Assembly (NCBI GenBank): GCA_032164295.1
Contig: JAJHTX010000005.1
Span: forward strand, 1,984,001-2,048,000
From: Inonotus obliquus
Taxonomy: Eukaryota > Basidiomycota > Agaricomycetes > Hymenochaetales > Hymenochaetaceae
DNA: 64,000 bases
Reading direction: 5' to 3'
The position numbers and the translations under genes were made by a program. Below are positions 1 through 64,000 of this stretch, in pieces (the stretch's first letter is position 1; the number at the start of each line of letters is the position of its first letter). The notes beneath the pieces were generated by a model. That model did not search any database and had not been told where the DNA came from. It saw only the letters and a list, made by a program, of their open reading frames with translations.

Positions 1-1129
1 GCGTCCCTGGTATAGCTTCAGCACGGTCCCTTAGAGAGCAGGGCCCGAACAAGAAGGCATATGGGCGAGGTCATACCCCTCGTTCCTCCAGCTCTGCAAT
101 CGTTCAGCAGCCTTCCCCACCTACCAATGCGACCTAAAGCGTGGGTAATCATCCATACAAACGGACGCACGGTTTGCATCCTGAGTCGAAGGGTCGGGAT
201 AGATTTGATCCCGACGCGGGTCAGACTTAAGCAGTAGCGGTGCTAATCATGGACGTGTAACACATCAGCCCTGACAAACATTCGTCATTCGCGCATGTAT
301 TCTACAGTACAGAGTAAGTGAGAAGTAGATAGGCCTATGTACCTTTGGACCTTGGGACAAGGGTCCGCCAATTTCGTAGAATACCTGGCAGAGTCCAAGC
401 GACATTGAGCCTTTAGTCTAAGAAACTCGCCCGACTCTTCGTCACTCTCCTTCGGGGCAGCTGAGCGGTAGGTTGTCTTCGGTCTTCGGTGCTCTCCATT
501 CTACGGATGGATCGGAAGTAAATGGACCGAGTCGCCGATCAAAGCAGCCAATAGAATGCTTCCGAATCAGGCCACGAAGAGTCCATCACAGTACAGTTTG
601 AGAGACCACTTGGGATAGTCAGCAGCGCGCAAATTTCGATCACTTGGACCGAAGGGGGGTCTCCTCTCTCGTAAGCTGAAGACATACGAAGGCCAAGCCC
701 AAAGGTCGAAGCCACATTGATGAATGATCCGCCCCACCAATCCAAATGACCCAAATCTGTTTGCAAATGCGGTGCCTTCCCGCATGTGAGTATCGTGGTT
801 TGTATTCCGCCGGTGGTGCCAGTGGTGATAGGGGGATGCACGATTCTGAAGAGAAAAACTGATGCCCATTCATAGAGATGTGGGCCACAGCGCAGTGATT
901 TAACCGTATCGGGATGGTGATGAATGAGAACAATAGAGCTTGGCACAGAACCCGGGCCCTGACTCCTCCTTGTTCCAAATTAGGTCTCCGTACATCAGCT
1001 TCTGCTGGACTCTGCTGGAAAATACTTAAACACCCCCACCCAACGCTCTGTCTCTCCATCAACTTGACCTCCTCTCGTCATCAGCTCTACCCCCGCGCTT
1101 TACCTCGACCACTTACATCCCGTTCAGAG
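1..1129. other. No recognisable gene; upstream region of the zinc-finger gene
   Basis: I see no conserved protein, RNA gene or repeat here. Open frames on the minus strand (539-1062) overlap one another in different frames and resemble no family I know. The last 200 bases are pyrimidine-rich and may be the promoter and 5' leader of the gene starting at 1130. Confidence 0.4.
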
Positions 1130-2677
1130 ATGTCATACTATTACCCAGATACCTTCACACCCTTTCCAATGTTCAACGTAGGCGATGCAGGCCACGAAAT
1201 GTACAGCAACACGGATCAAGACCCTGCCCCCGCAGTCCCCGTTGCTGCCGAATCAACTGATAACTGGATGCAATATGTGAGCGTGTTTCCTCCATTTCAT
1301 CGCCGCAAAAGCAATGTAAGCTTACAGTTTCAACGTTCGACCAGAACGACAGCTACTAAGTACTATGCACCGGTTCATAACGTACCTGTTGGTGTGAACG
1401 AGCTCTACACGCAGACATTCGGTCAGCAATCGATGCTGGCCACAGGGACAGAGACGAGCCTGGGCTATAACGCGGAACCATCTGTAATCTGTAAGTACTT
1501 CCTCTCCATTCTGGAGACTATTGTGATTAATGGGCCCGTTTAGTCCTCCTCCTTCGCAGGAACGATCCCTGCTCATCACCAAGCTGAACAAGCCTACTCG
1601 GGACACACCGTCGACGGGGTTGCCCCGCTCGACTTGCAACCATCATACTGGATGGGACCGCAGTGCGGCACTGCATCTGCCTGTCAACCTTTCACTCATG
1701 CCGCCGCCGACGGGTATACCAATTGGTTCCCGTCCCTCTCGTACGGGCGCGACGAACACTACAATCAGATGGAGTCGGACATCATCCACCCATCTTATCA
1801 AGAGATGATGACGCCTCCCTCCTTGAGCGGGACTTGTACCCAGGCGGAGTCCCAGGTGTCGCAGAGCTCGGCGTTCGGGCTTTTCGCCCACCTCGATAGC
1901 GCGTACACCGCATGTGGTCAGTCCTTTGGGTACGGCCCAGACACACACAGTACGGCGCCTCCTTTCGAAATCCAGTCCCTGGCCCATCCGCACTATTCTT
2001 CCTACCTGTCCTATAGTCATGGCAGTCCATTTACGGATGCATCAACCTCAAGCACCGCCGAAAGTCCTGAGCCTGACGGACACGGATCGGAACCATCACA
2101 TGTTCCCCAAGATCAACAGGCCGACATCAACCGGCTTCAACATATGAGTCTTGACTCATGTGTAAACTCGCAAATCTGCGAAATCTACAACATTAACCAA
2201 GAGATGCCGAAGCACTCGACGACACCCGTCAACGGTGTCGTTGTTGGCAGCTCTAACCATCTTTCTGGCGATCACGCCGCTCCCTCTCGTGTCTCCGAGC
2301 GAGATAATTCTGGGTCAAATCCCCGAGCCCAGAACGCTGGCACCAGTACGCGAGCTTGGCGACACAGCTGCGATTATGAAGGGTGCGACCGAACCTTCGG
2401 TAGCCATCTTCGCCCCAGGACAAAACCACATTTTAGCCTCGTAATGTCTTTCGCGCATATGCCTTGTCTTTGCGCTTTTGAAGGGAAAAACACAAAAGAT
2501 CAATGCAAATGCCCCGACGAGGGCTTCAATTGCCAAAGGAACTTCCTCCGGCACTTGCGTTACCGGGGGGAAGAGAGCCATTGTTATCAATTGGCGGTCT
2601 GTCTGGGACGGGACCCATCTCCAAAAAAGCGGAATTCTGTCGCGGCTCTGGCGTGGTATCGGCCACAGCGACGCTAA
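1130..2677 (+). CDS. C2H2-like zinc-finger protein (putative transcription factor), about 478 aa
   Basis: This is probably a nuclear DNA-binding protein; the role is inferred from the finger only. The best reading is ATG 1130, exon 1130-1276, a 51-nt intron (1277-1327), exon to 1483, an intron 1484-1543, then an exon to 2677. The strongest-looking second donor (GTAAGT at 1491) joined to CAG at 1559 would create TGA, so that intron is uncertain. The first 370 residues are low-complexity, rich in Ser, Pro, Tyr and Gln. The C-terminus has CDYEGC, an imperfect His pair, then a Cys-rich stretch and a GF-x5-FLRHLRYRG-x4-CY motif. The same layout occurs in the gene at 26352, so the two are paralogues. 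The first finger lacks canonical C2H2 spacing (x14 instead of x12 before His), so it may be degenerate or the gene may be decaying. Confidence 0.6.
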
Positions 2678-4360
2678 GTACCTCCTGTCCCCCGTCTCCT
2701 TCTAACCTCCTCGTCTTCACCATCGTTCCCCACCTCATAGATCCGTCTTCGCACTCCCATCTCTGAGCAACGCATCACTACTGATCCATCTGTAATTAGT
2801 ACAAGAAGCGTCTCCGTGAATTATCAGTCGCTAGCGGTGCTCTGATCATTAATCTGACCATCATCAGTCTGACCACGGCATCGAGAAATAAGAAACCCAG
2901 TGGGAGCAAGCTAGTCTAAGCCACCTGGATGGAGTCCATGAGTGAGTGAATTTGCGAGACGATGGAAGACGACTTACGACTCATGATTGTTCAATCAAAG
3001 GCAACTACAGTCATTCACGCGTCCTTTAAACATACCCCGTTCCTTTGAACACAAGCCATTTGTCGCTCAATTCTTGCTCTATCTCCTCGAAAATTGGTAC
3101 ACACGCTCACAGAATATATATTAATATATGTGCAAATTTTGAGAAAAATCTATCGAGTGGTTCTTTCTCTGATAGCTATTTACCTCGAAAAATGAGCAAA
3201 TTCTGACATTCATGCAGAGGGCAAGTTTTCCTGCACCAATTATTTCCTATAGAATCATGGTTTAACTTATGATATAGCTTTTACACTGTACTAGCAATGC
3301 CCTGGACAAATTTCACGAGATTTGAAGCAGGGGTTACATTTATATCAAGCAGACAAGTGAAAAACCTCAAGAAAATCGAGTGATCGACGCAATTACATAA
3401 TTTGTATTAGCATGTGCATAATGTCACTTGTTGTAAACAAATGAGCAATGAAGGCTACACTTCCCTCCATCTACACATAAAAAATGATACATAGGACATT
3501 AGTACCAAGTATAAAAATGGCAGATTGTATATCTAGGATAAGGGAGGAGTGGGAAGGCAGTATTCAAGCTAGTGTGACAAAGTGTCACGAGTGTTCAAAG
3601 GAGTTGGTTTTGCGTGACAGGGACCCCATTTCTTCACATTCTCATATTTATTTTTTCACTCAATTTTTCGCCACCAAAAAATTACACAAGGTGTATCCTG
3701 CTGGGAGCTATACATACATGTACTTAAAGTGAGAAAAACAATTGTGTGATGGGTGTTATTTTGAAGGATTGAATAGGTGTTTAAAGGATGTGTGAACATC
3801 GGGAGAAAGGCGGATCACATACATTAGCTTACGTTGCATATAATATGCCATAATTAATCTATAGTCATTTAAGGAAATTTTCGGACTTCCGTTCTGGGTA
3901 GATGGTCGATCGAAGTCAGTGTTCGCATATAAGGTAGTACAAGGTGAAGACACACTGTTCAAGTGGTAAATAATCCTTTTACTTTCGTGTATGGACACTC
4001 GAATGACGATTGTGTGCTTCTAAGGAAACATCAGTCTGGTCAATCTCATATAAATCAGAATTACGCCATATTTCTTTATTATTTGCATGGTATCTGAGTT
4101 TTATAATTTTTATTCTGCATGTACTGTCCAATAATCTGCCTATAATTATACAAGCTGAATGCAACCTTGACTTTTCTTTGTCTAATCAATAGACAGATTT
4201 AATTTGGTATATAACAAAAAAATATACCTGTTAGCACTCATTTTCGAAAGATACTATCATTTTACTTGGCGTATATATGCTCACCTTCTCTGTTGGTGTG
4301 CATGCATCTCAGAGAAAAGAGAGAGTTTCGATTATATGGATATTGTTGGGATTGTGTGGT
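2678..4360. other. AT-rich intergenic spacer
   Basis: About 1.7 kb of AT-rich sequence with only short, unrelated open frames. It includes a small ATATATTAATATAT palindrome near 3115. I see no gene, RNA or mobile-element ends. Confidence 0.5.
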
Positions 4361-5749
4361 AGATGATATCCTACACTGCCCGGGATTGTATCTTCTATTC
4401 ATCAACAGCGCTTGATCTGTTTGCAGCTACTTCCACGATCAAATCAGTATCGGTTGATGAAAAATCGCACGTTGAAGAGAACTACGTGCGGCTGAGCTCG
4501 GTATCAACCCCGGTATCCCATTCTACGCTTACCCCATGCTACGGTACGGTCCCATCTACACCTTACAGTATCCACCAGCACACCTAGAGAAACCGTTGGT
4601 CCCATTTCTCAAAGTACCGAACGCCGAGAGTACCGGTACCGAGCGCCAAGAAACCCGGTACCGAGAATACCGAGAGTACCGAGTGCCGAGAAACCCGGTA
4701 CCGAGACAAATTGACAATTCGACATGCTCTCATGACATGGATCGGACGTCTCCCTCTTTGGTATTCATTCCTGATGGTTGGACTATGCATGCCAGTTCTT
4801 TGGAAAAGCTCAGGGTCAGTATCCATTAAGGTTTTCAGGTCCGGTACCACCAGGAACGTGTCGGTATCAATCAGCAGGGGCGCATATCTCTTGTCCTGAG
4901 GACTTTTCATCCAGGGGTACTAGATGCTACGTTTTCAATGGTATCTTGTCCTCCCTAACCCTTTCTTATTGTCCCCCTGATGGCGCTGCAATGTTCACTT
5001 TCCTTGTTACATTTTTATTCAGACTTTTCTTTGTTTTGATCTTCCTTTCTACTTTCTCCTTTTGGATTTATGAGCTAACTACGGTACAGTAGTATAAATT
5101 GTTTATCTCCTTAGAGGGTTCGTTGATTCTTGATCGACGGACCAATCTGGCTAATTCCTCGGTTTGAGGGGTTAATCCAAATTCTACAATACTGGTTATG
5201 GAATTGCTAATCACCTTAGTGGACTGTGTAGCTGATCCGATCTGAAACAACTAGCAACTAACTAATATTGCAGTTGAACCTGATACTATAATCGTACAGT
5301 ATTAAGTCGGCGTGCAGACGCGATTGTTATACTGATTGTTATTCACGATAAGGGAATATCGGGAATCGCACTACGTTGTGAGTAGCTCGTACCGTGCAGA
5401 CAATAGGGAGAACAATCTAGTTGCAATCCGTATTTTTAGCTTTACTTCGATTTCACACAATCGGTTTAGTTCAGCCGTGTCGCTACTGGTAATTTACTGG
5501 CTCGCAAGTAATTGATGTTACGATTTAACTTAGGGACTTATGGTAGGGTCCCTTGACTTGGATTAAACTACTAGGTCGGCTCTACGATGGCCTCCTTATA
5601 TACTAATTTACATGTGTGACGTTACTACCTTGTTACTTACTGTTTATGGTATTTATCTGTTTCTTCCTCTATGATACCTGGTCCGTGCTTTCTCTTTACT
5701 TCCTTCCTCATTTCACTACCTCTGTGTTACTAGCCTCTCTTTGATTAGT
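4361..5749. other. TACCG-rich region with no supported gene
   Basis: Base composition changes here: GGTACC, TACCGA and GGTATC strings appear every few tens of bases from about 4500. Open frames (for example 4536-5092) are short and cross the 40-bp tandem repeat, so they are not convincing genes. From 4980 to 5749 the sequence is again AT-rich without recognisable content. Confidence 0.4.
4637..4706. repeat. 40-bp tandem repeat, two copies
   Basis: A unit beginning TACCGAGCGCCAAGAAACCC (4637) recurs 40 bases later as TACCGAGTGCCGAGAAACCC (4677), and both are followed by GGTACCGAGA. The intervening and preceding bases are built of further ACCGAGA motifs. Confidence 0.75.
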
Positions 5750-6520
5750 TTAGTGTAGTGGGCGGTACCATCTTGTAGATAGGTTTGATCCTTGTGTAGG
5801 TAACGGCACTTGATCTAATTCAGCTATTCTAGGTAATTGCTGAGTCATCTGTCCTTGTATTTCGGGTCTCGTTGGTATCGGTAGGATCGGTCGTGGTACA
5901 GTCAGCCAGTTTCGAATAGTTTGCACTCGTGTATATCCTGGCGTTGTCCTGGCGCGTTGTAGGGTTATCCCTTGTACTCCTTGTAGGTGTATTACTCCGC
6001 CGTGCTGTTCTACCTTTATTTCCATTATGGTATATCCATAAGGTAATCCTCGACTTATGTAATTCATTATCCAATGCCCCCAAGCATATGCAGTTCTCTC
6101 GTTCATTCCGGCTTGGTCTCGCTTGTAGGCAATGTCAACATCTACTATAGCTGTGTCGCATCGTTCGTGTCTTCCTTCCTGTGCTACGTTTCGTATTCCG
6201 ATCATCATTACAAAGTGTCCGGCGTCGTAGGATAATACTCGTATCTCCCTTTCATAAGCCTTTTGCATTTGTTGGTTAGGGTCGTAGGTTAGTTCTACAA
6301 ATCGACGTCGTATCATTATATCGGCTTGTCCGTTCATTATGTCTCCGTACGTGATCTCTCTGATTAATTCTTGCATTAGTCCTCCAGCTAGTTCTTTAGC
6401 TGGGCGGCACGTGTTGCAACATCGTAATATATTGCTTCGCGGTGTCGGAGGAACGATGGGCTGTTCTAGTACTTGTATTACTGCCGCTAACCGCTCTTGT
6501 ATCCAACGTAGGACGCTCAT
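5750..6520 (-). CDS. Orphan protein, 256 aa, unknown function
   Basis: This is an uninterrupted ATG-to-stop frame in a repeat-rich region where other frames are short. I do not recognise the family. The protein is rich in Arg, Gln and Ile and has no obvious signal peptide or membrane helix. It has a CCNTC cysteine group near residue 35 and a mixed alpha/beta-looking core (residues 60-190). The C-terminus is Pro-rich. No introns are needed, which is unusual for the host genes here but usual for mobile-element or captured genes. It lies 1.4 kb from the decayed uL2 gene and is followed upstream (higher coordinates) by minisatellites. It could be a mobile-element accessory ORF, an old viral insertion or a lineage-specific gene; I cannot choose between these. 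Confidence 0.45.
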   Translation of the reverse strand: MSVLRWIQERLAAVIQVLEQPIVPPTPRSNILRCCNTCRPAKELAGGLMQELIREITYGDIMNGQADIMIRRRFVELTYDPNQQMQKAYEREIRVLSYDAGHFVMMIGIRNVAQEGRHERCDTAIVDVDIAYKRDQAGMNERTAYAWGHWIMNYISRGLPYGYTIMEIKVEQHGGVIHLQGVQGITLQRARTTPGYTRVQTIRNWLTVPRPILPIPTRPEIQGQMTQQLPRIAELDQVPLPTQGSNLSTRWYRPLH

Positions 6521-6611
6521 AGTTATTGGCTTATTAATGATGGATAATACTACCTTTCTAACATAAATATCTCCTCCTGTATGTGGTAGCTCTCCAGGTA
6601 ATCTTAGGAGC

Positions 6612-6756
6612 TAGCCTCTAACGTGAGGGCTCGGGTTTCCTCACCCCCTTCTCAGTTCCATCTCAGTCTCATCTCAAGCTTCGTCCCAGTCCCATCCCAG
6701 TTCCGTCTCAAGTGAACCTTCAGAGTTAGCCTCCCATGTGAGGGCTCAGGTTTGCT
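6612..6756. repeat. Direct repeat pair 115 bp apart, enclosing an 11-bp imperfect tandem
   Basis: TAGCCTCTAACGTGAGGGCT at 6612 recurs as TAGCCTCCCATGTGAGGGCT at 6727. Each copy is followed by a C/T-GGGTTT-like tail. Between them, about five imperfect copies of CAGTTCCATCT run from 6653 to about 6709. Confidence 0.7.
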
Positions 6757-6840
6757 TCCCAGTCCAGTCGACACCTTCATCCACCAGTCTCTCCCATTCA
6801 GTTTCTTGCTATACCACCCCGTGCCAGTTGTTTTCTTGCA

Positions 6841-7119
6841 GTACCGACGTGTACCGACGTTTTTCCCACGGTACCGACGTTTTGTTATCCTTTGAATTCT
6901 GCACATCCACCTTTCGTTTCTGTACTGAGCTTTTGTTTTACAACGTTTCTGCACATACCGAACCCGTTCGTTCAAGTACCGACCTGTACCGACATTTTTC
7001 CCACGGTACCGACCCCTTTCTTTCTGTACCGACCTGTACCGACGTTTTTCCCACGGTATTAGACTCTTGTTTTGCTACGTTCTCTCCCATACCGACCTGT
7101 ACCGAAGTTTTTCCCACGT
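6841..7119. repeat. Minisatellite, four copies of a 31-40 bp unit
   Basis: The core GTACCGACCTGTACCGACGT followed by TTTTCCCACGGTA appears at 6841, 6976, 7026 and 7089. Spacers are unequal, so it is an interspersed rather than a perfect tandem array. Confidence 0.75.
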
Positions 7120-7470
7120 TCAAAACTGTCCTTTTCATACCAGAATCATATACTCTTTGCTTCTGGCCCATCCATTCACTCCCCCTTTTCATAGACAACA
7201 AGTACCGTGACCGTACTGGTTAAGTACCGGCACATATTAGCCCTCCCCCACTTAAAACCATACACCCCTCGTCTCGGTACCTCCGGTACTGGACGCGATC
7301 TCGCACATTTAACGTTATCATCAAAGAAGTATCTTATTCCCTTAGCCTTCTCGCCACCAGCAAATAATCATGACGAAGTGATCATATATTCATACACTTT
7401 TGCCTGAGGGTGTCGAAGTTATTGACGATGCATACAAAATAAGACGAGAAGAATGGACAGAGTGTGCCTC

Positions 7471-7902
7471 CTAACTTGATGTATCCTTCGTCCTGACAGT
7501 ACCGCGGAGCAGACCTGTCTATCAAACATCAAACAAAAAAGACACCGATCAGATAACTCTCTTCCAGAGAAAAACAAAAGAGAGAAAGAATATGCACCCT
7601 GCGAGTGGTGATAAGACCGACTTTCTGATCAGGAACAGCGGAACGAGCAATGGTGGAAGCCTTCCCGATATGCTGGTGGTTACCACCACCGTGAGGATGA
7701 TCACCCAAGTTCATGGCAACATATGAAAGGTGTACTTGCAACGCTTAGCCTTGTATTTGTGGTAAGCACGACCTGCCTTATAGAGAGGCTTGTCAATATG
7801 TCCACCTCCAGCAACAATACCAACAGTCGCACAAGCCGAATCAGAAACAGCCTTCTTCGTATCAGATGGGAGATTAGTCCTCATCCTGTTGTCTTCAACC
7901 GA
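7471..7902 (-). pseudogene. 3' part of a decayed ribosomal protein uL2 (yeast L2 / mammalian L8) gene
   Basis: Working uL2 is an essential large-subunit protein at the peptidyl-transferase centre. On the minus strand this stretch reads [20 protein letters not shown], then after a frameshift the family signature [16 protein letters not shown], then VGLITTRR. A phase-0 intron follows (7597 down to 7519, GTGCAT...ATAG), and the last exon reads TGLLRGTVRTKD and stops at 7471. The retained intron shows a DNA-level copy, not a processed pseudogene. A net frameshift between AYHKYKAKR and VAMN destroys the frame. The match ends exactly at the retrotransposon boundary; the missing 5' part is at 21307-21666. 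The working copy must be elsewhere in the genome. Confidence 0.9.
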
Positions 7903-9623
7903 TGAATGTGCGAGAACGCGGCCGGTATTAGAAATACCGGATGAGGGGGGTACGATTTAGATGCGTTGGGAGGGCCGGTACGTGGCGGTACTAAGTCGTA
8001 CAGTCACAGACAAGTCGTCAAGAGAGAATAGTAGGGCCTGGCTGGATTGATGAGTACAGGAGACTATAGGTGACCGCTCAAGAGGAGAGGTATCAGGAGA
8101 CGATCAATACCGAGACGAATCCGTCGATACCGAGTCGTCTGGTGTCCGGTATTACGGTAGAGAGAACGAAGCAGTAGAGGAAGCGAGCTGAGGAGGTGTT
8201 TTTGATAGGACTGGTCGTGAGACGAGAGACGAGGGCGACGAAGACGAGAACGACGACTACCGGTATCGATACCGGTGACTACGAGACGAGACGAACGAAC
8301 GGGGACTTGAACGGGATGAGCAAAACCCGGACCTTCACTCTGGAAGTTCCTCTCAGATTAGCTGGTTTGCTACAGTAGAACATGCAGGCTATAAATACCA
8401 TAATACCGTAGCCATTCAAGATACCAAATGGGGGGTTTTTACAAGTCGAATCGTACCGTAATCCGGTACAAGAAATGGAACATAAGGTCGAATCGAATGT
8501 AAAATTACAATCAGGGGAAACATAAGATGATGAATGAATAAGAAGTTTTATCAGGGGGTAGCTAAGAATAGGGTGGGACGAGACAAGAACCCAATGAAAA
8601 CTCACGACGAGCGATACCGAGGTAGGGCGGCGATACCGACGTCGACCAGCGCTAAATTAAGGACGTGTCTCAAGCTACCGCATGGGCGCTCCTGGCGATG
8701 TCCCTGTCGTAGGAGAAGCACGTCATCCTGATTTACCTTTGTTCCGGTATCATGATCCGTGCGGCGTCAGTCTGGGCGTCTACCGATCGATCGGACGGCG
8801 TGCTCCGATGTAGACGTGTCGGTACAACCCAACCTTGGCAATGGGGTACTCTACCGTTCGGTACCAATCAGTACCCTGGGATCGTCCCTGAGCATCGCTC
8901 TAGCCCCTCGGTATCGACCGGTACGCGTCGCCTGACTCGACTGGGCATTGCTTGGCTTCCCCTCCGAGTCGGATCGATGGCCTCCTCCGAGATCGAAGCA
9001 GCGTACGGAGGACTTGATTCATTTCCCAACCTTCCTCTCGACGTAGATCTCCGATGGCGTGGTCTCGACCTAGCACACGTAACGAACTCCGGTATCGGAG
9101 CGGACCATCGGTATCAACACCGGTATCGTCGGTATCGATGTATGGCGGTTCGGAAGGGCATACCGTCGGGCTTGGAACCTCGACCATGATCCAACTCTTC
9201 GCAGCAACGTATGGCAGACCGAGTGCAGCTTTGTGAGCCTTTTTCTATGGTATGGGCTGTCGAGGGCGTAGTATCGACTAGGTGTGGAGTATTAAGCGTC
9301 GGTATCAGGACGGGTGGACGGTACGGTATCGGTATCATCGGTATCGAAGTCTGGTGGTTCGGTACTATGATGGAAGACGGGCGTAGGGATTGGTGATTCG
9401 GTATTGGCGCAGAAGTGGACCAGTTCTCAATCGCTCTCAGCCTTGTCGAATCGCAGAAGCCTCGTACTTTGTTGGAACCGCAGGCGTAGATAGGACGGCA
9501 GAAGTACCGTGGTCCGAAGAGAAGTAAGAAGCGGTAGAATCGCAGAAGTATTGTTAATTGGAAGAAGCGGTAGAATCGCAGAATTAAGCCCATATCGATC
9601 GTAGCCTCCGGTATTACTCTTTA
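7903..9623 (-). repeat. 3' LTR of the retrotransposon (1721 bp)
   Basis: In window orientation it starts TGAATGTGCGAG and ends ATTACTCTTTA, as do the other two copies. It differs by eye from the 5' LTR by one base (G at 8911, A at 20630) and by a 36-bp tandem unit (copies start 9528 and 9564) that the 5' LTR has only once. It is very rich in CGGTATCG/TACCG. Open frames inside it are conserved in all copies only because the LTRs are nearly identical, and I do not call genes from them. Confidence 0.95.
8259..8276. repeat. Perfect 18-bp palindrome in the LTR
   Basis: ACCGGTATCGATACCGGT is its own reverse complement. It recurs in the 5' LTR at 19978-19995; in the solo LTR the last base is changed. 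It could be a protein-binding site, but nothing here proves that. Confidence 0.7.
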
Positions 9624-9782
9624 TCTCCCCGGTACTTTAGATAGTGACTGTCCCCAGTCACCAACCTTCCGTCTTGATCACGTGGCGAATCGATTGGCGG
9701 GAGAAGATGGGCGTTTATAGACATTTTTGGAGCGCGACTTCGGTAATTGCAGCCTTCCAAACGTAACCTTCGCTTGACCACA
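9624..9782 (+). promoter_or_regulatory. Probable promoter/5' leader of the convergent gene
   Basis: These 159 bases separate the LTR from the ATG at 9783. They contain an E-box CACGTG (9679-9684), an ATTGG (inverted CCAAT) near 9692 and TTTATAG near 9714. Transcription may also begin inside the LTR. This is inference from motifs only. Confidence 0.4.
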
Positions 9783-11446
9783 ATGGCTCGCACAACGCAC
9801 ACCAAGACCTACGGGCGTCACAACCGCAGCAGCAACAACAACAACAACGGCAGGGATGATCGCAACGATGACCAGAACCGCGACGGCGACGGCGACAAAA
9901 ACGACGCGAGTGGTAGACGAGTACCGCGTATCCGCATCCGGCGAACGTCCGTGCTCCTGGCGAGCCTGAGGCGTATCTCCTCAGCTGTCCGGGAACGTTT
10001 GGCATGGTACGTGGAGCATCGTGAGGAGCTGTTGGTGGAGTCTCGTGCTGGAGGAAGAAAACTACCGACGCACTGGCGGCGGTTGAAGAGGTTTTTGTGG
10101 TTCAAGGTGTGCATCGGTATTAGATTGTCTGGCTTCTCTCTGTACTGATTGGTCGATAATAGTTGTTGTTCGAGCGTACCATCCGAGAGTACTACGGTAC
10201 GGTACCGGTAGCGGCGCGACGTATGGGAGACGTGGACTGGCGCGGGTATTGGACGGTAGTTCGTGCCTGGAGTGAGCTGCGCTGGATGGTGCAGCTCAAT
10301 TTGCCTAGGGCCGTACGCTCGGTCATCCGCAGGTTGAGGCCGTACGGGTACTCGTCGTCGACGGAGATCCTCCCCCTCCCATGTTGGTTACCTGACCTAC
10401 CACCTACGGGAGGGGAGATGGACGCGTTTCTGTACCCTACGGGAACGGACGAGGGGGTCGCTGAGTACATACCGCCCGAGCGTACACCGGTACCGACGTG
10501 GGAACGACCTGAGCGATGGTTTCCACAAATACCGGCGTCGATCAGCGAAGTACCGGAGTCGGTACCTGTCAATACCGAGATCGGCGAAGACGACGAGGAT
10601 GACGATGATGACTACGACGGAGACGATTTTGACGACGGTAATGAGGGCAACGGCGGACCAGCCATACCGAGGCGCTTATCAAAGGGTAAGGGGAAGGCGG
10701 TACCGCGCCGTCAAACACGACTGCCGCCGCACCGACCTCGACGCGTGTGGTCTCCCTCCTCGGAATCAGTCGGTATTTCACGAGTGAGGGCTGCGCAGCG
10801 TCGGTATGCGAGGCAGCGGCATCAACAACAGCAGCAGCAGCAACGGCGGCCATGGTTTGGCGAGGCGTCGGACAACGGACCGTCGGAGTTCGTACCGATG
10901 GCCGGCCTTCCTTCGGAAGGTTCTTCTTCTCGGCGTCGCGAAGCACGGTCCACTCCGTCAGAACCTGGGCCTTCGAATTGGCGTTTCGGTACACACCAAC
11001 AACGACAACAACAACAACAACAACAACAAACAAATCCATACGAGTATTTACTCGACGATCCCTTGCTAATCCCTCACAGCCACGACTTTTTCTCTCCTTC
11101 ACAGGCGGCTCTGCTCGACGTCGACTCTGCTTTCTTCATACCGGTACAGTCTCAGCAACAGCAACAACAGCAACTACCGATCGATCGCTGGTGGCCGTAC
11201 GACCAAAACGAGACGTTCGTCGTCAGTCGTGCGCAGTCGGTATCCGTGGAGCGCGTAAGGGAAATGCTGGGCCAGCTGGCAGAACAACGGGAGCGGGTGG
11301 CGAAAGGTCGAGAGGAGGGTGAAGCGTCGACCCCTTCTGGAGTCGAAGGCGCTACCGAGGCGTCTACCGAAGGGGAAGCGCCAACGACGACAGCGACGAC
11401 GGCGAGCGAGACCGCTACCGAGGCGGTAAAAACGGCAACGACGGCA

Positions 11447-11477
<31 letters not shown>

Positions 11478-13144
11478 TGGCAGACGTCGGTACCGCAGTC
11501 GAGGTACCGTCGTCGACAGTTATTTCAGAGGAGACGGAACTGGAGCGGGAGACGAGGCTGACCGCGCTGGCCGACGAGGAGCAGCATAGGCGGGACTTGG
11601 AGGCGCTGGACGAGCTGCTGGAGCAGCAGAGGATCATGCGGGAGAGGATTGCGAAGCGCGAAGCTGAAGCTGCGCGCAGGGCGGCGAAGGCAAGGAAGCC
11701 TGCTCCCGTTACCGAGGAGAGCGCACCAGCCACAGCAGCAGCAGCAGCAACAGCAGCTGCAAGGACTGTAACCCCCACGACGGCTGTGCCAGAGGACTCC
11801 AGCCCCGCTACCGAGGTCCCAGCTGCAGTGGCAACAGCAGCAACAGCAGCAACTGCAACACTGGAGGCTGCTCCAGACGATGCTACCGCCACTACCGAGG
11901 CTCCCGTAGACATGCCTCCCAGTGAGCTCCAGCAGCAACAACAACAGCAGCAGGAGCTACCGCTCTTCCTTCCAGAGTCGCTTGCACATACCGACGAGCA
12001 GCTGCAGCAACAACAGCAGCTTCCTACTCCAGAGCCCGTCGACGTCCCTTCCACGGCTACCGAGCCGACTCAGCTGCAGCAGCAGCAACAACAAACACCA
12101 GAGGAGCCCGTCGAGTACGTTACCGACGTGGTAGAGGACGCTATGCAGCAGTCGCCTGCTCAGCCTCCTTCGGTAGAGGTGCCAGTACAGCAGCAGCAAC
12201 AACAACAGCAGCAGCTTGAGACGCCTGCTCCGTCATCGTCGGTACCGCTGCCTCCACAGCAACAACAACAGCTACCGCAACCATCGCGGGTCCCTCCCTC
12301 AGCACGTCGAGCACGGCCTTCGAAGAAGAAGCAGCCGCCTCCTTCTCAGCAGGAGCCATCACCTCCACGGCAGCAGCAACAGCAACAGCAACAGCGGCTG
12401 CGTACCGCCGAAGAGCTGGCAGAGGAGCACGGCCTCGTCATTCTCAACAGCATGGGGAAGTCTCGGTACCCAGGTCCTCCGCCGGTACCGTACGCCTATG
12501 CGTGCGAGAGGTGTCGGAAACACAACGCGGAGTGTGTGGGGCGGGAGGGGAAGTCTTGCTTCCTCTGCACCCTCAAGTGGCGTGTGAGGTGCGAGCACGC
12601 GTCTCATCGTAGGTCGCAGGCTCCAGCAACAGAAGCAACAGCAGCAACAACAACAGCAGCTGCTACCGCCGTGCCACCTGTCTCTCGCCCTCCACCGTCG
12701 GTACCGTCATCCGCCCCACCTCCAGCAGCAGCAGCAGCAGCAACAGCAGCAAAGCCGACCGCTACCGCCAAGACTACCGCGAAGAGGAAGAGGACTGAGG
12801 CCTCGGTAGAAGCACCACCCCCTCCCAAGCGCAGGCGCGCCCCTCCCTCGTCCAAGCAGCAGCAACAGCAACAACAGCAACAGCAACAGCTGCAGCGGCC
12901 TGTGGCCGGACCGAGCCAGTTCCCAGGCTCGTTCGAGGACATGCGCCGCTCCCTCTCCATGGATGGGGCGAGCGGCCGTGTCAGGCGACTGGCGGAGGCA
13001 CAACGGGACATCCGCGAGGTGTACCGCCTCGGCTCACAGCTCACGCGGCTCGCTGAGGGCACGCTGTCGCGGATCAACGTGTTGCTGTCAGAAGTGGAAG
13101 GGGAAGAGGATGAGGATGAGGATGAGGATGAGGACGAGGAGTGA
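9783..13144 (+). CDS. Retrotransposon-borne, convergently encoded Zn2Cys6-like glutamine-rich protein, 1101 aa
   Basis: Probably a nuclear DNA-binding or regulatory protein; the role is inferred. Exon 1 runs from ATG 9783 to 10106 (108 codons). A 56-nt intron (10107-10162) has GTGTGC, an internal CTGAT branch-like motif and AATAG. Exon 2 continues in phase to TGA at 13142-13144. The N-terminus is basic with an Asn run. The middle has more than ten Gln runs, Thr/Ala repeats and a Glu-rich helix (about residues 440-530). Residues 889-918 hold six cysteines spaced C-x2-C-x6-C-x7-C-x2-C-x7-C, within the range of fungal Zn2Cys6 binuclear clusters. Then come a basic patch, a helical segment and an acidic Glu/Asp tail. 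The gene lies opposite to gag-pol, between pol and the 3' LTR, and ends 391 bp from the pol stop. No frame damage is visible. It could instead be a captured host regulator. Confidence 0.75.
10107..10162 (+). other. Spliceosomal intron in the convergent gene
   Basis: GTGTGC...AATAG, 56 nt, containing CTGAT about 20 nt before the acceptor. The unspliced sequence has in-frame stops after codon 108. Removal joins two long open frames in phase. On the genomic-RNA strand of the element the intron is reversed and cannot be spliced, so it would survive retrotransposition. Confidence 0.7.
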
Positions 13145-13535
13145 AAGGTCGGCGCAGAGCTCGGTACGTCGGTAGTCGACGGTATCGAGGTGTTTGTTTC
13201 GTGTGCGATCGGACTGTCCGCGTGTTTCTGTTCTGAAAAAAAAAATCCCTGCCTTTGATAAAGTAACCAGTAGATAAAAGACTTGTAGTTTTATAATACG
13301 GTTGCAAAAAAAGTAGTGGTTTCGTACGAAAAGAGGGTGAAATAAGAATGGAGTGCAGAAGGTGAAGTATAAGAGGATTGGCATACCGATACCGAAGGAA
13401 GCTTCGGTATCGACGAATAACATAATATATGGTTAGACGCATAATGGGCGGAATCATAGGACTTCAAAAAAAAAATGAATCATAAGGCATGGAAATTGTC
13501 ATAAGGCATAGAGCATTGTCAGACGGTATCGGTAT
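13145..13535. other. Convergent gap between the extra gene and pol
   Basis: 391 bp separating two converging stop codons. It holds several A-runs (13236, 13305, 13464) and AATAAG-like strings that may serve as 3'-end signals for either transcript. No ORF is supported. Confidence 0.5.
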
Positions 13536-16500
13536 TCAATCCGAATCAGACGCTGAGTCGTCTTCGGTGTACCGATGTGGTGTCATCATTTCGTGCTCAT
13601 CCTCGCCCGACTTCAGAAGTTCTTCGATGGGAACAGAAATCTCCGAACGGGGAAAATAAGGAATCAAACGAAATGCAGCCACACTGAAACGGGATACCGA
13701 ACCATCCAACTCCATAATAATATACGTACCGGACCTAGTCCTCCTCACTACCACGTAGGGACCCAAATACCGAGGTTTCGTCTTCCTATCCAACTCCTTC
13801 TCGACTCGAGTGTTACGCAGTAGCACGAGGCTACCGGGGTCGAAATCGTAGTCTTTGATCGTATGCTTGTGGACCTCGGCGAAATGTCTGGCGTACCGGT
13901 GGCGAGCGTCTAAGACGATACGGGCTACTCGATCGAGGTCTTCCTGTCGCTTCTGCAGCTGTCTGGCACGCACGGAGATCAATTCGGTGGTCGAAAGCGG
14001 TCTACCGAAGTCTTCTACGAGATAGGTGGCTTCGGCGAGATCGAATGGCAATACTGGTTCGACTCCATGTACCATGTAGTAAGGCGACATTCCGGTATCC
14101 TTACCGATGGTAATTCGTTCGGCCCAAAATACCGAGTAGGCGTGTTCGTGCCATTTCGTCGCATTACCGCCGCTGGTCTTCATGAGGGCCTCTTGCACAT
14201 CGTAGTGTCGACGTTCCACGATCCCATTAGCACGAGAGTTGTAAGCGGAAATACGGATGTGGTTGATGTGATACCGATCGCGCAACCAGTCTAGCGCCAT
14301 GATGAACGGAGTACCGTTATCGGTAACGAGCTCTGGACAAGCGCCATACCGACATAACAGGTCCTGGAAGATAAACTGACCGATCGTATGACCAGTCTGC
14401 TTGCGTAGCAACCTAAACTCGGGATAACTAGTGAGCGAGCATCGAGCTTGGACAATATAATGGTATCCTCCAGACGCAGGCATGTGCTTTGTGTCGATAT
14501 GTATCTTCTGGAATATCGGCGCTACCGACGGTACTGATGGCGGTATCAACACCTTCGTCGTCTGTCGGTATTGACATTCGTCGCAGGTCCTGACGAAATA
14601 TTTGACATCGTCGCTGACAGATGGCCACCAGAACCTTTCGAGTAAGCGTTGACGTACGACGTAGACTCCTTTGTGACCGAGGTTGTCGTGCGCATCCTGG
14701 ACGAGGTTCCAGCGTTTCGCCAGTTCCACCACTAACTGAGGGGATTCCGATCGAGTCTTTCTCCAGAGTCTTCCCTTCTTCGTGAAAAATCCCGAGGCGT
14801 ATCGAACGAAGCCTTGGAGGTGCTTCTCCGGTATGTCTTCTGGTCGAATACCGGACTCGAGGAAGCGTCGAACCTGCCCCAGTCGAATTTCCTTCTTCTG
14901 GGCTGCATCGGTCTTCGGAAACTCCAACCTTGGCGATGCATCGGTTTCGCCGGCGGTATATACCTCCCCTAATCCCTTCGAGACGCAACTTATCGCATGG
15001 GTCCTAGCGGGGTTGACTGTCGAACTCGAGGGTGAAATACCGACTAATACCGAGGCGACGGTGCCAAGTACCGAAGTCATTACGAAAGCATAGGCATCGT
15101 CGATCCACTCCTCGAAGTCGTCTTCTTCTACTGGGTCTTCAGGGGCGGCTCTCCTTCGAGATAGTCCGTCGGTACAGGTGAATTCGGAAGCCGGTACATG
15201 TCGTAGTTTGAAGTCGAATAATAGGATACCGGCTATCCAGCGATTGATGGTAGCGTTTGGCTGGAGGTCTGGATTATTGATCATGCCTTTGACGTAGGCG
15301 GCGTCCATTTCTACCACGAAGGTCTTGACTCCATAGATGAATAACCGTACCGCTCGCAAGGCACGAAAGAGTCCGAACAATTCTATCTTCGGCTGTGAGT
15401 ACTGCGCTTGTACCGGCGACCAATTTATTGAACCGAATCGATTGATACGTCGTCTACCGTCAGGGTGTTCTTGTCCGAGGGTCCAACCTACTCCGATGAT
15501 TGACGAATCTACCGCGAGCACCACCTCTCGTTCCGCCGAATAGTCGATAGCTGACAACGCCGGGCACTTGATTACTGCTTCTTTGAGCTTGTCCATGGAC
15601 TCCTGTTCGTCGTCTCCCCACTGAAAATTTAAGTTCTTTCGTGTTAACTGCGTGAGTGGTCTGGCCATCATCGAGTAACTTTTGATAAAAACGCGTAATA
15701 CTCCTGCGGTACCGAGGAATCCTCGAACTTCGGTAAGCGTCTGGCAAGGCGGCCAGTCTCGAACTCGTTGTATCTTCGAATCGTCCGCTTCACGTCCGTT
15801 GTAGGTGAGTTTGTTACCGAGAAATACCGCTGCGTCTGAGCAGGCCTGGAACTTCTTGCCTGAAAACGTCCCTCCTACTACTCTGACTCGTTGCAACACT
15901 CTGTTGACGTCGCATAGGTGCTCGTACACAAACCTGCGAATACCGGGGTTGTCTGGCAGGGTTTCGAAAGTACCGTCATCGTTCTCATACCGAGCGAATC
16001 CTCCTAGGGTGATTACGTCATCAGCATACGGTAGAGCAACGTCCGGTATCTCTTCATTTAGAATAAAGGTTACGTCACCGTGCATAATCTGCAGCGAATT
16101 CGTATACCCCATGGGCAGTACCTTGAGTCGGTAGGCACCCAGAGGCGTTTGGATCGTGGTAAGGTCGCGGGATCTCTCGTCTAGTGCGCGTTGGTCGAAC
16201 GCAATCGCTAAGTCGAGCACGGTATAGCATGATCTCCCTCCACAACCGTCCACTAGGGTTTCGATGTTCGGCGGTACCGCTGAATCGCGAATTGATACTC
16301 CGTTTAGGTCCTGCAGATCGATTACGAATCGCAGCGAATCTCCATCTTTCTTGACCAGACAGAACCAACGGGATCGGTACGACGAATTCGATTCTTCTAT
16401 GACGCCAGCTTGTATCTTGTCCCGTAATAACTGGATCGTCTGCTTGAGTATACCGGGCGGTATTGGTATGTTCTTGCGCACCCACGGTACATGCGGTACC

Positions 16501-17273
16501 GTAGGCATTCGTACAGGATCGAAGTAAAGGGGGTCGAAGGTACCGCGTTCGGATTCGGTCCAAGCGAAGGCTCCTTCCTGCAACATCATCAGGTTGACTA
16601 CGAGGTCCTCTTCGTCTGGCCACAGAAATCCATCGGGATTTAGCTCGAGTGCGTCCATTCGTTCTTGAGTTAGTTTCGTTGTCGGTACGAAGGGTATAGG
16701 TTTCGTCGGTAGAGTTGGCATTCCTCGCAGTGGATCAGGATGTCTTCGTCTGACTATCCTGAATTCCTCCGGCAAGACTCCTGGAACAGGCCTCACCTTC
16801 TGCGCTACCTTTTTATATGCAAATACTTTGAGGTCGGTACCGTCGTTGGGATAGTCGAGCACCACCGAATCGAAGGAATCGTAATACTTGTCGAGCATTA
16901 GAGTGTTTTCTGATAATAAATACCTGAGTCGATTCGAGAGAAGAGACGGCGAGAAATCGATAAATGTTTTTCGAATGTTTTCAGTGTTTCTTGATGAACG
17001 ATACTGGCTACCGACGTGGTCGAGCATAGAGGAGTGGGTATGGTCGTCGGTACCGAGGATAGAGAGAATCGATTTGAGCGAAGAGTCGAGTGGATTTGGG
17101 ATATCGGTATCGAAATGGTTAAGGATTCTGGAGTTGGTAACATGTCTTGCCGTACGGTTTAGGAGCACCGAGAACTCAGGATCGTCTCGCCGACCACTGG
17201 TCAGTTCCTCGACTGGGCAAAACCCGAGTCCGGTACACGCGTGTAGTTTCGTACTCCGGTAGCGACCATACAT
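13536..17273 (-). CDS. Retrotransposon pol: reverse transcriptase, RNase H, integrase
   Basis: Intact frame of 1245 codons, expressed as an extension of gag by -1 frameshifting rather than from its own ATG. Around residues 270-480 is the RT: RFVIDLQDLNGVS, then LPMGYTNS and the catalytic YADDV. RNase H follows (AVDSSIIGVGW, QPKIELFGLFRALR, MDAAYVKG). The integrase has a His-Cys zinc finger (HDNLGHKG ... CDEC) and the D-D-E triad in HIDTKHM, VTDNGTPF and NGIVERRH. A GPY/F-type module (RYLGPYVVVRR) comes near the C-terminus, and I see no chromodomain. The order RT-RH-INT is that of Ty3/gypsy. The product would copy genomic RNA and insert the cDNA. Confidence 0.95.
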   Translation of the reverse strand: MYGRYRSTKLHACTGLGFCPVEELTSGRRDDPEFSVLLNRTARHVTNSRILNHFDTDIPNPLDSSLKSILSILGTDDHTHSSMLDHVGSQYRSSRNTENIRKTFIDFSPSLLSNRLRYLLSENTLMLDKYYDSFDSVVLDYPNDGTDLKVFAYKKVAQKVRPVPGVLPEEFRIVRRRHPDPLRGMPTLPTKPIPFVPTTKLTQERMDALELNPDGFLWPDEEDLVVNLMMLQEGAFAWTESERGTFDPLYFDPVRMPTVPHVPWVRKNIPIPPGILKQTIQLLRDKIQAGVIEESNSSYRSRWFCLVKKDGDSLRFVIDLQDLNGVSIRDSAVPPNIETLVDGCGGRSCYTVLDLAIAFDQRALDERSRDLTTIQTPLGAYRLKVLPMGYTNSLQIMHGDVTFILNEEIPDVALPYADDVITLGGFARYENDDGTFETLPDNPGIRRFVYEHLCDVNRVLQRVRVVGGTFSGKKFQACSDAAVFLGNKLTYNGREADDSKIQRVRDWPPCQTLTEVRGFLGTAGVLRVFIKSYSMMARPLTQLTRKNLNFQWGDDEQESMDKLKEAVIKCPALSAIDYSAEREVVLAVDSSIIGVGWTLGQEHPDGRRRINRFGSINWSPVQAQYSQPKIELFGLFRALRAVRLFIYGVKTFVVEMDAAYVKGMINNPDLQPNATINRWIAGILLFDFKLRHVPASEFTCTDGLSRRRAAPEDPVEEDDFEEWIDDAYAFVMTSVLGTVASVLVGISPSSSTVNPARTHAISCVSKGLGEVYTAGETDASPRLEFPKTDAAQKKEIRLGQVRRFLESGIRPEDIPEKHLQGFVRYASGFFTKKGRLWRKTRSESPQLVVELAKRWNLVQDAHDNLGHKGVYVVRQRLLERFWWPSVSDDVKYFVRTCDECQYRQTTKVLIPPSVPSVAPIFQKIHIDTKHMPASGGYHYIVQARCSLTSYPEFRLLRKQTGHTIGQFIFQDLLCRYGACPELVTDNGTPFIMALDWLRDRYHINHIRISAYNSRANGIVERRHYDVQEALMKTSGGNATKWHEHAYSVFWAERITIGKDTGMSPYYMVHGVEPVLPFDLAEATYLVEDFGRPLSTTELISVRARQLQKRQEDLDRVARIVLDARHRYARHFAEVHKHTIKDYDFDPGSLVLLRNTRVEKELDRKTKPRYLGPYVVVRRTRSGTYIIMELDGSVSRFSVAAFRLIPYFPRSEISVPIEELLKSGEDEHEMMTPHRYTEDDSASDSD

Positions 17274-19546
17274 TTCCTGTCCGGCTCGTTCGGATCAGTA
17301 AGCGTAATATGCTGCTCACCGCTTAAGAAGTCCTTGGTCTCGCATTCGGTAATGGCGAAGAAAGGTCTCCCAAGTAAAACCTCAAACGGCGCTTTTTCGA
17401 CCACGTGAACCTGAAGCCTCAGCTCAATACCGGCTACCGAGAACTTCGCGTTATGGATCATCCCCTTCGTGGACGACCTTCCGGTATCGGCTGTTTCGAG
17501 TACCATTTTCTTGTCGCTCCTTAGGTGCACTCCCAGCTTCTCCCACACGTCTTCCCTAATCAGACACATGACGGCTCCTTGGTCCAAGATCGCCACACAC
17601 TCGACGGAATCTTCGATACCGACTCGAACGGTACGCAAGGGCAGCGTGTCTTCTGCAGCCGGTAGACTACCGAACAATATCGACGACGGTTCTTCGGTAT
17701 CGAATGGATCCTCGTCCTCGCCAACACTGACTATATGCGCATCTCCAGGGCTGACCCTTCTCGCGGTAGTCAGGTCCTTCATCTGCTTCCTCAGCTCGTA
17801 CGATAGTGCTAATAGCTCTCGTTGGGTGACCGTGATGGGTGCTTCTAACGAACGAGCAAGGACACGTTGCGCCAGGGTTGGGTCTTCGATAGGGGCCACC
17901 GATCGATACTGCGGCGGCTGCGGATTAGTTGATGGTTGACTCGACCGCTGCGCGTACCGTGGCACTTCTTTAGGGGCATCAGTGCGAGGTGTGACTGGGG
18001 TCTGCTTGTTCGATCCGGTATTGGCTGGGACTTGGGGGTTGTTAGGCCTCGAGACGCGGGGAATTTCGACGCCATCGAATTTGGCCTTTCGTACCGCAGA
18101 AGCTTTCTTCTTGGCCTCGTTAAGCATGACTTCGAGACGGGCCACATCTTGGTCCCCTTCCCAATCGCGGGAAACGTCGGTAACGGCGGCGACCATATTA
18201 GAACCGTCGGTATTCGATACCGGTTGCGGTCCCAATTCGACGAGGTTTACTGAAGACTGGGCGGAGGACAGGTAGTCTATACGTTCCATCATGTTTCTAC
18301 CGGGTAGGGAGTTCGAAGGATAAGAATTGTCGGGTAGGGTAACACGTCCTTCGGTATTTCGTTTACAACGTCCCAGGGTAATGTATTCTGCGACCTTCGG
18401 ACAGGAACGAATGAAATGAGTAGGATCGCTGCAGAAGGCACAGCCCCCGGGGCGAGACTGCGGAGGTGGCTGTACGCTGGGTCTTCTTCCCAACTGCTCG
18501 ATCTGTAATTGAAGACTCCTTACGGTATCCCACACGTCATCTTCTTTCTTGACAGCCGGCTTCGCAGCTTCGGCTAGTCCGGTACGGGGTGCATCGTCGA
18601 AGAAGTCGGTACCGAGAATGTGTTCTGCGTGCTTCACGATCTGATCTACCGAATAGACTCTTCCAGGTTCTGGGTCGGTCTCCTTCGTCTCCAGCCGCAG
18701 ACGTAGACGTTCTCGAAAATTCCCTGTGAAGGCGGTGAAGAAGCTTCTTGCTGCTTCGTCCGCGGAGAAGGTACCGAGGTTTCGTAGGTAACTGGACCTC
18801 ACTAAATATTCGTTTCGGTAGTCGGCCAAATCGAGACGAGACCTGAACCCCTTTCTACGCCAGGTCTCTACGAGTCGATTGACGTCTTCTCTCGTGAACC
18901 TAGACCCTTGGGTTAACGTAGGGTAGAACGAGCGGATAGCTTCCTTGGCCCGGGCCCAATCAGCGGCGTCGGAGGCAACTCCAGGGGCGGTCTCCCATAG
19001 CTCAGCTACCGACGATGAGGCGTAATATTTGGCGTACCGAATCTTCTGGGCGTCGTCCAAACCGCAGTCCACAGCTATAAATTCGATATCTTCGAGGTAC
19101 CGGAACAGTTCTAACGGCTCGCTACCGTCGAACGACGGGGCATCCCTCGCTCCACGCCTGGGAGGTCTAGCTGCCATGGCGTTACGGAGGTGAGGGGGTG
19201 GGCCTCTTACTGGAGGAACTATGGTGGCGTTTCTGGGGCGTGACGGGGTGTGAGTGGTGTTGGGGTTTGGTGACTGTGATGTGATAGTCGGAGGGGTGCT
19301 GCGGCGTTCGGTACCGCTACGGTTGGTAGAAGTCTGGTTAGCCAGCGAATTCTCACTCGGTAAGATGAACTCTGGGGCTTCGTCAACAGGGGACGGGCTT
19401 GCCGAGAACAATTCTCTACCGGTAGAAGACGGTGGTAACGAACTCAATACCGAGACAGTACTAGAGGCGGCAGTTACTTCTTCTGAGATGGAAAGAGAGG
19501 CGAACGATAATTCCAGTGACTCGTCGTCTGAATACGATTCTTCCAA
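17201..19546 (-). CDS. Retrotransposon gag-protease polyprotein
   Basis: The frame covers a Ser-rich acidic N-terminal extension, a gag core beginning near APSFDGSEPLELFRYLEDIE, a CCHC zinc knuckle (CAFCSDPTHFIRSC) and a retropepsin domain. The protease has the active-site variant ILDQGA and a LLGRPFF flap-like motif. It would form virus-like particles, bind RNA and process the polyprotein. The frame opens at TTG 19546 with no ATG upstream; the first in-frame ATG is at 19177, just before the gag core. Translation may start there (659 aa) or at a non-AUG codon. The 3' end overlaps pol by 73 nt. Confidence 0.9.
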   Translation of the reverse strand: MEESYSDDESLELSFASLSISEEVTAASSTVSVLSSLPPSSTGRELFSASPSPVDEAPEFILPSENSLANQTSTNRSGTERRSTPPTITSQSPNPNTTHTPSRPRNATIVPPVRGPPPHLRNAMAARPPRRGARDAPSFDGSEPLELFRYLEDIEFIAVDCGLDDAQKIRYAKYYASSSVAELWETAPGVASDAADWARAKEAIRSFYPTLTQGSRFTREDVNRLVETWRRKGFRSRLDLADYRNEYLVRSSYLRNLGTFSADEAARSFFTAFTGNFRERLRLRLETKETDPEPGRVYSVDQIVKHAEHILGTDFFDDAPRTGLAEAAKPAVKKEDDVWDTVRSLQLQIEQLGRRPSVQPPPQSRPGGCAFCSDPTHFIRSCPKVAEYITLGRCKRNTEGRVTLPDNSYPSNSLPGRNMMERIDYLSSAQSSVNLVELGPQPVSNTDGSNMVAAVTDVSRDWEGDQDVARLEVMLNEAKKKASAVRKAKFDGVEIPRVSRPNNPQVPANTGSNKQTPVTPRTDAPKEVPRYAQRSSQPSTNPQPPQYRSVAPIEDPTLAQRVLARSLEAPITVTQRELLALSYELRKQMKDLTTARRVSPGDAHIVSVGEDEDPFDTEEPSSILFGSLPAAEDTLPLRTVRVGIEDSVECVAILDQGAVMCLIREDVWEKLGVHLRSDKKMVLETADTGRSSTKGMIHNAKFSVAGIELRLQVHVVEKAPFEVLLGRPFFAITECETKDFLSGEQHITLTDPNEPDRKCMVATGVRNYTRVPDSGFAQSRN
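17219..17225 (-). promoter_or_regulatory. Probable -1 ribosomal frameshift site G GGT TTT
   Basis: The heptamer is read in the gag frame as tcG-GGT-TTT, 15 nt before the gag stop and inside the gag/pol overlap. A one-base backward slip enters the pol frame. It matches the X-XXY-YYZ rule for slippery sites. I did not fold the downstream RNA. Confidence 0.65.
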
Positions 19547-19621
19547 AGCGGCTCGATTGCGTTGCCAGGCGTTCTCTCGACGTCGAGTCAGTTTGAACCC
19601 TCCCTCGCGGTGGGCTCTAGT

Positions 19622-21306
19622 TGAATGTGCGAGAACGCGGCCGGTATTAGAAATACCGGATGAGGGGGGTACGATTTAGATGCGTTGGGAGGGCCGGTAC
19701 GTGGCGGTACTAAGTCGTACAGTCACAGACAAGTCGTCAAGAGAGAATAGTAGGGCCTGGCTGGATTGATGAGTACAGGAGACTATAGGTGACCGCTCAA
19801 GAGGAGAGGTATCAGGAGACGATCAATACCGAGACGAATCCGTCGATACCGAGTCGTCTGGTGTCCGGTATTACGGTAGAGAGAACGAAGCAGTAGAGGA
19901 AGCGAGCTGAGGAGGTGTTTTTGATAGGACTGGTCGTGAGACGAGAGACGAGGGCGACGAAGACGAGAACGACGACTACCGGTATCGATACCGGTGACTA
20001 CGAGACGAGACGAACGAACGGGGACTTGAACGGGATGAGCAAAACCCGGACCTTCACTCTGGAAGTTCCTCTCAGATTAGCTGGTTTGCTACAGTAGAAC
20101 ATGCAGGCTATAAATACCATAATACCGTAGCCATTCAAGATACCAAATGGGGGGTTTTTACAAGTCGAATCGTACCGTAATCCGGTACAAGAAATGGAAC
20201 ATAAGGTCGAATCGAATGTAAAATTACAATCAGGGGAAACATAAGATGATGAATGAATAAGAAGTTTTATCAGGGGGTAGCTAAGAATAGGGTGGGACGA
20301 GACAAGAACCCAATGAAAACTCACGACGAGCGATACCGAGGTAGGGCGGCGATACCGACGTCGACCAGCGCTAAATTAAGGACGTGTCTCAAGCTACCGC
20401 ATGGGCGCTCCTGGCGATGTCCCTGTCGTAGGAGAAGCACGTCATCCTGATTTACCTTTGTTCCGGTATCATGATCCGTGCGGCGTCAGTCTGGGCGTCT
20501 ACCGATCGATCGGACGGCGTGCTCCGATGTAGACGTGTCGGTACAACCCAACCTTGGCAATGGGGTACTCTACCGTTCGGTACCAATCAGTACCCTGGGA
20601 TCGTCCCTGAGCATCGCTCTAGCCCCTCGATATCGACCGGTACGCGTCGCCTGACTCGACTGGGCATTGCTTGGCTTCCCCTCCGAGTCGGATCGATGGC
20701 CTCCTCCGAGATCGAAGCAGCGTACGGAGGACTTGATTCATTTCCCAACCTTCCTCTCGACGTAGATCTCCGATGGCGTGGTCTCGACCTAGCACACGTA
20801 ACGAACTCCGGTATCGGAGCGGACCATCGGTATCAACACCGGTATCGTCGGTATCGATGTATGGCGGTTCGGAAGGGCATACCGTCGGGCTTGGAACCTC
20901 GACCATGATCCAACTCTTCGCAGCAACGTATGGCAGACCGAGTGCAGCTTTGTGAGCCTTTTTCTATGGTATGGGCTGTCGAGGGCGTAGTATCGACTAG
21001 GTGTGGAGTATTAAGCGTCGGTATCAGGACGGGTGGACGGTACGGTATCGGTATCATCGGTATCGAAGTCTGGTGGTTCGGTACTATGATGGAAGACGGG
21101 CGTAGGGATTGGTGATTCGGTATTGGCGCAGAAGTGGACCAGTTCTCAATCGCTCTCAGCCTTGTCGAATCGCAGAAGCCTCGTACTTTGTTGGAACCGC
21201 AGGCGTAGATAGGACGGCAGAAGTACCGTGGTCCGAAGAGAAGTAAGAAGCGGTAGAATCGCAGAATTAAGCCCATATCGATCGTAGCCTCCGGTATTAC
21301 TCTTTA
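19622..21306 (-). repeat. 5' LTR of the retrotransposon (1685 bp)
   Basis: Same ends as the 3' LTR (TGAATGTGCGAG...ACTCTTTA in window orientation). It is 36 bp shorter, with one copy of a GAAGCGGTAGAATCGCAGAA unit instead of two. In element orientation it ends CACATTCA, and the gag frame opens about 75 nt later. Confidence 0.95.
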
Positions 21307-21666
21307 CCGAATGCCCAATAATTGCCTGAAGTACGCGCAAGAGCTCCACGATCCCCAACCTTCTCCTCGACATTACACGCGACCGCCCCTTCTGGAAGTT
21401 GCACGAGCGGTATGATGTTGCCAACAGTCAAAGCAGCTTTCTTGCCATAGTAGATGAAAGTACCAGTTTTCCACCTACAGTAGCGATGAAGGTCTCTTAT
21501 GAAGCTTGTACCGCCAAGGGTCACACATGGTAAATGACACGAGCAAGAGGGGCACCACGTCCTGGGTCGTGAATGGTTTCTTTTACGAAACTGCAGACAT
21601 AGCCCTTGTGTTCTGCAAAATCGAGGTTACAAAGCTTGGCGGGCACTTTACGGTGTGAGTGTGCGC
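21307..21666 (-). pseudogene. 5'/middle part of the decayed ribosomal protein uL2 gene
   Basis: Minus-strand translation in three frames gives consecutive uL2 segments: [14 protein letters not shown] with [19 protein letters not shown], then DPWRYKLHK, then [36 protein letters not shown] and TSGNY, ending at IGHS. At least four small indels break the frame. It covers roughly residues 20-140 and joins perfectly to the fragment at 7471-7902 when the retroelement and one TSD copy are removed: IGHS continues into [16 protein letters not shown]. It is flanked on the other side by the solo LTR, which also sits inside the gene. A few more bases of the match may continue beyond 23388. Confidence 0.88.
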
Positions 21667-23387
21667 TGAATGTGCGAGAACGCGGCCGGTATCAGAAATA
21701 CCGGACGAGGGGGGTACGATTTAGATGCGTTGGGAGGGCCGGTACGTGGCGGTACTAAGTCGTACAGTCACAGACAAGTCGTCAAGAGAGAATAGTAGGG
21801 CCTGGCTGGATTGATGAGTACAGGAGACTATAGGTGACCGCTCAAGAGGAGAGGTATCAGGAGACGATCAATACCGAGACGAATCCGTCGATACCGAGTC
21901 GTCTGGTGTCTGGTATTACGGTAGAGAGAACAAAGCAGTAGAGGAGGCGAGCTGAGGAAGTGTTTCTGATGGGACTGGTCGTGAGACGAGAGACGAGGGC
22001 GACGAAGACGAGAACGACGACTACCGGTATCGATACCGGAGACTACGAGACGAGACGAACGAACGGGGACTTGAACGAGATGAGCAAAACCCGGACCTTC
22101 ACTCTGGAAGTTCCTCTCAGATTAGCTGGTTTGCTACAGTAGAACATGCAGGCTATAAATACCATAATACCGTAGCCATACAAGATACCAAATGGGGGGT
22201 TTTTACAAGTCGAATCGTACCGTAATCCGGTACAAGAAATGGAACATAAAGTCGAATTGAATGTAAAATTACAATCAGGGGAAACATAAGATGATGAATG
22301 AATAAGAAGTTTTATCAGGGGGTAGCTAAGAATAGGGTGGGACGAGACAAGAACCCAATGAAAACTCACGACGAGTGATACCGAGGTAGGGCGGCGATAC
22401 CGACGTCGACCAGCGCTAAATTAAGGGCGTGTCTCAAGCTACCGCATGGGCGCTCCTGGCGATGTCCCTGTCGTAGGAGAAGCACGTCATCCTGATTTAC
22501 CTTTGTTCCGGTATCATGATCCGTGCGGCGTCAGTCTGGGCGTCTACCGGTCGATCGGATGGCGTGCTCCGATGTTGACGTGTCGGTACAACCCAACCTT
22601 GGCAATGGGGTACTCTACCGTTCGGTACCAATCAGTACCCTGGGATCGTCTCTGAGCATCGCTCTAGCCCCTCGATATCGACCGGTACGCGTCGCCTGAC
22701 TTGACTGGGCATTGCTTGGCTTCCCCTCCGAGTCGGATCGATGGCCTCCTCCGAGATCGAAGCAGCGTACGGCGGACTTGATTCATTTCCCAACCTTCCT
22801 CTCGATGTAGATCTCCGATGGCGTGGTCTCGACCTAGCACACGTAACGAACTCCGGTACCGGAGCGGACCATCGGTATCAACACCGGTATCGTCGGTATC
22901 GATGCATGGCGGTTCGGAAGGGCATACCGTCGGGCTTGGAGCTTCGACCATGATCCAACTCTTCGCAGCAACGTATGGCAGACCGAGTGCAGCTTTGTGA
23001 GCCTTTTTCTATGGTATGGGCTGTCGAGGGCGTAGTATCGACTAGACGTGGAGTATTAAGCGTCAGTATCAGGACGGGTGGACGGTACGGTATCGGTATC
23101 ATCGGTATCGAAGTCTGGTGGTTCGGTACTGTGATGGAAGACGGGCGTAGGGATTGGTGATTCGGTATTGGCGCAGAAGTGGACCAGTTCTCAATCGTTC
23201 TTAGCCTTGTCGAATCGCAGAAGCCTCGTACTTTGTTGGAACCGCAGGCGTAGATAGGACGGCAGAAGTACCGTGGTCCGAAGAGAAGTAAGAAGCGGTA
23301 GAATCGCAGAAGTATTGTTAATTGGAAGAAGCGGTAGAATCGCAGAATTAAGCCCATATCGATCGTAGCCTCCGGTATTACTCTTTA
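21667..23387 (-). mobile_element. Solo LTR of the same retrotransposon family (1721 bp)
   Basis: It has the same ends and length as the 3' LTR of the full element, including the two 36-bp units, but with scattered substitutions (for example near 21695, 21911 and 22858). It is flanked by a 4-bp duplication GCGC (21663-21666 and 23388-23391). No internal region remains, so it is a solo LTR left by recombination between two LTRs. It is an older insertion than the neighbouring full element. Confidence 0.92.
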
Positions 23388-23651
23388 GCGCATACAAGTG
23401 AGTGATGTCACAATCCAGGGTACATAAACTCGCCTGCCTCCCAGTCAATCAGTCATGTCGTCTCTCTTTCCATCACCCTCACCATCTCAGCACACTTACA
23501 CCCGCTCACAGAGCCATCTCTTCTCGACCAAAGCACGGTGATGAGGATTACATTAAGTGACTGACGAATGCATTTATTCTGTTCTGACGCGAGTGCCACC
23601 TGACACACTCATAGCTCTTCCTCTTCCTCCCACCATTAACTCTGACCAACT

Positions 23652-24690
23652 ATGACCTCCCGCATCAACATTGTATGCCCGACCGGTGCATAAGCGTACA
23701 GTCCTATTTACAGCCCTGATACGCATGGATTTAGCAATTCACAAAGCATCGGATTTTGCGCAGCAAACGCGACAGAGTCGGACAACCTCCTGGACAAGTT
23801 GTTCGCTTCGAAAATCAAGGACTATATTGAAACTTACTCGCGACCTTCGACACCACATTAGCCGGCCGCTGACTGTTTTCTCATTGTCGTCACTTTATTG
23901 GAGTACGCATGGGGAATCACAACACAATGGGACGACCACTTGTGGTACTTGCAGAGGTTTGAATTGTTTAGGTGACCTAGAAATGCTTTACTCACATACT
24001 CTGTTACCGTGTACTAGGCAATGAAAGTTCCCCTGGGATTGTCACATATGCTCCTACTGCTCAACGTCATTGTGAGTCTTGTTCAGTTCTTGCGAAGCGA
24101 ACAGTGTTACTTGGCTTTTGGTCACTGAGCTGTCAAACCCTGCTATATGTCCTATGTGTCAACAGTACCACTTACTTATCCCTCTCCTTTAGGTCATGAC
24201 CATCACATCTGGTGCGGTGATCACCAAGCGACACACTGAATATGCCGTTATGGGTCTCTTGGGTGTTGTTGTTATTCAAGGTTTCGGCTACAGCCTCATC
24301 TTCGACCTAAAGTTGTTCCTACGAAACTTATCTTTCATTGGCAGCTTGTAAATGGTCTTAAGTGCAGCTGATTGATGATTACCCTTGTTTGCATCACTTG
24401 TACTCCGGAGTTCCAGTTTTTGCGGTGTCGTTGGTTCTATGGAGAGCAATCACGGTTCTCTCCTTAACCGTCGCATGTTCGAACGAGAGGTGGAACAGGT
24501 TGGCGTTCTTAACTATCGTCTATATATACTGCTTTTATGCTGATGGATTCTGCGCCCCATAGATGAGCGATCTCAGTTGCTGTGGTCTACCACTGAACAG
24601 CCTGCATACCTCACTATGCCAAATCGTGCTGAATATCTCGTCTGCTGTTGGTGAAGCTCACCATCAGATCAAAACACTGGATCACTGTCC
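23652..24690 (+). pseudogene. Decayed SURF4/Erv29-family gene
   Basis: SURF4/Erv29 proteins are multi-pass ER cargo receptors that load secretory proteins into COPII vesicles. The frame starts near ATG 23652, and after an intron ending about 23760 it reads ESDNLLDKLFASKIKDYIE. An in-frame TAG follows (23859-23861), then FLIVVTLLEYAWGITTQWDD and HLWYLQ. Introns follow at about 23950-24018 and 24052-24192, then ITSGAVITKRHTEYAVMGLL, GYSLIFDLKLFLRNL, and a second in-frame TAA (24349-24351). Similarity fades by 24690. Introns are retained, so this is a DNA-level copy or a former gene. It is divergent from the uL2 relic. Confidence 0.8.
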
Positions 24691-26351
24691 ATCAATGTCA
24701 CTAGCTAACTTTGACAAGTGAGCTCTTTATATTGGTCTACAAATTCACTCATTGACACCATCCCAGGGATCCTGAAACTGCGTATACCTTGCTCATTGTT
24801 CCATTGAATCGCTAATGTTATACCAAATTTTAGTGTATTAGTAGACCGTATCACCGGAATGACAATATAATCCATTATCACCGCTACTTTCGCCTGATAA
24901 AGTGCAATATATATTTTACAAGAAGACCTGACTGACAGACCCTTGTACCGCTTTTACCACATTATAAGCAACCAAAAGCATGACCAAAATTGATCAGCAT
25001 TTCACTACCTTTTCCGCAACCGAGATCCTATGTAGTAACTTGTGGATACAAACCAGCATGCACAAGAATCATCAAGCCTTTGTAAATTCAACAAGGTATT
25101 TATTATCTTCACAAGTACTAGAATATTTCTTTTGCCTTATGGTAGATTATTACACCTTATCCGCCAACCGAGATCCATTATACATGCTTGTATTGATTTT
25201 ACTCTTTTGGCTTTTTTACAACCATATATGCTAATGTAAGCAAACTGACTTTCTCCCGATGAATGACTGTACTCATTCAAGCAATCTTAATATGTGAAAC
25301 AAAACGACGATTTTGACACAGCCACAATGACTAAAATTCGGACTTTCGATTCTCACAAGCTAAACTATGTATGGTAAATTGATCTGCAATCTTCATGCAC
25401 AAATTCCACCTGGCGCTCTCCCTTTTCTCCTCTCAAAAAATCAACAATGACTAAAATTTGGACTTTCAGTTCGCACAAGCTAAACTATGAATGGAAAGTT
25501 GATCTGTGTTCTTCATGCAAATCTCACCTGCTGGCCCTTCCCTCCCCTCAGAAAAATTGTAGTCGCACAGACTCGGATTTAAGGTTCCTGGCGAAGCCAG
25601 TAACATAATCACTGGTTGACTGAAGAAACGTCGGTTGGAAATTTCAGAAAAGATGGTTAAATCTTCGTGAAAAATCTGCCATATATGGAAACAGTGGAAT
25701 TCACAGTATTATGTAATCACTTGAGTTATATACGCAGCTTCAGAAATTAATCGGACTCTGGCATTCCTCTTCCCGTAATGCCTTTCTCGCCTTCCGTGAA
25801 CAGTTTGCTACGCCTCGTTTCCTAATGGAAGTCCCTTTTTCTGCCGTGAAGTTGCCGCTCAGATGATTGGTACTTTGGGTGCTTAATGAATAGGAAGATA
25901 GACTCTCTGTCGGCTGAAAGGGATTGGTTTCTGTGAGTCTTCCGGGATATGTGGGATTAGGCCTACATTTTCTGAGCTATCAGTAGAGGGTGATTAACTA
26001 AAAACGATTTCTTTGCCCCCGTAGGCAACGGTGCTGCACGGCGAGCTATTCGTTCAGGCAACAGAAAAGGCGAAAACTAGTCTTATTCTCCTTCCATCAC
26101 CGAGCGCGCTCAACCTCAAATAACTATGGACGATGTCGTCGATGTCCTTTCCGACTGTGTATCTCCTGACTCCTGCGCAATCATCATCCGGACCGCGGAG
26201 CACTCGACTGGTAGAGTAGTGTGTGCGTTCGATTAGGTGAATACTATGATTCCAGTAGAGACAAACTCGTAAGCATCTGTACTTTACGACAAAGTCATCT
26301 TTCTCTGACGATCCCCGTTAAGCTTCCGATGTTGGGCACTGAGAACCAGAC
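24691..26351. other. AT-rich spacer; possible upstream exon near 26126
   Basis: Mostly AT-rich sequence containing the 120-bp duplication at 25324. An ATG at 26126 opens a short frame (MDDVVDVLSDCVSPDS) followed by GTAGAG and GTAAGC donor-like sites. This might be an upstream exon of the gene at 26352, but I cannot join it convincingly. Confidence 0.4.
25324..25560. repeat. Tandem duplication, two copies of about 120 bp
   Basis: ACAATGACTAAAATTCGGAC at 25324 recurs as ACAATGACTAAAATTTGGAC at 25444. The similarity (CACAAGCTAAACTATG, TTGATCTG, CTTCATGCA) continues to the end of each unit with scattered substitutions and small gaps. Confidence 0.85.
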
Positions 26352-26821
26352 ATGGTTCATCCGGTAATGCATACGCCAGATGCCTACACAGGCACTAGTG
26401 CTGGTTCCATGTGGCCGATAAGTCTTGAACAATGTTCGAGCTCAGATGGTGCCGGAAACCCTATCAATTTCCAAGCGAATGCAGCGCGTGCGATGTCAGA
26501 TTCTGGTGTCGCAACGCTAAACCAATTCCAGAGGAGACTGCCCGAATGATAATTGCCCCGAGTTCGAGAGTTGCGTGCGCCTTTCCGGGTTGCAACCCGG
26601 CATATGCAAGGCTGCGAGACAGAACGAGGCACATGAAGACGTACCACAAGTGCGAGCGCTGGTGTCGCCGAGGCCTGGAGGCGACGACAGGAGACGCGGT
26701 CCGCTGTCGAGAAGACGAAGGATTTATACGCTCCGACCAACTTCTCATCCATGCCAGGAGAGAACGAGGTAGCGCATGCTACCGAGCAGCGATAGCTTGG
26801 GGATGGCATCCCGGATGCTAA
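26352..26821 (+). CDS. Small C2H2 zinc-finger protein, about 128 aa
   Basis: Putative DNA-binding protein. ATG 26352, exon to 26448, an 83-nt intron (26449-26531, GTGCCG...TTCCAG) and a second exon to the stop at 26821 give a continuous frame. The finger is canonical: CAFPGC, then x12 to His and x4 to a second His (RHMKTYH). A Cys-rich linker (KCERWC ... VRC) follows, then GFIRSDQLLIHARRERGSAC. This C-terminal half lines up with the end of the gene at 1130-2677, but here the finger is intact and the long low-complexity N-terminus is missing. It may have further 5' exons, or be a truncated copy of a larger gene. No regulatory target can be inferred. Confidence 0.55.
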
Positions 26822-29560
26822 AGGGAGCGTCAAACGACTGGAAGGTTATTGACTGCCTTGGATGCGGACGTAACAAAGCTCCCCCAAAGGACGTCTTCCT
26901 CCATTCTACCTCCGCTTCGCCCCTATCTGCCTCCAATCCCGTCTCCAGTTCATACCAGAGGCCCTATCCAAAGGATAGGCAGGCATCAATTCGGCTTTTA
27001 CATCATATTCGTCCTTCGTTTGCTCCTCACCGATTAATGAGCAAGGAAGTTCTCACTGAGAGCGTGTTAGCTTCACGATTAGGGTCAGTTATGAAGTAGG
27101 GGATGCATACAAGTGGCGCAAAGGCGCACACTTTCGGAACTTACACTCAGACGTGTGTTCTTACTTATTCAGGCTGGAGCTGGGCAGAAGGAAGAAGTGT
27201 TGTAGATGCCCCGGTGGTCAATTCAGTCGGTTGCCTGACTTTTCCCGTCGTCCCATGCAAGACGAGGCGTTAGATAACGCGATACGAAGCCAGAGTCTGT
27301 ACGTTGGAATGTGAAAAGCTTGGCCTTTTTTTCAGAAAGTATATTGACAGTTTGTATACAATCCACTTCCAAAGAACTCGCTCCCGCGCTTCTTTTTTTG
27401 CACATTCGAAATGTTACAACCCCAAGTTCATGAAAGTATATATCGTTTAGGTGTGAATACCGTCGTTTCCTATCAGAGAAGTGGTACAAGGAGAGTTGCG
27501 ATCACTGAGACGCCACCATCGTCCAATGTTAGGGATTGGGATAATATTAAGGATCGGGGCGACCAATCATCATTGTCAATGCAGCGTGCACGAGGTCACT
27601 GGAGGCCAACTGGATGTTGCTCCGGGTCACGAATGCCAGTACACCGTGATCACGGACCGACGAAATGGCATGGCGAGCCATGCCAATTTTCGGCCCAACC
27701 CTCTTCGACTCGGAGGACATGGACCAAACAGGACCGCATACGGGCAAGGTCACACCCTTCGGACACGTCGATTCATCAAGGTCTGAAGTCGACCGGCAGC
27801 AACCTATAGTATGGCCAATCCAATTATACATACACAAACATGGTCAGTATCCTGAGCCGAAGGTGTCACCATAGATCAAGCCCCAGTAGCTGCGGTCCCA
27901 GCAATAACCCTCATAGAATACTACGGTCGCAATCCGTACGGGCGCAACCAGATGCAGATGGCGGTTTGACTCGGAGACGCCGAGTTTATATGACATGCAA
28001 GTTGCATATGGCCTAAATCGGGCGACTCGAACAGGCCGGTCACCGGTCAGTCAGGACTCAGATTGCTCTTACCTTACTGCGCCCAATGTCCAACGCCTAA
28101 CACGGTCAGTCTCAAAGCTACAGTACTAGTACTAGAATATAAAACGTAAAAGTGCATCGCCGCTCGCTCTTGTGCAATGATGCAAATTAATAACGCAATC
28201 AATAACGCAATAACGCAATAACGCAATCATGCGTACGCGTCTTTGTTGGAATGTGTTTGTATTGTGTTTGCAGCAGCAGCAGGCCTGGTCCCTGGAGTAG
28301 CGGAGCTGTGGAGCTATGCCAGAATAGAAGTGCCAGTCAGTGCTTTATAACACGTCAGCGGGCAGTTGCTAGCTAGAATAGTATTGCATGGCTCTTAACG
28401 GACGGAAGGGAGTGGATTTGGACTTGGGGACGGGAACCTATGAGTTATCGTTTATTCTTGGTCTTGACCTTCTTCGCCTGGTGAGAGTCAAAATCCTGAT
28501 TACGACATGTGGTAACATACCAACTAGAAACCCACATAAAACAGAAATTGGGACGGGGTTGTGTCATTGTTGCACAATATTCCAAGCGAATCCCTTTATC
28601 GTTTCTCCCATAACTAAAACGTTCAATAAATGCCTTGTTAATATTATTTTTTTGTTTTGTGCGTCGAGTTGACTGTCACGTTCAATATCAGATAAATCTC
28701 TCGCCCGGGACCTCTGTTATAGAAGGAAGAAACTAACGACTGGACCTGGTTTTATTGAAGCTTCTCTGATCTCAATCTTCGCCGTCGGTACTTTGGTACA
28801 ACATTGTATTGCAACAAGCGTCCATTCTGAAGGTAAGAAGGTAGTTATCCGTCATCTCTGCAATGATCTGAGCATCCGCAGCGGACTTACACTCCTTGTT
28901 CTGTCCCAAAAAGTCAGTCACCCTAATACTGGTAAAGAAGCAGCACAACGTGCTTACAGGGGGTTAGAGCTTGGCATGTGAGTGGCCCTAGTAGGACTTG
29001 GAGGTCAATACCTGTTTGGAAAGTGTATGGCAGTGAGCATGCGCAGGAAAGACGGCTGTTAGAGACGGGAGGCAGTCGCATGGGATTGGATCCAGTCGCC
29101 AGTCGCTAGATAAGTTTCAGCAACTTTTGTGTTGAGTATGGAGTATAGTTCGCCTTGTCCTGTACCGAAGATTCCCCTACGTGTTGACTTGAGAAAATGG
29201 TTGTTAATCACTTCCCAGCGTCTAAGCGTTCAAGGACACCCGGGATACCAGTCAGAGGATAAGCGGGAGAGCGAGTTTGTGGTTCGTCTTTTGGTTCAAA
29301 GAAAGTTGGAAGGATGTGGATGCAGACAAGTTCCTGACGGAATCGGGGCTTAAGTTATATGTTATGTGTTGAAATTGTATTTAATGTAAGGATTGAAAAC
29401 CGCAAACTCTAAGACGAACGGCACAAGTCTAGCTGTAAAAGCTGGTGCGTGCCACCTCAACGGCGAGGATTAAGATGCATGCAAGTTTCCTAGATGCATC
29501 GTCAGAGCTCAAACTCTCGCCCTGAGAAAGTGAAAAACACACCACATTGTAGTACCCCTC
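26822..29560. other. 2.7 kb without a recognisable gene
   Basis: Several frames of 60-130 codons occur on both strands (27411-27837 is the longest cluster), but they overlap each other and show no conserved motif. A small AATAACGC array lies at 28185. This may be eroded sequence or contain lineage-specific RNA that I cannot detect. Confidence 0.4.
28185..28228. repeat. AATAACGC short tandem repeat
   Basis: Four to five copies of AATAACGC-type units separated by 0-4 bases, such as AATAACGCAATAACGCAATA. Confidence 0.8.
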
Positions 29561-30016
29561 CTACGTCCGATCATCCAACCCATCCCCCAACTTCTTAACA
29601 ACATCAAAACCCTTCGGTGGTCTCCTCAACCTCCTCATCTCCTCCTTCGTCTTCACCTCTTCTTCACTAACATTCTCGACTCTAACAAGTTCCTTCACAG
29701 CAAGAATCTTCCCAGCGAATTCAGGTTTATGAGGATGAAATACGGTTTGCAGACGTCGATGAATTCCTAGGGACGTGAGAGTTGATTTTTTTCGTTCGCC
29801 AAGACCGATTGCGGAGCGTGTGAGGGTGATTTTGAAGTATGTTTTTTCGGGTGAGGGGGATGAGGGGGAGGGAGAAGAGGAGGAAGGTGATTCTTGGGAA
29901 GCGTTTGACGTTGCGGATGAGGACGAGGATATGAGACGGGGAGACAAAACGGATGAAGATCGGCGAGGGAATAAGAGTTGAGGTCCAAGACGTGGTACTC
30001 GACGTTGTGGAAGCAT
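29561..30016 (-). CDS. MRPL33: Mitochondrial large-subunit ribosomal protein uL30m
   Basis: Structural protein of the mitochondrial ribosome. The core YFKITLTRSAIGLGERKKST ... LGIHRRLQTVFHPHKPEFAG is characteristic of the bacterial L30/uL30 fold in fungal mitoribosomes. I choose ATG 30016 (MLPQRRVPRLGPQ, 151 aa). It gives an Arg/Ser-rich, acid-free leader typical of a mitochondrial targeting peptide, followed by a Ser/Pro linker. The frame is open further up to ATG 30100, which would add 28 residues including acidic ones. A charged C-terminal extension follows the L30 domain. No intron is needed. It is divergent from the NOP15-like gene, 170 bp away, so the two ribosome-related genes may share a promoter. 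The symbol follows the yeast orthologue name. Confidence 0.85.
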   Translation of the reverse strand: MLPQRRVPRLGPQLLFPRRSSSVLSPRLISSSSSATSNASQESPSSSSPSPSSPSPEKTYFKITLTRSAIGLGERKKSTLTSLGIHRRLQTVFHPHKPEFAGKILAVKELVRVENVSEEEVKTKEEMRRLRRPPKGFDVVKKLGDGLDDRT

Positions 30017-30186
30017 CCTTGAAGGCGTCGCTGTTTGTGGTGAGTTCTGAAGACGGTCCCGTTCGCTGGTAGTAGTAGTGTCTTTCTCCGAAAGAGGCAA
30101 ATGATCGACGTTCCCAATGATTTTGAAAGTTATCTTTTCATCCTCACTTTCGCATGCACTGGCAGTGAAGGGACTGGACTTTGATC
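30017..30186. promoter_or_regulatory. Shared divergent promoter region, uL30m / NOP15-like
   Basis: Only 170 bp separate the two start codons. If uL30m begins at 30100 the gap is only 86 bp. I see no clear TATA box. Inferred from spacing alone. Confidence 0.5.
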
Positions 30187-31598
30187 ATGCCAGCTCTCGT
30201 CAAGCCCCCACAAAAGTCCTCGAAAGGCACGAAGCCAACTTCTGCGAAACCAGTGCCGGCGGCTCCTACGAAACGGAAAAACCCTTCCAGGAATGCGACA
30301 GAGGAGAAGGACGAACGCAAGCCAAAGAAATTGAAAGGGAAAGAAAAGGTTCAGGATGACGAAGTACCAGCATCAAAGTCCATAAAAGGTGGAAAAGAGA
30401 GTACCGCGAAGGAGAGAGTAGAGACGAAGGATAAAGATCGAACATCTCGCGGGAAGGCGGAAGATAGTAAAGGCAAAGTCAACCAGACGAAGGTATCTGA
30501 AGCGCGGAAGGGAATTCTAAAAGGCACAACGAAGAGAAAGAAAGAACCAGCGCCTTCTCCCGAACCTTCAGATTCAGAGTCAGAGGAGGACGATGGAGAC
30601 GAAGAAGTTGTTAATGCCTCTGAATCTGGAGACGAGACCCATGAGGAGGTCGAAGTTGACGAGAGCTCAGAGTCAGATGACAACGAAGCCCCATTGCACG
30701 GATTTTCTTCTGAATCGGACTCATCCGACGAAGAGGACGACGTCGACGAAGAGGACGACGTCGACGATAAGGCTCCGATAGATATTGGAAAACTGCCGAC
30801 TGTAGCTAAAGACGATGCAACAGTGAAAAGAAAGCTAGAAAAGGCGAAAAAGCAGACGGTTTGCATCAATGTTCCCGGTCGTCTTCTCCTTTAATTAACA
30901 CATACTATCTCGTTCCTTCGTCCGTTAACTTTAGACGGAGGACAGGGGAGTTCTGTATCTAGGTCGCATACCACACGGGTTCTACGAAGACCAAATGAAA
31001 GCCTACTTCTCCCAATTCGGCGACATCACTCGACTACGTCTCTCGCGAAACAAAAAGGTCTGTTTCCTCTTCTCCCTCACCGACAATTCCATATTAAAAC
31101 TTGCCCTTCTTGCCTGTCATTTAGACTGGTCGCTCAAGACATTACGCCTTCATCGAGTTCAAATCCTCTGCTGTTGCTCAGATCGTCGCAGAGACAATGG
31201 ACAACTACCTTCTAATGGGCCGTTTGTTGCAATGCAAAATCGTACCGAAGGAAGGATTACATCCTGAGCTTTGGATTGGAGCGAATAGGAAATTTAGGAG
31301 AGTACCAACAGCAAGGATTCAGAGGTTTCAACAAAACAAGGTTTGTCCCTTGGTTTTCATACGTGGTTTTCTTTTAGATTTTCTTTTCCTTCTTGCATTG
31401 TAGATAAGAACGCAAGAGGAGAAGAAGAATGTAGAGAGGCGTCTGTTGAAGCGTCAACAACAGAAGAAGCGAAAATTGGAGGCTTTGGGGATTGATTATG
31501 ATCCCGCGCCAGTTTTCTATGTGAGTCTCTGGTGACCTTTCGTTGTAGAACGGAATTCTGACAATTACCAGTCAAAAAAGGCCAAGAAGAATGCGTAG
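30187..31598 (+). CDS. NOP15: NOP15/NIFK-like nucleolar RNA-binding protein, 384 aa
   Basis: Pre-60S ribosome assembly factor that binds pre-rRNA around ITS2 in the nucleolus (known for yeast Nop15). There are five exons: 30187-30858, 30935-31057, 31125-31340, 31404-31520 and 31572-31598, all with GT-AG introns of 51-76 nt and phase preserved. The first 220 residues are Lys-rich and then Asp/Glu/Ser-rich, typical of nucleolar proteins. A single RRM follows: RNP2 is VLYLGRIP and RNP1 is RHYAFIEF, with the family signature [17 protein letters not shown] between them. The C-terminus is a Lys/Arg-rich helix. The in-frame ATG at 30187 is the first in the frame. The RRM and the conserved phrase AETMDNYLL make the family assignment firm. 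Confidence 0.92.
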
Positions 31599-31854
31599 TC
31601 CCACGCCAGACCCCAATGTCAGGAGCTGCGCAATGCAGTTCTTACTGCACGCCGGTATATTTTGTAGCACTTATATTTGTCATAGCTTCCTGCTGGATAC
31701 GCATGACATACATTCTAATGAAGACGAATTATTACGATGGCGTAAAATCTATGCAGACACAAAGCCAAACTCTATAATATCCAATGCATCCCAAGAAGGC
31801 AAACAAGACGAAACGCCAAACGAAAGCAAAAAAAAATGCATTTCGTTTTGGTGT

Positions 31855-33092
31855 TCACTGAGCTACTGCAATAGCTGCTTCAACATTCACCGTAGGGGCT
31901 TCAGAACTCTTCTCCGAAAGACATTCCACCTCCGATCCAGAATGACTAGTGTCCCATCCCGTTTTCATGTCCCATTCCTTTATCCCAATCTTCGCACCAA
32001 GTTCCTTCCAACGCTTAAACTGCTTTGCTCTACGCTCTTCAGTTATCTTGACGAGTGCGGGCCAATACTGTTCGTGTACGTATTCGAAATCCTGTTCTCC
32101 ATCCCACCATTGTTTTATCACCTGATCTCGCGTGAAATATCCGTCATCGTAGATACGAGGATTGAATTTGACCTTATTTCGGGTGACAGGGTCGACGAAG
32201 GGCATAATGATCTTGAAGAATGCGTTGACGAGCATTGGAACGTTGATGATGAGAGCGAGACCGAGCCTTTCAGGGTAATGTGCCTGGATAAAATGCAGCA
32301 TTTGACGAGCGGTGCTGAGGGAAGGGGTCTTTCCCCTGTCCCCGAAATTGATGAGCAGGTTCAGATTCCTTGTAAAAAAATCATGTTAGTTATTACAATG
32401 GCATCAATCGGAAATACAGAACGCACTCGACACCGGGGCCCATAAGGTCAATACATCGTTCAAGCATCCAAACGGCGTAATGGAGTTGTCGGGGAGATTC
32501 TTCCGTATTTTGTCGACTAGGTATCATGTAGAATGCCGGTCGTCCTTTTACATCGTACCCGAAAAGAATCTCTTTGCCTGTCAACGCCTTTGCAAGAAAC
32601 AATTAGCCATTGATACTTTAAAGAGTGCGTAACAAAAAGCTGACTTCTGGTTCCACGTTCTTCGCGCTCAGTGTATCGTTGTAGAAACCGTATTCGCGTC
32701 TCCATTTAAGGGTATCTTCGATTCTGTGTTTGGCTGTTGCCACAACCCATTTCGAAGCTCGTAGATATCTGCATTAAGATATACTGTATGAATGGAGGTT
32801 CGCTAACTCATCCATAGGGAACAATAACCATACCTCAGGATGCAATCGTAGGACTAGGACAGTGTGTTACAGAGACCAAGAATGATGCCAAAAATAACAC
32901 ATAACTTACTAGCCACATTTTTTCCTCGTCCATGAGTTCCCCCTTCTCTTCGTCCGGCAGTCTATAGTCCTCCTTCTCGAAATAGGACAATACCTCATTA
33001 TATTTGGTCTGTTGCTCCTCGGTAAGCTTGAGGTCCTCGAGCTTCTCGTTTTCAGGTACGGTTGGCACCTCAAGAGGCGTGTGAACAGACAT
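31855..33092 (-). CDS. Sec14-like CRAL-TRIO phospholipid-transfer protein, 333 aa
   Basis: Member of the Sec14 superfamily, which carries phosphatidylinositol and other lipids between membranes and primes phosphoinositide synthesis. Five exons on the minus strand are 33092-32910, 32853-32834 (a 20-nt micro-exon), 32768-32645, 32587-32427 and 32368-31855. All join in phase. The CRAL-TRIO N-domain contains CILRYLRASKWVVATAKHRI and LKWRREYGFY. The lipid-binding domain has GYDVKGRPAFYMIPSRQN, INFGDRG and HYPERLGLALIINVPMLVNA, with FVDPVTRNKVKF near the end. It most resembles the Csr1/Pdr16-type group, but I cannot fix the orthologue. Start at MSVHTPLEV; the upstream frame to 33197 adds a less typical extension. 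Divergent from RSP5, 303 bp away. Confidence 0.88.
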
Positions 33093-33395
33093 TTTTCCTT
33101 CGATGATACGCAGAAGGTGGTACGAGATGGACAAGAAATGTCGGGCTACCGCGGTGATGTACTTTTTGGTATATTTATGAGAGTCTAATCTGGGCATGAA
33201 GTGGCGTGGGCAAACGTCTTGCCATATTTGTGCGGTCTTGTATCATCGTCGAATTCATGCACCGACCCCGTGCGACTGCCTCCTCTGTCTCTAACCGTCA
33301 TCTCTCTTGCCCGTGCTCACTGCTATATACTTTCCAAACAGATATACGATTGAACGGGGCTATATTGACTCCCAAAGTCTACCAGGACCTTACAC
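33093..33395. promoter_or_regulatory. Divergent promoter region, Sec14-like gene / RSP5
   Basis: 303 bp between opposed start codons. A pyrimidine-rich stretch precedes the RSP5 ATG on the plus strand. No specific factor site is recognised. Confidence 0.5.
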
Positions 33396-36758
<3,363 letters not shown>

Positions 36759-37153
36759 TCTATACTTGTCTTTTCAATTCTGTTTTGCCAGACCGGAGTT
36801 ATTTGGTCGATTCGCATTTTTGTCTGGTTTCGTTTTTCAGTGATCTGATACAGATTGAGCCGATGCTAGCTACTAATTACAACGTCTGTTTAATGTATGT
36901 TATTTCGTCCCTTCTTTCGGTGTAAAAGGACGTCTGTTGAAATGCAATGAAAAACAATTGTCTGATTTTTCAATCTGTCTCACGCTCGCCGCAAGTATTC
37001 ATTGCCATCCATCATTTCCTTCTGGAGTTTTCATTGCATCGCATCGAAGGTGATCCGGCTTAGTCATCAATAGAACACGAATCTATATTTCAATTTCGCT
37101 CCCGAAAGGTCGTGGTCTACATCTTTCTCTGACTCGTACCCCTCTTCCGTTTT
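36759..37153. other. Spacer between RSP5 and the OMA1-like gene
   Basis: 395 bp. The first part is T-rich and likely the RSP5 3' UTR; the last part is likely the promoter of the next gene. No ORF is supported. Confidence 0.5.
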
Positions 37154-39153
37154 ATGGCCTCAACATGCTGTACTCGACATCTGCGTCCTCATGCATTCCA
37201 TTTGCCACGAAATCCGTCCTCATTTTATAGTTTACTTGTCCGACGCAACCTAGGAGATCTGAGGAATGTTTCGTCCTGGACGCGTAAGAGCACCGCATCG
37301 TTGACTGCGGAGAGCAAGAACAATTCATTCGGGCCTAATGGCTTTCAGAAAGCAAGACGCTTCCATACAACACCGCCGCGTCAGCAGTTGTTGGGAGTAA
37401 TTCTAGCAAGCATCCTCAAAGTATGTCACTTGCACACTCTGTTGTCTGAGCCTGCCTAACAGTCCTTGTGTTGTTAAGACTTCGACATCCATTGAATTTG
37501 CTCGTTTGGTAACTAAGGTGACACTGACCTTCGTACCTATCCTTGCTGTCACGAAACATATGTCGCGCAAAATTCTTCACAAAGTCATCAAGGACAACCC
37601 CGAACTTGCCCATAAGCGCGAATATCTGGAATACAAGATACGCAAGTCCATTATCTCATATCGTGCGCTTGTCGCCGTGCCCATCATCTTCTTTGGTCTC
37701 ACCTTCATCGCGAGCCTTGAGCGCACTCCATTATCCGGGCGCTGGCGCGTCATCTTACTATCCCCCGAGGAAGAAGACTCAATATTGCAACAATTGCAAG
37801 GCGATGGATGGTACCGTGCTGTCCTTGAAGTTATATCCCAAGATGGTCCTCCGAAAATCATACCGTCCACTGATTGGCGTTACCAAGTTGTGGAGACCAT
37901 CCTGCGCCGCCTTGAGCGGACGGTTCCAATACTTGCTGCGGAGAAGAGCACAGATCTTCCTTGGCCGGATCGTGACCCGGACGACATTCCGTTCCCTCCT
38001 CCCTCGCAGTATCCACTGAAACCACGGCCAGCGGCGAGGGAGTATCTCCGCTGGTTCTGTGATAGTCTGTGCACAGACTCAGAATCATCTAAAACTGAAC
38101 GACAGCAGACCCCTGCTCCTTCGCCTGATGACGGAATTGATTCACCACATCTAATTCCAGGGCCCCCTTATAACCTTATCCTTGTTGATCGTCCGGATTG
38201 TGACAATGCGTTTTCGTTTGGGTTCGGCCCCGATGGCGGAGGCATTGTTGTATACTCTGGCTTTCTTGATCGCGTACTTGGAGAGGGCGCCGCTTCCGCC
38301 ACCAACAATACATCATCCAGTGCACAAAACCCAGCTCCTCCCCGGTCGGTGGCCTCCGAACTCATGGGATCATTATTCGCCTTCTCTCGACCCTCATCTA
38401 TATACCGGCCACAACAGTCGCTTACATCAACCCCGCTGGAACCAACGGAAGAGCAACTAAGTCAAATCGCAATTTTACTGTCGCATGAGCTGTCACATCT
38501 CATTCTCTCACATCACCTCGAATCGCTCTCTGCTGGTACAGTCTTCATTCCGGGAGCAGCGTCTTTATTCTCGGACGTGTTGCGCGCCTGCCTCTTTCCA
38601 GTGACTATGTTACTTGGGCCGTTCGTCAACGATGCAGTTGCTGACTTGGGAAAAATTGGTGCAGGAGAAATTGTAAAATTATCGGTCCGTGACAGCTGGT
38701 GTTGTGTTCTATTCTAGACTGCAGCTGACAGCCTTATGTGGATAGGAATATTGCACAAGCATGACCCTTGAATTTGAAGCTGATGCCGTCTCTGCACGTA
38801 TACTTGCCCACGCGGGATTTGATGCACGCGCAGCCATCTCATTCTGGAAGCACAGGAGGGACGCGGAGTTGTCCGAGTGCACACCTTCGCGTGCGGCCGA
38901 AAATGCGAGATACTTTGTTGATAACCATTCCGCCAAAACAGATGGCACTGAATCGAAGGACGGCCTGGCCGCAAAGCTAGCGAGAAGAATTATGAGCGCG
39001 GCGCATCCTGCACATGAGGCACGTCTCTTGAGGCTGAAGAGTGAGTTGCAGCGATGGGAGACGGAGCGAACAAAAGCTCTGAGAAGAAGAGCCAAGAAGC
39101 TAAGGAAAGAAAAGTGGAGGAAGGAGTTTCATTACAAAACGGCGGACGCTTGA
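37154..39153 (+). CDS. OMA1: OMA1-like mitochondrial inner-membrane zinc metalloprotease, 626 aa
   Basis: M48-family protease of mitochondrial inner-membrane quality control and stress-induced processing. Exons are 37154-37420, 37479-38684 and 38746-39153, all phase 0. The N-terminus is Arg/Ser-rich with few acids (a targeting peptide). A membrane segment follows at VAVPIIFFGLTFIASL. The zinc motif HELSH is at about residues 425-429, and the third ligand is in EFEADA (Glu about 502). The segment LVDRPDCDNAFSFGFGPDGGGIVVYSG, split here only by wording, matches the conserved region before HExxH. A Ser/Pro-rich insertion separates that region from HELSH, longer than in yeast Oma1. The C-terminus is a basic helix (RRRAKKLRKEKWRKE). 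No frame damage. Confidence 0.88.
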
Positions 39154-39413
39154 TAGACTCAGCAGTCAGCGGCGTTTCATGGATTTTGTGGCGGTCTACT
39201 GAGCCGGCAGTTTAGGTTTGCGCCTTTTGAGAACTTGTTCTGGGTATTTCGTTCGATAGAGACCTTGTAATTATATGAATTAGCTGATAGTGATCATGTA
39301 TAGTAGCCTGTTGTATAGCCACGACATATCCTGATTATGATCCTTGTTTTCTTGTTATCATATTCATTTCGTTCGCTTGCCTCTGGTAGGGCGCTTCACC
39401 GTCGTCTTCCAGT

Positions 39414-40823
<1,410 letters not shown>

Positions 40824-41208
40824 CTTCCAGTCACATTGAAAAGGTACCGGAGCTAAGACTGATACAGGAGAAGGGATAAAATTTGATTGAACCTGTTGAG
40901 AAATATCTCCTCTGTATCATCGAAAGTAAGATACAAATGAGCACGTCCGATGCAAGATTGTAAGTAAGTACTATAATTTAAATAAGTAGGACAGAATCAG
41001 AACACGTGTCGATGCGAAATGCGTCAACAAGCGTCAACAAGAGACAACAACGCGCTGATTTCAGATACAATCCTGTACAACCATCTTTCCATCCAACCTC
41101 CGAGCTGACTCACGCTGGTGAGGGACAAGAGCGTGCGTGGCTGCACTTGGCCGCACGCGCAATCGTCAAGCTATCAGAATCTGGTGCTAGGCTGTCAGCC
41201 GCCCCGCC
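40824..41208. other. Spacer between the transposon and the inverted repeat
   Basis: I see no gene. A GTCAACAAG short repeat occurs near 41020-41040. Confidence 0.5.
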
Positions 41209-42287
41209 CCGCCACTGCCTATGATATAAAGACCCGCCCTCGCTCGTTCTCTGTCCTTCATCCGTCTCTTCCTCCCCCCACCACCAGCTCCCTTATCTTA
41301 TGTGGTATCGCCCGCTTCTTCAGTCGTCTACCGCGGCGACTTGTATCCCTCATACTTCGGCACCCGACGCTATCATGCATCCGGGCTAACATCCTCTGCC
41401 ACATCCTCACAACCATCCCCACCCTTTGCCACTCATTGGCACCATGGCCGCACACCAGCGGCAGCGGGACTGTCGATACGCATAGGTACGTCCAGTCCAA
41501 GTAGCCTTCGTCACATGTCTTATGTCGACCCTCCCACTGTCAGGTTATCAAGCCTTCTTCGAAGTCACTACCAATGCCCACTACAAGAATCAAGCGTATC
41601 GTCGCTGAACAAAACCACAACATATGCATTCACCAAATATGATATCACCAAGTATGTAATCGCTACGTGAAAGCGCTATTGAGCGTGTGGCCGGTTATGC
41701 CGCCGTACCACCACCCTCCGACCTATGCGCAACAGTCGTGTTCAGAACAGTCGTGCTTGGCACACTAGAGCACAGTAGTACTGATGTTAGTCGCGAGTCG
41801 CGGTGATGTGGATCGGGCCAGTGCACGGCTCGCCCTCCTAGCGGGATAGATCGGCATGTCTGCGCCGCTCAGACGGACTCGAAAGAGGGTCTTAGTCTGG
41901 GTAGCCGACGGGTTCATGGGCCAGGCTGTCATCGATTCTTGGCTAGTGGGGGCGGAGAGGCCGTCGAGCATTCCATAGTGCCAATCAAGTTCGCTCGGCG
42001 GCCAGGCCTCATAAGGCCGGTGTCGCATTTGCGCACGAAAATATTTACGCAAGCCATCCAGGCGAGTGACCGCTGACGGCCAACCAACACCGACCACTAA
42101 AGTATGATCTTTCAATCGACCCCTGCGACCCTGATTCGAATTGACGACTGCAAATGCCATGATGGTCACCGACGGGTCGCCGGCTGCAGATGATCATTCG
42201 TCCAGCGAGTGGCGGGGGTGCGGAAAGGCTGAGAGCGCCGGCATTGGCAGCCGGGACATGCTCGAAGCTAGGTCGTCGGCGGTCGCC
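41209..42287 (-). repeat. Inverted repeat, arm A (about 1.08 kb)
   Basis: The reverse complement of this segment matches 53808-54870 almost end to end, with scattered substitutions and short indels. It has a conserved 134-codon frame (41765-42169 minus) and a TATAAAG box near its outer end (CTATGATATAAAGACC at 41219). The ends show no clear terminal repeats or target duplication that I could find. The nature of the unit is unknown; it may be a fragment of a dispersed mobile element. Confidence 0.85.
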
Positions 42288-42738
42288 CAGGACAGCTGAA
42301 CGTCGCAGGTGTACTGGTGTGTCTCCTCTGTCAATACCACCGTTATTTGGTATCTGAATCTTTTCGCAGATCGCCGATACGCACGTCTCCCTCTTCTCAA
42401 CGTCGAAAACACAACGCCATTCATCGGGACCAGAAGTTTACTTTTCGGATAACGGTATTCGCGTATGCGTGGTATTCGGGTTGGAAGGAAGTGAATATTA
42501 TGTGGAAATGTATGCAATTTGTTTTTGCGCCTGTACCGCATTTGTTATGTTATATGATACATTGCAACACGCACGGGAACATTCCAGTGTGTACCGGTAC
42601 CGGAGAGATTAACGTTGGTGTGGGAAACCCGGTATTCTATTCTATTGATTGTAAAAGACATTCATCCATCCCAGATAAGATTAGCAAACGTCGAGATAAG
42701 AGAAAACCAGATAATATCCCGCATGTATTTTAAGCACA
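42288..42738. other. Spacer beside arm A
   Basis: No gene supported. A minus-strand frame (42194-42541) starts here and runs into arm A, where it shares its C-terminal 30 residues with arm B; I treat that as repeat sequence. Confidence 0.45.
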
Positions 42739-44277
42739 CTACACTAGCCCACTGCCTGCCATGCGCACCGCGTCACTCACTGCACGAACAACCTCCAACC
42801 AGATCGTGCCTAATACTCCGCTGTTAGATTGAATCGCTAGCCTGCGACGTACAGCGTCCACGCCTGAGGTCGACGATCCGCCCGGTTGCTGTCGTCGCCG
42901 TCGACGTAAACGGACGAGAAACGAGAATACCGGCAACAAGATGCAAAGTAATGCGAAAAGGATTCGTGAAGAGCCCAGCTGTTCCAAGTAAATTCGTATG
43001 GCAGACGTAATAATTGCTGTGATTGAAGGTGGATCGCGAGCGCCTACAGTTCCTTGCCGAGGTCTCGCCCCTAGAGCTGAATTACGTCCAGGATGCGACG
43101 GACCAGCTTGCACAGTGGAAGCGGGAGATGCGGAACGCTTTCCAGGTGCTGCATGTCCATTCGCGCGCAGTGATTCCGGGAGAGACGAATAGGACGCAGA
43201 GGATGATGGCGTTAGCGGCGTTAGACCGTTCATTCCATGATGTGGTCGTGGGGTGTTCGGAACAACGGTACGCGTTGAGTGAGTATCATCTGTATCTGAT
43301 GACGAATTGGATCCTACTGAAGGGGATGGGGAAGGCGTTCTTGAACTAGAGGAATCCGACAAAGGCGGGGGACTTGGTATGGTCCGAGCCGCCTCGATCT
43401 CCTGTGCTCGCAGACCCCGTAAGGTTGATTTGAAATGCTAGTAAAACAATGCCAAGACAGTCAGCTTCGAGTTGACGGCATCCCCATCGACAATGAAGAG
43501 ACGTACCTGTCGGATATGCCAAGGCAACTCGCGCTCATACTCCAAAAACTCTTGTGCGTATTCCCACTCATGTAACCTCGGAAGTACGTGAAGGCAGTAC
43601 AAATCCAAAACACGTTCGTATCCCTCTATATCAGCGCGTCTATCATCCATGGGGTCTCTTTGTGCAAGCCAATCTTCAATCATGCTCCGTCCGACCTCGG
43701 GACATTCAAGTTTGACACTTGACAAGACGAGAGGTACCAGTATTTGTGCGGGAAGAAACGCAGCTTTCGGACGTTGCAACTTCGGCGTGAAAAGTCTCAC
43801 GGAGCGTGTATGAAGAGCAGTAATGAGACCCGGGGCCGAAAGCATAAGATTCGCACGTAATGCGGGTGGGAGTACATCATCCGTCCCGACGCGTTTGCTC
43901 ACAGGCGGTGAAGCATAAGCAGATGTTTCAAGTGTGATTCGAAGAATTTCCCATTTGCGGCGTTGAGTGTTAAGTGCGTCGGGAGTTGACGATGGTCCTT
44001 CCGGAGGTGTCAGAAGCTCAAAGGCAGACTCGAGCAGGGCGTGTGTTAGGGAGAAGTCTCGTTGCAGGAGTGCATGGGCTGCTCTAGGGTACAGCGAGCG
44101 CAGGGTCGAGATTGTCGAGGACGTGCTTGGCCCTGCAGTGCCATTTGAACCAGGAGTTGACGGGTTCCCATTCGCCAGTCCCATGCTATGCCCCGGAACT
44201 GCCATCAACGACACGGACCCGGATGATTGAGATGGTTTTCTAAGGGTTGTCTGCGTTATTGTCGTCGTCGTGGACAT
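42739..44277 (-). CDS. Tail-anchored-type membrane protein, possibly Pex26-like peroxin, 489 aa
   Basis: Exon 1 runs from ATG 44277 to 43507, the intron from 43506 to 43438 (GTACGT...CTAG), and exon 2 from 43437 to 42739; phase is kept. The N-terminus is Ser/Thr-rich, followed by a helical region (residues about 60-250: YPRAAHALLQRDFSLTHALL, then RKWEILRITLETSAY). A long Ser/Pro-rich linker leads to one membrane helix (about 415-432, ILFALLCILLPVFSFLV), then five Arg and a 57-residue tail. Peroxisomal Pex26/Pex15, which anchor the Pex1-Pex6 AAA complex, have this layout of helical cytosolic domain, late membrane helix and short tail. The sequence match is weak, so that assignment is tentative. 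The gene model itself is strong. Confidence 0.6.
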
Positions 44278-46731
44278 GGCGGAACGGGTCAAGACTTATT
44301 TGCCTCCCATTGAAAATCATGTGCATTATCTTGAATGATGTAATAATGTTAGTACGTAAGCATTTGTCCTCACCTCACGTTACCCCGGATACTCACCTTC
44401 ACTCCCGGACCAGTAACCAGTTGATACTTAGTAACTACCGTGAGGAGCCATTATAAGTATAGACCTCCTCATAAATAAGCACTGCACTGCGGTCCGAACA
44501 GTTGCGTTGTGAAAAAAGAGGAACACTCTCGCGAATATAAGTGTCACATTGGTCGCGTCGCATCGGAACCCATCGGCACCACCACAGGTTTGCCTGCTTT
44601 GGGAAAAATATAGGGTATTCTCATCGGCCGGAGTTTCAATTCGGCTTTATGGACTGCTCACCCATCTCTCTCTGGCATCGCCCCCGTTGAAGTATGATGA
44701 CTAGCCATAGTCATTTGGGGGAGAAGGAAGTGAAACGAAATCTTCTGAGTTCCGGAGCATTTAAGCAAGATTACCAAGGGACCTCCGACCGGCGAAAGAT
44801 AGATGCCTGCCACTGGCCAGTGAGACAACAGCACGCTCTGCCCGAACTAAGTGAAAAAGTCTCGCGAGAAAGAACTATAAGAGTATTCCAAGCGGCGGGA
44901 AAGATCGCATACTTCTTGTGAGGGAAAGGGCCATCTCTAACTGGGGTTGCCCGTGATGCTACTTCTTGATCACTACCTGTATACATGCCGCAATAGCGCT
45001 CTGACCACCGAGATGTCACTGACAAGCCATGCGCCATAAGTTATGGAGACAATACTGACATTCGCATACCGCGTGCAAAGCATACGATTTCCAAGACTGG
45101 GTCAGCATGCTAGAGAACTGCGGTTGGTGACTCACATGGTCGGGTGGAATAATGTTCGGTAGCAAATATTGGTTCTCGCAAGTGCTTTCATTAGAATCCG
45201 GGATAATCATGGCACGGCTTGAACCAGATTTAGCTGAGCGCATATTGAACAGTAGCTTCTCGCGATAATTTTGATGCAACCGGCGACTTGGAAACTATAA
45301 AGAAGGGGTACACGCGAATGTCTTCCGTTCTGCTACAAAAATATGTCGGTTATAATTACCCGCCTTTAAATTACCCACCTATACTTACACACTTTGGCCA
45401 ATTCCATGCAGGTTGAGCAGCAGTAGAAGCACTAATACTTCGTATCCGCAGCAGGAGTTCTGACTGACGAGCGAATGAGGCCATGTTAGACGATTCCATG
45501 CATGGGAGTAACTCCCGTAGAAAAGCCCGTAGAATCAAAGTATCCACATAGAGAACCGGTAGGAACGGGGAATAATTCTATTCTTGGTGTGACTGGAGGA
45601 GAATACCCGCTGTAGCTGGAGATCCGTAACGCATGAAGAACTGACGATCCAAACAATGAGCATATATGAGATGAACGCGTTCAAGGACCAGTTTGGACCA
45701 CGAAACTTGCGGGGATATGATAAATCAAAGATGGAGGCCTTATTGCAGTGATTGACCATGCGAGCCGGTTGCCTTCATGAGCTTCCCGGAGCATGGACCT
45801 CGGGTTTTCGGACTGACCGTGATTTCATGCGGCCGCTGAAACCCGAAGATCAACCACAACCGTCAGGCCAGGCCAAGCGTCCAAGCACGTTCGACCGGGA
45901 ACCGTAAACATCCGTGGCTGGCTAGAAGTGAATCTGTATGCTTGTATTTGTCGTGTGATCCATACCCTGGAAGCAAGAGAGAAGAGACCCTGTTGGCGGC
46001 ACAGTCACCATAAATTTCGAACGTTGGCAATTCAAGATGGTATGAAAATACTAAGGCACGCCGCTAGACTTAGCGGCAGAAGTCGCCAGAAATGAACTAC
46101 TGTGAAAGGTCACGATGAACTCAGACTGGATGGAAATGGCGTGGTAGGAGTTGTTACGTGAAATCATCGGAGCATGCGCGCTTATTGGGTGCGCCTAAGA
46201 ATGTCGAAGGTCTGGAAATGGCATAAAAAACTGTTCCGCCTGTGGTAGGCACGAACGCCATAGCACATGATCAGTAGGCTGTCCCCCTAGATGATGACGA
46301 TACTAGATCACGCCCACATTCACCGGACGAAAGTTCCAGGGTCAGTTGCAAATTAGTAGAGACAACATTTAAAGGGGTCCTCGAGTCTTTTCCCCAGTGA
46401 ATAGAACGACTGTGGAGACGGAAGCCGGAGGAAGACAGAGGAAAATAGGTAAGTAAATAGCCGAGGCAAGCGAGGATCGTGTAAAATTGCGCAAGAGTTG
46501 AAGATAGACCAGAGATGTATTCTTGTGAGAGTGACTGGGAAGGTGCTAGTAGGTGTATATGATGTATGTTTCAAGACAAGAATGTGTGCCAGAGTTATTT
46601 CTTATGAGGTAAGCGACCAAGGGATCGGCGATTGGGTTTATGTTCCCGGCTCGTGACTCCGTTTCTTTATATAAACCAGTACCTCTCCGTCCGATGCTCT
46701 CCCAACTCCTCATCCTTGGCAAGCGTCTTCA
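44278..46731. other. 2.45-kb intergenic region with no recognisable gene
   Basis: Separates two divergent genes. Only overlapping frames of 60-90 codons are present, without motifs. The last 100 bases before 46732 (TTTATATAAACC near 46664, then a C/T-rich run) look like a core promoter for the F-box gene. Confidence 0.45.
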
Positions 46732-49058
46732 ATGACACTCACTTCACTCGTAACTCACTTCCCCCCGGAGCTCCTTGAGGCTGTCTGTGCTGCTATATAC
46801 TATGCTGGTGTGCTGCCCGTGGTGCCCTCACTCGACCCTGTCGTTCTCGAAGACAGACTTATCCCGATCGGTCTGCCCTCCTCCTATCCATCTTCCCAGT
46901 GGTCTGAGGAGACAACGCGCCGGACGCTAACAGCACTTTGCCTCGTCAACCATGCCTGGCTGGATGCTGCGAAGCCCTGGCTGTGGCGCAAAATCGAGGT
47001 TCGCCTTCCACAGGGGTGGCTTTCTTTTGTCAGCGAAGTGACAGGTGGTGAGGAAGAAATCAACGAGGTGAACATTGAGAATACCATCCAACAAGCTGCC
47101 AGTGCAGCTCTCGCATCTGGGTCTCTGGGACTACCCGATGATGAACAGTCGAAGAAGCTGCTTCACGAATCCATCGTTGCATCCCTCTCTGGTCCAGACA
47201 GCTCGATCCCTCCAGAACTCCTCTCACCACCCGCCTCTCGGGAACCGTCCCCCCGACGTCTACGTGCCAAGTCGAAGAGCCCAGCTCGGTGGAAGATTAT
47301 GCAATCGATCAACTTCGCGCTACAAAATGTTGTGCAGCAAGACGGCTCTATATTTTACGGTGACTAAATTTGAAATTTTTTGTTCGTCATAAGTGAGGCT
47401 AATGATGCCATTAATAAGTGCCGTTACCCCAGAACAGCGACCCCGGACGCCACGTGCGTCGGCTGGATTTTAGCCACTTTCGGACAATCGGAATGCGCCG
47501 ACTGACAGGCGAAGCCATCAAGCACCGCTTTGTCACAACGGACCGTCTCGAGAACGTTCTCAAGGTTGGTCACCTCTATTTTTAGTTATCTTATTTTTAT
47601 CATTCAAACTTTAACCTTCAGGAATGCCCAAACTTGACTGCTTTTGGTGCTACGGAGTATATGGACGGAGCTTTGAGCCTGTCTGTACTCAGGGAACTCT
47701 TCCTTCGCGGCTCCCCTTGCCGTGGTCGCGGCCGCTCTTCAAGATCAAGGAACTTGCTAACGGATAATACCGACGACCAGGAAGAACAAGATGCTGAAAG
47801 GCGCAGGGAATGCAAGGACCTTGTGGCAGTCGACTTCACCGGCTGTGTCTCGGCGATATTCTTCAACGCTTTCCGAGATTTTGTCCACCAATACATCAGT
47901 GCCGACGATATTAACTCGAATGATGACGAGAATGGTAGAACTTCGACATCAAGCCGCGGCTCGAAAGAACCTTTGCATTTTCCTGGTTTGCAACGACTGG
48001 GACTATTAGGCGTGAAGACGATTCAGCCCGATGTTCTACACCCGTTCGTCCTTGCCTTCCCCTCGCTGACGCATCTTGATTTATCGAATACTCGTGTCGG
48101 CTCGGACCTCCTGGAAGCTCTAGGGTCATCCCAGACCGTCCATCTCGAGGTACTTGCGCTTGCGCGATGCACACGTCTTACCGGTGAATCAATAGTCAAA
48201 TTCCTGGTCAACAGTCGCGTTACCCGTGATATTCGACAACTTAATCTTTACGGCGATGTTACCTACCCTTCACCACTCACGGATGAGCAGCTCTCCCAGC
48301 TCATCACGAGTGCACCGTGCTTTAGCTCTGGTGCACTCGAGTATTTGGACCTTTCGAGCACTAAGCTTACCTCACAGCACATGACTGCCTTCCCTCCTCA
48401 ACCGCGCCTGCGGTCTTTAGGACTGTCCTACATTATTGATCTCCCTCTCCGTTCCATCGCCGATTTCCTCCGTACTCGTGCAAGCAGCGTCGAAATACTC
48501 ACACTCATCAGTACCTCACCCGAATTGATCATCCCTCCATCTGGGCGTGTGTTCAACGCGTCAATGGCACTCCACGGGACAATAATTCAACCCCTTTGTA
48601 TGCCTGCGGTACACTTTTATCCGGGTCTGGATTCGGAAGAGGATTTGTACATGACTCAGGATGCAGCGACGCATTTACGTGTGCTCGAACTTGCTATGCC
48701 CTTATTAAACGGTCTTGGAGGAGGAGCAGGTACTTGGCGTATCATACGCAGCAAGGGCGGCCGAGCGTGGTACGTCGACGTCGCAAGTGGATGGACAGCC
48801 GAATCTGCACCAGTAGCAAGACCGACAACGACAACGACAGCACCGAATTCCAATGGTACGAGTGCAGCGACATTCCGACGTGGACTGCCTCGAGGGCATC
48901 CCCTTCGCGTGACTCTTGAACGCTTGGCCGATGCGCGCGGAAATGTTAGTAGCGGGACTGGTTGGCATTCACGTAAGATGGAGGTTCTTAATGGTGATGG
49001 AATGCTTGGTCAGGAGGATGGTCTTTATGGGGCTGTTGCTTTTGCGTATCAAGGCTGA
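46732..49058 (+). CDS. F-box/leucine-rich-repeat-type protein
   Basis: Probably a substrate receptor of an SCF ubiquitin ligase, inferred from the family type. Exon 1 (from ATG 46732) has an F-box-like start, FPPELLEAVCAAIYYAG, and LCLVNHAWLDAAKPWLWRKI. The next exon (47433-47564) reads HVRRLDFSHFRTIGMRRLTG. The last exon (47622-49058) has LRR-like segments such as LPGLQ/FPGLQRLGLLGVKTI, LTHLDLSNTRVGSDLLEAL, LEVLALARCTRL and LEYLDLSSTKL. The intron 47565-47621 keeps phase. The first intron does not: the obvious donor (47360) leaves one extra nucleotide against acceptor 47432. Either another donor is used or there is a single-base error or frameshift. A C-terminal Thr/Gly-rich tail ends the protein. 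Confidence 0.75.
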
Positions 49059-49986
49059 AAATTTTCCTCCATAAAATTATTCTGGTCCGACCGTCCGGCG
49101 CCTATGTTTATGGCTCTGCCGTCCCCCCCAAACCCGAAAACTGAAAACCGAGAATCCGACCCATCTCAACTCACCCAACACAATGATCCGAGTTCTGGTT
49201 ACTTACGCATCCTCCTTACTTCTTACTTCTCAACTCGCCTTGCTTTCACTGCAAAAGTTTCATCACTCATCCATTCATCATTCCATCTATCCACTCAAGC
49301 TAACCTGCCAATCTCCAGTTGCCAATTGCAAGACTCGCCTCCAACCCGATAGCCCAATAACCAATTATTACTTATATCGCTTTGATTCAATTCGGATTCG
49401 GATTTGAATTTTGAAATCCACGTCTAACTTCCCCGGTTTACGATTTTACTGGGAAAGTTTTTGTTTCCAACGGCTTTTCGTTCATTCTTCCTTTCTCTCT
49501 CTCTCTCTCTCTCTCTCACCCACTCGCTTTTTATGATTCATGCGGTGTTAAAGGTTTCATAGCACATCACTACCGGTTATACTTACGTCTTTCTTCTATT
49601 TTCATCGATTGGTCTTTCTTTCTTTCTTTCTTTATCTCTGGACAGGACAGGTGATATATCGTCATACCTCGTTTCGTTTCGTTCCGACTCACTTTCCTCC
49701 ATTTCTCAATTTCTCAATTCCTTCAAATACATCAAACACAGCAAACACGTCAAACGCAACTGCAATTGTATATTGGAACGGTGATTGTAAAATGCATAGG
49801 TAGACAGAGCAGACTACTCGAATGTCGAATGTTTAAAAAACTCTTGATCGCAAAGTTATGGTGAAATGTGCTCCTAGTGAATATGTATATGTAATGCAAG
49901 ACTGAAACAAGAGAAAGTATAGAATGAACATGAAGGTAGTAAATGAATGTCTCCTCACCCCCCCACACACCATCCCACATCCCATC
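49059..49986. other. Pyrimidine-rich intergenic region with microsatellites
   Basis: Convergent 3' ends of the F-box gene and VTC4. It contains a (CT)n run at about 49492-49516 and (TTTC)n near 49616. No gene seen. Confidence 0.5.
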
Positions 49987-52900
49987 CTACATCTCCCCAA
50001 CCCTCAACCCCACATTCGTCACCAACGCAAAGCCCAAAACAACACACAAAACCGTCGGCCCCCACTTATCATAATACACCCCCTCCGCCGCATGCCTCCT
50101 CCGCAACCTGTGCGCGCGCACTATGAATATCGCACATGAATACGCGATAGCGAGGAGGGCGGTGAATGTGAATGTTCCGGCGGCGAGGAGGCCTTTGCGT
50201 GTGGTTGGGGGGACGATGTTGAGGAGACCGGTGGAGATTGTTCCTAGGAGGACGCTGAATTGGAGCCATGTCTGTTTTGTTTTGTTTTGAGAGTTGGGAA
50301 TTGGGAATTGAGAATTGAGAAAAGAGTTGAAAGAAAGAAAGAAAGAAAGGAAAGAACGTACCAAGAACGTCCGCTCAGAAGCGAAATACACCTTCGGCTC
50401 AACCCTCACAGGGACAGCGATCCTCTGCCCAGGCTTAGACTTCCAAAACCTCACAAGCTCACGGTCGTCTCCTCTCATTCTCCGCCCAGCAGGAGCCATA
50501 ACAGCCTCACTATCAGGATCATCAATCGCGCTCGCACTCGCACTTGCACTCTCAGGCTCAGGCTCAGGCCCAGCGGCCTCGCGCTCCGAAGATGCAAATG
50601 CAGCTTTTGCTAATCGGCTTTTGAACGTTCGGTCGAAAGCCTGTGATGGAGCGAGTGGGTCGATTGAGAGTCCTCGGGCTTTCTGTGTGTGGTGTGTGGA
50701 GATTGTTGTTGGTCTTCCAGGATATGAAGATCGTCCTCGACCACTTGTAGGCGCACGTTCGTCATCTGCGACGTAATCCTCTCCTTCTTCATGTTCCTCC
50801 GCAAATACAGGATATGCACGCTCCTTCTCAAGCATACGGTTTCGCTCGGCAATAGCAGCAGCAACAGCCTCTCCACTCAATCCCGTCGCCTTGTACTCGT
50901 CGCGCGCAGGCTGCGTCGCATATTCGTCATCCTCACCCTCAGAAACAGGCTCAGTGTACGGACGGCGCGTTTCGTAATCCGGAGTGGCAGCCTCAGGCGT
51001 TTCACCTGCTGATGCCGACTGGCTGTGACTCGGACGTTCAATGTGCATCTTACCCGTGTCCGGTTTGAGAATGTCAATATCCACTTTCGTAGATTGTCAG
51101 CTACGTAATATACCTTATCAATGTCTTTCACTTACTCTGGGGAAGCCAGAATGGTACCAAGTCGACACGATGAGGGAGAAGTGTCGCGCAACCATGTATG
51201 AATTTACTGGAATCATGTTTGTCATGGCTTTTATCTTCGGTCACCAGCGGGCTTACCTGAACTTTGGTACAGCTTCAACAAGATGCGACTGAACCAGTTC
51301 CGTTACCCATTCCGGTGGCTCCTGTCCGTATTGAGTCTGCAACTTGACTTCCAAGACGCCGTACCTTCGGATGCCATGTCAGAAACGACCCTTGCAGCAG
51401 AGTCTTACTCACTTGAATAGTTCCTTATCTTCAGGAGGAAGTTGAGGGAACGGATGGTCAACGCCAATGTCCATCCTCCGCCAGTTGTTACCGGCCCGAA
51501 TGCGACCGTCCCAATTGTCCTCCCGGATCATGGACAACTCCGTGTCCAGTGAAATACGAACACGCGCATCTCCAGGCAGTTGGAATGCTGTGCGATTATA
51601 GAACGTACGCATGACTAGCATGTCTGGATGAGTTTTCTGCTCCATTCTCAGCAAGTCAGGAGCTTACCTGGTTTGAGTTTCCTCGTCAACATGGAGTATT
51701 GGACCTCTGTCGCCAGTTGGATCATCGATTCGACCTCTTGTTGAGACTTTTTTCCTTTCCTCGTCAGCTCTCGGAACTCGTCGTCCATGGTATACTCGCC
51801 GCGTAAGAACGCATTCACGTTTTCCTCCTTGATGGGGAAGCGCGCTTTCACGGATTTCTCGCCAGTCCAATCTTCACGATGCGTCTTGCGCTCGACGAAT
51901 ATCTGCACACGACGTCGCATCACATCAGATACTATGCATAATACGGTCTTACCTGCTTCTGTTCCATGTCCCCATACCAACGTAGACGGATGGCCTCTGC
52001 GCCTTCAGTCTTCTCGAGACGCCCGAGATATAGTTCCAAATCCTCATTGTCAAAGTAGATGGAAGTGATAGCTGGGAGGGATGAGTACTGTTCGACAAAG
52101 AACAAGAGTTTACTGACCAGCGTCTTTCTGCTCAAAGTCCTTCTTTGGATTGAAAACTGAATACATGTCAGACGATATCATACAAAACAGCCCTAGTGAG
52201 TACCTAGCACGGGGAGATGACGCAGAATGGCCAACTTGAGGTGAACGAGATTGTCCGGATGGACCTAGACCAGAAATGGATAAATGCGAGGATGGCAAGA
52301 AAGAGAGTGAATTACCCAATACTTTGTTGTCTGTCGGACGAAAGCACTCTGGTTTCCGCCTGCAGTTGGGTCACCCTGAGTAGGGTGACCGCGAGTTCTG
52401 ACCAAGTCGTATAGTTTTGATAGTTTTACGATGAGACCGTCCCAGTTGTACTTGTAAAAGGGGCGTTTATCGAGGTATGAATGGATGAAAGTTTCCTTTA
52501 CAGTTCTGGCTGTTTGTTTCTGGAGGATAAGGGAGTAAGAGAGGGTACGTCGAGGGCAGAGAAGGACTGACGTCGTGTTTCTGTCAACGAGGAATATGTA
52601 AGCAAAGAAGCATAGAAAGTGACGTGTGGCATACCTTGAGGATCTTCATGAATCCTGTCAGGTTCAGCTTTGAATAGAGAGCTAGATCATGGACGTCTGC
52701 AACAAGCGTAGCGACTTCCTCTTCCAGCCACCTAAACTGTTCCTCAAACGTATCACTGCTGTCCGATTCACTCCCCTGCCCTTCAACATCCCCCATCGTC
52801 CCATGATACGCTTCCTCCTCTTTAACAACTCGATGCACGCTCTCTTCCGCTACACTTATCCTCCGCGCTAGCTCCGTAGTCTTGTCCTTCTGGAAATCAT

Positions 52901-53174
52901 GTATCTTGTCCAGTTCAATCTCCAGCATGTTGATAAACTCCCTCTCGTCCACATCATTCCATACATGACTCGTCGTACGCGACTAGACGACCCAATCCAT
53001 TAGCAAATACATGCAGTAGGAAATCAGCCTACCTTGAGTTCCCGTTTCAGTTTGTTGTAGTCAAGGTAGTATTCCCGCCATTCGTTATACAGATCCGCCT
53101 GTTCAAATACCTTCAGTGAATAGAAGACACATGAAAGAAGAACTACCAACGTTTATCTTCCTCCCAAACTTCAT
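49987..53174 (-). CDS. VTC4: Vacuolar transporter chaperone subunit 4, polyphosphate polymerase
   Basis: VTC4 makes inorganic polyphosphate from ATP and passes it into the vacuole. It is a multi-exon gene starting at ATG 53174 (MKFGRKIN, then [18 protein letters not shown]). The N-terminal SPX domain senses inositol pyrophosphates ([20 protein letters not shown]). The central tunnel-type polymerase domain includes [40 protein letters not shown] and [20 protein letters not shown]. The metal-binding region leads to [13 protein letters not shown] long Ser/Glu/Ala-rich linker follows, then after an intron with an (AAAG)n tract the C-terminal three-helix membrane domain (DUF202: [18 protein letters not shown] ... 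[15 protein letters not shown]). All catalytic-domain exons look intact. Several small exons were joined by eye. Confidence 0.93.
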
Positions 53175-53807
53175 CAGAATAAGGAGAAGCGACTAGTCTT
53201 GCGAAGGGCGACTGAAACCAGTGAAAGCAACAAATGTCCTGGCCGAACGTGCGTTCATTTGTTCTCACGCACAAAAATCGACATACACTGCCACAAGGGA
53301 TCTACGATTATTCTCGCCAACTTCACACGATGGTAGATGCATACTTCTTAGCATAACATAGAGCTCAACGGGTATATATCATCCCTTCCACATGCGACGC
53401 AAATATGGTTTGAATGTACAGCTTCAATAAACTCGAACCATTGAGGGAGCCTCCGGCGATTGAACGGTCACAGCGAACATGGGGTCATAAACATATAATA
53501 TCGAGTCTCTTGCGATTGCGAATTACATCATGTTGAGAGCACTACTATAACATCATATTCACGACGTGAAACTCGGACTGCCGCGTCCAACAATTACAAT
53601 GCCAATACATCTGAGTGTGGAGCGCCTGTCGCGGTAGATTGTTTGATTCTTCGGGCAATAATTAGATACAGGCGAGCGACGCGAACGTGCAGTCAACGGA
53701 TGATTTGTTGGTGTCCTGCATCTTCGGTCTGCAAAGGTCAGACGACCGACGTGGATGATAGCGACGAAAGAGGCTCACCTGCGCATTGCATTGGCTGGCT
53801 TCCACAG
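53175..53807. other. VTC4 upstream region
   Basis: Probable VTC4 promoter and spacer up to arm B of the inverted repeat. No ORF supported. Confidence 0.45.
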
Positions 53808-54870
53808 GCGACCGCCGACGACCTGGCTTCGAGCAAGTCCCAGCTGCCAATGCCGGCGCTCTCAGCCTTTCCGCACCCCCGCCACTCGCTGTCCGAATGA
53901 TCAGCTGCAGCCGGCGACCCGTCGGTGACCGTCATGGCATTTGCAGTCGTCATTTCGAATCAGGGTGGCAGTGGTCGATTGAAAGATGATACTTTAGTGG
54001 TCGGTGTTGGTTGGCCGTCAGCGGTCACTCGCCTGGATGGCTTGCATAAATATTTTCGTGCGCAAATGCGACACCGGCCTTATGAGGCCTGGCCGCCGAG
54101 CGAACTTGATTGGCACTATGGATCGCTCGACGGCCTCTCCGCCCCCACTAGCCAAGAATCGATGACAGCCTGGCCCATGAACCCGTCGGCTACCCAGACT
54201 AAGACCCTCTTTCGAGTCCGTCTGAGCGGCGCAGACATGCCGATCTATCCCGCTAGGAGGGCGAGCCGTGCACTGGCCCGATCCACATCACCGCGACTCG
54301 CGACTAACATCAGTACTACTGTGCTCTAGTGTGTCAAGCACGACTGTTCTGAACACGACTGTTGCGCATAGGTCGGAGGGTGGTGGTACGGCGGCATAAC
54401 CGGCCACACGCTCAATAGCGCTTTCGCGTAGCGATTACATACTTGGTGAATGCATATGTTGTGGTTTTGTTCAGCGACAATACGCTTGATTCTTGTAGTG
54501 GGCATTGGTAGTGACCGCCGAAGAAGGCTTGATAACCTGACAGTGGGAGGGTCGACATAAGACATGTGACGAAGGCTACTTGGGATGGACGTACCTATAC
54601 GCTCGACAGTCTCGCTGCCGCTGGTGTGCGGCCATGGTGCCAATGAGTGGCAAAGGGTGGGGATGGTTGTGAGGATGTGGCAGTGGATGTTAGCCCGGAT
54701 GCATGATAGCGTCGGGTGCTGAAGTATGAGGGATACAAGTCGCCGCGGTAGACGACTGAAGAAGTGGGCGATACCGCATAAGATAAGGGAGCTGGTGGTG
54801 GGGGGAGGAAGAGACGGATGAAGGACAGAGAACGAGGGAGGGCGGGTCTTTATATCATAGGCAGTGGCGG
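53808..54870 (+). repeat. Inverted repeat, arm B (about 1.06 kb)
   Basis: Near-identical to the reverse complement of 41209-42287. It carries the same 134-codon frame (53925-54329) with about eight amino-acid differences, which does not look like protein conservation. The shared sequence begins at GCGACCGCCGACGACCT and ends at GGCAGTGGCGG. Confidence 0.85.
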
Positions 54871-55274
54871 TGTCTAGGATTAAGTGGCTGGCGATTCAGA
54901 CTGACTGAGCTGACTGTCGTGCTGTTTGTTTTGCTCTGTTGACGCGTCTTGCGTATAGCACGTGACGCTTGTGCCACTCTGTGTCTGACTCTGAATGTCC
55001 AACACGCCTTTCGAATTCGTTGACAAGCAGGGAATTTAGATACCAAATCAAAGTGCCATCTGGAAGAACCGACAGATTGACTGGAGTAATAATCAAACAT
55101 GACTCATGACTCAGTATTAGACGTGTGGTCCGAACAAACTGAACAAGAACAGGAAAAGCAAAAAAAATCCAAAAACAGCGTTAACAATCCATGAACAAAC
55201 AACCAAAATCCTTCAGAATCAGAAACGCAACAAGTATATGATAGTAAGTAAGCCCAAGTCCTTATTCTAACAAT
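54871..55274. other. Spacer
   Basis: 404 bp between arm B and the 3' end of the first glycoprotein gene. No gene recognised; the last 150 bases are A-rich. Confidence 0.45.
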
Positions 55275-56776
55275 TCAAGCAAGCATAGCCATCATCGTAG
55301 CAACAATCGTAGCAAACCCAACAACAATATACGGCATCACAGTCATCTCAACAGTAACAGAAACAGAACCACCGCTATTTGAATCAGTAGCCGCTGCAGA
55401 ACCACGATTTGTGCCGCTAGCATCTCCAGAAGCACTCCCAGAAGCAGCAGAAGAAGTAATAGTGAAACCCGCCGCGGTATCCGTGGCGGCTGCTGCGAAT
55501 AACTGTTCGGATGAAAAAGTGACGCAGTTTGAAGAAGCTGGGATTGTTGGTGTGTATGGAGGGACGATAGGACCGTTCCTGGGTTGATTTGACATTCATT
55601 GTTAATCATGGTCGGGTTAAGAATGGACGAAAGGACGTACTGAGGTTGGAACCATGTGGTAAGTGCGCCGTTAGCGGTGAAGACTCCGGGAGGGGTCATA
55701 TCATCACTGTCGCAGACCTACGAAATTCAACGAACCACCATGGTTCCAAAGCGGACGAAAAAAAAGCCAAAACAAGTATTAAAAAACGCCAAACGTTGTG
55801 AAACGGTGATAAACTGACTGACCTGGAAAGTACCATTAATAGACGAATAATCCGCAAGAGCATTATACGTGCACCCAATCTCATCATAAATATGTTGACA
55901 AAGCTCCGGCGCATCAGAATCATTCGGGTTACACATCTTAAGGCAGAAAAGGCCATTTCCAATGAAATCAATCCATTCAATGACCTGAGTATAATTCTGG
56001 TTTCCTGTGAGGTTACCAGAATTGACTAAATCCTGGAACGAAGCAGAGTTCATGCCGAATCCATTGGTGAATACGATTCCACCAAGTGGGTTGCCTTGTT
56101 CATCAGCACCGTGAGGGTCGAGCTAAAAATAGAATAGGTGTGTTATGACGTCAGCACATCAGGAAGAAGGTCTGGAACGTGTTAGAATTTACCTCGCCTC
56201 CTGCATCATCCGCAGCAAGTCCGACTTTAGTTTGGTCGATGAATCCGACGACTTGTAAGTAGTTCTTTGCGTAGAGCCATTGAGCACCGGTGATTGCTCC
56301 TGGAGGGATTATACGCGTTCCGTGACCTGGTGAAGTACACCATGCGACTTCACGGGCTTCGGACTCGCCTGGGAATATTAGTACTGTCATACAATACGGA
56401 GGCTGTAGAATGCCTCGTGATGAACAACATACCAATGGTGTCGTCCGTCTGACCAGAACTCCACATACAAAAGTCTCCGAGGTTGTTGAGGAATGCAGTC
56501 TACGTCATGTATGAGCTGCGTAGAACTCCTTGATGAAGAAAGAGGCTCATTACTCGCCTGACACTGTGACTGCTGGTTCTCCGTCGTACTGTTACACAGG
56601 TTGATACCGGATTGTGGTCCGCGTACGCCTCCTTGATCGCCAGTCACTTGGTACGGTATATCAGGCCATGTAAAATGCTTGGACGCAAGAGGTTCGAGCG
56701 ATTGCTGGGCATTAGTCCTTTGCAGAACAGAGAAGGTCAGGCCGATGAGAGCCAAAAGAGTGTGTTGGGACATCAT
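55275..56776 (-). CDS. Secreted, probably GPI-anchored 'macrophage-activating glycoprotein'-type protein, copy 1
   Basis: Cell-wall or extracellular glycoprotein family of mushrooms; the biochemical function is unknown. ATG 56776 opens a signal peptide (HTLLALIGLTFSVLQ, cut near NAQ). Conserved blocks follow in order: SLEPLASKHFTWPDIPYQV, INLCNSTTENQQSQCQ, SEAREVAWCTSPGHGTRI, AITGAQWLYAKNYLQVVGFI, GNQNYTQVIEWIDFIG and LCQHIYDEIGCTYNALADY. Cysteines are regularly placed. A Ser/Thr/Ala-rich region then leads to a hydrophobic tail (PYIVVGFATIVATMMAML), typical of a GPI signal. The first intron starts with GC (CAG|GCGAGT) instead of GT. It is paralogous to 59035-60456 with the same exon plan. The family name comes from a Trametes protein and should not be read as function. 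Confidence 0.82.
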
Positions 56777-57066
56777 GTCAAGACAGCGAAAATGATTATC
56801 GAGGTTAGGAAGAGGGAATCGTAGTATGGGACGGTAGAGAACAGAATCGAAACTGTCGTCTGTGGGGTGAAAAAAAGGAGACAGCCTTCCTCGTGGCTTA
56901 ACGGGAAACCCAAAAAGAGCTAAGCAATAAATAGTAATCAAATGTGCATCTCACACTAAAAATAGAGAGGCACAGTATATTTATAGATCCGTGAAGGATA
57001 CATAAAAAGACATTTGATAGGCGCCATCCAGATCCAGAAATACAGATAGATCGTCCGCAGTCGTAG

Positions 57067-58465
57067 TCATGCCACAGGGACATGTTGCTGAAGAAAGTCC
57101 AGCTGTGCTTTCACTGAAAGCTCGTGATCCGGTCCTCCATGATACATATCAAAATGGCCTGAAACATTGACGACATTTATAAGCCAATAATCCATTCGAA
57201 CCATCCTTATTCCACTTACCTCCAGGAGCCCTTTGCTCTGTAGCATACTTCGAAGAACGAACAATACGCAAGGCATATTTCAACGGACAAAGCGTATCTG
57301 TTTCAGAGAGAAGCAGAAGGATCGGGCAGCTGATCTTTGACGCTTTCGATATTGGTTTATAAAACGGAAGCTCGAGCACGCTGGACGCAGAAATCTGAAC
57401 CAAAGGAGATAGATCACGAACGAACGAACAAATAAGTATAAGAAAATGATATGGGTCGGGTATATTATAAGTATGACGAGACGTACGCGATTAGGAGAGT
57501 CCCTGGACATCAGCAATCGATAGCCATTTAAAATAAGACTAAATGACCTCCAATCAAGGAAATAAAACATACCGCTTATCCCTAACAAGCCTCTCGAAAC
57601 CGAGCATACTGTCGGACGAAGTTAGACCGGCTACTTCTCCGGGTTTCCCAACAGCCGGGATATACAAAGGTTCCAGTCTGATCACCCGGCGAAGAAGGTC
57701 AACGATACCATATGCAAAGAGCTTGAGAAGGGTCCTTGCTGATGGCTTGGGCGAAGTCCCCAGGTATGGACATTGGGCAATTGCACAGACTAGTTTGAGA
57801 TTCTGGTCGTACAATAATTAGTCTCTCGAGGTGACCAATCGAGTGGCATCGTAACTGAATCGAACGGACCTTCTCGGCTGCAAGGCTCACAGCGTGCCCG
57901 CCTGCATGCAAGCATCAGAACATTTACCTTCTCAGAGTTCCAGTAATGACTTACCCGCGTAGCTTGTACCCCACACTACAACACGTTGTCCATCAAATTC
58001 CTTCTGCTGACGAACCCACGCAATCACCGTCCGATAGTCCGCAAGTTGTTCCGACGTACGGACACACTCTCGAGGTGAACCATCTAAAAGGGAATGCCAA
58101 AAGTCCGTTTATTTCTTTTTTATATTCGATGTGATAGTTGATGACTCACCGGATTCCCCCCAGCGCCTATAGTCAAATACAACACACGCATATCCCTTAC
58201 TGACAAACGCCTCAGCGTACGGAGAAAGGCCCATCATTTTATTCGCGGAGAATCCATGTGCCCTGAGTAGAACCAAGACCGTCAAACTACGATATCACAA
58301 CCCTCAAGAAGCACATAGATCTGGTACTTACATCACAATCACAGGGAACGGACCATCGTTTACACCACTCATAGGAATGTATTTCCACGCATCCAAGTTC
58401 CATCCTGACGTCTTAGACGGTATTTTGATAGTGCTCAGCTCGAAAGGCGGGTTGATCTGTGTCAT
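57067..58465 (-). CDS. Alpha/beta hydrolase (X-Pro dipeptidyl-peptidase/DUF-type)
   Basis: Putative cytosolic serine hydrolase of unknown substrate. Multi-exon, starting at ATG 58465 (MTQINPPFELSTIKIPSKTS). An early strand and oxyanion region reads AHGFSANKMMGLSPYAEAFV and YACVVFDYRRWGESGG. The nucleophile elbow is GTSYAGGHAVSLA (Ser in G-x-S-x-A-G). After a lid region (PYLGTSPKPSARTLLKLFAY) the acid is in ILLLLSETDTLCP and the histidine in GHFDMYHGGPDHE, the end being LDFLQQHVPVA. So the catalytic triad appears complete. It lies on the same strand between the two glycoprotein paralogues, so it either split a tandem pair or was duplicated over. Exon joins in the middle (57404-57550) are approximate. 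Confidence 0.85.
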
Positions 58466-59034
58466 TTCTATGACTATTGGTTGAGATCAAGAGCATGTGA
58501 GGGGCGTGTTGGAAAAGAGGGGGAGGGTATCCATCCATCAGTGTTCTTATTCCCGGCAACGCCGGTAGCGCGTACTGCTCAGAATGCGTCCGCAGTGACA
58601 ACACGGTCCGATTGGTGACTACCACAAAAAGGCATTTTATGCATATCAGACTTATGCAAGACGCTAGCTGGACACAGAACGTAAAATGGCGAGTAAATGA
58701 TTGAATGAAAAATAGTAATACTAACAGTATGTCAGTATTTGTCAAAGAACCGCCATCACGTGTTGGTCAGAATCTGCGTGTCGTGTCGATCCGGCATGAT
58801 CTGATCTGAACTTGACTTCAAGCTTTTCTACACTACAGACGAGAACGTTGGAAAGTCAAATCAACGAATGGACATTCTGGTCAGATATGCGTATCGAACT
58901 AGGGCTACTAGAAAGCAACGAACTAAATAATTCAGGTATGTAAATTACTATCATATATGTCCATGCCAATTACTAATGGAGTGAAATGTGTCAATGTCTT
59001 TTGATGCTGAAAAAATAGTGTTCCGTCCTCATAC
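58466..59034. other. Spacer
   Basis: 569 bp between the hydrolase start and the 3' end of glycoprotein copy 2. No gene, repeat or RNA recognised. Confidence 0.5.
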
Positions 59035-60456
59035 TCAAGCCAGCATACTCATCATATTAGCAACTATCGTGAAAAACCCAACAACAATATATGGTGCGGC
59101 GTTCGTGTCGAAAGCTGCTGCTGAACCGCTATTCGAGTCAGCTCCTGTAGTACCGGTAGCTCCCGAACCTCTGCCCGTGCTAGTTACAGAAGCGCTTGCA
59201 GTGAAACCCGCTGCGGTATCTGTGGCTGCTGCTGCGAAAAGCTGCTCAGAGGAGTAGGTCACGCAGTTTGAAGAGGCCGGGATGGTAGTCTGGTAAGGAG
59301 GCGACTGGAAGGTACTCCTGAATAAGAACGAGGTTTAATCAGAAGGACACATATCAGGGTTTTTGGAGGACCACGAACTGGTCCTGGAACCATGTGGTCA
59401 ATTGGCCGTTTGTCGAGAATACACCAGGTGGAGACATGTCATCACTATCGCAAACCTACGACCGAAACAAACATCAGAAATATACCGAATTGTTTGACCC
59501 ACGAGAAAGACCTACTTCGAACGTTCCGTTGATGTGCAAATAGTCCGCAAGCGCATTGTATGTACACCCAACCTCGTCGTAGATGTGCTGACAGAGCTCA
59601 GCCGCGTTTGGAGCGTTCGGGTTGCACATCTTGAGGCAGAATTGACCCGAGCCGATGAAATCAATCCATTCGATCACCTGCGTGTAGTCCTGGCTATTTG
59701 TGAAGTTACCAGAACTCGCGAGGTCCTGGAAGGATCCCGAGTTCATACTAAAGCCATTCGTGAACACGATACCACCAAGTGGGTTGCCCTGCTCGTCGGC
59801 TCCGTGTGGGTCTAGCTGAGTTAGTGTCTCCTGTCAGCCAGCAACTCATAAGATGGAGGCTTAATGGACATACTTCGCCTCCGGAATCGTCTGCCGTTAG
59901 TCCAACTTTCGTCTGGTCGATGTAGCCGACAACCTGAAGGTAATTCTTCGCATACAGCCACTGAGCACCAGTGATTGCACCCGGTGGAATGACGCGTGTA
60001 CCATGTCCAGGCGAAGTGCACCAGGCAACTTCGCGAGCCTCCGACTCGCCTAGCATCATTCATATCGGCATCCATCGACTGCGGATATCCAAGTGCGTAA
60101 CTCACCAATTGTGTCATCTGTTTGTGCAGAGCTCCACAAGCAGAAGTCAGCGATATTGTTGAGGAATGCAGTCTAACCACGTAATGTTGAGTTTTCTAAT
60201 CTAATATGAAAAGGCTAGTCACACAGCTTACCTGACACATGGATTGCTGGTTCTCCGTCGTGCTATTGCAGATGTTGTACCCTGCCTGAGGACCGCGCTC
60301 ACCACCTTGGTCGCCAGTGACTTGGTATGGAATATCCGGCCATGTAAAATGTTTGGATGCAAGAGGCTCGAGCGAGGTCGAGGTTTCATCTTGAGCGTTG
60401 GTTGCATATGCGAGAGCTAGTGCAAAGAGGGATAAACGAGTGTGTTTGGACATCAT
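59035..60456 (-). CDS. Secreted, probably GPI-anchored 'macrophage-activating glycoprotein'-type protein, copy 2
   Basis: Paralogue of the gene at 55275-56776, with the same block order and most of the same introns. The signal peptide is RLSLFALALAYATNA. Blocks include SLEPLASKHFTWPDIPYQV, YNICNSTTENQQSMCQ, AREVAWCTSPGHGTRVIPPG, YTQVIEWIDFIGSGQFCLKM and LCQHIYDEVGCTYNALADYL. The tail PYIVVGFFTIVANMMSML follows a Ser/Gly/Thr-rich stretch. Here the first intron has a normal GT donor (CAG|GTAAGC). The start at 60456 is the second of two candidate methionines just before the signal peptide; 60468 would add four residues. Copy 2 looks the more conventional of the two. Confidence 0.84.
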
Positions 60457-60753
60457 GGTGAATGTCAAAGAGTAGCAAGGTCAAGTGTGAAAGCCAAAAG
60501 GCGGAAAAGAGGTGAGAGAGGAAAGTGGGAATGAGAAGGGCGTGAAGAAGTGCCCTGTTGTTAGATGTTGGATGAGAAGTGATGAAGAGAAAAAGAGGGG
60601 TGTATCGCAGTCTCCACCATTTTATATTTTCCGCAGGTACCCATAAATAACCGAATGATATCTGCGATAAAAATAGAATTGTCTCTTGAAAACTTATGCG
60701 AAGTGGGCAATCATTTTATTGACTGATTGCTACATTACATCATCAATACTTAA

Positions 60754-62769
60754 CTAAAAGAGTTCCTCTTCCAACTGCCACGTAAAGTCTGCCGGCGCTC
60801 GTACTTCATATTCCGCCTCCAATTTCGCTTCCCCACCCGCAGCCAAGTCCACTATCCATATATATTTGCCTTCCTTCTCACCGCCATTGTCTCCCCATTT
60901 CACCTTGACGGTGGGCGCGTTCGAAGACGATGTATTTGACACGTCGACAAGACTTCCAGGGGACGCATCGCCCAGGCCATCTGGACGCTTAATCACTACC
61001 CGGATTCCTGTAGTAGCAGTGTTCGGCGACGACTGGTCCACAGTGGGTGCTGCATCTCGTATCTGGATACCCTTTATTGGGAAGCTGTGCATATTTTGTA
61101 CCGTTGTGCAGAACCTGTATGTCGTTAATGTCTTCTGCGCAGTGAATGCCGACCCGGAAGAGGTAACTGTGCGCGGCAAGCGTGTAAACTTGACGCGCAG
61201 GGACGGATCTGGTCCAAGAGCACACTTGAACACTTCATCCCGACTTACATCCTAGAAAATCACACAAAATTAACTTGTTAGTCTGCATGAGCTTCAGAAG
61301 GGGCAGTGCATACTTTGATATTAGTCTTCGAAACCGGACTGTTATCCAAGAACACGTTTACGGATCCTGGCAGCAAACGGTATTCGCTGGTGTTCTTAAC
61401 CTCGCACTGAGAACCCAACAAAGGTCAGACGTTCCGTTCTCAGAATCAACGATGATTTTGTTGCATCTTACCTGCAAGAAAGCAATAGGTGTGGAGCGAG
61501 GGACTGCGATATAGTTCACCGTCGAAGTAAAAGACAAGACGGCGATGGCAACCTTGTGTGCCGTTGGTTCGCTCGGAATAGTACAACTACCTTCAATTCG
61601 GAATGAACTTGACACAGCACTCTCAGTCACAACCGCCTTCGTCTCTGCCCATGTACCGCTTCCTCTTTCGCCTTCTTCGCTTTCCAGTGAATCATTATCC
61701 CAGTCAGCAGCTCCTTCGGCTCGAGTGGATGTGCCAAACTTGCTAATAGCTGCGCTAATCGACTTTTTTAAAGGTGGGCCCCCTGCTCCGCCGGATCTAG
61801 CCAGGACAACAGGCGCGGCGGGTGCACCAGGGGGAGGAGGGGGAGATTTCTGCGCTCTCACATGGAACGATCTAACATGTGGAGGACTAGGGTCTGTACC
61901 CCCAAAGTAAGGTAGCGACAATGGCGTGATCTTCATGCCTCGCAAGGCGGGAATCGATGACCAGCTGCCTGGCATAGCAGTACTGACTGTGACGGCCGTG
62001 TCACGCCAGTCTTCACCCGTATTCTGCTGGATGGATGCACGATAATGCAGAGCAACCGTCCCGGACGGCTTGCCATCTTCCGTTGTTGCACGAAGGTCGT
62101 ATGAAGGGGACCATGTCGCGTTACTCACCACTAGAGGTAAGATTAATACATAAATAATTCGATTGTCAGGGAACACTTACTGTAGGTAAGTGTGATTTCT
62201 ACCTTTCCAGCGCGCTTTGCCATGATGACGGCTGAGACACGTCCAAATGTAGCGGCCTTCCGCTGCTCTTTCTCCAGTCTCCGCTTCTCTTTTGCAATTT
62301 CCTTGTCCAGGACGTCTACTTTGTCATCAAGTGCTTTTACCTCCTTGAGTGTGCTGGGACCGCGCTGGGAAAGCCAGTCAAGAAAGCCAGCAACGGTGTC
62401 CGGAGTGGCATGTTCGGCGTCCAGTGTGAGACCATAATGCTCCAGGATGCCCAACGCCTTGCTTTTTAGCTCTCTCTCTCGCTGAACCAAGGAGCGCTGC
62501 TGTAAAAGAGCATCGAGAACGGCGGAACTTATATTGTCCGTATCCGTGCCATCGTCAATAGTGCAGACGACATCAAAGAGGACAGCCTCGCCAAGACCAG
62601 TGACACGCGCCGAGTCTGTGTCTATGCAAGACGGGAGCGAGTTAATAGAGAGCTCATTCTGCCCTTCCGCTAACTCGACAGAGAAGGTACGGATGATTTC
62701 AGCTTTAGAAGAGCTGAAAATTGTGACTGCGTTGACTGGGTATTGCAACGCGGAAATGTCGATGGTCAT
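60754..62769 (-). CDS. DUF4139/DUF4140 (mucoidy inhibitor A-like) protein
   Basis: The family occurs in bacteria and fungi; no biochemical activity is established. ATG 62769 begins the DUF4140 part (YPVNAVTIFSSSKAEIIRTF, then LSINSLPSCIDTDSARVTGLG), followed by a coiled coil (about residues 130-180, LDDKVDVLDKEIAKEKRRLEKE). After an intron (about 62172-62123) the DUF4139 domain starts NATWSPSYDLRA and ALHYRASIQQNTGEDW. It has a Pro/Gly/Ala low-complexity insertion (SPPPPPGAPAAP). It ends with EYRLLPGSVNVFLD, FTRLPRTV and ADFTWQLEEELF. Introns at about 61384-61480 and 61255-61320 keep phase. No damage seen. Confidence 0.88.
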
Positions 62770-62810
62770 AGTAAGAGCGGGGTTTAAGATTGAGATGAGT
62801 CAATATATAC

Positions 62811-63092
62811 CTAAACACTGCCACAAACCTGCTTGCGGTCCCGAGCGCGGATGACTTGCCCTGGTAGTAGCAGCATCCTGGTCTCGTCTCTGTTGTACAC
62901 AGAGTGTGCATAAATCGCCGAGCCTTCAAATCTAAGAAGCAGAGATGGAGAACGGGCGGGCAATGTCACTTCTACTTTGGCACGGGAAAACCTTGACAGG
63001 ATTTTTACGGAGGACCCTGGGAATCGGACTGGTACAGGGAACAGGCTAATCTGATTTAGTAATCTAATCACTGTAATTTTGGTACCTGGCAT
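62811..63092 (-). CDS. Small open frame, 93 aa, doubtful
   Basis: ATG-started frame immediately upstream of the DUF4139 gene on the same strand. No known domain. It may be part of the promoter/leader region, or the remnant of another gene. Reported only because it fills the spacer; support is weak. Confidence 0.2.
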   Translation of the reverse strand: MPGTKITVIRLLNQISLFPVPVRFPGSSVKILSRFSRAKVEVTLPARSPSLLLRFEGSAIYAHSVYNRDETRMLLLPGQVIRARDRKQVCGSV

Positions 63093-64000
63093 GGCCTATG
63101 TAATTTCCGTGACATTCCCACGGTCCCTTCCATGGCCATGGCTAAGCGGCGATCGACGTATGGATTCACTGTTCCACTTTTTGTTTTGAGATTCGAGGGC
63201 CTGTCCTCCCTTCCACAACTTTACAAAAAATCTGGAAAAATGTTAAAAAAATATTTTTCGACACTCTGAACAAGGTGGTAAGAAAATTTTAAAAAAATGT
63301 CCAACAGATTCCAAGATACGGTGATTTTTGACACATATATAAATAACTAAGACACTTCTTAAAAAATTTTTTTAACAAAATCTTTATTTTTCGTTAAGAT
63401 TTATATATGTGAAAGAAATATGACAAGAAATCCTGAATTCATTTAGCTAGGAAGTATATATGCTGCTGTGTCTACTGCATATGCTAATCTCTTCACCGGT
63501 ATGTCAATTTTTTTTCGCATATTGTTGACAGAACTACCCTAACACACACACACATGATATCCAAGCAGTTTTAAAGGAGTTTTATAAGTGTTTTCAGAGG
63601 AAGATATGGTTGTGCAAAAATGCCAAAATAAGATCACATGACACATAATTGAAAACGGTTATGTATATTCTGCCTGAATATCACCTACAATCGATTTGGA
63701 TTTGGAATATTTCACATCAGATAGTTATTCCAAGCCTTTTCATGTTGAAAGGGAGTGTTAGAAAATGCTCGCCCTAAAGGGACTATACAGTAACCACAGT
63801 AGGACGGTCCGATAGTGTTATGGGTTCGGCGATGCTTTTCTAAGAGTTTCCGGAGCCTACTCGGTTTTCACAAGCAGGGCAGATTCCCAAGTATACTAAG
63901 TGTTGCCTCAGACGCTCTCGTTTATCTGACCAAGTCGGGCCTCAACCTCGTTGACAGGCTAGTAGGACAAGTACCCAGCTAAACACAGGTAGGTTGCCGT
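63093..64000. other. AT-rich end of window; possible LTR start at 63758
   Basis: From 63220 to about 63750 the sequence is AT-rich with A- and T-runs and no gene. At 63758 composition changes and TGTTAGAAAATGC begins a GC-richer stretch to the window end. Many fungal LTRs start TGTTAG, but without the other end this is only a possibility. Confidence 0.3.

Follow-up and report, generated by a model that had tools for sequence, protein, structure and literature searches.

The element and its antisense gene

The window, by which we mean the whole 64,000-nucleotide stretch of DNA analysed here (C5:1984001-2048000 of a genome of 36.07 Mb in 30 contigs), holds on its minus strand a young, autonomous Ty3-type LTR element at 7903-21306 (Table 1). 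Its long direct LTRs with a short target-site duplication, and its domain order of protease, reverse transcriptase, RNase H and integrase, are those of the Ty3 type; the LTR pair has 1 mismatch across the first 1645 bp, beyond which there is a 36-bp length difference. In a protein database search the nearest pol relatives with names were from Rhodofomes, Pleurotus, Leucocoprinus and Candolleomyces, and 1591 of the 7990 proteins scored lay at E ≤ 0.001; this search served as the control for the one with the antisense gene, and its yield means that the database is rich in Ty3 pol proteins. None of the pattern stretches found for pol in viral_contigs (1 and 93) or in genome_contigs (81) was confirmed as a relative.

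Table 1. Features of the Ty3-type element and its antisense gene, in window positions
Feature	Position	Strand	Remarks
Target-site duplication CCGA	left 7899-7902, right 21307-21310		
3′ LTR	7903-9623	-	1721 bp; 40 CGGTA/TACCG sites
Purine-rich GGGGAGA adjoining the 3′ LTR	9624-9630	-	read from sequence; possible polypurine tract
Antisense gene, exon 1	9783-10106	+	108 codons
Antisense gene, intron	10107-10162	+	56 bp, GTGTGC...CTGAT...TAG
Antisense gene, exon 2 including stop	10163-13144	+	
Zn2Cys6-like cluster C-x2-C-x6-C-x7-C-x2-C-x7-C	12503-12592	+	residues 889-918 of 1101; read from sequence
Two basic stretches, KRKR and KRRR	12782-12838	+	read from sequence; possible nuclear localisation signals
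45-residue predicted helix	12965-13099	+	AlphaFold2 pLDDT 71-94 by blocks; possible dimerisation coil
pol: reverse transcriptase, RNase H, integrase zinc-binding domain	13536-17273	-	Pfam; frame open
gag, aspartyl protease and DUF4100 matches	17201-19546	-	Pfam; frame open
Primer-binding-site-like stretch	19608-19619	-	TGGAGCCCACCG in C12, C2 and C9; window copy starts TAG; possible role in priming
5′ LTR	19622-21306	-	1685 bp

The first-pass annotation had described an intact spliced gene of 1101 aa, antisense to pol and situated between it and the 3′ LTR, and its coordinates, open frame and intron were confirmed: two exons, convergent to gag and pol, encode 1101 aa plus a stop. The Cys cluster, the Gln runs (ten of at least four residues) and the acidic tail (EGEEDEDEDEDEDEE) that had been noted earlier are all present as well. 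Zn2Cys6 proteins have the spacing C-x2-C-x6-C-x5-12-C-x2-C-x6-8-C, which is found in the cluster here and is kept in two diverged copies of the gene (C9 and C11, below). The cluster alone scored 12.7 bits (E 0.15) against Pfam Zn_clus (PF00172), below the gathering cut-off of 21, and its loop CRKHNAEC is without what we take to be the usual Lys pattern of Zn2Cys6 proteins. In an AlphaFold2 model, made with 3 sequences only, the Cys region lay mostly at pLDDT < 50. Hence the earlier assignment to the Zn2Cys6 type holds for spacing and for the retention of all six Cys in a copy of 86% identity, but it was borne out neither by Pfam nor by a confident AlphaFold2 fold. Pfam gave no family at E ≤ 1 on exon 1 or exon 2, the TRP28 domain (PF04195) included; a Foldseek search with the model gave no match at E ≤ 0.001; a PDB sequence search for homologues gave a best E of 0.14; and 0 of 157 protein database candidates matched the Cys region at E ≤ 1. 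As judged from the sequence, a Zn2Cys6-type regulator is a plausible product of the gene, and the protein is probably nuclear, with a Zn2Cys6-like domain that would bind DNA.

A protein search with exon 2 against one genome recovered the exon or parts of it at seven loci including the window, in 6 of 7 beside pol and convergent with it. A search for the antisense gene elsewhere in the family had been proposed as a check, and outside the window the gene turns up at 6 loci, beside pol in 5. The frame is open in all 3 near-identical copies (the C5 window, C12 and C2), the latter two at ~100% identity. The C9 copy is 97% identical with one stop; the C11 copy, 86% identical, runs from residue 195 onward with two stops; C10 has a piece without pol (residues 1-279, 82% identity, one stop); and in C13 the gene is in two pieces with an LTR insertion between them. 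The ends of the intron are preserved in the five copies that hold it (C5, C12, C2, C9 and C10), and the six Cys of the cluster in C9 and C11. A weak extra match to exon 2 lies at C11:1927642.

The gene is under purifying selection, as seen against three diverged copies. When substitutions were relocated randomly, in 2000 runs, among sites matched for base and CpG class, C9 had 43 synonymous among 77 changes where 24.3 were expected (omega 0.26) and C11 had 96 among 203 where 68.6 were expected (omega 0.34), each reached in 0 of 2000 runs, and C10 had 44 among 111 against 34.6 (omega 0.47, P 0.03). These copies carry stops, and the omega values hence mix constrained and free time; for scale, omega against C9, C11 and C13 was 0.16-0.20 for pol and 0.12-0.27 for gag. 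The codon substitution ratios, which had been proposed as a check, are thus not those of a neutral gene. Exclusion of the bases of the motif described below hardly altered this result. Exon 1 alone in C9 (5/10 synonymous, P 0.16) and the C13 pieces alone (7/17, P 0.13) were not significant.

CGGTA sites across the element

The most over-represented 5-mer of the element is CGGTA/TACCG, with 205 sites in one LTR plus the internal region (7903-19621, 11.7 kb) against 26.5 expected from dinucleotides, or about 1 site per 57 bp; the gaps have a median of 39 and a maximum of 263, and 0 of 58 bins of 200 bp are empty. By the same expectation the LTR has 40 sites against 5.4, the stretch 9624-13144 has 59 against 5.4, pol 63 against 9.0 and the gag region 35 against 5.2. 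Synonymous-codon shuffles gave 14.8 for the 63 sites of pol (shuffle maximum 25), 10.6 for the 54 of exon 2 (maximum 20), 8.4 for 37 in gag (maximum 16) and 0.5 for the 2 in the short exon 1. The sites are interspersed, mostly within coding sequence, and do not form non-coding tandem repeats; a spread of this kind over coding sequence argues for a function of the whole element and not of a promoter. As for the earlier suggestion that an antisense regulator might act on the element's LTR, a conserved 5-mer that contains CGG saturates the element throughout, so that a whole-element target is more likely than the LTR alone.

Beyond the element, the window from 30 to 64 kb is near expectation (12 sites vs 10.5 at 30-40 kb, 19 vs 13.6 at 40-50 kb, 19 vs 17.0 at 50-64 kb). 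The flanks are enriched too (41 vs 12.1 at 1-7902; 47 vs 12.3 at 21308-30000), and they contain further LTRs of both saturated families, the present one and the gag-only relative described below; a third family has 2 sites against 4.6. Across the genome, a pattern of three CGGTA at short distances occurs at 1456 + 1184 places, against 54 + 49 for the reversed pattern; among the matches listed, the places are all on C1, and many repeat strings of the two LTRs.

As for orientation, 124 of the 243 sites over the element read CGGTA on the plus strand and 119 on the opposite strand, unevenly by region (26 to 14 in the LTR, 24 to 35 in the antisense gene), and neighbouring sites have the same orientation in 105 cases and opposite orientations in 81. 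Near-equal orientations together with more same-orientation neighbours point to a signal in double-stranded DNA, not to RNA pairing. The motif is most often preceded by T (95/205) and seldom followed by A (13/205). Spacing, to which we attach no weight, varies less in the main element than random placement would give at 250, 300 and 500 bp (P ≤ 0.048) but does not do so at 100-150 bp; in the gag-only relative it varies more than random at 100-200 bp and at 300 bp. A dyad, CGGTACCG, is only suggestive: the main element has 28 half-sites where 14.1 are expected, and the relative has 32 where 21.5 are.

Selection preserves the CGGTA sites of the main element. With the C5 sites as reference, and with bases elsewhere, matched for base and CpG class, for comparison, motif bases over all sites changed 14 times in C9 against 34.0 expected, 74 times in C11 against 119.3 and 40 times in C13 against 55.9, the near-identical copies being uninformative (2 vs 1.4 in C12, 1 vs 2.1 in C2). 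At 4-fold sites the changes numbered 3 against 12.6 in C9 (P 0.003), 23 against 41.6 in C11 (P 0.0003) and 15 against 19.1 in C13 (P 0.20); in the LTR, 1 against 6.1 (P 0.025), 7 against 18.5 (P 0.003) and 2 against 3.8 (P 0.31); and at other coding positions, 6 against 10.0 (P 0.13), 27 against 38.4 (P 0.03) and 16 against 21.8 (P 0.12). For C13, then, conservation is significant in no subclass (P 0.12 to 0.31). Among non-motif CpG in C11, 196 of 859 C and 142 of 858 G are changed, and such fast CpG decay in old copies suggests cytosine methylation of the family, which would give the element a reason for anti-silencing. A dipeptide proxy for the motif in the pol of other species gave z 3.46 for the closest, P0001, and 116 proteins (P0005-P0120) reach 4.18; the relatives P0001-P0004 have pol proteins with 70-86% identity.

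A gag-only relative and a sister family

A gag-only element lies on C13 and has an LTR of its own (L017, about 1-5663); over 231 aa its gag and the main gag are 55% identical. It too is saturated, with 99 CGGTA/TACCG sites against 8.9 expected, and no such antisense gene was found among its ORFs of at least 90 codons. Between the two gags (64% nucleotide identity, 228 codons) 5 sites are common, of 11 and 9, so that some have been kept and some turned over. About 106 bp at the end of its LTR are common to the main LTR, which fits mobilisation of the relative by the same integrase.

A sister Ty3 family, whose pol is 51% identical over residues 151-733 and 44% over 1078 aligned residues, has between pol and LTR a different antisense gene, of 256 aa, with one 58-bp intron and a Cys-rich stretch. 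Its product had no Pfam match and no database match among 438 candidates; in 13 copies read by means of anchor strings the frame was full in 7, shortened or broken in 4 and with a differing anchor in 2; and no selection was detectable on the gene (10 of 28 variants synonymous vs 8.6 expected, P 0.34). The family is unsaturated, with 2 CGGTA/TACCG sites against 3.0 and 3 against 2.6 expected from dinucleotides, and its pol has 1 against 2.9 in synonymous shuffles; over the 1034 codons aligned between the two pol genes the count is 53 sites in the main element vs 1 in the sister. Hence an antisense gene at that place does not imply the motif. The strongest 6-mer of the sister family is GAAGAA (32 vs 8.2 expected). 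This purine run is also in excess outside the element, in the rest of the window (52 vs 27.9).

A candidate reader of CGGTA

CGG is the usual, classical half-site of Zn2Cys6 proteins, and the antisense protein, whose Cys cluster belongs by its spacing to a class that reads CGG, is a candidate for an element-encoded reader of CGGTA. The explanation that we favour, tentatively and at somewhat short of an even chance, is that a young Ty3 element encodes a Zn2Cys6-like antisense protein that binds its own CGGTA sites in an anti-silencing system like that of VANC. The protein would bind the sites of its own family in trans and, once bound, would hold off host silencing and leave the entire element open for transcription, as VANC does in plants; we infer this anti-silencing step. 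Motif saturation of the gag-only relative, which has no such gene among its ORFs of at least 90 codons, is as a trans-acting binder would allow. By strand logic, antisense coding would also let the gene retain its intron through retrotransposition, because antisense splice signals would be absent from the genomic RNA.

Several known systems bear a likeness to this one. The antisense protein has in common with fungal Gal4-type Zn2Cys6 factors the six-Cys spacing, a predicted helix after the cluster and a CGG-containing candidate target; unlike them, it has its cluster near the C-terminus and a Pfam score below the cut-off, it is encoded by a retrotransposon, and its sites lie over a whole element and not at a promoter. 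HBZ of HTLV-1 is a bZIP protein. Unlike HBZ, the antisense exons have no Pfam domain at E ≤ 1, but the gene lies antisense near the 3′ end of a retroelement, as do those of HBZ and other deltaretroviral antisense proteins in the available portions of two papers (PMC7264820, PMC11963269). The same portions describe, in plant Ty3 elements, antisense genes between pol and the 3′ LTR whose function is undetermined, and the comparison with the plant Tat lineage made in the first-pass annotation is sound for position and orientation (PMC7264820, PMC11963269). In the aORF elements (Grande with gene23, RIRE2, Retand with TRP28) the gene has the same place and is antisense, and there as here the product is likely nuclear and DNA-related and the gene is found in most intact copies (PMC7264820, PMC11963269). 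Unlike them, the present element is fungal, and its gene has no TRP28, an intron of its own of 56 bp and a Zn2Cys6-like cluster; moreover, the available portions of the plant accounts make no mention of element-wide motif saturation (PMC7264820, PMC11963269). With VANC of Arabidopsis VANDAL, as the available text of two further papers presents it, the likeness is in the accumulation of a family-specific short motif and in a candidate element-encoded binder, and there too other elements have the motif (PMC5735166, PMC10398659). VANDALs, unlike the present element, are DNA transposons, and VANC motifs are of 8-9 bp in non-coding tandem repeats, whereas here a 5-mer is scattered over LTR and coding sequence; for VANC, binding and loss of methylation have been demonstrated, whereas here the binder is a candidate (PMC5735166, PMC10398659). 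Searches of the open-access literature turned up no fungal LTR element reported to have a Zn2Cys6-like antisense gene or a saturating motif, and in the available text of the survey LTR Retrotransposons in Fungi (PMC3248453) the word antisense has 0 occurrences.

An unlikely explanation, albeit one with some weight, is that gene and motif are separate things: the antisense protein may be a nuclear accessory factor like HBZ or that of Retand, acting on transcription or RNA, and the reader of CGGTA may be a DNA-binding protein of the host, exploited by the element. The antisense genes of the plant accounts, in the portions available, do occur without a reported saturating motif (PMC7264820, PMC11963269). 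The sister family has an antisense gene without the motif, and the Zn2Cys6 call is below the Pfam cut-off. This explanation has to contend with the presence of gene and motif in the same family, with the match between cluster type and CGG core, and with host sequence that has no general enrichment (window 30-64 kb).

It is distinctly improbable that CGGTA is read by the element's own integration machinery or by Gag, so that new copies are steered into old ones as a self-nesting safe haven. Insertions are at CpG in 78 of 96 flanks and at TG or CA in 17 more, the antisense gene in C13 holds an LTR inserted at a TACCG site, and Gag and LTR end are common to the gag-only relative. TACCG directly precedes the insertion in 6 of 96 flanks, but in only those 6, the bulk being other NCGN sites, and a role as target leaves unexplained why each copy preserves its own sites at silent positions.

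We give little credence to the idea that the antisense gene is a captured host gene, a passenger that either serves the host or does nothing for the element. A possible host relative, judged by its sequence, lies at C11:1926736-1927962, which encodes a Gln run, an AGPSxFxG stretch and a pair of six-Cys clusters; these clusters score 17.0 and 16.6 bits against Zn_clus, above that of the antisense protein and below the cut-off. Its similarity to the antisense protein is weak, the cluster giving E 0.001 in one pairwise comparison, and the genome search E 0.007. Moreover, selection acts on the gene in element copies, and the gene is repeated along with the element. Action of CGGTA in RNA, as a packaging signal or structure, was already disfavoured and is very improbable: the motif does run throughout the transcript, and motif and complement are both frequent, but the orientation counts are near-equal and the excess of same-orientation neighbours is the opposite of what hairpins would give. 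That the excess is a compositional or mutational artefact is scarcely credible, for although base composition can bias short words, the dinucleotide and synonymous-codon controls and the silent-site conservation stand against it.

To return to the antisense protein as reader of CGGTA, its widest form seems to us possible and on balance doubtful: the whole sequence, coding regions included, would have been rewritten with a 5-bp self-tag, CGGTA, read by an antisense Zn2Cys6-type protein, in a self/non-self recognition against silencing that had an origin separate from plant VANC and belongs to another kingdom, element class and protein family. If this is true, the retrotransposon has a protein-plus-tag system with which it marks all parts of its own DNA; sequence-specific anti-silencing would then have more than one evolutionary origin, and synonymous choice would be able to write it into coding sequence. 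The escape of mobile elements from silencing in fungi could be tested directly, and the unexplained antisense genes of Ty3 elements would gain a candidate function. Leaving the link to the protein aside, a 5-mer kept at silent sites over 11.7 kb is an unusual constraint on a mobile element.

Insertion sites of the main element's family

The family of the main element, a Ty3-type LTR retrotransposon saturated with CGGTA/TACCG, inserts almost always at CpG. In LTR flanks across the source genome, the centre of the 4-bp duplication read CG in 78 of 96 outer flanks, TG in 9, CA in 8, and AG in 1, among the matches listed (100 of 129 genome-wide, with a flank pattern that left out flanks carrying T at -10).

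LTRs around the main element and the third-family repeat

A short way past the main element lies a further LTR of its family (98.1% identity). Elsewhere in the window, a gag-only, motif-saturated relative is represented by LTR pieces, and its LTR is interrupted by an insertion. The 1.44-kb repeat at that position is 96.9% identical to sequence downstream of RT in a third Ty3 family on contig C1. Neither its 256-aa ORF nor the 2 further third-family ORFs had a Pfam match; one of these 2 contains a hydrophobic stretch.

Sister-family antisense gene and a possible host relative

The sister Ty3 family also carries a spliced antisense gene, which overlaps the end of its pol. A gene at a separate locus (L027) encodes 2 Zn2Cys6-like clusters and is possibly a host relative of the main element's antisense gene.

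Locations of features (L048, sister family; L062, third family)
Feature	Location	Strand	Remark
Duplication site, main element	window 7899-7902
Further LTR, same family	window 21667-23387
LTR pieces, gag-only relative	window 4473-7311
Insertion; 1.44-kb repeat	window 5122-6563
ORF in repeat, 256 aa	window 5750-6520; L062 628-1518	(-)	same strand as third-family RT
Further ORFs	L062 1967-2278 and 1519-2007	(-)	sense strand, downstream of RT
Sister-family antisense gene, 256 aa	L048 49-456 and 515-877	(-)	spliced
Possible host relative	L027 595-1824
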